Assembly: GCF_963675165.1 (NCBI RefSeq)
Contig: NC_087381.1
Span: 744,001-808,000 of the forward strand
Direction: 5' to 3'
DNA length: 64,000 nucleotides
Source of the DNA: Halichondria panicea
Lineage: Eukaryota > Porifera > Demospongiae > Suberitida > Halichondriidae
This document shows positions 1-64,000 of this stretch, piece by piece (within the stretch, counting starts at the first letter, position 1; each line of letters starts with the position of its first letter). The notes below the pieces were generated by a model. The model searched no databases. It was given only the letters and a program-made list of their open reading frames with translations, and was not told the origin of the DNA. Position numbers and translations under genes: made by a program.

Positions 1-722
1 TCTCACTCAGACTGTGTGTGTATGTGTGTGTGGTGGGTGGTGTGTGTGTGTGTTGTGTGTTGTGTGTGTCTCTTTGTAGTCTATAAAAGCCTCGAACGAA
101 AGACTATTGTCTCTGTCAGAGTAATTAAATTGTTGGCTGTTGACACTCAAGTCGTTAGCAGTTCTTTCTGAGTGATTAACAGTTTTATAAACATATGAAT
201 TCCGTTAACAGTGTACATGTACCTAGTACCAGGAGTGGAAATTCATTGGTCGATACAGATTCTAAACAGACGTAAATAATAAAGTCAAGCATGTATAATT
301 ATGTCAGCTAAACTTCATTAAGAGATTTTTTTTATGTACTGTGTACATACATGTACATGTTCAATATAAAAGTGAAGTTTTCTGTATAATTATTACAGTT
401 ATACGACTTCTTCCTGTTAGAATCCACAATACATTCCAGAAGCATTAAGTGTACTGATGCATCTGTCTAGTAGAACCTGTTAGTTGAAGTGAGGTGAAAC
501 CTTTACCTGTTGAGGCAGTGTCCTCTTATTGTAAGGTGGTTCTCTATATTTGCAGATTTATGTAGGAAAGGGAAGTTTAGGGACGGAATAATATTAAAGC
601 GTCTTTTTTTGTAGGGAGGTTCGTTTTATTCAGCGGGTTCTTTGTCAGGTTCACTGTAATTATTGTAGTTGTTCTTAATTGTCGGTTTAATTTTGTGGCT
701 TTTGGGGTAGAAGCCACGGTAT

Positions 723-777
<55 letters not shown>

Positions 778-1024
778 AATGTGTGTGTGTGGGTGTGTAT
801 GTGCAATGTGTGTGTGTGGGTGTGTGGGTATGTGTGTGTGTGGGGGGGTGTATCAAAGCTATTGGTAATGGTAACTAATGGTGACGTAAATATTGGAACC
901 CTATCAGTAATCCAATCAAATACCAGGAAGTTAAACTATGATGTCATTATCCCATGCACACACACAAAGACACCCATCCACCCACCCACACACACACACA
1001 CACACAGAGGCTAAACTAAAAAAA
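1..1024. other. 5' region upstream of the CCSER-like gene
   Basis: No coding exon is supported here. The stretch is AT-rich, with GT-rich DNA at 10-70 and a long (GT)n tract at 723-842. A CA tract ending in cacacacacag at about 1005 lies just before the first coding exon and looks like the acceptor of an intron in the 5' UTR, so a non-coding first exon probably lies upstream. No core promoter was identified. Confidence 0.5.
723..842. repeat. (GT)n microsatellite
   Basis: Near-pure GT dinucleotides with a few ATGTGCAATGTG interruptions. The open frames across it on both strands (Thr-His or Val-Cys repeats) are artefacts of the dinucleotide repeat. Confidence 0.95.
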
Positions 1025-4000
1025 ATGGCAACGGATGGCAAATCTCGTATCCCAAAATTCTCTTTTGGGTTCAGAAGAACTACTAAAGTCCAAGACGAAC
1101 CGAGTGCCCCCCTGACACTGGAACCCCCAAGTATCGTCCGAAGTGCCACGCCCACTAATCCCCCCGCATCTCGTTCAGCCGAATCATCTCCGAAAGTGAG
1201 CCGTTCCAAATCTCTACGGCTGCCACGCCCAACGAAATACGGGCTAAAGTCTCATTCCCAATCGTCCATTCCGGAACCAAATCAAAACAGGTATAATGGT
1301 GATAACGATTTAGTGCCGGATGTGAAATCTGTAAAATTGAATATTTCGCGGAATTCGTTATCCCCACGTGGGCGGAGTCTCACAGTTAGTGGTCACATGA
1401 GCTCATCGTCCAATCAGAGCAGTCGATCTAACTCTCCGAGTGTGTCCACTGCGAGTGGTGGTTCTGAGAAGCGGAGGCTTGTGCCTAAGAGTGATGGAGT
1501 GCAAAGCTTGAGTCAGGCGGATGAGGTCAGTGTTGCAGTTGATTGGGTAAAATAGCATGTAGGTTAGTTTATGGCCGTTCAAACTGTTGAGATTTGGCTC
1601 TTAGTTATTTTCATCAGACTGTTGCTAGTGCATGCAGTATCTTTGAAAGGCCATAACTTGTGTTACAATATTATCCAATTTTCTGAAAGCATAAAAGGAG
1701 CCATTGTGAGAGGGTTCAATCTACTTCATTGCATGGCTAATTATAGGCATCTAGTATGGTCTCTTTTTTGTTGCTATTAGGACTTGAAGGCATTCTATCC
1801 AAATTGTTAATAGATTCCTAACCATACACAGTGTGTGTGTGTGTGTGTGTGTGTCATTATTAGTGTTGGTGTTCAGCCACTTAGCTAGTGTACACAGAGA
1901 GCTGGTAGCCTGGACAGTGTGTCCGGTAGTTAGTGAACTAACACTGAAAACTAACAGCTGGTTGGTTACTGTTAGTCTCTGTACTATTATACATCACTTT
2001 ACTTTGTTCACTTTGTTTAAAAGTGCTTTTACATTTTACCAATTGTTAATAAGGTACTCTGTCCTTTCAGGAAACAAGTTTCCTCATTAGCGCCCGTATT
2101 ATAGTGTGTTAATTCATTTTCTATGTCCTGTGCTTTCATGTACACTTGTATCTGTCTAAGCTAGTTCTCACGTTTACCCCCACACCCCACACCACCCACC
2201 CCACACACATCACAAATTCACACACACCACACACACATACACACACACACACACACACAGGACGCACAGTTTGAGCGTTTCCAACGTCGCACGCAATCCT
2301 TCAATGCCACCAGACGATCAAACCACGCCCGTAGCGACTCTCTGGGCAACGGGGAGAAACTTGCCGCCCCTCAATTTGCACGCAATCACCCGTCCAGACG
2401 TGCCAAAACTCCAACGTCATCATACAAGTCTACAAGTAACGGGCTACAGATGAAGAAAAGCTCTGTGGGGGTCAGTGGAGGCTCTGTGGGGGGCGGTGGT
2501 GATAAGGTGGCCATCACACGGACCACGTCACTGGGGAAGGTGAATCGTATACAGAGAGCGGAGGAAGGAACGCCAACCAGCAATGTGAGGGGGCGTGTGT
2601 GTGGGGTGTGGGCGTGGAGTGTGTGTGTGGAGAGTTAGCTATTAATGCTTGTACACGTGTACTACGCAAGAGTCTCTTCAACATTGTAATAATTATAGAG
2701 CTACAGTAACTGTATGTGTATAACACACGCCATTAACAACATGTACATTGTGCCCTCCCTCCCCACCCACACACACGCCCACACAGCCACCGTCTCGTCG
2801 CTTCTCCAGTGATCCTAAAGGGAAGAGACCGTCTTCAATGGTTGGACGTAATAATACACCAGATTTGAACACTCTTGCTCACGAAATGACTTCAAACGAC
2901 CAATCAGAGTCCAGGATATCCCGCCCACCCTCCTCCAAGATCCCGCCTCCACTTCGATCACGCCGCTCACAATCGGCACTGGATCACCACCCACACGCCT
3001 ACACACGTCACACACCCTCACCCAGCGCGGAAGCCGTAACCTCAACGACGACCTCACAAGCATCGGGTTCAAACTCGTCCAACGAGGGTCCAGGGGTCAA
3101 ATCATACGAACAACCTACCATAGCATCAGCTGCTAAAATCAGTCGTCCAAATTCTTCAAATTCACAGTACAAAATGAGCAGACAGGGTTCGTTTGGTTCA
3201 CAGTCAAATTTATCGTCTGCTTCGGGCGATTCTCACAAGTACGAATTAAATAAGAAAAAATCGGTCACTAATTTAGACTCTATAGACGGAGGTGGTGGTA
3301 GCGGTAGAGCCACGCCCACTGGCGGACGGGGCACTCCGATTGGACGGAAGAAAGGACCCCGGGATTCGCTCGATTCGAGTACCGTATCGAGCACTACTGG
3401 CAAAGTGGGATCGGGACTTCCCCCTCGTACACCCTACAGGTGGGTGTGGCTAACTTTCACCACTCATTTAAACCGTATGAAAATATGCATTCTGTAGCTT
3501 TTAGGGAGGTCTGTAGTCCATTGTGATTTTGACTAAAACATATCAAAATAATACTTTCAAGATCGAGCAGAAATACTTATAGCTACATTGTTCGTACAAT
3601 TATACCTCCCACAGAGTTGCTCGTACCATAGTACCCCTCACATAGTTGTCCGTACGGTATAATTATACCCCCCACAGAGTTGCTCGTACCATGATACCCC
3701 CCTCGTCTGGTGCGGCTGGCATCAATGAGCTGGAGGGCTCTGTGCTATTGGAGGCGGATGACTACCTGAGAGTCTGTCACGATGTCAAGGCACTCAAGAC
3801 ATCGCTACTCAGACTCAAGAGGGAGATACAGACTGACGTGAGTGGGTGTGTGTTATGTGGAGTGGGTGGGTGGGTGTCATGTGATGATGCAGACAGACGT
3901 GAGTGGGTGTATGTCATGGATTTTGCATTAAGTTAGTGTGAGCTCCAAATATTAAAATGTACCTTACCCCCCCCCCCTACACACACACTCCTCACACACA

Positions 4001-5773
4001 CACTTGACTCCCACCACACACACACACACACACACACACAGTCCTCGAGTCCTATGGCCACGGGGGTGGGGGGTAGCAGTAGAGTGGGGCGGAGTCGTAC
4101 CTCCCCCAACACTGATGCTAGCGGCTCTACTCTGACTGACCTCAAGAAAAAACTTAAGCAAGTCACTTCAGTAAGTGCTACAGTGCTAGTGAGACCACTC
4201 AGTACTGTCCTAAGAACGCTTCTTATAAATATTAATTTTTATGTTGCATATCAGAGATGTGCCCACGCTGGTCGGTGGTGGTGGTTGGTACTAACCACCT
4301 CTAGACTCCTCTTAGGCCTAGTTTTAATCATGTGTGCTGAACTGAGATTGAGAAAATAGCCGCCACTTAAATGTATGAGATTCATAGCTAGGCATAATTA
4401 TCATTTCAATTTCTCATTTTCTCCTGCAGGATCGTGACAAAGCTCTCGAAGAAGTTGGTTCTCTAAAGAAAGATAATACTTCGCTATCGTCTAAAGTGGA
4501 CGTATTGACCTCTGACCTCTCGTCCCTTAAAGAAACCCACTCAAAACTAGAGGTGGAGTCCCGTCAGATCGAAGGTCATCGTGACATGCTCCTGGATAAA
4601 GTGGAAAGACTGCACGCAGACAATCACAAGCTGGAAAACAGGTGAGGTCAAAGGTTATGATCCATCTTCTCTATTTATGCTCTAGATATACACATAATTA
4701 TGGTCGAAATTTTCGTATATTTTGTATTAATTATTCTACCGCAATAGGTTCAACGTCATTATCCTGAGCTGTACCAATATTTAAAATACGAAACTTCTGC
4801 CCCCCCCCCCCCCCCTTAGGTTGATGTCCTACGAGAAGGCTAGTATCTACGAGCAGACAATCTCTGATAGCTGGTTGGACGAATTAGACGGCGACGAATC
4901 TCTGGCCGATATAGAGGAGGATGAAATGGTAACTATGGTAACTATGCAAATTATACCGTAAATTATCGCCACATTTTTAAGGGCGCAGATTGACCTTGAA
5001 TTTTTTTATGAATGTTGGACTCCGGTTGATTATTTGAATCTCAATATCCTCCTTGAATATTTCGCGCTATACGCACTCCAATAAGGAATATATATAGTGT
5101 ACAGTGAAATATAATTATGATGATGTCACCATTGTGTGTGATGATGCTGGATGATGTCTTAACTGTTGAATATTAGGTTTATTGGTGATTCTTTCGGCTG
5201 CCATAACTTGAATTCCGTGGATCCAATGTCAATTTTTTTAGGATTTTCTGAAAGCTTAGAAAAAAATAGTTCAAATGGTGTCATCAAAAATCATATTTGA
5301 GAGATGAAAGTATTTGCCAATTTGGCGATACCATGAATAATAATAGCCCATGGTCCAAGGCGAAAAAATGACAAATTAGGGCCCTGACAAAATTTTGGAT
5401 TGCAACACATCATTTGAAAGGTCTCTTTCTAAGCTTTCAGAAAATCAGAAAATTTTTGACATTGGATCAACGATACTGAAGTTAAGGCTGTTGAAAGATG
5501 TTCCACTACATCCAATAGTTCGGGGATTCTTTTAGCTGCCATAACTTGAATGCCGTGGATCCAATGTCAAATTTTTTAGGATTTTCTGAAAGCTTAGAAA
5601 AAAATAGTTCAAATGGTGTCATCAAAAATCATATTTGAGAGATGAAAGTAGGTGTGCAGTTCATTTCCTGTAACTTATAATTATTATTATTGTGTGCACT
5701 TTTATTAACTCTCCTACCCCCAATGCAGGAGTACGAAGGTCACAGTTCAGAGGTCAACGATCATATAACTTGA
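1025..5773 (+). CDS. CCSER/FAM190-like Ser-rich coiled-coil protein (8 coding exons, 710 aa)
   Basis: Exons: 1025-1525, 2261-2584, 2787-3439, 3678-3837, 4042-4170, 4430-4641, 4820-4928, 5729-5773. All junctions are GT-AG and the phases join without a stop, giving 2,133 nt. Residues 1-500 are low-complexity and rich in Ser, Arg, Pro and Thr. They contain SRIP (7-10), SSIP and SKIP, which fit the SxIP motif that EB1-type microtubule plus-end proteins bind. Residues 517-546 contain VKALKTSLLRLKREIQTD, which resembles the conserved C-terminal helix of CCSER1/2; CCSER2 (GCAP14) is reported to track microtubule plus ends. Exon 6 (about 590-660) is a heptad-rich coiled coil, and the C-terminus is acidic (DELDGDESLADIEEDEME). 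The start codon lies about 20 nt after a probable 5'-UTR acceptor. The exon structure is well supported. The family call rests on one short motif, so another Ser-rich cytoskeletal adaptor is possible. Confidence 0.7.
5190..5655. mobile_element. Inverted-repeat element, tgccataacttgaa family
   Basis: In the last intron of the CCSER-like gene. One arm (about 5195-5300) reads ctgccataacttgaattccg and continues through ttttctgaaagcttag. Its inverted counterpart (about 5400-5505) carries ctttctaagctttcagaaaa, and a second direct copy of the first arm follows at 5535-5650. The relative at 18018-18311 has the same two-arm layout. No coding capacity. Confidence 0.75.
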
Positions 5774-6624
5774 ACGCAGCTCTTAGACTATAATGTTCAT
5801 ACTATTTATACATGTTGTGCAATTAATTTAGCGTATTATTCGAATCATCTCATAATCTCATAATTATACCATGACGTGGTTTGTTCGTTGTATTTATTGC
5901 ATGGTGCTCTGAAATCTAATGTATACGCGTCTAAATTGAAATGTAGATATTGATATATTGGTATGCTCTAGCTTGAATTGTGTGCACGTGATTACTTAAC
6001 GAGTGTCGAGTGTTGCAAGCTGCGCTGTGCTAAAGCCATGTTATACTTTCGCTCAAAATGAATATAGTAGAGGGAATAAAACATTGGCCTTTATACAGAG
6101 GTGGCCTTTGTTGAGAGGTTGTTTTGTATACACACAAACTGTTCATTTGGGACCTGGCCGTTATAATATATAATTATAGCAACTGGCCTTTATTCGGAGG
6201 TGGTTGTTAACAGAGGTTCCACTATCTGGGTATAAATAGGCTGAAAATCTTCCTCAGTTTGGGTTACCTTAATTTTCACATGCATATAATTATATTATTA
6301 TATACTCATGCGCTGAATTCGAATCTTATACAGCTATATAATTATAGCTTATATATATACATGTAGCTAGGCTGTATTAGCTATGATTATAGTAAACCCC
6401 AGCTATGATATTTATCGTGCCATGCAGTAAAATATGCACACATAAATATATATATAACAATGTAATCAGCTGTTTAACGAAATCATCACTGCACATAATA
6501 TCAATTATATAATTATTACGTACATGGTATTGGTTTTAAGATGTAAAATAAAATGCTGCAGCATGTATGTATAGTGCGCAATAATTAAAGCATACACAAT
6601 AATAAAACACAATCACAAGTTATA
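5774..6624. other. Shared 3' intergenic spacer between convergent genes
   Basis: AT-rich spacer between the stop of the CCSER-like gene and the stop of the GPCR on the opposite strand. An AATAAA at 6075-6080 is a plausible polyadenylation signal for the plus-strand gene, about 300 nt after its stop. No AATAAA was found on the minus strand close to the GPCR stop. No other gene seen. Confidence 0.55.
6075..6080 (+). terminator. Candidate polyadenylation signal (AATAAA)
   Basis: Canonical hexamer about 300 nt downstream of the CCSER-like stop codon, on the correct strand. Not confirmed by transcript data. Confidence 0.4.
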
Positions 6625-8487
6625 TCATACTTGAGTTTCAGCCTTATTGCTATGGTTACAGCTAACAAGTTCGTCGTCACCGTTCCCATCAATATCTATA
6701 TGCGTGTCCCCCGTCACCGCCTGCTCAGCGTCATTAATGTTCACATGCACATCTTCTTGTTCTATTTCAGTTGTTTCATCTTGTATATGGATACCGTTAC
6801 CGTTGTTAAGCCCGTTGCTAGTAGTAGGAGGTAGAGTTATTTCTACAGGTGAATTCAACTCATTTTCTTCGAATTCGTCGTTTTCCTCTCGAATATGGAT
6901 ACCGTTGTTAAGCCCGTTGCTAGTAGCAGGAGGCAGGGTTATTTCTACGGGTAAATTTGACTCATTTTCTTCGAATTCGTCGTTTTCCTCTCGAATAATT
7001 TCGCCCACTTCCTCCAACCGCATTACAGCTGGTTCCGAGAAACGCTTGAGTACAGATTTCAATTGCACGCCTCCTTCTCTGTCCGGGCTAACGGAAGTAT
7101 TGTCCGTAAACGTTACGCTTCGTCCGACTTTTTCCATTTTTTTTATTTCTCGTTTCAACACTGGTGAAGGGGTGGTGCTCTGCTGACTCGTCATTTCGTC
7201 AACAAGAACGTCCTCCGTGTTCATAGTTGTAGTGTCGAGAGCCGCCTCGCGTTTAGCCTTGGCTTTGTCTGTGTTAAAGAACCTGATGGTACGTTTGGAT
7301 GTTTTCGTTGCACCGGAATCAATGGCTTGATTGGCACGATCTAGATCCGTGTCTCGGAATCGCAATTTAGTAGTTGATTTAATGATAGCGGTACTCGCTC
7401 TTCGTATCGATTTTTTGGCCCTGGTAACTTGATAACGCAAGTCTTTGACGAAAAACGACTCGATGATCGGATGCACCACAGGATTGGTGAGATAACAGAA
7501 CCACCCGAACACGTACACACCGTCCGGAATGCTCGAGGCTACCGTAAGTCCAACAACTCCAATAGAAAATATAACAGCAATCACGGGTGTCCACGAAACG
7601 CAGTTTGCTATGCAGAGGGCACCAAATACTTTCACGAGCTGATTTTGTTGCTGCTTGTGTTTTTTGTCCTCTGCTGAATTCGTTTTCAGCTCTGCATCGT
7701 TTCTAAAAGTCTTTTTTCGTTTCAAGTTCTTCTTGAGGAATTTGCTGACTAGACGATATGTGAAGACGTTCGTTATGCCTATGATTATGATCGGAATTAG
7801 CGCCTCTAGAGCAGCAAATACGACATAAAAAAAGTTATTCACAGATGATTTCAAATTTGTACCAGTAAATCGAGGAATACAACTGCCAAATTGTCGATTA
7901 AATTCATATTGTCCGAAACCAAGAAATGGTAGAATTCCGATTATAAAACTGACAATCCACGCGATACTAATGACGATCACTGCCCGCCACAAGCTCATGA
8001 GACGTTTATAACGTAGTGGGTACGTTAGCTGGATGAAACGATCGATTGAAAGAGCAGCCAAAAGATGAAACGACATGAAGACGAAAAACATGGTGCAAAA
8101 ACCGGCTAGATCGCACACGTTGCATCGTACAATGTCCGTGTACCCGAAAATGAACTCACCACCTGCTTGAGCTACGGAGCTGAATATCATCACCGTGACA
8201 GCGACTAATAAATCGGCCAAGGCAAGATTAAACAAGAAAAGATTTCCGGGTTCTTTCAGCAGCTTGTATTTGGCGAGATATGTGATGACAATGAAGAGGT
8301 TCCAAAAGAAGGCTAGCGCGAAAAAAATGGCGTAGATTGTGGCCAGAACGGGGGCGGCGCCTTGTAGCTCTTCGGTAATCTCCCAGTGAGTACGATTAGT
8401 GATGTTGAAACTACTTAGAGTGTCAGATGCAAGACAGTTGAAAGTGACGTTGGTCATTTCGTCCTCCATCAATTCGGATCCGTTCAT
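6625..8487 (-). CDS. Class A-like seven-transmembrane G-protein-coupled receptor (620 aa)
   Basis: A single uninterrupted coding exon. The N-terminus has sequons at N2, N13, N28 and N31. Seven hydrophobic segments lie between about residues 46 and 343. Rhodopsin-family landmarks are FWNLFIV in TM1, NLALADLL in TM2, Cys near 122 and Cys203 for the extracellular disulfide, DRF at 149-151 (DRY in most of the class), AW in TM4, WTP at 299-301 in TM6, and NPVVH at 335-339 in TM7 (NPxxY in most). Loop 3 is very basic (KKNLKRKKTF). The roughly 270-residue cytoplasmic tail is long and acidic toward its end, with two near-identical copies of a REENDEFEENE/PVEITLPP unit. The ATG sits 2 nt after ccctctgcag, so an upstream 5'-UTR exon is likely. 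Ligand and G-protein partner are unknown. Orthology to any named vertebrate receptor is not supported. Confidence 0.92.
   Translation of the reverse strand: MNGSELMEDEMTNVTFNCLASDTLSSFNITNRTHWEITEELQGAAPVLATIYAIFFALAFFWNLFIVITYLAKYKLLKEPGNLFLFNLALADLLVAVTVMIFSSVAQAGGEFIFGYTDIVRCNVCDLAGFCTMFFVFMSFHLLAALSIDRFIQLTYPLRYKRLMSLWRAVIVISIAWIVSFIIGILPFLGFGQYEFNRQFGSCIPRFTGTNLKSSVNNFFYVVFAALEALIPIIIIGITNVFTYRLVSKFLKKNLKRKKTFRNDAELKTNSAEDKKHKQQQNQLVKVFGALCIANCVSWTPVIAVIFSIGVVGLTVASSIPDGVYVFGWFCYLTNPVVHPIIESFFVKDLRYQVTRAKKSIRRASTAIIKSTTKLRFRDTDLDRANQAIDSGATKTSKRTIRFFNTDKAKAKREAALDTTTMNTEDVLVDEMTSQQSTTPSPVLKREIKKMEKVGRSVTFTDNTSVSPDREGGVQLKSVLKRFSEPAVMRLEEVGEIIREENDEFEENESNLPVEITLPPATSNGLNNGIHIREENDEFEENELNSPVEITLPPTTSNGLNNGNGIHIQDETTEIEQEDVHVNINDAEQAVTGDTHIDIDGNGDDELVSCNHSNKAETQV
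6790..7010 (-). repeat. Tandem duplication in the GPCR tail coding sequence
   Basis: Two adjacent copies of about 110 nt encode REENDEFEENE followed by PVEITLPP and SNGLNNG. They differ by few substitutions, so the acidic tail was expanded recently in frame. Confidence 0.85.
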
Positions 8488-8613
8488 GTCTGCAGAGGGG
8501 GTGTGGTTATAGTGAGTGTTGTGAATATTTTACATTTTTTATATTCATGTAGCTCACTCCAGTAGTTAATATGTACACACCCATACCCCCACACACACAC
8601 ACACGCACGCACG

Positions 8614-8682
<69 letters not shown>

Positions 8683-9780
8683 CAAAAAGATAGATTGTCT
8701 AACTCTACAGTGTACGTGTAAATAAAAGGGGGGATGCATGTAATTAAGCAAAGACAACTACGATACTGTGCATGAGTACACACCAAGTTGAGCATAATTA
8801 TTGCGCACACACCCACACACACACCCACCCAAAAAGGATGTATTACCCAACAAATGTATTGTCTAACTACAATGTAATGGGAGACGTAAGCAAGATACTT
8901 ATGATATACTGTGAGTACAACCTGGGGCCATTAGTCAGAGGAAGTAATCAATGAGTTATTATGATGTCACACTAAACACAAGCCATACAATATAATGTGA
9001 TCACAGTAGTCTGCCACATATGGCTATTCACATGTACACCACATGCACCCACTTCCCTTAGCAACATGAGCTATTACAGCTGAGAGTTGACCTCTGGGCC
9101 CTTTTACAGGAAGTGACGATATTCATGCGCAGGGAAGTAATGATATTCACGAGACGGGACAAGGGCTGGCCCTCTGTGTACACACGCACTCACTGGGGAC
9201 TATTATAAAAGATGTACCCACACTGGTGGGTGGTGGTGGTTGGTACTAACCACCTCTAGACACAAAAAATAGCATCACTATAATTATTATTATATATAAA
9301 AACAGCCACCTCTTAGGCTTATTACCATCACTAGGCAAAAAACAACCAATCTTTTAGGTCTATTTGGTTTTTGTGTGTGGAAGTGATTGGAGGATTGAAG
9401 GATAGCCATCACTTTGCAAAATTCTTGGGCTCTCTGATTATTGTATTGAAGCACAACATTGTACAACTAGAAGCCAGTGTCTTACTATTATTAGCAAGCA
9501 AGTTTATGAAAGACAACACTCTGATGTGCCGCTCACTATTAATAAAATGAATTTGCACACATCTATAAATTACTATGCAGACCCGGTGATAGCGTCATCC
9601 ATCGCTGACTGCGTACACTCCCTCATTAAGGAAACATTAGCATTCTAGGAATATCGTAAAGATGACAGTACATGTTGGCACTACAGAAATTATAACGAGT
9701 GCGTGGGTGGTTACGGTTCAGTAAGGTTCAGTGTACACAATACATTACACACTATTAGGTTTGGAGTATAATTATTATAG
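8488..9780. other. Intergenic, upstream side of the GPCR
   Basis: Probably holds the GPCR 5'-UTR intron and promoter. A CA tract (8592-8681) lies just upstream of the receptor. A short dispersed repeat, ggtggttggtactaaccacc, at 9232-9255 also occurs near 4275-4300. No convincing coding exon. Confidence 0.45.
8592..8681. repeat. (CA)n microsatellite
   Basis: Long CA run with ACGC interruptions. It probably lies in the 5'-UTR intron of the GPCR. The Cys-Val open frames on the minus strand here are repeat artefacts. Confidence 0.95.
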
Positions 9781-9789
9781 CTACAATAG

Positions 9790-9955
9790 CTACAGCACAG
9801 CGGGTATATTTCGAGGGTATACATTTTCACGTTCCCCCCCCCCCGCTGATTAAGCATGTATCACGAACATTTATACCCATGCACGCATGCGAAAGGCGCG
9901 AATTAAATCTATTCTAACGGCTACAAGGTTTTATACCCTCAAAATAATATATACA
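9790..9955. mobile_element. Degenerate taccgtatagcggg-family MITE
   Basis: Starts with cagcgggtatatttcgaggg and ends with ttataccctcaaaataatat, the same order of motifs as the better preserved copy at 10592-10801. The outer ends have decayed. Confidence 0.65.
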
Positions 9956-10591
9956 ACGGATTTACATGCATGTTGAAACATGCAGGACACAAACCAGCCC
10001 TTATGGCTGGATGGATGTAAGTACAATTTCCTAAAGCAGCTTCTTTCCTTAAACAGGAAGTGGATGATTAAGAGGAGCCAGACTAAAAGGGGATTCCAAC
10101 ACCATAAGATGTTATAATCTATAGGAAACACGATTAAACAAGCCAACTAAGCAAAACAAAACAGCACCCCCACCCCCCACATACGTAGGTCATGACCCCC
10201 ACGATCCCCCACATAGATGTATGTAGCCACTACCCCCCACATAGATGTACGTACAGGCCATGTAAGGGAATTATTCCCTCAGGAAGTGGGGGCTAGCTCT
10301 AACAACATGGATTGTGTCTGTCTCCACCCACTAGCATTACTTGCACCTACTCGGAATTTGACACAATTGAAAGGCTTTAATTTGTCTCCATACAACTCTC
10401 AGCTTGACATTATTGATGAAACCACACCACTGAGCTTCACACAAGTATAGCAAGAAACCAGAAAAGAATATTTATTCCGTGTATAGGAGGAATATAGGAA
10501 TACGTACATTGTGTGCATGTGTACAGAGTGAGAGGATACCTGGTATACTGACTGTACAGTGTTTCGTTCGTTTTAGTGAGACTATTATTAT

Positions 10592-10801
10592 ATACCGTAT
10601 AGCGGGTATATTTCGAGGGTATAAATGTTCGTGGTTTTCACTAGCTGATCAAGCACCTACTGCGAACATTTATACCCACGAATTTAATATTGCATGCATG
10701 CATGCATGCTAGAAAGGCTGCTATTCCGCCGCGAAAACCTTTCTAACGGTCATTCCGCGAAAGTTTATACCCTCGAAATATACCCGCTATATATACGGTA
10801 G
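10592..10801. mobile_element. taccgtatagcggg-family MITE, well preserved
   Basis: The left end ataccgtatagcgggtatat is mirrored by the right end atatacccgctatatatacg; the inverted repeats run for roughly 30 nt with a small indel. About 210 bp, no ORF. It serves as the reference copy for the family in this window. Confidence 0.85.
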
Positions 10802-13655
10802 CTAATTCACATGCCTCGTTATATTTACCATTGTTGATGGTCACTACGGTATTAATTCCTGCACCTCATTGACTGTACCTAACCACACGTACTCTCAACA
10901 AAACCAAACAAATAATTACTGTGTTTTCTGGAGATAAATAAATTATCATTTCAATCTTCTCAAAACAATTAACCGAACCAAGTTACGTACAAGTAGGCTG
11001 TTTTACGAAACGCAATACTGTGGATATGGCGCTGGTTTTGTTTGGTAAACTATACTGACCAAAAATTGAAACAAAGCCAGGTGTGTAGTAATTTATCATG
11101 ATTGTGTGTAGAGTCAGACTTTATATGGAACAGAGATTAACCTTGTACATAATTTATGTTTTGTTAGGGGATATATATGGAACATTAATGACGGGTATTG
11201 AATGAATGCAAAGAGCCATTGAACTGACTTGGCAATTTAAATTTGGCATCTCAGGCGTGGCTAACACAACAATGACGTTGTGTCCACCGGAAAACTTTAA
11301 TCTGGCGGTTTTAAATTTGGCAATCTTTGCCAAATCAAATTTTCCAGTTATACATACGATATGCTATAAGAGTAAAACAAGAAGAGTATAAAGTTGCTGT
11401 ATTAGCAATAATAGCTAAAAGCTGTAGAATACACTGTGCTTTTAAAAATTCTACTTAAGATAAAGCTGAGTAACAGTTTACATAAGACAGTAAAGCCCTT
11501 TGATGGTCTAGTAACATGGTCTACTTGTGTCAACTGATATGGTAACACTTTAATATCTCAAGTAGTTGCGTTTACCATTATTTTTACAATTTTACCATTT
11601 GCCCCAGGAGCTCTACTGACGGCAGGTTGGCTGTCTTGTTGAAGTAGACGTGTGTACAGTGTTGAGTTGAACTAAACAAACCTTTACGATCAACTATGAC
11701 AACAAGAGCACCCTTGAAATAATAATTATATAGCTATATATACAAGCACTGTGGTTCTTACTGAAGGACTAATGGGGGCGGGCTATTCAACTGTACTGCA
11801 AAAATACCGTACTATTAAAATACCGTATTACTAGAATGTTTTGCGAGCATCAAATATAATTATGCGAACTTTGCAAGTGTTGGTTGATCACTTTGCAAAC
11901 ATAAAATCGCAAAACCTAAATTAGTACATTGGTAATGGACACACGATCCTTGCCTGCCAGAACGCAATAGTTTAGATCACAAAGGGTCAACTTTTCTGCT
12001 GATTTGGCTCATTTGCAATACGGTGTACAAATTATAGGACAACCATTGTACTGTATACATGTAAGGTACAATCTTGCAGTTAACGAGTCAAGCCAGTTTA
12101 ATATTTAATATTTAAGGAAGCCAGGTGATTATTAAAACTTGATACTATCATATTTACACCTATACCAAGCTGACACTCGCTAAAAATTCAACACCTCAGT
12201 AACCTGCATGCTGCGTACAAGACAGTCACATGATGTACACTACAGTCACATGATAATTATGCTCGTACTTACTCATAAATTGTCTGTATACACAATGAAT
12301 GCATATATACACATCAGATGAATGGGTTGAATTGTATAGACTAGCAGGGAACACATGTCATGTGTGAAGTATGCAGAATAACGAAATAAACGAAATAAAC
12401 ATGCTATGTAAGTTTGTAATGGAGATGTTAGACAAATCAAGATACAATAGCTAGTATACAGATAGTATACAGATTTTGTTATGCCCAATAAACCTCGATG
12501 TCATACATGTATAGTCTCATGTGGTTTTCCTATGACCTGTTTCCTAGGATATGAGGCCAGTCCAACAAATATTCTATATTCTATATAGCCTTCAAAAAAC
12601 AATGGGGCGTGCCTGCAAAGGGCTATTTTTCCTAACTAGCCTAGATGCTTTAAAATTAAATTCACTGGTCACAGATGGTCTCAGGGGCTAGCTAGGGGCG
12701 TGTCACAGTGTTTGTCCATAACTATTATAGTGTATAGAAAATAATTACAATCACTGGCACGAGTGCGTATGCAGACATAAACTCCCGTCTATTACATTTG
12801 GCAAGCTAAGTAGAGAAAACCCCTTTCTAAACGAAACTTGTGCGTACACACACACACACACACACACACACTGTAATTACGTAGCTAGAGGCTGTATATA
12901 TGCTTTGTGTGAAAGGCCTTCTGTATTTTAATATTATGCAAGCTACATCAAAACTACATGCCCAGTACATGACAAAAACACATAATTATGACATTTGAGA
13001 GTGTATTGATTTTGTTTAGAAGACTAAAATGACAACATTAATTTCTACAAGCTATTAAATGCACTCACTGCAAGGTTGGCTGTAACTGTCTCTTTGCTAG
13101 GATGCTTTGGCTTTAGGTACACGCACAGATATCTTTCTTTGCAGCTTTTCACACGCTTTTAGACACCGAACACCATTAGCGCTTGTGTAATGCAAACCAC
13201 ATTAAGTTAATTTCCTGCTAAAGAGGAATCAGGGTTAGTGCAGTGGTTAGCATCATAATTTTGTGGGGTGTAGCCAAGGAGTAAGGGATTTCACCTTCCA
13301 GCATATTTATCATGTGATAAGCATTCCCAGTACAGCATATTTTAGGTACAGTACAATACAGCTCAGCTCTTCCAAGAGATAGCTAAGCAATGGTGGACCA
13401 GGTTTTTTGAGTGGTGAGAAAATAAAGTGATTTATTGTACGCAAGTGAGCGTCGTACTCGTAGCCTACGTTTTGAGAGCTGTAATTTTAGTGGGTGGATC
13501 TACTCAGCTAATCTGTCACAAATTAATGTGTATCAGTATGTGCTCTACAGTATAATACTACTAGTTTGCTATAGTAGCTAGCAACGAAGATGTCTTATAG
13601 AGCACAACTCCCCCCCCCCCCACACACACACGCAGGTACAATCTGATTGGACGTA
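10802..13655. other. Intergenic region upstream of EPG5
   Basis: AT-rich, with no coding exon I can support. It contains one MITE-like element (11818-12026) and a dispersed repeat at about 11205-11355, an inverted relative of which lies in an EPG5 intron at about 25070-25250. A short CA run is at 12845-12871. At the right end, a C-run followed by cacacacacacgcag (to 13634) looks like the acceptor of a 5'-UTR intron 21 nt before the EPG5 start. Confidence 0.45.
11818..12026. mobile_element. MITE, taccgtattactagaat family
   Basis: Begins ataccgtattactagaatg and ttttgcgagcatcaaa, and ends near tggctcatttgcaatacgg. The same landmarks occur, in either orientation, at 25860-26160, 29414-29648, 33139-33266, 39087-39312 and 53640-53822. 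No coding capacity. Confidence 0.7.
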
Positions 13656-16600
13656 ATGGAAGTAACGAGGCCTAAAAAAAAGAGAAGACCGAAAACCAAA
13701 GCACCGAGTGGTGAGTTGAACAAAATAGCCGTAGTACCGAATAATTTTTTTTCTTATTATTATCGTTGTAGGTGTGGCTAAGGAGGTGTCCACCACTGTT
13801 CAAGAAGTAAGTATTTTATTGTCCGTTTAATTTTAATAAATAATTTATTATATTAACGTTTGCAAACATGATAATCATGTGCCTGGGGGGATTACGGAGA
13901 ATGTGGTAGTGATCTAGAGAGTACCCTAGTAACCAGTAGGGAGCTGAGGGGACGTCACCTTGTTGGATGTACCCTAGTAACCAGTAGGGAGCTGAGGGGA
14001 CGTCACCTTGTTGTGTGTACCCTAGTAACCAGTAGGGAGCTGAGGGGACGTCACCTTGTTGTGTGTACCCTAGTAACCAGTAGGGAGCTGAGGGGACGTC
14101 ACCTTGTTGGATGTATATTAAGATATTATGAGATGTGCATGGTCTCTTTGGCCATACATTTTGGGGCCATTTTTCACAGGTTATTGTTAATACAAAGCCA
14201 TAAGTAATAAAATATATGACATTAGCTTATTACCCATCACATAATCAGTACAGAGGGTGGCCCAGAGGAGGTCCGACAACCGTGCGCCTAACATTAATGT
14301 TTGCTGAATCAGAACTTTCATAAAACTTGCCTTTAGATGTTGCACTCTTCTTAGACTTAGAGTCAGTCCTCTGTCTTGCATTGTTAGGCCTGTATTGTTA
14401 GGCCTTGTTTTAGTAGAAGCTCTAACTCTCTCGATCAATAACATCTGTAAAGGTAAATGCTGATTCAGCAAATATTAATGCTAGGCGCACGGTTGTCGGA
14501 CCTCCTCTGAGGGTGGCCTGCTAACACAGGTCCAAACATTTTGTTATGGCTGCTGTTTTTATTGTGTGACCACACTAGAGACACTCAGGTTAGAGTGCAG
14601 TCATTTTATGCTGTTGATCTCTAAAAGACTGCCACCATAAAATTAACGTATTGCTAGAAATGTATTATATGCAACAACTGATTTAGTTCCTCTCTTGAGT
14701 TTTTGTCGGGCGTAAAGATTTGTCGGGCGCACATGATGCAGAAAGCGTGATACAAACTGGTGCTATTTATGTGAGGGCCTATCATATCTGCATACATTTA
14801 TATATCACAATTATAGCAAAATTGCATAATGTTTCGTTTTATGCTTGCCATAATTATATTTCTAGCACTACGATATATACACTTGATTCCTCATACAGAC
14901 CCCAGTGTCCAGTGGAGCCTCTGTTACGGTTCTATCCGACCCACTCACCACTCCCAAAGACAAGCAAAAACCTAGCGCTGGCGCTGACGCTGATCATGTG
15001 ACGACTAAAGACGAGGCGAGTAAGCCCCTGGTAATCAAGGAAATATTACCTCAAATAGAGCCAGAGTTGAACAAGATTGAAGGTACAGAAGAAGATGGAG
15101 TAACTAAAAATGATCCTGTCGAAAATCAGGCCTCAGTATTGGTACCAGAACAGAACATTGATTCCAATACAGAGGGTGCATCAGTAATGGTACCAGAACA
15201 GGCCTCGGTATTGGAACCTGAACAGGCCTCTGCATTGGAATCAGAACAGGCCCTGGTATTGGTACCAGAACAGACACTAACTGAGGAAAATGTAGCCCCA
15301 TTGAATATCGAGGAACAAGAAGTTGCTACAAGTCACCTGACGGAAAAATCGACCAATGAAATAGCAGAACATTCTACACCGAGACTCGAAACAGTAGAGC
15401 CGACCAATCAGATCGTAGAGCCATCGGCACCAAGTCATGTGACAGACGAATTAGCCAATCAGAGCGTAGTACCGTCCGCCCCCGCACTGCTTGAGCTCAG
15501 CGAGACTTCACAACTGGCCCCTCGTGTGGAGGGTGTGGAGAGTGTGAGGAGTGTGGTGGGCGTGAGGAGTGTGGAGACCAGTGAGCTGCTCTACCCTCAG
15601 CTGGACAGTATCATGCAAGGTGATTCCATAGCTAGCTAAGTACTACTTAATACATGCATGTACAGTGCCTTTAGTCTATAGAGTAAATAAACGCAATTTG
15701 GTACGTGTTAGTACATAAATGTAAATATTTTGAGATTGGAACATTTCTAAGAAAATATGATGATACCATTGTGTTGGTAAACAAATTATCTAAAACATAT
15801 CCAAAAATATTTCCATGGCAACCAAAGGTGGTGGGTATGTGGTGGTTTATAAAACACCAACATTTTTCTATAGTGGACAATCGCTTAGCGATGGAAAAGA
15901 CCAATTGTTTTCGGCTAAGGTATGGAACTTTGGCACAACATTCCTGAATAGTTTAGCTAACATATGCATGGTTACGTATAGCTTACATAAGTACACGTAC
16001 TGATTTAATACTCAATTATGGGATAATTTAGGTGCCTTTTCGCTTAGCGATGGAACTCAAGCAAATAAGTCGGCTAAGGTCTAATTGTTTTTGCACATTA
16101 ATTGTTAATAAATTTTCTATCTTTTGATACAAAAAAGTTGTCCAGAAATACTTTAGTTCCGGAGATATTTCATGTACGTTACACATATATTTTACGATCA
16201 CCCCCATTTTTACCTAAAATGATTTCCCACTACAACAACTTTTGGGGAAATATTTTCAAATAAGGTTGTAGCTTATTTATTCACCTACACAACGGTATCC
16301 GCACAATTTTTTAGAAATGTTCCAATCTTGAGATATATTTAAGTACAACTACTCCCTCTGTGGTTAAATTTACTCTCAAAGCTGAAGGCACTGTACATAT
16401 TCGCAGCATTTTGGCCATCATTTTTATATTATCGATATTTGGTTTACAATGGAAATCAAGCTCACTTAAAGATTTTTTATGCCAGATACTAAAATTTAAG
16501 GGATTTTATAAGTTATCCCCCCCCCCACACACACCCACACCATCCGCACACCCACACTCACACACCCACACCCACGCCATCCGCACACCCACACCCACGC

Positions 16601-17195
16601 CATCCGCACACCCACACTCACACACACACACCCACGCCATCCGCACACCCACACTCACACAGAACAAGAAGGAGATGAAGAGCTGATACCGTTCTCTGAG
16701 GAAGACCTTGCCATACTCTGCCCAAACAGACAACTAGACACCAACTCTGTTTTTGTCGAGAACTTTCTCAGAGTAAGCTCAAGATACTTATACATGTAGT
16801 TTGTCAATCATGTCACAGCCAGGTTAATGGGTCCCAAAGTTTCCATAGCAAGTGTTTGGACCTGTGTTAGCAGGCCACCTCTTTATTAGCAAGCTATGTT
16901 AATGGGCCCACAGCATGCAGCCTACCATACAGTCATGTACATATAGTCATAAGCATGTGAAATATTATTGTCCTTGTTCATCCTGTTATTCTTTGTTTCC
17001 TCCAGCACACTCGTCAAGAGAGGCATCCGCTGTACGACCTCCTAATCGTCTTCCTCAAGGCCAAGCAAGCATGGAGCAGCTCTGTCAAAGAAATGGAGGC
17101 TCTTCAGAACCAGTACACCACACACCAGTCCTTAGTGTGGGACACTGAGATGAAAGAGGTGTTCGCCACGGTACGTGTGTGTGTGAGGGAGTGTG

Positions 17196-17242
<47 letters not shown>

Positions 17243-19825
17243 CGTGGGAGTGTGAGGTGTGATGGTGTGTGTGAGGTCGTCTATTTTTGGTTAAAAGAGA
17301 ATTTAGGAACAAAAACAAAAATCAATAAAATTTTGTGATACATGTTTATGATGATCACTTCCTACAGGGTAAATGCTCGGATGGTTCAAAGGTCACACAA
17401 TCACACAACTATCGATACGCAGTGTTCAAGGTGGAACATGCCGTCAAAACAACCACTGCCCTCAAGGGCATGCGAGAGCTCATCCAGGAGGTGGGCTGAA
17501 ATAGACCACACCCATTTTATAGTGTGGCAAATATACTATAGTATTGCTATACCGTATAGCGGGTAATTTTTGTGGGGTAAATATTCATTATTTTCATGGG
17601 CAAGCTGACCTCCACGAAATTTTAATGTGGGCGTGGCTTACCGGATCGTAGGAAATTAGGAATGCAGTGCAGGCAACGAGACTAAACGAAATTTATACTC
17701 ACGAAAACCACCGTCTTTGAGTTGAGCGAATTTTTTACCCCACGAATTACCCGCTATACAGTAACGGGCCTATGATACAGGATTTTGTTTTAACCCCTCA
17801 GGAGCTGTGTATTCGGTCGTACTCGAGTCAGCTAGCTCGTATTCACGTCGACAATTTCCTGTTCAAAGTGGTCAGCTCTTATCCTGAGCTGAGCTCGTTT
17901 GGAGGGGACGCCCCCGTGACCTGTGAGTTATAATTAATTATAGCTACGACCTACAAACAAATACATTTTTTTTATTTCCATAAATATAAACCACCAGATT
18001 TTAATTAATGGTTCGAGGACTCTTTCAGCTGCCATAACTTGAATTCCGTGGATCCAATGTCAACTTTTTTATGATTTTCTGAAAGCTTAGGGAAAAAGAG
18101 TTCAAATGGTGTCATCAAAGTTTAGATAGAAGTATTCACCAATTTGGCCGTACCATGAATGGTCCAAGGCCGAAAAATGGCAAATTAGGGCCCCAACAAA
18201 ATGTTGGATTGAAACACATCATTTGAAAGGTCTCTTTCTAAGCTTTCAGAAAATCATAAAAAATAGATCAACGGTATTCAAGTTATGGCTGTTGAAAGAT
18301 GTTCAACTATACAACCTGCCATTTAAAATTCATTTCTTAAGCTTTCAGAAAGCCGTTCAAAAATACATGTACTATACTAGACACAGTCACATGCAATATA
18401 TACAATGCCCCCCACCCCTACCCTCCACAGGCTGGGTCCCGATGTGCCCCCCTGGTGAGCTGAACCCCTACACGACCGCCCTGAGGGACTGTATTTCCGT
18501 ACTGTTCATGTTTGAGAGAAAGCCAGTACAAGACAAAGAGTTTTCCAACGACTGTAGACAGTGGCTGGACCTCCTGGTGAGCCTTTGATGTCGTCTATGA
18601 ACCCTTTGATGTAGTCTATGAACCCTTTGATGTGGTCTATAAACCCTTTGATGTAGTTATGAACCCTTTGATGTGGTTTATAATCTCTTTGATGTAACTG
18701 GTCTGTCCTCGTAGAGGATGGTTTGCATGTCTATCTTATTATAATTATTATCATTCCATTGGCAGATATTGTCTACATTTGTAACAAAGGGTTTTTAAAT
18801 TCTTATTGACTTATTTAGCCTTTATAAGCGTGCATATCGTCACACCCACACCCACACCTCACACTCCCCCACACACACACCCACGCCACACACATCACAG
18901 ATGAGTGCACTCTTGCGTATAGCGTCTCTCTCAGACCATCGGTTCATACTGAACCACCTCCTGCGATGCCCCCCCGGAGTGGCCAAGTGGGGGGTCAAAT
19001 ACGTGCACGCCCCCTCACCCCTCCTCACAAAACACACTCTTCACACACAGTTCCCCAATGGAGGTACGTACAGTACGAGTTAAAAATTAACGATTAATTG
19101 GCACGATTAATGTAAATTTATCCGTTGTTTTCCTAGAATAAAAACCAGATATTATGCTACACAATTTTATTATTGGAAGTTATCCATTTTTCCTGCAGAT
19201 CTTGGTTCTGCTCAGAATAACCTAGTGTTTGAGTGGGGGGTGGAGTTTGGTCTCTATGGCAACTGGGGCGGACCTTTAGTCGACCATTTTGTCACTTCCC
19301 TGGCAACTCTTCTCTTCCCTATAGAGTGAGCTAGTCTATTGCAGCACTTATAACAATTTATATAATTATAGCACATTTTTGTTGTATCACATGACAATCA
19401 TGACAGTCGCGCATTAACGTTTCTTTCTTTGTTACCCATGTGTGCCTGTAGAGATCGTGAGGCAATGTTGGCACTGTTTGAGATTAAGTCTCAAGTTGTT
19501 GAGTCAGCAGAAGTGGGAGTGAACAGACAGATATCAGAAACATGGACGTTTGTGGAGTCCGACGACGTGAGAATCAACCAATCAGATTGAGTTTTGAGCT
19601 ATAAATATAATTATGATACGCACATGTACATCTTCATTTAATAATCATAAATTTGCAAAGAGGGCACGCAACTCAGCTAGTTTTGAGCTAATTAAAAGCT
19701 AGAATGCAGTTGTCTATAATAATACCTAAATGTACACACACATCCCACCCACCACATGCACACACACACACACCCACCCACCCACCCATACACACACCAC
19801 ACACACACACACACACCCACCCACA

Positions 19826-19868
<43 letters not shown>

Positions 19869-22854
19869 AGGATATCGGAGCTGATGATTCTCATCTGCTG
19901 CTCAAAGAGACGGACTTCATCAAGATATTCGATCAGTTCATGTTCACCGATCTTTTCCAACACATCCTCTCCGGGACAACAGGCGGTGGTGGGTGTGGTT
20001 TCCCATAAATTTGTGTAACAATGCTACCATCTCATTACATTATAATTATGAAGTGCTTAAATATTAATTTTTTCTATGTATGTTTTACATGTACATGTAC
20101 TTGTAGTTACATCGTTGCCCCCCACACACACACACTCCCTCACTCCCACCCACTCCACACCCACACAGATGACTTCAACGTGGAGAGGGTGAGCAGTCAC
20201 AATATTCTCCGTCTCTTTGGGTTTGGAACATGTCTTATTCGTCTGTTGGGAGCGGCCTTCTCCACACTCAGAATGGCCCGCTATAAGGAGTTCCTCAAGC
20301 AGGTCGGCAGGACAATCAGGTGCGTGTGTGTGTGTGTGGTGTGGGTGTGTGGTGTGGGGGTGTGTGGTGTGGGGGGTGCACTACATTGTATACACAAGCT
20401 CTTTATACATGTACATACATGTATAAAGCAACAGATTATAAATTGCCATAATTATTATTATTACTCAAATGTGCGTTTAAATACCGTATAGCGTGAAATT
20501 TTCGAGGGGCTTAATTTTCGTGGATTTCGTGGGTTAGCAATCCTACACGAAAATTAAGTCCACGAAAATCGTTCTTTACCTGCTATAACGTGCAAGATTT
20601 AAAGGCGTGGCTTCCGGTAAGCAGTCATTCCGCGAACATTGTGCAACGAAATGGCTTTTAGAGGCCAATCCACGAAATATAAGTGCCTCGAAAATTTCGC
20701 GCTATACGGTAGCTGTTACAGTAGTAAAAATTAATTATTATTGGATGTAACTTATTACCCCTCCCACACACACGCCCACTCATCATACCCACTCATTACA
20801 CATCCCCACAGACAAACTGTACAGTACCTAGCGGACATATGGATGCTCTACAAGTCCCATCGCCTCACTTGTGGAGACACGCCCACTTCCATGCCCTCAG
20901 AGTGCGTGGGCGGAGACCCACGATACTCGCTCAACCGGTTACAACTCGAGTTTGACCAGTTTGTCCTGCGAGCAACTCGATGGATACTGTCAGCACACAA
21001 GTAAGCTCCTTTAAATAATTATAACAAGAGTCCATAATAAAACAGCATCTAACGAAGCATTACCTTGCATCAGATGTATGCGGAAAGTAACATGATTTTC
21101 TGCTTGATAACTGACCAATCAGAGCGCCTGGAGCTGCCACCATCACTTGCCTCAAGATATTGGCACAGTGTTTCCTTTGATCTGCCCACTCAAAATGCAA
21201 CAATGCATATAGTATCAAATTACGTGTTTTAGACAGGAAGTCCTGTTACTTACCAAACACAGCTGATGCAAAGAAAATGTTTGAGACTCTAGCTCTCTCT
21301 ATTATTATGATAATTATGACAATAATGTTATTTTTTCTTTTAGGTTGGGAGCTTGGCAATTTCTAGCGGATATGCCGTACGATAGTGTTTCAATGGAAAC
21401 TGTTTGGAAGATATTCTGGAATATTTACTGCAAGCCGAGTCCAGACTCTCTAGTGACGAGTGGTTGCTATGGTAACAATGGAGGCGGTGTTGCTAGGGAC
21501 AACCAACGGGAATCGTCTCCGGACAGCGTGTCCGACATCCAAGAAGCAATGAAAGGTTGTTATTATATTAATATTTAATTACTATTTTTGCATCGTGCAT
21601 ACTGTGATATTAAATTCGTGGGTATAATAATGATGTTCGCTGTACATTGATAATCAGCGAAAACCGCAAAACTTTTATACCCTCGAAATATACTCGTTTT
21701 ATGGTATGCAATATAATAGTTAGACACTGTTTAGGAAGTTTCTACATGATTTAGAAGCCCAAAGGGCTGGTTTTGTAGTATCCCGAACGCAGTGAGGGTT
21801 CTACTAGCCCTGAGGACTTCTAAATCATGTGGAAACTTCCTAAACAGTGTCTAAGCATTTTAGATCATAGCAACCATGAGTATTTAGCCAATCAGATTTG
21901 AATGTTCTTATCTAATCTTTGCTACATGATTTTCTAAGTGAAGTACATGATTTTCTATTGAAGTACATGATTTTCTATTGAAGTACATGATTTTCTAAAG
22001 TGGATAGAACATTTCCTCTAACCAATCAGATTGCAGTATTTATGACAAACATGATCTAAACTTAGATAGATACCTATCATTATCACGGTACTACTTTGGC
22101 TTCGAAAATTCACTGTATTGCACAATTTATTGGAGGCCTGCATGTACAAATTAATTAATTTTGATCGAGGAAATAAGTAATGTATTTGAAGCCTTAAAAT
22201 TGGCCAAAAACACATAATTTTATATATATATATTTTTAGCACTACGGCATCCGGATTGTGTTTCATTCACTCTCTCTTTGTTACCTCCAGATGTTCGCTA
22301 CAAGGACCAGTTTGTGGATCACCTGATGAAGACGTACACGTCACAGGCAGTGTTCCTCCTCACCACCCTCGTCAACATTGCCAGGGCACGCCCCCACACC
22401 GAGAAGGACCTGATCAATACCATCTCACTAGAAATATTCGAGGTGAGATCTAAAATTATATAGCAGGTAAAAATTTGATGGTAAGCTAACCTCCATGAAA
22501 ATTCAAGCGTGGTTTTACCATAGATAGAAGGGATTGGCAACGGAATGCACTTCCGGTACCATCCGTGTTTCGCCTCAAGGCTTACTTCTAACGTGGGGAG
22601 TCTAAACATGAATAATTCATGAGAATTATTTTTGCCGTCTGTAAAAAAGTATACAAGCAGTTCTACTGCTAAACATCAACTTCACCTCATTTGTGTGGTT
22701 TGGGACATAGCACACTACTTAGTAACACAACCTTAGCTATATCATAGGTGCTATTAGCCTCGATCCCAGGCCGCACTTCCCACTAGGGAACTTCTTTCAA
22801 AGGCCGGTGAAGGAGGCTAATTTTGCTCTGTACAGTTTATTTTGCAAGGGTACA

Positions 22855-22920
<66 letters not shown>

Positions 22921-25900
22921 CACCCACACACACACCACACACACACAGTGCACCCAGGTGGTAGACTACGCTAAGGAAGCCTATTCGCGTACAGGGCACA
23001 CCCTCCTGGATTCCATAGCCATCGTCCATCCCTTTATAACCTCCACTCTGCTGCAGAGGGTAGAATCAGTCATAGGTCAAGCTGGAGAGGTAAGCTAGCT
23101 ATGGGGTGCCATTTGTGTCAAAATATTGATAACAAAAACACAAGGTTTTGGTGGTATTTACTAAACATTTGAGGGTATTTAGCAAACAACTGAGGGTATT
23201 TAGCAAAGGACTGAGGGTATTTACTAAACAATTGAGGGTATTTAAGCAAACAACTGAGGGTATTTAGCAAAGGACTGAGGGTATTTACTAAACAATTGAG
23301 GGTATTTAAGCAAACAACTGAGGGTATTTAGCAAAGGACTGAGGGTATTTACTAAACAATTGAGGGTATTTAAGCAAAGGACTGAGGGTATTTAGTAAAC
23401 AACTGAGGGTATTTACTAAACAACTGACTAATCTGTAATCTGCTCCTGGTATTAGGGAGGTGTGCAGGGCACAAGGTTGTGCGCATGCACAGTGTGCATG
23501 ACTTCTTCTAGAATTCTGTAGCTATAGCTAGAGCTCTACTGTGCCCAGATGAATTCACACTCTGTTAAGAGGAGTAGACAAACGCCTAGTGTTGACCTTG
23601 ACTCGCTGAAGAGAATACCCTCAGTTGTTTACTAAATCCCCTCAGCTATTTACTAAATGCCTTCAGTTATTTGTTAAATCCCCTCCGCCATTTGCTAAAG
23701 TACTCTCAGTCATTCACTAAATGCCCTCAGTCGTTTGCTAAATACCCTCAGTTGCTTAGTAAATACCCTCAGTTGCTTAGTAAATACCCACAGACATTTA
23801 CTAAATGCCCTCAGTCGTTTGCTAAATACCCTCAGTTGTTTAGTAAATACCCTCAGTTGTGTACTAAATACCACCAAAACCTTGTGTTTTCATTTCAATA
23901 TTTTGACACAAACGGCACCCCATAGCTAGCTAGTATTATACCGTATAGTGGGTAATTTTCGGGGGACAAAATATTCGTGGTTCAACAATATTGAGACATT
24001 TCGTGGGTAATATTTTCGTGGTAGCTGCTTGCACTGTAGGTAAAGGTAGGCAAGGTCGCTTCATTCGTGGGTAAAATATTCATGGTCAGACCTCCAACCA
24101 CGAAAACCATGAAAATTAAAGTTATGGCCGTTGGAAGGTGATACATTAAAAATTAATGTAGCTCTAGATTCTAAATTGTATTTAGACCAAAACTTGCTTG
24201 TTTCTACTCAGAATTGCATTTTGCTGTTCAAAGAGCTTCCGTTGCATCTCTGGATCCCCACGTCACATGACCTGAGCGTGATCTCAAGCTGGCTGATCAA
24301 CTCACCTTTGACCTCTCCAGAAAGTCTTCTCGCTCGAAATATTCTGAGTGGCCTCAACTGGGGTACCAAATCAGAGGTGTGTGTGTGGGCGGGCGTGTGT
24401 GGGTGTAGTGCGTTTTAAAGTGCTGTATCTAAAATGTTATGTATTGGCGATGAACTATCTTTGACTCTCTCTTTGTTTCCTCCACACAGGAGGGCTCCAG
24501 CGAGCTTGTGTTACCTTGGTCCGTCCATTGCTCTGTTGCCTTGGCGATCGTGGAGGCTCACACTCGTCACTTACCCACACAGCCGGGCGGACGAGACTAC
24601 ACACCGGGAAAGGTGTGTGTGTGGAGTGGGTGGGGGTATGCATATTGCTAAAAATTGGCCCAGATTGAGTGGGCGTGTGTGAGTGGTGAAGAGTGTGAGA
24701 TTTGTTCTGTTTTTGCGTATCTTCTTTCTAATTATCCACGCTACAATAAAATATTAAAAATTTCTCCGCTATAGAGCGCGCGTACTGATCAGAGGGAATA
24801 CTAAAACTCGTGTTTTACTTACTTCAATTAATAATTATTTTACTCTTCCCTGCAGTACACGTATCTCCAGCGGTTCACCATAGCAACGGAACAGACGGCC
24901 TATGTCAAGTGGGCGTGGGAAGTGATCCTTATGTTGAAGCTCCACCCACTTCAAGTTGTACAGCGAAGCATGCGAACTTTGAACCCTCTCACAAGCTCAA
25001 CACAAGAACAATCTGGTATGTCTGTTCACGTTATAATTATATACCAACGGGAAAATGTGGGGCAAGTGTTTCATTAATTTTAGTGATTTGGCGAATTTTT
25101 ATCAAAGATCGCTAAATTTAAAACCGTCAAATTAAAGTTTTCCAGTGGACACAACGTCATTGCTGTAGTAGCCACGCCTGAGACACTAGGTAAAAAATTA
25201 CCAAGTCAGTTCAAATGGCTCATTCGCCAAATAATTATAATACCTGCCAAATATTATTTTCCAGTTATGTTATACGGTGTAGTTATCGTAATTTTCTATT
25301 TATACATTAATTATATCGTATTTTACTTGTCATGTGATCTCACAGACTCTCCGAGTGGGTCTGACCCTCCCTGGGTGTGTAGGACCCCCCATGGTGATGA
25401 CATCATTCTCCCAGACCTAACGAGCTCTAGTGAGACTGAGTTGGCAGAGCTGAGAGATGCTGTGACAAACGAGGGACAGTTAGCGTACTATGTGGCTCTG
25501 TGCATCACTAGCTTAGGCGCAGAGTGAGTGGGCGTGTGTGGGGGTGGTGAAGTGGGTGTGAGTGTGTGAGATGTCACTACTTATACATGTAATTCTTTTT
25601 ATTGTAACTGTTGGTCTTCAAAACCTATTTACGAGTATTTAAGTACATGTACATATAATTATATCGAGACCAGATAATTATTATTATTTGACCCCCTCCA
25701 GTACTACCCGCTTTGTGACTGGCGGTATCTCAATGATACGTCAGCTCATCACCAACGGTTACTATCTGCCCGTACTCCGGGTATTGGCAAACATCACACC
25801 TCGATTCTTCAACCACAGAGAAGCACTTCTAGAGGAAGAAGGGTAAGTATATGAAACACGTACCGTATTACTAGAATATTTTGCTGGTGAAAAACTTTTG

Positions 25901-26430
25901 CGAATGAGCCATATCAGCCCCTTTGTTCTAGGAATACAATATCAATTGAAATCAAAATCTGCAGTGGCATATTGTACGTGTATATTGCTATCTAACTATA
26001 ATAATTGCGTTCTGGCAAGGATCGTGTGTCATTACCACTACTAGTTTAGGTTTTGTGATTTTACGATTTTATTTTGCAGAAGTGATCAAAGTTAGCATAA
26101 TAATAATGTTTTAATACACGCAAAACATTCTACAAAATTAATGTAGATTAATACGGTATGAGGTTTCAAGTGTAACGCATTCTCCACAGGTTTATTGCGA
26201 TCATAGTGTCTGTGTGCAATGCTGATCAAGTGAACGCCTCCCTCAAAGAAAAATGGACGTATGCCACGCCCCCTCACTTTGTCACCAAGAAAATGTCCGC
26301 CCTCATTCAGGTAGATAAATATCTCACTGTATTAGCCATCATTTCATGCGTGTCATGTCTTACCATTTCACATACTCTCGATCTTTGGTTGCTCATTGAT
26401 TAGCCCCCACACAAACACACACACATGACG

Positions 26431-26477
<47 letters not shown>

Positions 26478-29400
26478 GCATATAGAAAATCCAGAACCAA
26501 GCTTAGATCTTACACTGATAGTATATGTAGCTACAAGCCACAAAACGCCTAACATAGATGATACACCCAGATAGAGGAATCACATGAGCCTAAAAGTAAT
26601 CGTCATAGTACTAAAAATCTGCAAATAAATAGAGACAGAAAAAGCATTCTCAAATCCTCAAAATGGAAAAGATAAAAGAAACCAACATCGTCACGTGGGT
26701 TATATTTTGCCTATCTAAATTCTTACGACTACTACATACACCCAATAATTTTCTAAACAGAAAATAGTAAGTAAAAATTTTTAGTTTGTTTTCAACTGCA
26801 TGTTTTGTGGTGTTTAACCATAGAGTCTATGGTTTGACAGTCACACCCGGACTCCGCATGTATGGGAGTGGTCCCGCCTTTCCTTGAGCTATCCACAAGT
26901 CAGGAAATTAAAGGGACTGAAACTTGTGGACTGGCAATGACGGGTTTGGTGCTCCTCTGAAGACCGGGAAAACTATTATTGTTACTGTGAATGTCCTTCA
27001 TTAAAATCAAATATGCATTCCGTTTGAGTCAATTTTATGCTTCACCGGGCGAGGTTCCATCCAACCCAGTTAGCCTTGTGCTTACTACCCCCTTTCCAAA
27101 TACGCACACACAGACGCAGCTGCAGGGGGCGTGTGGTCCGAGTGGTGTGGGCGGAGAGAAGGTACTAGAGTTCTGGTTACACATTCTACTGGCTTGTCCA
27201 AACTGGTACGACGAAATTAGCATAATTATTCATACTACTACGTACATGGCTTTGTGGATATTGATGCCACCCTCCACCCACCCACCCACACACACACGCC
27301 CACACCACACACACACACACATTAGGTACCGAGAGGGCAGCATTCTTCACATACTAGATGCTCTCTGTATGGCCACTCACAGTCAAGAGCAATGGCAGAG
27401 CAGCATTCAATCCGTGCTGCTAGAGGCATATAAGGTGAGGGCCAAGGATAACCTTGGAATCTGTTTTTGGGTCAAAATGTTCCATTTTCGAAGAGAAATC
27501 ATGGGTAATAATTATAGCTTTTGGTGATTTTTACCAAAAAAGTCCCTGTTTGACACCATTCCGTTTCCTGTATGCAAAAATGTATTCATATTTTGTGTAG
27601 TTACAATTTAACAGCTAGCCCATAACTTGAGTTAGGATTGTGAATAATTTCGCAATTAAAATATTCATTTTGTAGCCCTTTGAAGAAAGGTGTATCTATT
27701 GATGTGTTTAAATCTGTCAAAGTTTGTGGATTAATAATACATGTCTCGTTCCATTCCACAGGAACTGAATCCCATTCAGCCTAGCAAGGGTCTAATATCG
27801 TCTGTTACTTCGTCTCTTGCATCCATGGTCCGACAGAGCGGAGTGCCTTCACTGCACAATGCTATAGTGAGCTAACTAACATACTTAATATAAAATTAAT
27901 GTGAAATTTGTCATTTAATTAGTAGTAACAATTAAGGATGTTTAAATACGTATGTACTGTACTGTACTTTCGACAAATATTTTCTGGTGCGCCTGACCCC
28001 CAGACCTCCCATTTTTGAAACAATTTCAAACATTTCCTGCCTCTATAGACCCCCTAGAAGTTACTTAACCACACCCACCCCACCCCCACAGTCATGCTCC
28101 GAGTGTCCGTGGCTGGCCTTTCATTCGCTCTGTGCAGAGCAAACTTTTGAGGAGGAACAAGGCATTTGGAATGCTCTACTCAAACAGCTCAGAAAAGACA
28201 ATAAAATATCCATTGATACTGCTCTAAAGGTATACTGGTTGCACATGTGTGTTTGCATTGAGTTCGGCCCCGGAAGTTATGTGGTCACTTATAATAATAG
28301 CTTCATTTTTTATGCTTTATTATGGTTGACAAGTATGTCAGGGACTTCTGCATGGAAAATGCTACATTCTGTGAATTTTAGCTGTTTGAAGCAGCTTATC
28401 AGCTCTACAGCATATAGATAGAAGCGCTTTTTAACAACGAATCCAATGGTATATGAAACTTTGAATTTCAGTGAAGTAACCATTCTTAGACCTAGTTTTT
28501 TTGTGTGAATTGTCATAAGCCACCCGCTCACTAGTACACAATCTCTTTTTCCAGCGTGCTTTCACTGAGCTGAGTCTGCCAGGGGGATTCCCCTCCACCC
28601 ACCTCTGCATCTATAGGTGGGCGGAGTTTGCAGCCTCGTTGGACCACACCCACCCCGTCCTGCCACTCGTTTGGCAGAGGTTCTTCATGTTGTATCTGCA
28701 GAGACCACATCTGGACTCATCGTAAGTGGGTTGTGTGGGGTGTGTGTGTGTGTGTAATCAGGGACTCTTTCAACATACACGCCCACACCACACACACACA
28801 CACACAGAATGCCGGAAAGAAGTAGTCAAGGTATTCGTTTCTTCTCAGTCTCCCGAACGGCGTCACTACGGAAACGCATGAAGTCATCCCTCTCGGACGT
28901 GTGTAAGGGGTTGAAGGACGCGGTCAGTCAACTGGAGGAAACCCCCCAAGGAGAGAGGAGGGACCTCTTGCGGCGTTTCTTACCTAACACCCTGAGGTAT
29001 ATGTATAACAGGTGTCATGTGTCTATCGTATAGCGGTAATTTTCGTTAGTGCATGTTAAATATTTCGTATTTTATTTGTACAGCTCAGGATAGTGACGTT
29101 GAATCTATTGTGGTAGATTTTAATTTTCGTATGATGCTCTACAATTGAAATATACGAAAATGTCCACCATACGAAAATAACCCGCTATACGGTATATTGT
29201 AGCTCTGTTCTTTGGTATCCCCATGACACACACACACACACACACACAGTTTGTTCCAGACCCTCCGACTGTGGTTGGAGGAGCCACGCCTCCACACACC
29301 TGACCTCTATCTCAGGGGACTGCCCTCTCAGTACAACCCAGACAGACTCACAACTGTCTTCAAGGCCCAGCGTGTGAGTGGGCGGAATTCACAAACTTTT

Positions 29401-32400
29401 TTGTTGCTCCCCGTATAATATTATTACTAGAATATTTTGCTGGTGAGAAAAACTTTGCGAATGAGCCATGCAATTCAAGAAAATGTTACCCTTTGCGATC
29501 TAACTGGCAAAGATTGTGTGTAATTAACATGTGCTAGTACTAGTTTAGGTTTTGCGATTTTGCATTTTTATTTTTGCGAAGTGATCAACGCTTGCAAATT
29601 TCGTATGTTTGATGCTCGCCCAAAATTTTAGTAGTTAATACGATATTCCAGTATACTACTTTGATACTGCATGTACAGTACTGTATATAGTACAATACAA
29701 TGATCTGATTGGTTGTTTCCTCTCGTAGGGGCCCCCCTGGATGGAATTCGTGCCTCTGTGGGAGGTCAAAGGTCAACTGAACAACCTCGTCCAAGAGTGG
29801 ATGGAGATAGCAATCTACCAAAAGAATTTGGGGACAAAAGTTCAAACAATGGATTCCAGCCCTGAAATAGGTACATGTACATGTTCAATATTATTTTTGC
29901 ATGATCAACCACTCCTCACACACTCCTCACACACTCCTCACACTCCTCACACCCACACACACTCCTCACACCCCCTCACAGCTCGCACAAGGCTTCAAGC
30001 TCGTCTCAAACACTCCTCCCCAACACCAACACTACCTCCACCGTTTGTCTATATCAATCCACCAGTTTCCATGGTAACCCGAGACGTCCTAATGTCCCGA
30101 GACGCACTTGTAGCAGTTGTCAAGGTCGACCTTCAGTGCATCTTTGGACAAGCAAGGTGAGTGGGCAAGCATAAAGAAACAGCTGTTAGCTACGTATCTA
30201 TATATAACCGTATAGTGGGTTATTTTCGTATGGTGGAAGTTTTCGTATTTCGTATTCTTACAGCTCAGGATAGTGATGTTGAATCTATTGTGGTTGAATA
30301 ATTTTCGTACGAAAATAATCCGCTATACAGTAGCTAGAGTTTTAAGAGCAGATGTATTTTGTCATAACCGTATATACAGGTCTTACTGCTCTAAGCTGTC
30401 TACACTCGCCACCCTGGATGATCAATATATGGAGGGCCTGCCCAACTTGTATTCTAATGAGCCGCGACAGTTCCACGTCCGAGTTCCTTGTCACAGCAGG
30501 TTCAACCGCTCTCGTGTCTGTCAGGGTCCGGCCACTATTGTCTTCAGGGTGAGGAACTGTGTGATTGTGTTTTGGGATGGTTTTCAGTATAATAATTTTA
30601 TAGTGAAGGCTGTCTCTTGTCTATTGTGGTCACCCTCTACATAGCAGGCCACCCTCTATAATACAATGGGCTCCATGCAAAGTCTCCATAGCATGTTTTT
30701 GTTAGCAGGCCACCCTCTATAATACAGCCACTGTTGTATCTATATTCTCAGTTTTGCATGGACTGCACCATTAGTAGCTTCACACCCCGCCCACACCACA
30801 CTACACACACACACTACACACACCCCACACACACACCACACACCCACACACAGATTGAGGAGATGACAGTGCAGCCGAGGGTAGAACAAGACCTCAACGT
30901 CAACAGATCAGAATATAGTGACATGGTTAGCTCTCTTTCATCACCTGTGGTGCCGGAACTCTGTCAGCTTGTCATGAAGCTAGAAAACACTGTGGCAGAG
31001 TTGGCCAAGATTGCAGCCGAGAATCCTGGTGTGTGATAGTGTGGGGAGGTGGGATGTGTGGGCGTGGGTGTGTGTGTGTGTGAGGGTAGCATTGTTGACA
31101 TGTACATATAGATATTAGGACAATGACGAATTATATATAACAAATCTCTTATAAATGAAAATCAATGATGTTTCTCCCTTGTACAGGTCGCTACCCGAAC
31201 ATTGGTCTACAAAACGGGATTGCCATATTTTACGAGATCCTTGGGTTCATAGGTCAGAACACTCGCCGCTACCCACCTTCAAGACAAGTCCTCACTGCCT
31301 GCCTGCAAATACTCGGACAAGTATGTAGTTAGAAAATTCGTTTATGATAAGAATGTCCCTTTACCAGTTTACATTTGCCCTAATGTGTGGGTGGAGTACG
31401 AATTATACAATGTGTAGAGGTGAATGTACTCTGGTAAAGGGTCATCCTTCAGAATAGTATATATTACGATATTGTTTTGTGTACGCACATTTTTAATATA
31501 GTGGCGTTAAATTTGATTGAACAACTTAAACAGTTCACCTTCACTACTGTAACAATTATACTCCCCCTTCGTCTTCTCAGGAGTTCATTCAGCGTGACTC
31601 TCAACAAACTAGCAATGTTCTCGACCAGCTGCTCTCTCAACAAGGCAACTCTGACATCCTGGTGCCTCTGTTCCAACCGAACCTGTCGCCGGAGGAGTTT
31701 ATCAATATGTACGGGACAGCTGCAGAAATGGCCGTCAAAGAAAGTCCGTCAGTAGCCTTCTCTGTACTCACCAAGGTAACGTTATCTATCAAACCCATCT
31801 TGTGGTTTAGGTACATGTATATGCACACACACACACGCAGTTCAACATTCCGTCTTGGCTGGTAAACTTTGACCCCAGCGGAGACGACAGGAGTCAGCTG
31901 CTACAGTTCATATCTCAAGGTCTTTGTTTATCTGGTCCAACTCCTGGTAGAGACAACGCTCTACTGGTGGAGGTGAGTGACTTGTAGCAATATCCTTTGA
32001 TGTAGTTAATGAATCGTAGCAATATCGTTTGATGTGGTTAATGAATCGTAGCAATAGCCTTTGATGTGGTTTAGTGTAGTACACTGTATGTTGTCTTGAA
32101 TAATAAAAAGTGTGGCTTATAGAAATGTGCAATTTTTATCCATGTGCAAGTAAACTGTCATGACACCATGATGATGTAATCATGTGCAGCTATATCGGAA
32201 ACACTTTGTTCAGCTGGCCAGTCACAAGTTCCCTGACCAGTACTACGAGGTACTCAGGATGGCCATCAATTGTGAGAGTGTATATACGTAGCTACTACAT
32301 AGTGTATACAGGCATGCACGCTGATGTTTTTACTACAATATTTTTTGAGCATCAAACATATGCAAACTTTGCTAAAGTAAGATTACTAGTACATGTATGT

Positions 32401-34365
32401 AAACCTCCGAGGACGAGGGTGAATTGTAGTGGACAATGAATATAACATGTACACTGTATGATCGACATTTCGATCCTTACCATATCGGAAAAGTGAAGTA
32501 ACGCATCCCTTGTCCCCCCCTTTGGGCCTGGCTTGAGCGAACAGTCGGTTAAATTATCAGCATCATCTCTAGCACAGTCCATTATAGTGTAGAGTTTCTT
32601 TTCAATTAGTTCTGCCAGAGCATCAGCAAGTAGATCAGTAGCACTCTGAGAGGAGTTGGATTGTCGAGTTAGTCGCTTTAGTGTGTCCATCACCGTGGCT
32701 TCATCACTCGAGTGGGGGTGTGGATTAGCTCCGACAAAGCCTCGCAATTCAGAGATTTGGTTCTGTAGGTTCGCATTCTCAGATTTTAGATTTTGCAATT
32801 CAGTCATTTGGTTCTGATTCACATCTTTTAGACTCACACTTTGGGCTATACTTAGGCCATGTAGATTCCACACAGCAAAGAATAGACTGCCAAACATTGA
32901 GATTGTCAGTAGCACAAACGCTGCCACTGAGATACCGATAATCTTCACATTCGAGCCCATCTTTGTGCTGTACATGTGTAGCTCAGTTCGAAGAATGCAC
33001 TGACTATAAAGTACACAATTTATACAGTAACCTCTTATTCAATTATTCCCACACCTTACAAGGTTTCTAAGTGGTTGTGGTACTTTCGATATCTGACCAT
33101 CACTTATCTAGCTTTTTGTTCTGTGTTTGCAGACACATAATTTTTACTACAATGTTTTGTGAAAATCAACTAAGATCCAAATACCTAATAATTGTACTGG
33201 TACTTGCAAAAGTTAGAACGCAAATTGTCAATATTTCTGCTGATTTGGCTCATTTGCAAAACATATGTAGTATCTAAAGTTAATGATGTGCATTTTTATA
33301 GGTTCAGACAACGGGAGCATCACAATAGACGTCTGGAACGACCTTTGCACTCTTGTCGGGTCACATGACACCCTGAACGGATGTAACCTTAGTCTCAACT
33401 TAATTCGAGATTCGATTAAATTATTGTCATCCAATTACGTTCAGAAGAGGATGATTTCCGGAGAGAGTCTGTACTCACTTCTAATTAAAGAGTACGTCCC
33501 TGTAATTGGAAATTTCATTAGGGGACTGTGTCTGGGTCTCGTTGAGCGGTGGGTGGAGGCTGTTTCCATGGAGACGGCTGATCATTGTGCAGGTGAAACC
33601 TATGTTGATTTATTTTTTGTGCATTTACAGCATTCATGCATGGGCAGACCAGTATAGTGGCAGTATTATAGAGGGTGATGTAGCTGCTATCACAGGTCCA
33701 CAACATAATAATCACCCACACCACACACCCTCACACACACACACTGGCATTATTTATTGCACATTGTCCTTAAATCTTACACTGATAGTACATGTAGCTA
33801 CAAGCCACAAAACGCCTAACATAGATGATACACCCAGATAGAGGAATCACATGAGCCTAAAAATAATCGTCATGGTACTAAAAATCTGCGAACAAAGCTA
33901 GCTATAGAGCTAGAGAGACAGAAGAATTAGCATCTCCACAAATGGAAAAGATAAAAGAAACTAATGTCGTAACGTGGGTTACATTTTGCCTTTCTAAATT
34001 ACCCAATAGTTTTACTTCCTAAACAAAATACAAAAACAAATTGTTTTTAGCTTGCTTTTCAACTGCATGTTTTGTGGTGTTTAACCATAGAGTCTATGGT
34101 TTGACAGTCACACCCGGACTCCGCATGTATGGGAGTGGTCCCGCCTTTCCTTGAGCTATCCACAAGTCAGGAAATTAAAGGGACCGAAACTTGTGGACTG
34201 GCAATGACGGGTTTGGTGCTCCTCTGAAGACCGGAAAAACTATAATTGTTACTGTAAAGTCCTTCATTAAAAAGTTAATATGCATTCCGTTTGAGTCAAA
34301 ATGGTACGCTTCATTGGGCACGGTTCCATCCAACCCAGTTAGCCTTGTGCTTACTACCCCCCTTC

Positions 34366-34404
<39 letters not shown>

Positions 34405-37400
34405 CTGAGAACGAGTGCTGGGTGTCATTGGTGGAGATGTTTCAGCCGTGGGTTGCCCCTATCGATGTGGGGGGCGATAAGACAGGCAATAAAGTGTAAG
34501 TACTCGACAATAATCTACCATTCTTATAGACCCTAGAGAGAGATGACTTAGAGTTGCAGATGTATGCAGGTTATGTTTGTATAATGCATGAGTATCAGTA
34601 TCGCCTTGTAGCTTATTAATATTTCTTATTTAGGATATACATATAGTGGCTGAACTCATAATTAGAAATTAAGGTTTGAGACCAAGTTATAAAAGTCTTC
34701 TATGACTTATTGTATCCCTCCCTCTCTTCAGATTGTTCCCGTGTCTTGGAGGAGAGTGTGATCTGATGGCTGAACTATTGTCTATATTTGTCGAAGTCAT
34801 TACAGTTGCAACAACATCTCTCAAAGGTCCGTCGCTTATCTTACACTACACTACACTGTACCTAAATTGCAAATACTTATAGTACATGTACGCACATTTG
34901 TACAGAGGTCACCTTGGGCAGACCAACTGTGACTGTAGTATAGAGGGTGGCCTGCTAACACAGGTCCAAACACTTGCTATATATGGAGACTTTGGGGCCC
35001 ATTAACCTGGCTGTAGTATAGAGGGTGACCTGCTAACACAGGTCCAAACACTTGCTATATATGGAGACTTTGGGGCCCATTAACCTGGCTGTATTATAGA
35101 GGGTGGCCTGCTAACACAGGTCCAAACACTTGCTATATATGGAGACTTTGGGGCCGCATTAACCTGGCTGTATTATAGAGGGTGGCCTGCTAACACAGGT
35201 CCAAACACTTGCTATATATGGAGACTTTGGGGCCGCATTAACCTGGCTGTATTATAGAGGGTGGCCTGCTAACACAGGTCCAAACACCTGCTATAAATTT
35301 GCTGTGTTGTTTATCAATATTCAATTATCCGGCCTGCCTCTGGAACTAAGAACCATACATGTAATTATTATTTCCTCAACTTCATTCCATAAATAAAATT
35401 CATCCCCACAGACCCCGAATCATCAGATACCATAATGTCCCAAGTGTGGAGGTACTACTGCACGTCCCTCTGTCTCCCTCACACACACCCACACATCACC
35501 ACCACCTATCACTCTGTCCTTGTACGGTTGCCATGGTGCTCGTTCACTCCTGACCTAGCCGCCCTGGATTCTATGATGAAGCTTAGACTATTGGACACCT
35601 CACCACGGTCTTGTTTTGTGTTCCTTGGGAGAATATTCCCGTCCATTGAGTGGAAGAGAATAGCAGCTAGTTACCAGTGAGTTGAACTTATTCCTAGGCA
35701 GATTTAATTTTCTTTCCGTTCTATATTTACATGTCAAGTAAATAGACTTGAGAACGAGGCTGCCAGTAAGTAACTTGTACGTCTAGTGATTACTTTTATA
35801 GCAGTTTTGTGTAAATGTTCCTGGTTTCCATAACAATCAAACATGTACACTTTGAACAGTTGAAAGCTTAATTACACAATAAACTAACACAGTATATGTG
35901 GTTGTATATGCTGTGACGATCACTTTGTGTGTTTACATAGTGACATTGGTGACCATGACAACGACGAGGCAATGGCAGTCAACTTCCACATCATGCTGTT
36001 GCAGCTGTTGGTCATGTTAGCAGCCGAAGATCAGGTCATGAGTGCCAAGGTAGCTTTTTATTACACACTCACATACGTACACAAAATTAATTTCCGTCGT
36101 GCTTTTTCTTGTCTGCTTAATTGCTATAAAATTATGTGTGTGTGCCATAACCCTATAGGATACTGGTATGCCTGAGGTGATATCCGACGCCCACTCATTT
36201 CATTGGGAGACAGTAGGTGCCAAGTAAGTTATATCCTCCCATCCAATTACGTATATCTTTGACGGCCCATATCGTGAGTCTATAGCCTGATGGTTCAAAA
36301 CTAATTAACTAATTAGCATTTGGAGAAATTCATATGTTTATGCAAAGGTTATAAGTTATAGCTAGGTTATACAAATGATCTATCACTTCCAGCAATTTGT
36401 CAATTTTTGCATAATTATAATTACTGCATATACGATTTGTTGCAGGACGTACCAAGATGTGGTTACCTGGCAAAAGAAGAACTGCGACTCTACTGCTGTC
36501 CTCAACACAGGGTCGTGTCTGTTCCTCGCTCTACGGTAAGTAAAGTAATTAACACTCCCGCGTGTTGAACTTGTCGTACGTATGTACGTTACTCGTATAT
36601 ACTCTTGTGCAGGTTACTGAAATCTGCAGCTGGCTTTCCGTCGAGTAACGGTCCTCCCGAGTTCTGGCATAACGTAAATATAATATGAACATAATTATAC
36701 CCGTTTGTTCATTCCTTAAATTCCTGTATTGTCCTAATTCTACGTACATGTGTAATTAAAGGCGTCACTCTCCCCAACTTGGAACAGTCTAATTTTTCAT
36801 TGAGCGCCGAATGAAGCCATTAAAGTTATTTATTCCGCAATTTTGACGTGGCTATCACTCTTAGTTGAGGCTCAATGACATGTATTTTTCTCCGTTCATT
36901 TGTGCGTCCCAGAAAAATTGAAAAATGTTTGTGGCGCCCTAATTAGCGATCATATTGTAAAGTTCCCATTATATGTTTATACGTAGTACGTGCGTTTATT
37001 TGAATTTTGCTTTTGTTGTTGTAGGATACTTGGGAGAAAAGGATGGCGTATGTTCACCTTGTCGTGGATCTGATTGGACGGAGCACTCTCAAGAGCAGCT
37101 GTCTCTCTCAGACCTACTCTGATGCTCTCTCCCATCTCTATCAGACGGCAGTGGATATCTGTGTCAATGGTGAAACATTTGGTGCCTCCACATTGGTCTA
37201 TTACCATGGCTACTATCTTAAATTGAAGTATAAACTAACGATTTCCTTCTTTTTTTGAGCAGTATTCCTTAATGTAATTACTAGCTATAGTATCTAGTTC
37301 ACATATACTTTAAACCATTGATACGCACGCACATGCCGTCATGTAGTACCACCATTGACAAACCCTCTGACATCACCCTCACACTTCACATACACACACA

Positions 37401-38398
37401 CACACACCATACACACACACACACACACACACAACACACACAGAGTACACAGACTACACCACCGCCCACCTAGTGCCCTTGATGCAAGCTATCCTAAACG
37501 TGTTTAGTTGCTGTCAATCCTCAGATAGCGTTTTAGATCTGCTCATGACCGTGACCTTCGATATCATCGAGCAGCTTCCCAACGCCCACCTCCTCACACT
37601 ACCAACCATTACAGCAAGTCAGTTACCCCACACACACACACACTGTCGTACGTACGTACACGTAAAATAATATGATATACAAGTTGTACTGTTTTAGTTG
37701 CTTGGGACTCACTGTCTATTGTAATAGCTATAGTTTGTGTTTTAGTGACAATGCTTTTCTGAAAGCGGTCTTAAAATGGGATAACTGAACTCTCAATTTT
37801 TCAAGATGACCAAATTTCTCATTAATTTTTGTCGAAAATGTGTCAGATATTTGAACTGAAAAATCGAGCTCTTGAAAGTCATTGAAAATAGAGTCACCAG
37901 AACTAAATGTAATGGTTTATGGCCATTCAAAAATTTGAGTTTTGGTGATTTTCACCCATTAAAAATTTGCAACATACAAAATATTAGCAGTGTATAATAA
38001 TTATGTTACTATACATGTACATGTCATTGTCTCTTTCTCAGGCTGCAGTGCCATCCACTCAATACGCTGTATGGTACGCGTGATCGAGCACTCAATGGAG
38101 CGTCACTTTACAGCTGTTCCCAAGCCTCAGCCGTATATGGAAGTGCTCCCCAAAGATCCTCTCTGCATGTATGGCTGGAAAAGCGTTGTCCAATCGTTGA
38201 TCATGTCTGACGAGATCGTTGAGGAATTTTGTGCTTGTAGTATTGCCGAATTTGCTGGTCTTACTTTGCATGCACAGTTGCTGCAAATGTTGCCGCAGTG
38301 TACGAGCATGGCACAAGAGTCTCGGATATGCTCCAAGCTGGTTGGATGGTGCACTCAAGTGAAACCTCTGTACGTGTTCATATAGTGTGTGTGTGCGT

Positions 38399-38470
<72 letters not shown>

Positions 38471-39906
38471 CGATTTGCATGTAATGTACGTATATGCATC
38501 AAAAGTCTACATGCACTTGAGCATAAAGGCATTTGACTCGATCCCATCCAATATTCATGAATGTATGTTTTTATTGGCTCCAATGTGCACGTACACATGC
38601 AATGTACATTGTATCTTTCTAGCTACACATGTACATCATGTAGTCACACGCTTTTGTCTTATACACCCTCACACACACATTCAGTGCTGGGATCTCTAAT
38701 GAAGCTAAGATGTTTCTACTGTGGGAGAAAACACTAGGCCTACTGCTGAGACAGATTCGTTATGAAGGTACCAATTCGGACTTGACCCCATCCCATTTCA
38801 GCACGATAGCTGCAAGTATGCTCAGGTACGGAGAGGACAAAGCCTCCGAGGGTCTACTAGGAGCAATCGGGTTCGGGAAGAAGTCTGTCTACAGCTACGA
38901 GTGAGTGTGTGGGTGTGGTGTGGAAGGGAGTGTGTGGGTGTAGTGTGGAAGTGAGTGTGTGCATGGGTGTGGTGTGGAAGGGAACGTGATATAGGTTGCG
39001 TAATTATATATGTATAGGATCTTACGCTTTGGGATTGATATATACTGTGTGTATTAATTATCAATTCTGCATGTATAATTATATCTAGGTATCGCATTAT
39101 ACAATGTTTTGCGAGTATCAAACATAACTTTTGCAACTTTGCGAGTGCTAATGTCTTCGCAAAACGCAAATACCTATAATTATATACAGTTGTACTATAA
39201 TACTGGTATGACATCACGGCAATTCTTGCCAGATTGCAAAGTGAGTATTACTTTCTGCTTCAGGATTTGGTTCATTTGCAAAGGTTTTTCACTCACAAAA
39301 CATTGTAGTAATAGGGCATACTAATTATGGCCTTACTCACATGCGTGTACATATTCATGAGCTATAGGGCATATAATTATGATCTGAAATGCCTCTCTCT
39401 ATAAGCTTTCAAAAAAATGTATCGGACCAACGGAACTAAAGTTATGGTCGTTAAAAGATGCTCTATTACGCTACGTATTCTTATATTATTGATTTCAGAT
39501 GTCTCCTCTTTTCCTCTGCAGATTTCGACTCATCTCTCGAGCGATGGCTGCCTTCCTCCATTGTCAGATGCCTGTAGATCAATCACAGACCACTCAGCTC
39601 AGGGTCGTACCCAACGCCCCTGGGCATGTGCGAGACACCCTCAAGGGTCAAACAAATACACCGTCTACACCACTGTTCTCTAGTAAAACACCCACTAAAC
39701 AAGCCGAACAAACTCTCAATAGTCTAGAAAGTTTAATTGCCAACAAGAATTATCAACACCTAAAAGAGCACATTATTTATAGTCGAGACTTTGTTAAGGA
39801 TCCTTCGCATTGTGTTATGGATTCTAATAAACTTTTAATGCATCTGTGCACTGCTTTGTATGATAGTTATCGGTTTTTAGACTTGATGAAAGTTTTGGAA
39901 GTATGA
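13656..39906 (+). CDS. EPG5: EPG5 orthologue (ectopic P-granules autophagy tether), 51 exons, 2,723 aa
   Basis: EPG5 is a large cytosolic tether and Rab7 effector that helps autophagosomes fuse with late endosomes/lysosomes by binding LC3 and the STX17-SNAP29-VAMP SNARE complex. Collinear family matches run end to end: basic N-terminus [59 protein letters not shown], ending [11 protein letters not shown] and RAMAAFL. Human EPG5 is about 2,580 aa. Exons: 13656-13710, 13772-13806, 14899-15619, 16663-16772, 17006-17170, 17368-17490, 17802-17922, 18431-18576, 18901-19063, 19199-19325, 19452-19566, 19868-19988, 20169-20319, 20812-21000, 21344-21555, 22291-22442, 22949-23089, 24212-24376, 24490-24612, 24856-25015, 25346-25523, 25702-25842, 26190-26310, 27120-27205, 27326-27434, 27762-27866, 28092-28229, 28555-28721, 28808-28996, 29250-29373, 29729-29870, 29982-30156, 30380-30548, 30854-31028, 31187-31320, 31581-31775, 31841-31972, 32190-32271, 33302-33592, 34405-34495, 34732-34826, 35412-35676, 35941-36049, 36159-36223, 36446-36535, 36613-36673, 37025-37169, 37444-37617, 38042-38369, 38685-38900, 39522-39906. 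All phases agree and no stop interrupts. Uncertain points: the acceptor of exon 24 (27120 or 27126), the donor of exon 12, and weak donors GTCCGT (34827) and GTCAGT (37618). Confidence 0.96.
13921..14112. repeat. Minisatellite, 4 x 48 bp
   Basis: Four near-identical 48-bp units beginning gtaccctagtaaccagtagg, starting at 13921, 13969, 14017 and 14065, in EPG5 intron 2. Because 48 is a multiple of three the array stays open as a 16-residue repeat, but nothing suggests translation. Confidence 0.97.
14265..14510. mobile_element. Foldback element with ~45-bp inverted ends
   Basis: The left arm gaggaggtccgacaaccgtg (from about 14272) is mirrored by cacggttgtcggacctcctc (to about 14507). Both arms run on through a gcgccta/taggcgc motif and an aacattaatg-like stretch. 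In EPG5 intron 2, non-coding. Confidence 0.85.
15124..15290 (+). repeat. Degenerate coding repeat in EPG5 exon 3
   Basis: The exon encodes repeated [11 protein letters not shown]-type units, roughly 8-9 codons each, in the acidic, poorly conserved N-terminal region. The frame is kept throughout. Likely a disordered linker that varies in length. Confidence 0.8.
15700..16345. mobile_element. Foldback element, attggaacatttctaag family
   Basis: The left part has gagattggaacatttctaag (about 15733). The right part has the inverted form tagaaatgttccaatcttga (about 16311). A close relative of the palindrome at 47411-48003, which shares the same landmarks including a tttccatgg core. In EPG5 intron 3. 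Confidence 0.75.
16510..16662. repeat. CA-rich minisatellite at the EPG5 exon 4 acceptor
   Basis: Repeats of cacccacgccatccgcacac with cacactcaca spacers run directly into the splice acceptor cacacag at 16662, so the array replaces a normal polypyrimidine tract. Confidence 0.85.
17172..17270. repeat. (GT)n tract following the EPG5 exon 5 donor
   Basis: GT-rich run that begins within the donor sequence gtacgtgtgtgtgtg. Confidence 0.9.
17549..17763. mobile_element. taccgtatagcggg-family MITE (gggtaa...ttaccc subtype)
   Basis: The left end ataccgtatagcgggtaatt and gtggggtaa are mirrored by ttaccccacgaattacccgc and tatacagta. About 215 bp in EPG5 intron 6. Its interior (ctccacgaaat, gtgggcgtggcttaccgg) matches the longer copy at 62003-62369 in opposite orientation. 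Confidence 0.85.
18018..18311. mobile_element. Inverted-repeat element, tgccataacttgaa family
   Basis: Same arms and interior as the element at 5190-5655, including ttccgtggatccaatgtcaa and ctttctaagctttcagaaaa. In EPG5 intron 7. Confidence 0.8.
18577..18695. repeat. Short tandem repeat, ~21-22 bp unit, about 5 copies
   Basis: Imperfect repeats of ctttgatgtagtctatgaac start right at the EPG5 exon 8 donor. A related three-unit array lies at 31985-32075 (tttgatgt.gtt core). Confidence 0.85.
19735..19867. repeat. (CA)n tract forming the exon 12 acceptor region
   Basis: CA/CCCA repeats running into acceptor cacacag at 19867. The Thr-His and Val-Cys open frames across it are artefacts. Confidence 0.95.
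20481..20712. mobile_element. taccgtatagcg-family MITE (gcgaaat subtype)
   Basis: The left end ataccgtatagcgtgaaatt mirrors the right end aaatttcgcgctatacggta. In EPG5 intron 13. The copy at 60754-60992 is its closest relative, sharing the tcgtgggttagcaatcctac interior with few changes. Confidence 0.87.
21610..21706. mobile_element. Truncated taccgtatagcggg-family MITE
   Basis: Only the right portion is recognisable: cttttataccctcgaaatat followed by a degenerate end. In EPG5 intron 15. Confidence 0.6.
21720..21855. mobile_element. Short palindromic MITE (136 bp)
   Basis: The left arm gttagacactgtttaggaag is mirrored by cttcctaaacagtgtctaag. The arms run about 45 nt with few mismatches, through an atgatttagaag / cttctaaatcat segment. 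In EPG5 intron 15. Confidence 0.88.
22857..22948. repeat. (CA)n tract at the EPG5 exon 17 acceptor
   Basis: Pure CA run of about 58 nt, then CCACACA variants, ending in the acceptor cacacag. Confidence 0.95.
23098..23928. mobile_element. Large foldback element with minisatellite arms
   Basis: Begins 9 nt after the EPG5 exon 17 donor. Outer ends gctatggggtgccatttgtg and its mirror ggcaccccatagctagc are followed inward by about 40 matching nt. Each arm is then a tandem array of ~19-22-bp units: aactgagggtatttagcaaa on the left (23160-23420), ctaaataccctcagttgttt on the right (23606-23870). A unique spacer of about 180 bp separates the arms. No ORF of note. Confidence 0.92.
23937..24120. mobile_element. 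taccgtatag-family MITE, right end degraded
   Basis: Left end ataccgtatagtgggtaatt. The right side keeps cacgaaaaccatgaaaatta but not the terminal motif. Directly follows the foldback element in EPG5 intron 17. Confidence 0.7.
25860..26160. mobile_element. MITE, taccgtattactagaat family
   Basis: Left end taccgtattactagaatatt and ttttgctggtgaaaaac; right end near cgcaaaacattctac and attaatacggta. In EPG5 intron 22. Confidence 0.8.
26463..27117. repeat. ~650-bp dispersed repeat, copy 1 (EPG5 intron 23)
   Basis: Closely similar, by eye around 90%, to 33736-34403. Shared landmarks in order: caagccacaaaacgcctaac, gatacacccagatagaggaa, tcacacccggactccgcatg, tggcaatgacgggtttggtg, tccatccaacccagttagcc. 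Both copies are bounded by CA repeats and end just upstream of an EPG5 exon. Confidence 0.92.
29022..29195. mobile_element. taccgtatagcggg-family MITE (cagctcaggatagtga subtype)
   Basis: Ends tatcgtatagcggtaatttt and aataacccgctatacggtat; interior tacagctcaggatagtgacg. In EPG5 intron 29. Sister copy at 30205-30333. Confidence 0.83.
29414..29648. mobile_element. MITE, taccgtattactagaat family
   Basis: Carries attactagaatattttgctg and ttgcgaatgagcca on the left, and gatgctcgcccaaaatttta on the right. In EPG5 intron 30. Confidence 0.72.
30205..30333. mobile_element. taccgtatagcggg-family MITE (cagctcaggatagtga subtype)
   Basis: Ends aaccgtatagtgggttattt and aaaataatccgctatacagt. Same interior as 29022-29195 with an internal deletion. 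Its right end is about 47 nt upstream of EPG5 exon 33. Confidence 0.83.
32352..32975 (-). CDS. Putative type II membrane coiled-coil protein nested in EPG5 intron 38 (207-codon ORF)
   Basis: Lies on the opposite strand, wholly inside the 1,030-nt intron 32272-33301. Family not recognised. The first ATG gives a short basic N-terminus, a hydrophobic segment at about 10-36 ([20 protein letters not shown]...) and then a Leu/Asn/Gln heptad region at about 45-80, as in type II membrane proteins with a trimerising stalk. Sequons NSS and NLT lie on the presumed outer side. [11 protein letters not shown] resembles the start of a collagen-like Gly-X-Y stretch. The 3' end is uncertain. A GTAAGG donor motif (plus-strand 32475-32480) could splice the ORF onward. 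Alternatively, the 7-G run at 32514-32520 is a likely indel site, and one base less would end the protein about ten residues later. The last ~40 codons of the raw ORF look non-coding. Confidence 0.5.
   Translation of the reverse strand: MYSTKMGSNVKIIGISVAAFVLLTISMFGSLFFAVWNLHGLSIAQSVSLKDVNQNQMTELQNLKSENANLQNQISELRGFVGANPHPHSSDEATVMDTLKRLTRQSNSSQSATDLLADALAELIEKKLYTIMDCARDDADNLTDCSLKPGPKGGTRDALLHFSDMVRIEMSIIQCTCYIHCPLQFTLVLGGLHTCTSNLTLAKFAYV
33139..33266. mobile_element. Short MITE, tactagaat/tactacaat family
   Basis: ttttactacaatgttttgtg on the left and tttgcaaaacatatgtagta on the right, with the family interior gctgatttggctcatttgca. Ends about 35 nt before EPG5 exon 39. A left-end fragment of the same family is at 32330-32375 in the same intron. 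Confidence 0.68.
33736..34403. repeat. ~650-bp dispersed repeat, copy 2 (EPG5 intron 39)
   Basis: Second copy of the unit at 26463-27117, in the same orientation. Its last segment is a CA tract that serves as the acceptor of exon 40. Confidence 0.92.
34935..35293. repeat. Tandem array, ~79-bp unit, about 4.6 copies
   Basis: Units start at 34935, 35012, 35091, 35170 and 35249 and carry agagggtggcctgctaacac and ggagactttggggcc. Single diverged copies lie at about 14508-14545, 16815-16890 (inverted), 30638-30728 and 49890-49960, so this is a local expansion of a dispersed repeat. In EPG5 intron 41. Confidence 0.95.
37383..37443. repeat. (CA)n tract at the EPG5 exon 48 acceptor
   Basis: CA repeats running into the acceptor cacacag at 37443. 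Confidence 0.9.
38384..38467. repeat. (GT)n microsatellite in EPG5 intron 49
   Basis: About 80 nt of GT starting 15 nt after the exon 49 donor. The Thr-His ORF on the minus strand is an artefact. Confidence 0.95.
39087..39312. mobile_element. MITE, taccgtattactagaat family
   Basis: Left tatacaatgttttgcgagta, right ttcatttgcaaaggtttttc and caaaacattgtagtaata. In the last EPG5 intron. Confidence 0.72.
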
Positions 39907-40343
39907 TTAATTTATGTGTGTTTGTGTTCTGCACTGTGTTAAAATTAAGACTGAATAATAATTATTTCCACATAATTATAGAGAGCACTATATAATTATA
40001 AGTGCAAACCCTCGGCTTAACAGACCATGCATGCCGATGATGCATACAGATCAATCGTGCTGGGATCGAGTGCATGATAGATATACATGCCAATACGGTA
40101 AATGCAGTAATAATTTATACTAGTGTTCAAGCTGGCGCTGTGCTAATTAATGCCTCTCGCCATGTTTTTGCTTTCGCTCAAAAATATTAGAGTGTTATAG
40201 AAAGGTTAATAATTTGCAATAATTATGATTTCAAATTGACAAAATAGGTGTTAGCAATTGAATGAACATTAAACACAGTAACGAATAATATACAAATTGA
40301 AAATAATGTATATAGAAAAGGTTGGTTTGTGGCTTACCTGGAC

Positions 40344-40908
40344 GTACAGTACTTTTCGAATCATTCAAAGTTGAATGTTGAAGTGAGTACTCACCACTAA
40401 ACCACAACAAAGCTGATCTCATGATTATGATCTGCCCACAAGCTTCATAATTATGTACAAATGTATGTGTATCTTTGCTTGAACTTCTCCTAAGTAAGTG
40501 CCTAGATTTTCAAAGGGTATATTTGTATATATAGCACTAGCTGTACGGATTCAACATAGGATGAGGACCATGCATGCATGCCTTTGCTACTTTGGCTCGA
40601 CATCTCCACTTCTCCCGAACAAATTAATGCTCTATTCTTTTACAGTACTTTTGCTGATGTACATTAATTCTCTTACTTGGTTTGCTTAAGTAGTGTAGCA
40701 ACACTCTGCACCTCAAGTCATTTGAATATGCATCTATAGATGAATTAACACCCACACATGTAGTCAGTGCTGTGTATTATCATGCATGCCATGGGCATCA
40801 TCACGCTGACAGGCTGTGACAGCCACCTACAGTTGTATCAGCTTTGTGGTTTAGTACTCACTTCAACATTCAACTTTGAATGATTCACCTACTTGAAAAG
40901 TACTGTAC
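40344..40908. mobile_element. Non-autonomous element with ~70-bp terminal inverted repeats
   Basis: The left arm gtacagtacttttcgaatca is mirrored at the right by tacttgaaaagtactgtac. The arms continue through cattcaaagttgaatgttga and a ggtttagt/actaaacc motif to agctttg. 565 bp, no transposase. Confidence 0.88.
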
Positions 40909-41248
40909 CTCAACAAAGAAGAAAATTGATTCTGATTCTGCAAAATGGATTCTCTTACACATATTGAGCGCGCATGCGCATTAGATCTACATCCAAGAAT
41001 ATTTAGGCCGGGCCGGGTCTGCAAGTTCAGTACGTGTTAGTGTCTATTCATAGTATCAACTTTTGATGACTATAATTATAGTCTCAGCTCATGATCAGCC
41101 GCACCGTCATGCATGCATGAGCATTGCCTAGCGCCTGTTCTTATCTTAGATAGAAAATCATGTAGCAGTGCAAAGTACAGAACAATAGCCAATCAGGTTG
41201 CAGGATTTTGGCGCATGTCTACTGTACGTAGTCTACATAACCATCCTA

Positions 41249-42788
41249 GATCCTAGCATAGATGATACAGTACTGACGTGGATGTGAAACGGCCTAGTAT
41301 CCGGAGGGGTCCACGGGAATTGTCTGAAGCTATCATCGTAACGAGCAGATTATGTTAGAAACCCTGTAACTGTCATGTTTATATAGCAACCAGAGCGTAG
41401 TAAACAGTGTTCCGTGTCTGAAAACTGGTGAAAATGACCGGCACACATTGATACTTGCAGTGGGCTTGTAGGTAAGACTAGTTCTCTAAGCTCATGGGAG
41501 AATATCATATTTTAGCATAAATTTTCCTGTAAAAATACTTTGTGTGAGATTTTTGGCTTGGACAGTAAATATTCAGGTTACCATTCAGTAGTAATACTTG
41601 AAGTACACTGTAAACTATGAGGAGAATCTATGTTTGACAACTGTTATGAAAGTTTAAGTGCTATAGAAAGGGCTAAAGCATGAGTTAGTTGCACTTTTTG
41701 CGTGAGATTATTTCTAAACCTGTTGAACCTACTTTTTGCATATTTAGTTGATGAAAACCTTCGTGTATTGATGCAGCAGGAGAATCTATTAACTAAGCAT
41801 ACAGTAAAGTTATTGGAAAAATACAGCCTCAAGAAAAATATGTAAAATCCATGTACATGTTAAACAAAAATTAATGCTACGTTCTTATTACAACTACATT
41901 GTCTACAATTATATGATTTCTATCAATAAGTTCACACGTACATGTACATGTCATTCCCAAATTGCAGTGTTGTCTTTCGCTGAGCTAAGATATCAATTGG
42001 CAAATGTTAGCTAATTATACTATCAAGTGAAATTTATCCCAGGACCTACTCGAGTGCTACTTCTCTAGGCAACACCATCGGTGAAGACAGCAATTAACGT
42101 CCAACCTCTTTTCAAGTGCCGTGTATCTACACTTGTATAGGAATTTCGAACCGGCAAGTTGGAATGTGTCTCTCTCACAGCCACTTCGTAAACGATCAAG
42201 AAACAGTTTATCGTGTACTATAAATTAATACTCTCAGACTATTATAAAATTATATTATCATAATTATCATGCATGTACACGTATACAGATCATCAACAAT
42301 TTTCACTCGTTTGCTTATCTCATGCTAGTGTTATGAGTCAGCCACGCTTCTTTTGATCTACATGCATGCTACCAACATTGAGTGACTTGCTTTTGGATAT
42401 AATTACATGGGTACACGGGTAGATCTACTATAAAATAATAATTAATATCATCTTGCACTGGACTGTACTTCCTCTACTCATTCTACCTCCTCACAGTCAC
42501 TACTACTGTCTTCGCTTAATACACTTGCAGCATCAATATCCTCTCTGTTAATGCATATCGCATAGATTCTCTTTTATCTGTCTCTGGCCAGTTCTGCCAA
42601 CTCACTTACACAGCTGCTTGGTATAACCTCGATAATTCCCTCGGCGTTTATTTGGATCAAATTGCCTAATTTACGGAAACTAGTAAATTACCTCGGATAT
42701 GCCCGTTACTATGATAGCTTCAAGCAGAATACCGGAATCCGGAAACGTTTCACATCCACGTCAGTACTGTATCATCTATGATCCTAGC
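41249..42788. mobile_element. 1.5-kb unit bounded by ~42-bp inverted repeats
   Basis: The left arm agatgatacagtactgacgt is mirrored by acgtcagtactgtatcatct, and both arms extend through tggatgtgaaacg. The interior is AT-rich without a recognisable ORF. The right end lies immediately before the receptor start codon. Confidence 0.8.
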
Positions 42789-42817
42789 AACCGTTGTAAA
42801 AGAGACAAAAAAAAATT

Positions 42818-45305
42818 ATGGCGAGTGCACTAAGCTGGCTGGTTTTGGCTGCTCTAATAACTCTGGGCTCCTCTACACATTGTGAGTTTAATTAATTATC
42901 AGTATAAAGCTTGACTTAGCTATATAATTATTGTATTAGCAGAGTTTTGCGCTACAGTAAAATTCAAGGCACTATCTAATTCCAAATATAAAGCTGCGCT
43001 TGTGTTGACAATCATATTAATTTCCCAAAAGAAGTGAACCATTTGTTGGGCGGAGTCCAACCAACGCTGCGCTCATGGTTGGGTACCAGTACATTTGTTT
43101 TACTGCAAGAAATGTGCAGCCCAATCAGATAGCTGCGTTCAAGTGGGAAACCTTACAGCTCAATTTAGCTGACAAGCTGGGTCACTGTATTTCTCCAGAA
43201 AATGCAGAAAACAGCTCCTGCTGCTGGATATCTATAGGCTACTAGAAAAGAAGCATAGTCTATCTTAGCATCTATATGAATGAAGTTTGAACAGTAGCAT
43301 CTTTGTTAATTGGGACTTGTCTTTGTTTGTTTTGTTCAGCTAACAATAAGGACAAAACCTCTGTTATAATTATGTGCATTATTTGGTCTCGAAAAGATTC
43401 TTCAGAAGCCTTGTGGTAGTCTTATAGCTGGTTGTACCTCTCCTTGTGCTAGATGTCTGAACTGAAAAGTTTATTTTTGCCTGTACTAAATCTTAGGCTA
43501 CAGTATTCTTTTACTTTCTCTAAGAGTTCTGGGGTCTTTCTTGAATTCCAAAGCAACTATAGCTCAGCTAGCTAGCTGGACAATAGCATCCCAGATAGCT
43601 AATTGTCCTGAGCCATGCGGTTGTCAGCCACTTAAGATTAAATAATAATTTTTATTCATACTCGGTTTCAAGTACAAGTCGAACTTACTGCTACGTGTAG
43701 TGTACTGATACCCAACCCAGAGCGCAGCGTTGGTTGAACTCTGCCCAACTAGTGAACCATAGCTTCCTAAAGTGTTGCCTTAGCCTTAAAAATGAGTTTT
43801 TTAGCATAATTATAATGAGTTTATTTGTGTGTATGTTGCTGTATACGAGATTACCATAAGACATTGACCCTACAAATATTAACCTCCTTCACACTCTCGT
43901 TAATCCGGTTACTCTTGGAAACAGTGCAGCTTGGCCGGAATAGCAAGGTGGCTGTATTTCAGCAAATAGCCTCGGCTTAAAAACAACCTTACCTCGAATC
44001 TAATAACTATTTGCGGTTCTTGTCTCGAGGATAATGAAGGAATTCTGCTCTCTCTCTATTTAAGTTTTATCGGCCAAACCACACCCAAAGCGTCATATCT
44101 GGCCATATAATAAAATTACATTGTAAACTTAGTTCGGCCAGGGGCGTAGCCAGGATTTTGAGGAAGGGGTGCTTTCACTGAAGAAAGAGGGCGCAAAGCG
44201 CCCGATTTTTAGCTGCGCAGTGTCGAAATTTGGTTAACCGGAAGCCACACCTCTTATTTATGATGCCGTAATTAATGGTTGGGCGTGGCCCAATCTTCTT
44301 TTTGCATAGAGAAGCCTATTTAGCTACGAAAGAGAACTACCGTAAAAACTCAATTTAAAGCGACACTTTTAAATAATTACGTTTTGCAAAAGTATACGGT
44401 TTTAATGTACACAAAAAAATGAATTTATATGGTGCTATATGGGCGAAATGCCAAGTGTCGCCTTAAATCGAGGTTTACGGTAGTCTATAGATCTAAAGCT
44501 GACAGTTTAAAGACCAATTCGTTTTGCTTGTATACTATTATATAGCTAGCTAACTGCAGCAAGATCTGGAAGAGAAGGGGGTGCTCAGCTAGACAATCAG
44601 GTACACTTTGTGTACAATCTCAGATAGAAAGGGGGTGCTTGAGCACCATGAGTCCGGCCTCCCCTGGCTACGCCCCTGGTTCCAGCACTGGCCAGTAGCT
44701 ATACGGAATAGCGAGTGGCCGTCTTCTGTTCAGGGTGGTATATCGAGGTGGCTGTACTTCAGAGAATCCGAATAGCGATAGTCTACTGTATTTTCTTTCG
44801 GATAGAGTCAGTAGCAGTAGTAGATCTATTATAGTAGTAGACTTTCACCAAGGTGACTATATTGTGGCAAATAATTATATATCAGGAAAAACGCACATTT
44901 GCCACATGCACTCTGCGTCAAAACCACACATTTTTTTACAGTAAAGTACAGCCCAGATGGCCGTGACCCATTCACCGTGGGCCACACCCATCTAAGAGTA
45001 ACCAGCTTCTTAGGTACAATCGTTATTGTACATTGATCTCTTGCTGCATAGCTATGATCACGCCCGTTGACCTGCATGTGGAGGCTTAATTATAGCCATC
45101 TTGTGTTGAAGAGCACCTTCCGTGATTTTGCCGTCAGCTGAGCTAGGAGTCTTTGTACTGTCAAGTATGCCGGCTCCTTTCTAAAAAAAAAGCAACTTGA
45201 AAACCACCTTGAAATCTGTGCATATCTGCATGGGGCTGTATGCTATTAATGCCTCGGTGCGCATAAATTATACGCAAGCGAGATTTACCATTACAGTAGT
45301 GTGTT

Positions 45306-45361
<56 letters not shown>

Positions 45362-48300
45362 TAGACTGCCCAAAATGTTTGTCATGATATAATGTGTGTA
45401 TATTATTGCTAATAGCTAGTAGATGTTATGTAGCTTGACACCTCCACTGCATGAGGCATTAACACTCGCGGTACTTTCATTATTCTATATATCCTACAGC
45501 TATTCTTGGAGACCTGAGGCTAGTAGATGACTTATTATTAACGGACGTCTCCGTTGGCATCGCTCAAATTTATAATGTGGGGCCTAGCTGGGACCTAGTG
45601 TGTGGAATAGATTTCACCCCAGAGAATGCAATTGTGGCTTGTCGTGAACTAGGGTTCTCAGACTACGATCAGTACGGATATACTGGAGCTCTAGGGTGAG
45701 TATCATGCATGCATGTATGCGTGTATGACTAATTTGCATACAGCTGGTGCAATAATGGACAGGGCTGCATCTAAGATTTTAGATCGGGGGGGGGGGGGGC
45801 GAAAATTGGGCAAATGAAAAATGTAGGGGGGGGGTGAAATATCCCCCTCACCCCCCCTCAATGCAGCCCTGATGGGTATTTTATTGCTGGCCATAAAACG
45901 TTTAACAGGAGCAAAGGGGGAGGGAGGGTTAACGGTTTGATTTGGTATGGACAGTGCTGTTATATAGCTAGAGTATTGCTGACTCAGCACTTTACAACCC
46001 TCACAAAAAAACAAGTGTAGCTCCGCTTTGCAGGGTCGCCTGATTCTGGGAAAATTGCTCCACTCTGTACTGCACTCTATCTAGATTGTACTCAGCTTGT
46101 GTCAGTCAGTTAGCTCTATAGCTATGGAGTTTGGCAAAAACGGGGATCGGTGCGTTCTGGCGCAAATCGAAACATTTGGTAGTTTTTTCAAGTTATCACT
46201 GCTCGGACTGGAAGCGACTTGACCTATCCAAGTTTTCGCTGGATAATAGGCCCATGGCCATCTGTTAGTGTATGTAATTAGTTTGAATCAGTCTTGTTTT
46301 GTTTGTGCGTTACACGCCCTTTTACCTGACGCACTTTGATGTCTGATGGAGTTCGGCGACTTACTCTAGCATGCAGCTTTAATAAGTCATAGTACGCATG
46401 CCTAGGAAACTGAAGGTGTGGTCTTCAATGAGTATAAAAGCTAGCTCTAGCTCAGCTAACTTCATAGTGCAGTGCAGGCTCAGCTTCCAGCTATCCAGTA
46501 TAAGTTACAGTAATTAATGTAAAGCTTAAGGGAGGTGCTTGAGCACCCTGAGCCCCTAGCTGGATACGCCACTGTTTAATTTTTATAAGCGCACCCGGAT
46601 AATAGGCGCATAGAGGTCTGCTCTTTTCCCTATATGCATGCGCTTACTAACCACGGTATGCTTTATATAGCCCCGTTTACACGACACCTAATCCGGGTCG
46701 AATCCGGATTGAATCTGGGTCAGATTTTTCTGAGTAGTGGGCATAGTAAAATGACCACTAATTTCATTTGCGCAAACATTGGACTGATAGGAAGCTACAG
46801 GCTTACTCTAGAAACACCCACGAACATGTACAACACCTCAGAATTAGCCCTTTGTGCTTACTCACAGCTAAACCGCTTCTGACACAATCTGAACCACCTC
46901 CAAAGGTGGGTTGGCTAATCCGGATTAGAACCCGGATAAGGGCCATTTACACGAACGCGGTTAGGTTTAATCCGGATTCCAACCCGGATTAAAGGCCTCG
47001 TGTAAACGGGGCTTATGAGTGGGTAAATCCCCTTATTAATTGGTATTTAGCAAGGCCTCTGTCCTTCCGGTAGCAAAACACGTCCTCTTTGAACTTATTT
47101 ATTCAGCCCAAATTTTCCAATTGGATGGTATGTATCCCTGTCCTCTCTATATTGGCTCAGCGTTAATATTGTCATTTCTCCTTATACATGCAGTTTCATT
47201 GAACCATCTAGCCCAACTGGAGGCGCCTTAGCCTCATTTCTGTACAGGGTTGCATGCGTAGGAAATGAGAACAGATTAATTGAGTGCCCTCTTGAGAATG
47301 GTGATGCAACTGAGCAGTGTCCTGCGTCTGAAATTTTAGCCTTGGCCTGCACTGGAAATAAAACAAGTAAGTTGTGACACATGCACGAGTGAGCTTAGAG
47401 AGTAGATTACCACACATTTGTGAGTAGCTGTACTTAAATGTAAATATCTTTCGATTGGAACATTTCTAAGAAATGGTGTTGATACCAATGTGTATAGGTG
47501 AATGACCAAGCTACAACATACTCAAAAGTGTTTCCATGGAAACATAAGGTGGTGGATTTATGGTGATTAATAGAACAACAGCAAATTGTTATAGTGGGTA
47601 ATCGGTTAGAGTAATAAAACAGTAATCTTGATTTATAGACACTGTGAACATATGTAAGACGCATAAAGGGATGGTTAGGATACCTAAACCATTGAACAAT
47701 TATGTGATGAAGTCTAGGACCTTAGCTGTACAAGATTACTGTTTTATTACTCTAACCGATTACCCACTATAACAATTTGTTGTTGTTCTATTAATCACCA
47801 CAAACCCACCACCTTATGTTTCCATGGAAACATTTTTGAGTATGTTGTAGCTTGGTCATTCACCTACACATTAATGTGTAGGTGAATGACCAAGCTACAA
47901 CATAATTATATTGTGCTGATACCAATATTGGTATCAGCACAATTTCTTAGAAATGTTCCAATCGAAAGATATTTACATTTAAGTACAGCTACTCACAAAT
48001 TTGTGGTACAGTAGAACCTCGATTATCCGGACACCTTGGTTCCAGAAGCAGGCCGGATAAGTGAATATGCTGGATAATCGAATAGATAAACCACGCCTTG
48101 ATCCACCCACTTTATTGATGAACAGCAGTGCCACATGTTGTCTGCGCATGCGCAAAAGAAAAGCAGGCATGTCTCCATGGTAACAGCTGCAACGCGCATG
48201 CGCATTTGAGGGACACGCCCATTTTCTGAATTATGTAATCTGATTAAAAAGAAAACTGCCAAGCCGGATAATCGAGGTTCCGGATAATCGAGGGCCGGAT

Positions 48301-51300
48301 AATCGAGGTTCTACTGTAATCTACTCTAAGCTGGATGCATTCTATACCAATTACTTTGTAAAGAGAAAGTTTGCTAGAGTAACATATATTTTGTTTTGGC
48401 AGTAGGGAGGCCTATAGCTAGCTATAGCTAGCTGTAGCTTATTGACCTATATGCGTAGTAAAAGTGCACCTTCAGCTCAATTAGCACTCGCCCACAGATG
48501 GTTATCACCATGCACTTAGCGGTTTGCATAATTTGCAAACTTGTACGAGATGCGATTCCCAAGGTAAGACGCTCCTTCTGTAATGTACTCCTGTTAATAG
48601 CCATTAATTATGCTTACATCAGGTAAATATACTATGCGTGTTTAGGCACACTTTTTTTAGATCACCTCTCTACACTGTATGTCCCTACAATGCTGACACT
48701 ATTGATCTCCCTATAAGAGACCAGTGCACCTTTCCATGCCGTTATATCCACACACGCGCACGCATGCACACACAGGCAGCAGCACAGATGGAAATGTGAG
48801 ACTGGTTGGTCGCGATGGCCATGCTAGAGGAAGTGGTGGGCGTGTGGAAGTATCTTTTGGGGACGTGTGGCACACCATTTCTCAGAACTCAATCACAATT
48901 CAAGATACAGACGTCATTTGTCGACAGTTGGGCTTTCCAACTAGCTTGTATCATGGCATTGTGGAAGATTTGGGGTGAGTAATGGAGTACATGTGCAGAA
49001 TGAGCTCAAATACATTCAGGGAAGTGCCCAGTACACTGGTTGGTATTATCCTCCAGACATAAATAACCACATTTTAGGTGGCAAATTTGTGCTTTGCAAT
49101 TAATTTGAGGATTAAAAATAAAGCCACCACTTAATTTTAGACATAGAAATAGTAGCTGCATGTGCTTATTATGTTTACACCAAAAGTTGTATAACTTTAA
49201 AAGAAAATTGTGGACGTAGAGCTCTATAAGATGGTGTGCTTAAATCACTGTTTGATCGGCTCAATAAATTTGACACAACCATATACATCTGTGATCTTAC
49301 CTACATGCATTGCACGTACACAGATATACTGGAGAAGCCATTCATGTGTTTAACAGTCTTGGTTGTAATGGGTCTGAGAGCAGAGTGTCCGACTGTCCAT
49401 ACACCATTAGCGTATTAACTTCATTCAGCCTCCTGGCAGTGATGTGTGGCGGCACACGGTACAGCCAAGGAAGTGAGTGTATGTAGTAAATTTTAGATTT
49501 GGTTAATTTCATGCCTATAATCACATTTATACAGGCTTCCTAATACTAGAGAGGTAGTATACCTTTATCATGCGGCCTAAAAGCTTGTACATAATTGTTA
49601 TAGCAGTAAATACTGAATATACTCTCAGTTGGAGAGTCAGGGCCTATAGAGGGTGACATTTGACTCAATACTGATGGTGATTCTCGTCCGTTGTCTGGTC
49701 GACTGGAGATCTATATCAACAACCAGTGGGGGACAGTCTGTGACAATGGATTTCAACAAGCTGAGGCAGAGAGGGCTTGCAGACAACTTGGGCTTCTGGG
49801 AAATCTTTATTATGGCAACGTTGGGGACCTTCGGTGAGCTACTAGTAAACACAGTGACTCCTGTCTCTATAATTATGGTTACCCTGTTACAGTGTAAGCA
49901 GGCCACCCTCTATAATACAGCCTAGTTATTGGGTCCGAAAGTATCTATAGCATGTAGATTTAGTATAGCTACAGACAGAAACATAAATCTCTATCTGTAG
50001 GAAAAATATGAGGCATCCGTATAAAGTACGTATAATAATGTATATAATCCTGCTTTCATGCTGCTAGGATAAGGTCAGGGGATAATTTTACAGCTGTGAT
50101 ATTATTTTCCCAGACATGTTTGGTACAAGATCATGTAGATATATGTGATAGTACTTAGGAAAAGGGCCCTTAACGCGGCAATAATTAAATTAAGCTATAG
50201 GCCAATTTAGTAGAAATGAAAAACATGGGCAAAAAAATTTTTTTTTCACAGGTGCTAACTTCAACCCTTCCTCTACCTACCTGTAAAAATTTGGGTCTCT
50301 ACGAAGCTTTAAACAGGTCAAGCGCGGACGTTGAAGAAACTCACCTAACGTTCATTTTTTACAATGAAATTTACTGTCTACATGAGGGGAAATTCCCTGG
50401 GAATTTCCCTATTATTGTTAATTATTTTTAACAAATAAAAGATGACAACTTGTACAGGACTATTTCATCAGCCCAGTACTTACAATCATCAAGAGGAGCC
50501 AGGTATATTATAGCTCCACTTCTTAACAAACATAATTTAGCAACAGAAATAGATTAGAAAGAGCAGCTATCTAGCTAGCTAGCTTGGCGCAGATCCACTC
50601 ATGTTTCTTTAGATGTACGTATCCCGTGCCACTTGTCCTCATAAACACTCCATAACAACCTACAGATAAGTAGTAAGTTAAGACAGACACAATATCAATG
50701 TCACTTACATTCTAGCCAATAGACTAGCGTTTCTCAGGCCTCCGACACTTACCACCACCTGGGGGAACCATCAATATAAATGTTATACGACAATTCCACG
50801 CAGTTTCCTGGGCCCTCCATGATGTGATCACCCATCCCATCAGGCCTGTTACTACTAAGCACAATGGCAGTGATACCAGTACTAAATTAAAGGAGGAAAG
50901 CTTCTTATAAGGCTACTAATAAGTTGGATCAAGCCTTAGATAGATATGGACGAATACTAAGTGAAACACTACCTATAATAGATCACTTAGGCTTCCTTTA
51001 AGTTGTATGAAGGACAGAGACACTTCTGTAGGCTCCATACAAGTGAGGGATCTTTTATAAGACTGATACATTACACAGATAATAAGTACAAGCTTATAAC
51101 AAGACATGAGAGCTTACCATTCGAGCGACGGGAGCCTTTGTCTCTTTATTTCTTCGAAGATCCTTCCTAGGTGCCAAGCAATCCAGCTACATAGCTATAC
51201 TAGCTAGCTAGAGAGTCCTAGAACGCCTAGCCTTCATCTAACTAACTTGTCTTCTCCAGAACATCTTTTACGAAGCTTTATGAGTATACGGAAGTGCCCG

Positions 51301-54300
51301 GAAAGCAATAATTGAACTTCAATTATTCATGACGTTTGAGCGTTGTTGCAATACTTTCGTAGCGTTCCCTCGAACATATCTCCGGAAAGAAAGTAGCTAG
51401 GAGGTCGATCTTGGTATCATTTTGAAGCTTAAAGGACGCTCTATCCGATTCAACAATAAAAACTGATTTGAAAATGCCCGCGTTAAGGGCCCTTTTCCTA
51501 AGTACTATCACATATATAGATAATTTTGCCTACTGTTGTATTTTTTAATTTGTGCACGCTAGGATGTTTAGTTGCTTTTTTTTGTACTGTAGCTATAATT
51601 ATAGATATAGTTTGGTACAAAGATAGTGTCACTATTAGTGAGGCACTTGATAAGAGAGCTGGTCGTTCCTATTCTCAAGCTAGAGCTATATAGTGCAGTG
51701 CATGCAGGTGCAAGTGGGAGCCTTGGCACTATACGCACTGTCTGGCTCCAGCTCTGTGGGTATGGGTGGATATTTAGCCGTTTGTGTGGCTGTAGTTTTA
51801 GAGGAGGAATCAGGCAGGGCTCAGAGTGTTTTGCTGTCCGATAAATTAGAAGGTATATACGGTAGCTAAATTTGTTTTGCACGTTTTGCATTTAATTCAG
51901 TAGAAGTTGGTAAAAGATCATTTGTACAGCCATGCACCCACTTATTATAATACTGATTGCGTGCGATATCACTTTAGATAGCTAATTCTACCGACAGAAT
52001 GCAACAACACTTTTAATTAAATATTTGTACAAAAAGCAAATGCGTGGCCGTTCATGACACACGCACATACATTGAACACTATATAATTATATAGGTAAGG
52101 GACTCGCTTCGCTTGACCCAATAAAAGTTTTTACATCAGCTGTAGACATAATTCACAAACAACTCCCCCCCACATTCATGCATACAGCTTTGGTCAAGGT
52201 GTTGGCCCCATCTGGATTGATAATATCAACTGTAATTCATCAAATCAGACTCAGACTATTGCCCAGTGTGCCTCTGGAGCAGCAATTGCATGGTACCCAG
52301 ATGTGTACCCACGGTGATGATGTAGCACTGGTCTGTCTTGGAGGTGCGTGTATATACGAAAGAGGGATGGAATGTAATGCATGTTAGCCTGTGTACATTT
52401 TATGTACTCTTGGTAAAAAAGAATGCTCACAATTCTTACTGACGTACGTATGTATATAGAGCAACCCTTTCAATATAATTATTATGAGCAGGCCTTCCGT
52501 TTCCATTCCGTTTGTATACAAACGTTTTTACGGTGCGGAACGGGAATATTTATTTTAGGGATACTGTAATCGACTTATTATAAGGTTTGCATTTCAATTT
52601 TGAGCTAGGTGAAAAGTGCATGTGCATGTACATGTATGTCAAGAGTTAAGTAAACGCCCGGGTTGCATTGAGGGGAGGGGAGAGGGGGGTATTTCACCCC
52701 CCTGGGCACAGTTTCAACCACCCCTATAGGATCTGGCAGATTTTAATAGGCATTTGTACTGCTGATGACTACACCCCCCCCCCCTTTCATTTTCCCAATT
52801 CTCCCCCCGGCCCCTGATCCAAAATTCTGGATGCAGCCCTGAACGCGGAAACGCATTTATCAAACTCTACGTCATCACAGTTCAATTTGGGACGTGTTGC
52901 TAAAATAACAATGATGCAGATTTGGGCAAATGTCGTGTTACTCTCAATTCAACACTGTTACTCTTATAAGTACTCTTACTTGTTAATGCAAATTAACTTA
53001 AATTGCATGGTCAGACTTATGTTAGTAGCAATTGTCAGAACTTTTGTTTAAGTAATCATTTTGCCAGATCTATAGTGTCATAGATTTTCCCTACACTGCA
53101 TGTAGAGGGCTCTGTGCGACTGAGGTCTATTATTGGAGGGCTGGGATCAACGGGTCGGAACGTGTCTACTGGTCTACTGGAGGTGTACGCTGGGGGTGAG
53201 TGGGGGACCGTGTGTAATGACCTGTTTGACCAGACGTCAGCTGACTTTGTCTGTCGTCAAATGGGATATTCTCCTTTAAACGCCTTTGGCAGTGTTACAT
53301 CGTAAGTTATGTACATGTATAGGTATACTAGTTTGTAATACTTTTAAGCTGCCCTAACTGTGCTAATATGCCTTTCAGCATGTTTGCTTCGCTCAAGGAG
53401 TGTATTATAGAGAGGTCATTAGTTTGCTTTGTATATACATTAATTTTACAAAATATAAGTTTGCATTTGCAATTTGTTGACAATGAACAAATAATTTTTG
53501 AGCAACGAGTAATGTAACTGAAAGAGGAGCTTAACGAAACAGAAGTCTAAATGGCTATAGAGGTATAATCTTCAATCTTCAAGGATGTATAGAAGCGTAG
53601 ATCTCTAGGGTCTGTATTAGACATAATTTAAGTGAACTTAGCAAGCGTTAATCACGTCGCAAAAATAAAATCAATAAAAATGGCTGTATGGTGGTAGTTA
53701 CAACACGATATATATAATTATGATTCTTGCCACAAGGCATACTACATATAGTTAGATCGCAAAGGGTCAATTTTCATGCTGGTTTGGCTTGTTTTTTTCA
53801 CCTGCAAAATATTCTAGTATAGATAGATGCATGATAAGAGTTTTAATTTATGGCGTTGTTTTGACATTGTGCGTTTCTTGTTAAGTGGATCTGTAAAGAG
53901 GTCAGAGTTCACAATGCATAGCTGCTGCATTCTGGCAGTACATCTTTACAGCTCTTTTTTGACTCTTAAGCTTGTAGCTAACAAACAGCTAGCGCTTTAG
54001 TGCGGCTAACTCATAAGTTAAATAGAAAGTTTGTGCAAACAGATGATGTTATGAAAGACTCTGAACAGACTGCAACAGCCTTCACTGCAAATAAAATTAG
54101 CCATAATTCTTTACTTTGCAAATCCACGAATCAAAATCCAAGAGAACGTGGTTAGAAGTCTATAAAAGCTGTTATTTGCGTTGCATTGAAACCTTTGGGC
54201 AGTTATATATAGCTGGAATAGACAAGACACACACACACGCACAGTCAGCTATTATACTGTATCCCTCCTGTGACTGATGCTAGATTGGAGACCACACCCT

Positions 54301-57300
54301 TTCTTTCCTGCAGATCGAGCAACCTGTCGATTCTATTGGACAATGTTCAGTGCACAGCAAATGATGACTTTCTCCTCCTCTGTAATCACACCGGTATCGG
54401 GTCACACAACTGTAGCAACTCAGACCTGGAGTTGTCCTGTAGTGAGTCTACCTCTATATACAGTAGCTTAACATGCAGCAGCACCTACCATCTATGTGTA
54501 CAAGCACATACATACATTTGGCGAGACTGTGTGAAGAATCAAATATAGGCCAAGTGTCGTATCACATTCATGTTTCAAGAGTAAACAACCGATTATCAAA
54601 AATAGAACGTGTGGATAATCGGTTGTTTACTCTACATGTTTCAGGTGTTTTCAAGCTTTTTCGTTTAAGGATATGTTATTCAGCTTCATATTAATCTGCT
54701 TACTACTTCACTATACTTTTCATACATAGCAACTTGTCTCTCGTTGACTGCCCCTGATGATGGTAGCATATTATCGTATGACCCGGCTGCTCTGGCCAAT
54801 GGCGAGTATGGTGTGCGCACGATAGCCACGTTCTCTTGTGACACTAACTTCGGTTGGTCGGGATCCCCCAACAGCACGTGCGTGGGTGACAACACATGGT
54901 ACATCGAACCCATCTGCTATGGTAAGTATAGTCTTGAAATGGCATTTACGTTGCACTCCTGGTTGAATATAAAGATAATAATAATTATTTTCTTCCCACC
55001 GTAAATAAATATTACCAATTTTCTGATCCTTGTGATGTGGCATACATTTAATATGACTGTCTGTACAATACGTGGTTAAGGTATATCACATACACTCTCA
55101 GAATTCATTGTATGTACCGTATAAACAAAACGTGCACACACAAAACGTTAGCTTCACATGTATACAGCTGCCTATATTGATTCACTAAACTTGTTCATGC
55201 ATAGCAACCTGTCCCCCGTTGACTGCCCCTAATGATGGTAGCATATCATATGACCTGGCTGTTCTTAGCAATGGCTGGCATGGTGTTGGCGTAGTAGCCA
55301 CGTTCTCTTGTGACACTAACTTCGATCTGTCGGGATCCACCACCAGCACGTGCCAGGGTGACCACACATGGGACAATAACGAACCCACCTGCCAACGTGA
55401 GTAGTCTTGAAATGTCATTTATATTGCACTCTGGGTTGAGCAATAACGAAGGTGACGTTTTTTTTCACCATAGTACATAGTACCAATTCTGATCCTTGTG
55501 ATGTGTAATGTATGACTGTATACGTACAATAGAGTCGGCAATGAATATTTGAGCCAATCAATTATCGGACAAATCTACAGGAGAGTTGGAAATCAGAAGT
55601 GGTGCTCTCACAGACAATGGCCAAGGGTTAATTTTCCTTGTCTGAAGTATAGAGCTGCTCAAACCAAAACAATGTAACTTCGATCAAAACAATCAAATCG
55701 ACTGTCTAATAGAACTGCTAGCTAATAGGGGGAGCTGCAACTTGATACTGTATATTGATAGGCTCGGCTACATGTGGCACTTTAACATTTTTCCATTGGC
55801 CTCAGCAATCAATATTAAATCATGCTTAATTATAGAAACCCCCACAGCTAAAATATTTTGTTTTTAGGAATTTTACGGGAATTACAAGATTTCACTAAAA
55901 TAATAATTCACCGATATTTCGTCTGATAATTTATTGGCCCAAACATCGATTACTGACTCTACGTGGTTAAGGTATTTTATTTACTGTATCCTAGCTAGGC
56001 GATGTCAAGTATAATTAATAATTACTTCCCTCAGGCACTATTCTTACTTCCTCAGCAGATTTGATATGAAGCATCTTGACAATGTGATACACACAATGAA
56101 ATTGAGCTAGCTAACCATGTTCATGAGGCCTGCAGTAAAATTCTTGGTCTGTACTTTCTAGTCAAGGCTGTGGCTTAGAGGTATAGAGGATTACAAGTAG
56201 ACTGTAGTGTTGCCGACTAAGACTTGACTGAGGAGGTAGACTAGTTTAAACATAAGCAAACTGCAGCAGCTGCATAGTGATGGGCGGGTCTGGTCAAAGT
56301 TTATTGCTTCCAGCTGAACCTATACAGTACAGTGTAGATAGCTTAGCTAGTTTGCTAAGCTAGCTAGCTCTACTATACCTGCAACTATTCTAACTGCATA
56401 TTATGAGGCTGTGAGAGCAAGCTTGGCTGTCTCCTAATGTTCAAATGACTGTTTTGCTATTTTTGCAGTAAATAAATCAGCCTGGGCGCGCGTAGAACTA
56501 TTTAAATACGTATCATGTACACTTTCAGAATTCATTGCCTGTACATATCCCCATGCTGTAAACAAAACATTTAGCTTCACATGTATACAGCTGCCTTTAT
56601 TGATGCACCGATTCACTAAACTTGTTCATGCATAGCAACTTGTCCCCCGTTGATTGCCCCTGATGATGGTAGCATATCGTATGACCTCGCTGTTCTTAGC
56701 AATGGCGGGTATGGTGTTGGCGTAGTAGCCACGTTCTCTTGTGACACTAACTTCGATCTGTCGGGATCCACCACCAGCACGTGCCAGGGTGATAACACAT
56801 GGGACAATAACGAACCCACCTGCCAAGGTAAGTAGTCTTGAAACGTTGCACTCCTGGTTGAATAATTATAAAGATACAATGACAAAGGTGCCACCGTATA
56901 GTACACATGAATAAATACTGATCCTTGTGATGTGTGGCACACATTTAATGCATGACTGTCTGTACAGTATGTGGTTAAGGTACTATATCACGTATACACT
57001 CTCAGAATACATTGTCTGTACGTATCCATACTTTAAACAAAACGTGCACACACAAAATGTTAGCTTCACATGTATACAGCTGCCTATATTCACTAAACTT
57101 GTTCATGCATAGCAACCTGTCCCCCGTTGACTGCCCCTAATGATGGTAGCATATCGTATGATCTCGCTGTTCTGACCAATGGCGGGTATGGTGTTGGCGC
57201 AGTAGCCACATTCTCTTGTGACACTAACTTCGATCTGTCGGGATCCACCACCAGCACGTGCCAGGGTGACCACACATGGGACAATAACGAACCCACCTGC

Positions 57301-58477
57301 CAAGGTAAGTAGTCTTGAAACGTTGCACTCCTGGTTGAATAATTATAAAGATACAATGACAAAGGTGCCACCGTATAGTACACATGAATAAATACTGATC
57401 CTTGTGATGTGTGGCACACATTTAATGCATGACTGTCTGTACAGTATGTGGTTAAGGTATTATATCACGTATACACTCTCAATACATTGTCTGTACGTAT
57501 CCATACTTTACAAAACGTGCACACACAAAACGTTAGCTTGACATGTATACAGCTGCCTATAATTATTGATTCACTAAACTTGTTCATGCATAGCAACCTG
57601 TCCCCCGTTGACTGCCCCTAATGATGGTAGCATATCGTATGACCTCGCTGTTCTGACCAATGGCGGGTATGGTGTTGGAGTAGTAGCCACATTCTCTTGT
57701 GACACTAACTTCGATCTGTCGGGATCCACCACCAGCACGTGCCAGGGTGATAACACATGGAACAATAACGAACCCACCTGCCAAAGTAAGTACAGTAGAG
57801 GGGGCCAATTTAAAGTTTGTGTTCCGTTTGCGTAGATAGCTGATTATTGCACGCAAAAGCCCATTTCCGCCTATATGCACGTACTATTATATATATGCTG
57901 TGGTTTTGGTCTTGGTGCATGTACATTCAACACACTATTGCAAGCTTCATTGCACATGCACCAAAACGCGATTGTTTTGCTTGCTTGCAAAACAAATGCA
58001 GAGTACTACGCATAAACTTGGCCTCTACTGCAGTCTGAAATTGAATTGCTTGAAGGTGAAGGCATGAACATTTTGTTGCCTTGCCAATAATGACAATGGT
58101 GCACGACATAACATAGTCATCATACATATACTGTCCCTACAAAGCTCACACTATTGCATGACCTCCCTAAAGAGACCATCTTTCCATTCCTTCATATCCA
58201 CACACACATGCATATACACACACACCCAGCCAGCAACTACAGTTTCTTCGTTGTCTATGCCCCTCAGGGTGTCATACAGGATTTTGAAGTAGAGGGGGGA
58301 AATTAGGAAAGTAACCAGAAAATGTTGCTAAAAAAAGGTCAACTGTTATTTCAATACCCAGCTATATGGACACTCAGTCATAATTGAAAGGGGGGGGCCG
58401 GGGAATTGGAGCTATAGGGGGAAGATATCCCCCTTCCCCCCTGTATGACACCCTGCCCCTGCATTCCTTCATATTCT

Positions 58478-58508
<31 letters not shown>

Positions 58509-61500
58509 GATATAACAGTGAGCACTGAAGATGAAAATGTGAGACTGATAGGTCTCGATGGCCATACTAGAGGAATGGGTGGGCGTGTGGAAGTCGATAT
58601 AAATAGTGTGTGGTACACAATCTCCGTGACCTCAGCCACGCTTCAAGATACGGACGTTATTTGTCGACAGCTGGGCTTTCCAACTGGCTTGTATTATGGT
58701 AGTGTGGCAGATTTGGGGTGAGTATAATTATATACATGGATGGAGTCAAGGGTAGATAAAAGTATTGACCGGTGACATATCGTCGTCCTAGATAGTAGTT
58801 ATTCTAACAACACTTTCAGAAACCCCCGCACATGCTGATTGCGCAGTGCCTGATACAGGTCAGTTAAAACCATGCATGCACAGACCACATGCAGTTTACT
58901 CACAACGCTCAGTGCATGGTGTTTCTAGGAAATGTAGTTGGAGGGTGCTGAGAGCATGCGAAGATGTTGACACGCACCGAAAGCCACAACGTTTTTAAGG
59001 TGTGGTCTCAATCTCTAGATGTGCATGCAAAAGCTTTAGCTTTCAATCTGAATGCATGCATGTAGCTATAGTGCTGCTCACCAGCTCCCGGATAAACAGT
59101 TAGCTTAAAGCCCATATAGAGACTGAGATTATATAGTCACAAAATTAGAGTTGTTGCTGCACTTGCCTTTGTTTTAGCTGGATACGCCACTGACGCTAAA
59201 CAGTGCATGATGGCTTGAGTTTAGCAATGCGGTTCTGCGTTTACTATAGCAGTTCAACACTCTCACTCTTATCTGCTCTTGAGTATAATTATAGTATGAG
59301 CTCGAAAGCAGTCAGGGATGTGCCCACAGCACTGGTCGGCACTACATATTATAACCACCTCTACATAGGCAAAAACCACCTTTAAGCTATATGTGACAGG
59401 CTCTGGGAAAACCAGACTATTGGAGCAGGCTAAAATTTTGGTGATTAATATATCAAATGATAGAACAGAGCATCGCCTAGACAATGATATGCTTAGTGTT
59501 TACATACCTAGTTTCATACCCGAGTTATGCGCATTAGAAACTCGAAGCCGTAAAATGTAGTATCGAGAAAAACGCCTCTCAAAGATTGCTCAATTAGGAA
59601 AAATACGGTAATAGCAAAAGTTTGGACGAAGCGTTTCGATGGAAAGAGTTGGATTTAGAGCATCAGATTTTACAGAGAGGTAGTAGAAGGACTGCAGATA
59701 CTTATACACCAATAACATTTTATTTGAGATTTTATACTGTATAGGCATAAATTTAGCTGTAGCTAGCTCAATACTAAATTCTGCTCCAATAGTCTGGTTT
59801 TCCCAGAGCCTGTCACATATAGCTTATATACCACATACTAGGTGGACAATTATGTGTGTGTGTTGAGGATTGAAAGTATATAGCCCCATCAAATATTCTG
59901 ATGGATTTCGGTTCTTATTTTGACAACCATACGTTGTCTTGCTTTACCATGTATACACAGATATTATACAAGTACTTCTACTCGTGTGGTCAGCAGTCTT
60001 AGCTGTAATGGGTCTGAGAGCAGAGTGTCCGACTGTCCCTACTCCTTATTCCCTATTAACATAGCCGGTCCATTCAACTATCTGGCAGTGTTGTGTGGGG
60101 GCACACGGTACAGCCAAGAAAGTGAGTTTTGTGGGGGCTGGGGGAGAGCATCTGCTAAGTTTTTCACTCCAACATTTCTAATCACATTTTACAGTTCTGT
60201 ATAGTCCTAAAACTAGATAGATCTTGTGTGCTTGCATTATTTTAATTACAGTTATCGTCTGCATGCGGCTTATACATAAAAATGTACGCATGCAGCAAAT
60301 CCTTAATGTACACTCTCAGGTGCTATAGAGGGTGACATTCGACTCAACACTGATGGTGACTCTCGTCCGTTGTCTGGTCGACTGGAGATCTATATCAACA
60401 ACCAGTGGGGGACAGTCTGTGATCATGGATTTGAACGAACTGAGGCAGAGAGGGCTTGCAAACAACTTGGGCTTCTGGGAAATCTTTATTATGGGAACGT
60501 TGGGGATCTTCAGTGAGCTAGCTATAGTGAATTGTGGTTGCCTTGTGGGCAGACCATGCATCTTCTATAATACAGAGGGTGTTCTCTAGTAGTTCGAAGA
60601 GGTTCGGAGGGGTCGAACCACAACGAACACCTGTAGAACACCCTCTCCAAGTGTTTACAGTCATGCAGGTTATTGGGCCCTATAAAGTCTCTGTTGCATT
60701 AGAAAAAGCCACCTCGTTGATATTACAGCCACTGTTGTTCTCCCCAAGGATGACTACCGTATATATAGTGCGAAATTTTCGCTGATTTCGTGGGTTAACA
60801 ATCCTACACGAAAACAAAGTCCACGAAAATTGTTTTTTTAATTAGAATTATCTGCTATATAACGTGCAAAGATTGAAGGTATGGCTTCTGGTAAGCATGC
60901 AGTCATTCCACGTGCAGCGTAATGATGCTTTTTTAGAGGCCATTCCACGAAATAGCTATAAGTGTCTCGAAAATTTCGTGCTATACGATATACTACATGT
61001 ATATCTAAACAGGTTTCACTGTACAGGGATTAAGTTCACATTATGTTTGCTAATAAACATAAATAAAGCTTTTTTACATTCAACTGTAGTCTGTAGCCAC
61101 AATTCACAAACAACTCCCTAATTCCCCCCATTCACACCACACACAGCTTTGGACAAGGTTCTGACCCCATCTGGATTGATAATATCAACTGTAGTTCAGA
61201 ACCAAGTCAGACCATCGCCGAGTGTGCCTCTGGACCATTTGGTGTCCATGACTGTAGCCATAGTGATGATGTAGCACTGGTCTGTCTTGGAGGTGCGTGT
61301 ATATAAGAAAGGGGAATTCCCTTACATGTAGCCTTAATTATAGCGGGTATAATTCAAGGGTGTAAATGTTCGTGGTTTTATTTTCGCATGCATGTGACTG
61401 CGAACATTTATAACTACCGTATATCTTCTAATTTATCGGACAGCAAAAAATAATTATTTTGGAAATTGTCCGGGTATAATTGGAACAGGTTTTTATAGAG

Positions 61501-64000
61501 CATGCAAAGTGTCCGGAATAATTAGAACAAGCAAGCAGCTGCATGCGAGCTAGCTAAGTTTAATAGAACAGTGTACGACTGAATAGTTGCACTAGCTATC
61601 TAAAACTAGCTCTCAAAGCTATCTAACTGCAGCACTCTAAGTCTTACTTGCCGTCTATGAATGAAACTCAACTTTTCAAGGGTATTGTCCGGATATTTAG
61701 AACAAATGTAATATTAAAGCACTGGAGAGTCCGTTGTATTAGAACAACGAAAATTTCCCAAAAGAGTGTCTGGAGTAATTAGAAGTGTCCGATAAATTAG
61801 AAGATATACGGTATATCCACGAATTTAATATGCTGCAAAAAAGGCTGCTTGTTCCGCGAAAACCTTTCTAACGGTCTTTTTGCGAAAGTTTTTATACTCT
61901 TTATATATAATACATATATAATTATATAGAGTAACCCTTTTTAACTCACTTGTAATATTTAAATGGTGCATGTGTATAGAATAGTGACCTATAGTAATAA
62001 TTTATACCGTATAGCAGGTAATTTTTGTGGGGTAAAAAATTCGTTTATCTGGAAAATGGTGGTTTTCGTGAGTAAAAATTTCGGTTAGTCTCTCTCGTTG
62101 CCTGCCTGTCCTTTCCCCACTGAAATTGAATACACCTTCAACGCACATACTTGCTTACAAATCTCATCTGCAATTAGGGTAATACATGTGTACATTTTGG
62201 TTTGAAACTCACCATGTTCATCAACTTCCTTCAACACAGAAGAAATCCCTTTTGCACTGCATTTGTACGTTCCGGTAAGCCACACCTACGTTAAAATTTT
62301 GTGGAGGTCAGCTTGCCCACGAAAATAACGAATTTTTTACCCAACAAAAATTACCCGCTATATACGGTAGTGGTTAATTGTGCAAGCATGTTACGTTGCA
62401 TGTGTCATCCATTTTCTCTACACTGCATGTAGAGGGTTCCGTGCGACTAAGGTCTAATGGAGGGCTGGGATCAACTGGTCAGAACGTATCTACTGGTCTA
62501 CTGGAGGTGTACGCTGGGGGTGTGTGGGGGACCGTGTGTAATCACCTGTTTAACCAGACGTCAGCTGACCTTGCCTGTCGTCAACTGGGATATTTATTTT
62601 CAAACAGCTTTGGAAATGTTACATCGTAAGTTACGTATGTGTACGGTACTAATTACTAGCATGTATGCATACAGTCGTATAGGTTTATAAGTTACTCTGT
62701 GAGCAGCCACTTTTTTCCACTTATAAAGAAAGAAAGAGGCTGTCCTTTAGTGGGAGATTAAATATCACCACAATATTGGTGCCATATTAGAAAGGTCCTT
62801 TACTGGTAGGAAATTATATGACCGAAGATTTACTATGATATAAAGCTGTTCTCAAATCAAGTATGCTTGCTTAAGTAGAATTGGGTCGAAAGCAGCAAAA
62901 AGCCCCTCTGCAATTGGACTTCCCTACAAAATGTTTTTGGCACTTGCATGCTCTAATATTTTTCCTGCAGATCCAGCAGCAGCCTGCCGATTCTATTGGA
63001 CGATGTACAGTGCACAGCAAGTGACGAGTATCTCCTCCTCTGTAGTCACAATGATATCGGGTCACATAACTGCAGTCACTCAGAGGACTTGGAGTTGTCC
63101 TGTTCCTCTGAAGCTAGTGATTCAGTATCTAACAGTGAGTCACCATTCAGCTAGGGGTACATCGAAAACCAGTTCCTTTCTTTTGGGAAAGGGAATGTTA
63201 AGCTATTTATCACGGAGTTGTCCCAGCGGAATGCAATCCACAAATTACGTAATGCGTGGGTGGAAAACATTCAGACTCGAGTACAAGCCGCCATAGATGT
63301 GTTTGTAATCGAGGCTGGTAATTGTGTGTGTGCGTGTGTGTGTGTGCGTGCGTGTGTCTGTTCCAGCTGTAACTGCTCAACGATTGCAATGCGACGAAAG
63401 CTAACAGTTTCTAGCCACGTTCTCTTGGATTTTGATTCCGTGGATTAGCAAACTAAAGCTTCTTTCTCGAGTTATGGCTAGTTTGACTTACATTGAAGGC
63501 TGTTGCAGAATCTTTCATAGCGTCATCTGTCCGCACAAACTTTCTATTCAACATAATTATGAGTTAGCCTTGCACTAAAGCGCTAGCTTTTTGTTAGCTA
63601 CAATACTCACATTCCCCATGTGTGAGAAAATGATAAGCTAACTTTAATTAATATAAAATTCATTATAGAAACTAATAATTATAACACTCTAATAGTTTTG
63701 AGCGAAAGCAAAAACATGGGGAGAGGCATTAGCACAGCGCCAGCTTGAACACTAGTTATTATAGTATACTGTGACTATATATAACACATAAGTCAATGGC
63801 CTTCATTCTAATCTTCTAATCTTCAATCCAATTCTGCATTTAACTTTCATTGTACTAACAATGTCTTGCCCACCTCCCCAAACACACAATAGTCGGTGTT
63901 ATAGTGGGCGTTTCCACCGCTGTCCCTCTCATTCTTATCATCTTGTTTCTCGGCACCGGCTGGGCTCTGTGCCACTTGTACTACTACAAGAAGACTGGAT
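42818..64000 (+). CDS. SRCR/CCP multidomain transmembrane receptor (3' end outside window)
   Basis: Signal peptide MASALSWLVLAALITLGSS, then SRCR1, a linker, SRCR2-4, CCP1-5, SRCR5-7 and a transmembrane helix (VSTAVPLILIILFLGTGWAL) followed by HLYYYKK. Exons: 42818-42881, 45500-45695, 47194-47366, 48498-48563, 48776-48974, 49324-49472, 49641-49833 (nonsense), 52188-52343 (frameshift), 53106-53301, 54314-54441, 54730-54921, 55205-55396, 56636-56827, 57113-57304, 57594-57785, 58510-58717, 59961-60121, 60320-60512, 61147-61292, 62433-62625, 62971-63134, 63893-64000+. Each SRCR is split over two exons (phases 1-2-1), as in group A SRCR genes; each CCP is one 192-nt exon (phase 1-1) with four Cys and one Trp. 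Sponge SRCR/CCP proteins have been proposed as aggregation-factor receptors; a role in cell recognition or scavenging is inferred. With exons 7 and 8 included, translation stops after residue 289. Without them the frame is open to the window end. A split into two genes is possible but the phases do not call for it. Confidence 0.88.
44139..44679. mobile_element. ggggcgtagccagg-type MITE containing a second MITE
   Basis: The outer ends ccaggggcgtagccaggatt and ctggctacgcccctgg are inverted. The flanking interior has ggggtgctttcac on the left and ggggtgcttgagc on the right. An unrelated element sits at 44338-44483. In receptor intron 1. A partial relative lies at about 46528-46575. Confidence 0.88.
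44338..44483. mobile_element. MITE nested inside 44139-44679
   Basis: The left end taccgtaaaaactcaattta and aagcgacact is mirrored by agtgtcgcctt and aaatcgaggtttacggta. About 146 bp. Confidence 0.87.
45299..45361. repeat. (GT)n microsatellite
   Basis: About 60 nt of GT in receptor intron 1. Confidence 0.95.
45760..45871. mobile_element. Short MITE, cagggctgcat family
   Basis: The left end cagggctgcatctaagattt is mirrored by aatgcagccctg, enclosing G-rich and C-rich tracts. Relatives at 52669-52841 and 58265-58455. Confidence 0.8.
46670..47012. mobile_element. MITE with gccccgtttacacg ends
   Basis: The left end gccccgtttacacgacacct is mirrored by cctcgtgtaaacggggc. The interior is rich in aatccggatt / cccggatt repeats. 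343 bp, in receptor intron 2. Confidence 0.88.
47411..48003. mobile_element. Large palindromic (foldback) element
   Basis: The left arm (47411-47634) and right arm (about 47729-48003) are inverted copies: cgattggaacatttctaaga versus tcttagaaatgttccaatcg, and ccgattacccactataac on the right. The right arm holds an extra small palindrome (ttaatgtgtaggtgaatgac; gataccaatattggtatc). Same family as 15700-16345. In receptor intron 3. Confidence 0.9.
48009..48316. mobile_element. pogo/Tigger-like MITE with TA target duplication
   Basis: The ends cagtagaacctcgattatcc and ggataatcgaggttctactg are inverted, with TA on both sides (48007-48008, 48317-48318). The cagt...cctcgattatccg end is typical of pogo/Tigger-type Tc1/mariner relatives. 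308 bp, no transposase. It abuts the right end of the palindrome. Confidence 0.9.
50139..51518. mobile_element. 1.38-kb element with ~40-bp terminal inverted repeats
   Basis: The left end tatatgtgatagtacttagg and aaaagggcccttaacgcgg is mirrored by cgcgttaagggcccttttcc and taagtactatcacatata. The two short ORFs inside (about 50216-50431 plus, 51323-51511 minus) match no transposase I know. It separates the two exons of the broken SRCR3 module. Confidence 0.88.
51834..51864. mobile_element. Solo end of the taccgtatatcttctaat family
   Basis: gtccgataaattagaaggta followed by tatacggta matches the right end of the complete element at 61413-61813. No partner end is seen nearby. Confidence 0.6.
52669..52841. 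mobile_element. Short MITE, cagggctgcat family (diverged)
   Basis: gggttgcattgaggggaggg on the left, ctggatgcagccctg on the right, enclosing complementary G-rich and C-rich tracts. Confidence 0.65.
53640..53822. mobile_element. Diverged MITE, taccgtattactagaat family
   Basis: Keeps gatcgcaaagggtcaatttt, ctggtttggctt and gcaaaatattctagtata. Left end degraded. In receptor intron 9. Confidence 0.6.
53977..54155. repeat. Dispersed repeat, inverted partner at 63415-63605
   Basis: aatccacgaatcaaaatcca and aatagaaagtttgtgcaaac here correspond, inverted, to tggattttgattccgtgga and gcacaaactttctattcaa there. Both copies lie in introns of the receptor gene. Confidence 0.8.
54730..57785 (+). repeat. 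Tandem array of five CCP/sushi exons (CCP1-5)
   Basis: Five exons of exactly 192 nt at 54730, 55205, 56636, 57113 and 57594. CCP2-5 are nearly identical (ATFSCDTNFDLSGSTTSTCQ), and the intron just before each carries tgtatacagctgcct and cttgttcatgcatag. CCP3-5 are spaced about 480 bp apart, introns included. CCP1 is the most diverged (ATFSCDTNFGWSGSPNSTCV). The intron before CCP3 carries an extra ~950 bp. Confidence 0.95.
58265..58455. mobile_element. Short MITE, caggg(c/t)g(t/c)cat family
   Basis: cagggtgtcatacaggattt on the left mirrors cctgtatgacaccctg on the right, with G-rich and C-rich tracts inside. Just upstream of receptor exon 16. Confidence 0.8.
59385..59824. mobile_element. MITE with ~45-bp near-perfect terminal inverted repeats
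   Basis: agctatatgtgacaggctct continuing to gggaaaaccagactattgga, mirrored by tccaatagtctggttttccc and agagcctgtcacatatagct. 440 bp, in receptor intron 16. Confidence 0.92.
60754..60992. mobile_element. taccgtatagcg-family MITE (gcgaaat subtype)
   Basis: The left end ctaccgtatatatagtgcga mirrors cgaaaatttcgtgctatacg on the right. Interior nearly identical to 20481-20712. In receptor intron 18. Confidence 0.85.
61338..61911. mobile_element. taccgtatagcggg-family MITE interrupted by another element
   Basis: The left part, tatagcgggtataattcaag to gcgaacattta, and the right part, tccacgaatttaatatgc to gcgaaagtttttatac, are the two halves of the 10592-10801 type. They are separated by the complete element at 61413-61813. 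Confidence 0.85.
61413..61813. mobile_element. Nested MITE, taccgtatatcttctaat family (~400 bp)
   Basis: The left end taccgtatatcttctaattt and atcggacag is mirrored by gtgtccgataaattagaaga and tatacggta. The interior repeats gtccgg.ataattagaac motifs. A solo end of the family is at 51834-51864. Confidence 0.9.
62003..62369. mobile_element. taccgtatagcggg-family MITE, long version
   Basis: The left end ataccgtatagcaggtaatt and tgtggggtaaaaaattcg is mirrored by cgaattttttacccaacaaa and attacccgctatatacggta. Interior related, inverted, to 17549-17763. In receptor intron 19. Confidence 0.88.
63415..63605. repeat. Dispersed repeat, inverted partner at 53977-54155
   Basis: See the partner entry. 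This copy is in the intron before the transmembrane exon. Confidence 0.8.

Follow-up and report, generated by a model that had tools for sequence, protein, structure and literature searches.

The window, i.e., the whole 64,000 nt stretch of Halichondria panicea DNA analysed here (contig NC_087381.1), carries a 21-exon gene model with canonical splice sites throughout, which encodes a signal peptide, four SRCR modules, five CCP domains, three further SRCR modules, a transmembrane segment and a short tail. Its features, together with a transposon-like element, are:

42818..42881, forward strand: exon for the signal peptide (MASALSWLVLAALITLGSSTH), where the gene model begins, with a phase-1 GT donor
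45500..47366, forward strand: SRCR module M1, exons 45500-45695 and 47194-47366, Pfam SRCR 3.7e-10
48776..49472, forward strand: SRCR module M2, exons 48776-48974 and 49324-49472, own profile
49629..49833, forward strand: first exon of SRCR module M3 (exon 7), with an in-frame TGA and a paralogue-shared acceptor
49661..49663, forward strand: TGA in the SRCR frame, where the three closest paralogous exons read CGA
50139..51517, unstranded: transposon-like element of 1.38 kb with 40-bp perfect terminal inverted repeats
52188..52343, forward strand: second exon of M3 (exon 8), out of frame, with a 7-nt difference aligned at 52282-52288
53106..54441, forward strand: SRCR module M4, exons 53106-53301 and 54314-54441, Pfam SRCR 1.3e-20
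54730..57785, forward strand: five CCP/Sushi exons of 192 nt each, the fifth matching Pfam Sushi at 3.4e-12
58510..60121, forward strand: SRCR module M2', exons 58510-58717 and 59961-60121, own profile
60320..61292, forward strand: SRCR module M3', exons 60320-60512 and 61147-61292, Pfam SRCR 1e-21
62433..63134, forward strand: SRCR module M4', exons 62433-62625 and 62971-63134, own profile
63893..64000, forward strand: exon encoding the transmembrane segment and the first part of the cytoplasmic tail, continuing beyond the window

The SRCR domain (PF00530) was recognized in M1, M3' and M4 with 40.5, 77.6 and 74 bits, respectively (cut-off 26.1), while M2, M2' and M4' were found by our own SRCR profile, not by Pfam. 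SRCR domains of group A are encoded by more than one exon and contain six cysteines; M3', the intact paralogue of M3 inside the same gene model, fits this group with its two coding exons and six cysteines, as judged by inspection of the translation. In the following, the first SRCR block is called copy A and the second block of the same gene copy B; C and D are paralogous copies. Over 85 nt, the signal-peptide exon shares 88% identity with its counterpart in the neighbouring gene (contig C5:808909). The tail ends at a TAG at 64093-64095 (extended coordinates, past the window), ahead of the PPTY-containing end retained in paralogues C and D, and is thus shortened. A division of the locus into two genes was rejected: a scan from 54442 to 58509, between the blocks, found no transmembrane-like ORF, and the sole signal-peptide-like ATG with a phase-1 donor between 49473 and 58509, at 49812, lies out of frame inside M3. 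We infer that both SRCR blocks form one gene, which is supported, though short of proof.

The reading frame of the model is broken by M3 alone, and the 19 other exons carry no disabling lesion. An earlier sequence-only reading had proposed that the TGA at 49661-49663 replaces a CGA found in the paralogue at 60320. This was confirmed, and CGA is present at the equivalent site in all three closest paralogous exons (window 60320-60512, C5:812994-813179 and C5:655906-656091). The underlying C to T change at a CpG was likewise borne out, in a window that is CpG depleted (observed/expected 0.63, TpG 1.24). The exon start had been placed at 49641; the acceptor shared with the paralogues is instead 49629 (directly preceded by ctctcag), in the same frame. 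Past the stop, M3 matches Pfam SRCR at 2e-11 (44.5 bits, cut-off 26.1). Genome-wide, one of the 150 exon-7-type matches listed (the best 150 of 702 candidates scored), namely M3 itself, has an internal stop, a rate that is biased because intact copies score higher in a homology search. The earlier reading had also envisaged that an alternative acceptor might restore the frame. None of the AGs inside exon 7 does so: three phase-compatible ones lie past the TGA (exon starts 49737, 49761 and 49770), and with each of them the exon 8 frameshift remains.

For exon 8, a net insertion of 7 nt had been claimed. The frameshift stands, the size does not, as the exon measures 156 nt vs. 146 nt in the same three closest paralogues, i.e., it is 10 nt longer, 3 nt in frame and 7 nt out of frame. 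Substitutions cluster around the insertion, and the in-frame part of the exon (42 aa) has no Pfam match at E 0.01. A transfer of the cluster from another module was rejected: with up to 3 mismatches allowed, the 29-mer at 52289-52317 has a single genomic occurrence, and a donor module was not found at this threshold. Because the three closest paralogous modules are intact at both sites, both lesions are derived; judging by its sequence, we regard M3 as a disabled (pseudo-)module, bearing a stop and a frameshift absent in 3 of 3 closest paralogues.

Both lesions were read in a single assembly. They could be an allele of one individual, reflecting polymorphism within the receptor array, or be partly due to an assembly error. 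CpG transitions are a common kind of polymorphism, and exact-match scans with one 27-mer found no second individual (0 matches each in viral_contigs and genome_contigs). Moreover, according to PMC8242945, most PRR genes of H. panicea, SRCRs included, are individual-specific in expression. On the other hand, the change in exon 8 comprises 10 nt plus clustered substitutions rather than a homopolymer slip, its 29-mer is unique as described, and two independent lesions in one module are improbable as sequencing errors. We consider an allele or error distinctly unlikely.

A stop codon well upstream of an exon junction marks an mRNA for decay. From the TGA to the next junction downstream there are 170 nt, and the mRNA would be a decay target, assuming that the rule applies in this animal. 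The splice sites of both broken exons are intact and similar to the acceptors and donors of the intact paralogues, so nothing visible forces skipping and inclusion is expected. The short product, previously given as 289 residues, has 271 residues in the 21-exon model. A secreted two-SRCR protein of this length, or alternatively readthrough of the TGA, is barely credible. The signal peptide and two complete SRCR modules do precede the stop, and WC1 and CD163 SRCR isoforms without a transmembrane region are reported in PMC2681482. However, truncation faces the decay signal just described, the three closest sisters have Arg at the homologous codon, and readthrough was rejected as the exon 8 frameshift would still be met.

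Exons 6 and 9 match in phase, as had been proposed, and skipping exons 7 and 8 together leaves 1110 open codons. This is weak evidence, since all six other SRCR modules are exon pairs with a summed length divisible by three and are equally skippable in frame. Nor is it specific to the double skip: with exon 7 alone skipped the frame is also open (1162 codons), the inserted bases restoring the register of exon 8. Joining 49472 to 52188 would yield a receptor of 1162 residues containing a 52-codon half-module, which begins outside the SRCR frame and regains it for approximately the last 18 residues. With the insertion, the length of exon 8 (156 nt) is divisible by three, and the open frame was computed directly. 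In B and C, the skip-frame stops approximately 10 codons past the insertion site; thus, the insertion carries the frame of A onward. Nevertheless, half of all frame-breaking indel lengths would have the same effect by chance, most of the exon can be read in the skip-frame in B and C even without the insertion, with no known use, and in D this frame hits a stop before the insertion site. The product would contain one half of an SRCR fold, of mostly unrelated sequence, and use of this transcript seems very improbable.

The intron separating the two broken exons contains the element at 50139..51517. It matches 40 other sites in the genome, 3 of which are partial, with identities of 93-98% (the best 40 of 237 candidates scored), and is a young transposon; the equivalent introns measure approximately 634 nt in M3' and 350 nt in M3''. 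Its position lends some weight to a reading in which M3 is a skipped relic, effectively an intron: 49472 would be spliced to 53106, the resulting receptor of 1110 residues would have six SRCR domains, five CCP domains and a transmembrane segment, and M3, redundant with M3' in the same protein, would be free to decay. The double skip is open from end to end, the 19 other exons are intact, and both lesions are confined to one module. Two random lesions share one module in about 8% of cases, a hint that it is the module rather than the gene that can be dispensed with. Bovine WC1 offers a precedent with SRCR relics and domain-lacking splice variants (PMC2681482). However, the M3 acceptors and donors are kept and resemble those of intact paralogues, and in-frame skippability is generic. 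We regard a skipped relic as the main rival to decay of the gene, possible if on the unlikely side. A more specific version is unlikely: M3 as an intron-resident fossil in a working receptor, reduced from seven to six SRCR domains by constitutive skipping after transposon entry, the lesions coming later. In its extreme form, the 7-nt insertion may have been retained since exon-7-skipped transcripts thereby stay in frame.

Selective constraint was assessed with a branch model on 286 codons of M2, M3 and M4 from the four copies, leaving out M1; stop codons, length-variable columns (including the inserted stretch) and exon ends beyond the aligned cores were excluded from the counts. Copy A has an omega of 1.34 vs. 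0.59 for the rest (p 0.018). Its value does not differ significantly from 1 (p 0.34), whereas omega 1 is rejected for B (0.36, p 0.004) as well as for C (0.28, p 0.006). A dead copy cannot be recognized from a neutral-like omega alone, because the intact copy D is also indistinguishable from 1 (0.79, p 0.33). Private nonsynonymous and synonymous changes number approximately 25:6 in A vs. 13:15 in B and C together (Fisher p 0.008, rounded counts; p 0.050 when limited to M2 and M4) and approximately 29:17 in D. Changes were treated as codons in the Fisher test that sets 13 changes in 28 codons against 4 in 41. The excess in A stems mainly from M4 (omega 7.5; p 0.0025 vs. the rest and 0.012 vs. 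1, both uncorrected), being non-significant elsewhere (M2 0.94, p 0.51; M3 0.94, p 0.28; second exon of M3 1.48, p 0.09). The value above 1 in M4 could mean that a live receptor is under diversifying selection, or that the copies are mosaic; M4 of copy A has residues in common with D and synonymous sites in common with C. In the first exon of M3, omega on the A branch is 0.18, with one nonsynonymous change, two synonymous changes and the stop. These few private changes indicate that the stop is recent and that the rate of block A largely predates it. Among the CCP exons, pairwise omega is 0.23-0.36 within CCP2-5, which speaks against decay of the gene, and 0.83-1.32 for CCP1 vs. CCP2-5, which speaks for it, and CCP3 and CCP4 differ at 10 of 192 exon positions, at least as high as the intron differences (9 of 269). 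An M1N comparison of A and C (omega 0.74 at dS 0.68) was set aside. Hence, the first SRCR block is without detectable constraint and the second is constrained (0.36). The latter favours a skipped relic, but constraint on B may predate the lesions, and the lack of it in A extends over the whole first block, beyond M3.

The reading we prefer, while holding it evenly balanced between right and wrong, is that one receptor copy has recently decayed in the birth-and-death turnover of a large tandem SRCR array, where intact sisters of it persist. The ancestral state is that of the three closest sisters, without the stop and with a 146-nt second exon. In copy A, a CpG transition created the TGA in one exon and a change in length shifted the frame of the other, perhaps permitted by redundancy after duplication. 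Each lesion by itself would terminate the receptor before the CCP domains, the second SRCR block and the membrane anchor, and the likeliest outcome would be loss of function, with the mRNA degraded or a stub of 271 residues and two SRCR modules produced. Of the three options originally offered, a dying gene and a dispensable module are both live, and a short secreted form is the least likely. We mildly favour the dying copy over the dispensable module, because block A shows no detectable constraint, the tail stops early and the splice sites are intact. The gene could still yield a receptor if cells skip M3, and a few exact RNA junctions would separate gene death from domain skipping. The locus is a clean case of how a multi-domain receptor can come to lack a domain, with intact sisters in the same gene model and the neighbouring gene. 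It adds to the known turnover of SRCR genes and does not change the picture.

Comparable losses are described elsewhere. In sea urchin LOC586908, an SRCR domain was lost via a TAC-to-TAG stop (PMC10855680); here, too, one of paired SRCR paralogues loses a domain by a single stop-creating base change, but M3 lies mid-gene and both of its exons are separately broken. For bovine WC1, PMC2681482 calls SRCR sequences outside and inside coding regions pseudogenes and intron, owing to stops and frameshifts, and describes splice variants that commonly lack whole SRCR domains. M3 is similarly an SRCR sequence with a stop and a frameshift inside a multi-SRCR gene. In contrast, WC1 is a mammalian group B family whose skipping was seen in cDNA, and M3 is known from DNA alone. 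The gene model has the architecture of the putative aggregation receptor of Geodia cydonium, a membrane receptor of SRCR and SCR/CCP domains (reviewed in PMC4557014), with SRCR domains, SCR repeats and a membrane anchor, a likeness that is architectural only. Finally, although SRCR domains are encoded here by two exons and mostly by three in the sponge arrays covered by PMC10855680, the locus resembles those arrays in its tandem genes, shared exon structure and expansion by tandem duplication.

A 21-exon gene model was built on the forward strand of the window, which sits in contig C5 of a genome of 131.5 Mb and 39 contigs; SRCR exons are abundant in this genome (at least 213 matches in a genome search). 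In window numbering, continued past 64000 for extended coordinates, the model comprises:

42818-42881, + strand, signal peptide exon
+ strand, M1-M4, four SRCR modules with two exons apiece
+ strand, five CCP/Sushi exons between M4 and M2'
+ strand, three further SRCR modules after the CCPs (M2', M3', M4')
+ strand, transmembrane exon and short tail, stop codon TAG at 64093-64095 (extended)

All 20 introns start with GT and end with AG, and only the second exon of M3 has a frame-breaking length. Pfam matched M1, M3' and M4 to SRCR and one CCP to Sushi; the remaining modules were detected by our own profiles. The two SRCR blocks probably belong to a single gene, an assignment resting on matching phases and on the absence, between the blocks, of any TM-like ORF and of any new signal peptide that would fit the SRCR frame and phase. 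The first-half cysteine is missing from the M2-type modules in all four copies of the block (A, M2-M4; B, M2'-M4'; C, the next gene downstream; D, a fourth copy), which read WHTIS, WYTIS or WYTVS versus WGTVC in the M3 and M4 types. CCP3-CCP5 (56636-57785) are recent tandem duplications, introns included, with 95.5% in the CCP3/CCP4 repeat over 709 nt. Elsewhere, a single-exon rhodopsin-family GPCR lies at 6625-8529 on the minus strand (Pfam 7tm_1, 5e-38; 611 aa submitted), and a GT/AC microsatellite of >500 nt (extended 66205-66740) lies just upstream of the first SRCR module of the copy C gene.

The loss of M3, one SRCR module of a tandem receptor family, is real and derived but of an ordinary kind. 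The first exon of M3 (49629-49833) does carry the in-frame TGA reported by the sequence-only reading at 49661-49663, where M3', copy C (C5:812994) and copy D (C5:655906, other strand) have CGA at the homologous codon. The acceptor had been placed at 49641; the paralogue-aligned acceptor is 49629, 12 nt upstream, with the frame unchanged. A CpG transition as the origin of the TGA fits the depleted CpG of the window (o/e 0.63). The second exon (52188-52343) measures 156 nt versus 146 nt in M3', copy C and copy D: the proposed 7-nt insertion holds as an out-of-frame difference, aligning at 52282-52288 amid clustered substitutions, and 3 further in-frame nt make up the remainder of the extra length. 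Among the 150 listed matches of the first-exon type (150 scored of 702 candidates), 149 have no internal stop, the single exception being M3; among 150 listed second-half exons (150 scored of 472), the sole stop-bearing one lies elsewhere (C1:2327136-2327264, internal TGA); intact copies rank higher among listed matches, so neither count is an unbiased rate. The second exon of M3 matches the second-half query over 30 of 49 residues only.

Between the broken exons lies a transposon-like element (50139-51517) with 40-bp perfect terminal inverted repeats, found at 93-98% identity in at least 40 other genomic places, 3 of them partial (40 of 237 candidates scored), and containing no ORF of at least 85 aa among those listed. 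The corresponding introns are far shorter (M3' ~634 nt; M3'' of copy C ~350 nt), and the element may have disturbed M3 splicing. Separately, the intron between M1 and M2 holds a large inverted repeat (47408-48008; arms of 82 and 144 nt, ~96% complementary), possibly a fold-back element.

With all exons included, the assembled gene stops after 271 residues. Joint skipping of both M3 exons keeps the frame, as had been anticipated, and leaves 1110 residues open. Skipping the first exon alone leaves 1162 residues open, since the second exon is now a multiple of three; this skip-frame extends ~10 codons past the insertion site in copies B and C before meeting a stop, and in copy D it ends ahead of that site. 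As one in two frame-breaking lengths would give the same effect, this open frame is treated as coincidence, barring RNA evidence of the junction. Alternative acceptors downstream of the TGA gave no rescue, and readthrough of the TGA runs into the second-exon frameshift.

A live gene has several results on its side: no disabling lesion occurs in the 19 other exons, the chance that two lesions placed at random hit a single module is ~8%, CCP2-5 show pairwise omega of 0.23-0.36, and block B has an omega of 0.36, significantly <1. Against a live gene count the omega of 1.34 in block A (M2, M3, M4; 286 codons), which sets the block apart from the rest (p 0.018) but is compatible with 1 (p 0.34), with small codon numbers and uncorrected p values throughout these tests; CCP1 versus CCP2-5 (omega 0.83-1.32); CCP3 versus CCP4, where exons diverge at least as much as introns (10/192 versus 9/269 differences); and a cytoplasmic tail without the long PPAPYP-rich part and PPTY end that copies C and D retain. 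On balance, death of this gene copy is judged roughly twice as likely as silent skipping of M3. The tail region spans 63893 to extended 64095, cut short by TAG, and its copy C counterpart extended 71070-71681; at least 40 tail-like matches exist, mostly on C1, C5, C12 and C17.

The contrast of A with the rest is stable over all three possible trees (p 0.013-0.020), also with M2+M4 alone (p 0.013-0.019). The excess comes mainly from M4 (omega 7.5, p 0.012 versus 1, uncorrected), behind which diversifying selection or mosaicism could stand; M2 alone and M3 alone (omega 0.94 each) show no significant difference from the rest, and intact copy D is also indistinguishable from omega 1 (0.79, p 0.33). 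On the A branch, the first exon of M3 has an omega of 0.18 and few private changes (1 nonsynonymous, 2 synonymous and 1 stop in 41 comparable codons), which points to a recent TGA and a block A rate largely older than it. In the second exon such changes are many, 13 among 28 codons (Fisher p 0.001 versus the first exon).

In architecture, the gene resembles the Geodia SRCR/SCR aggregation receptor as outlined in a review (PMC4557014). Module loss of M3's kind is already published: a sea urchin SRCR gene is described as having lost a domain through a TAC-to-TAG change (PMC10855680), and passages on bovine WC1 report stop- or frameshift-bearing SRCR sequences outside and inside genes, termed pseudogenes or intron, together with splice variants in which whole SRCR domains are commonly missing (PMC2681482).
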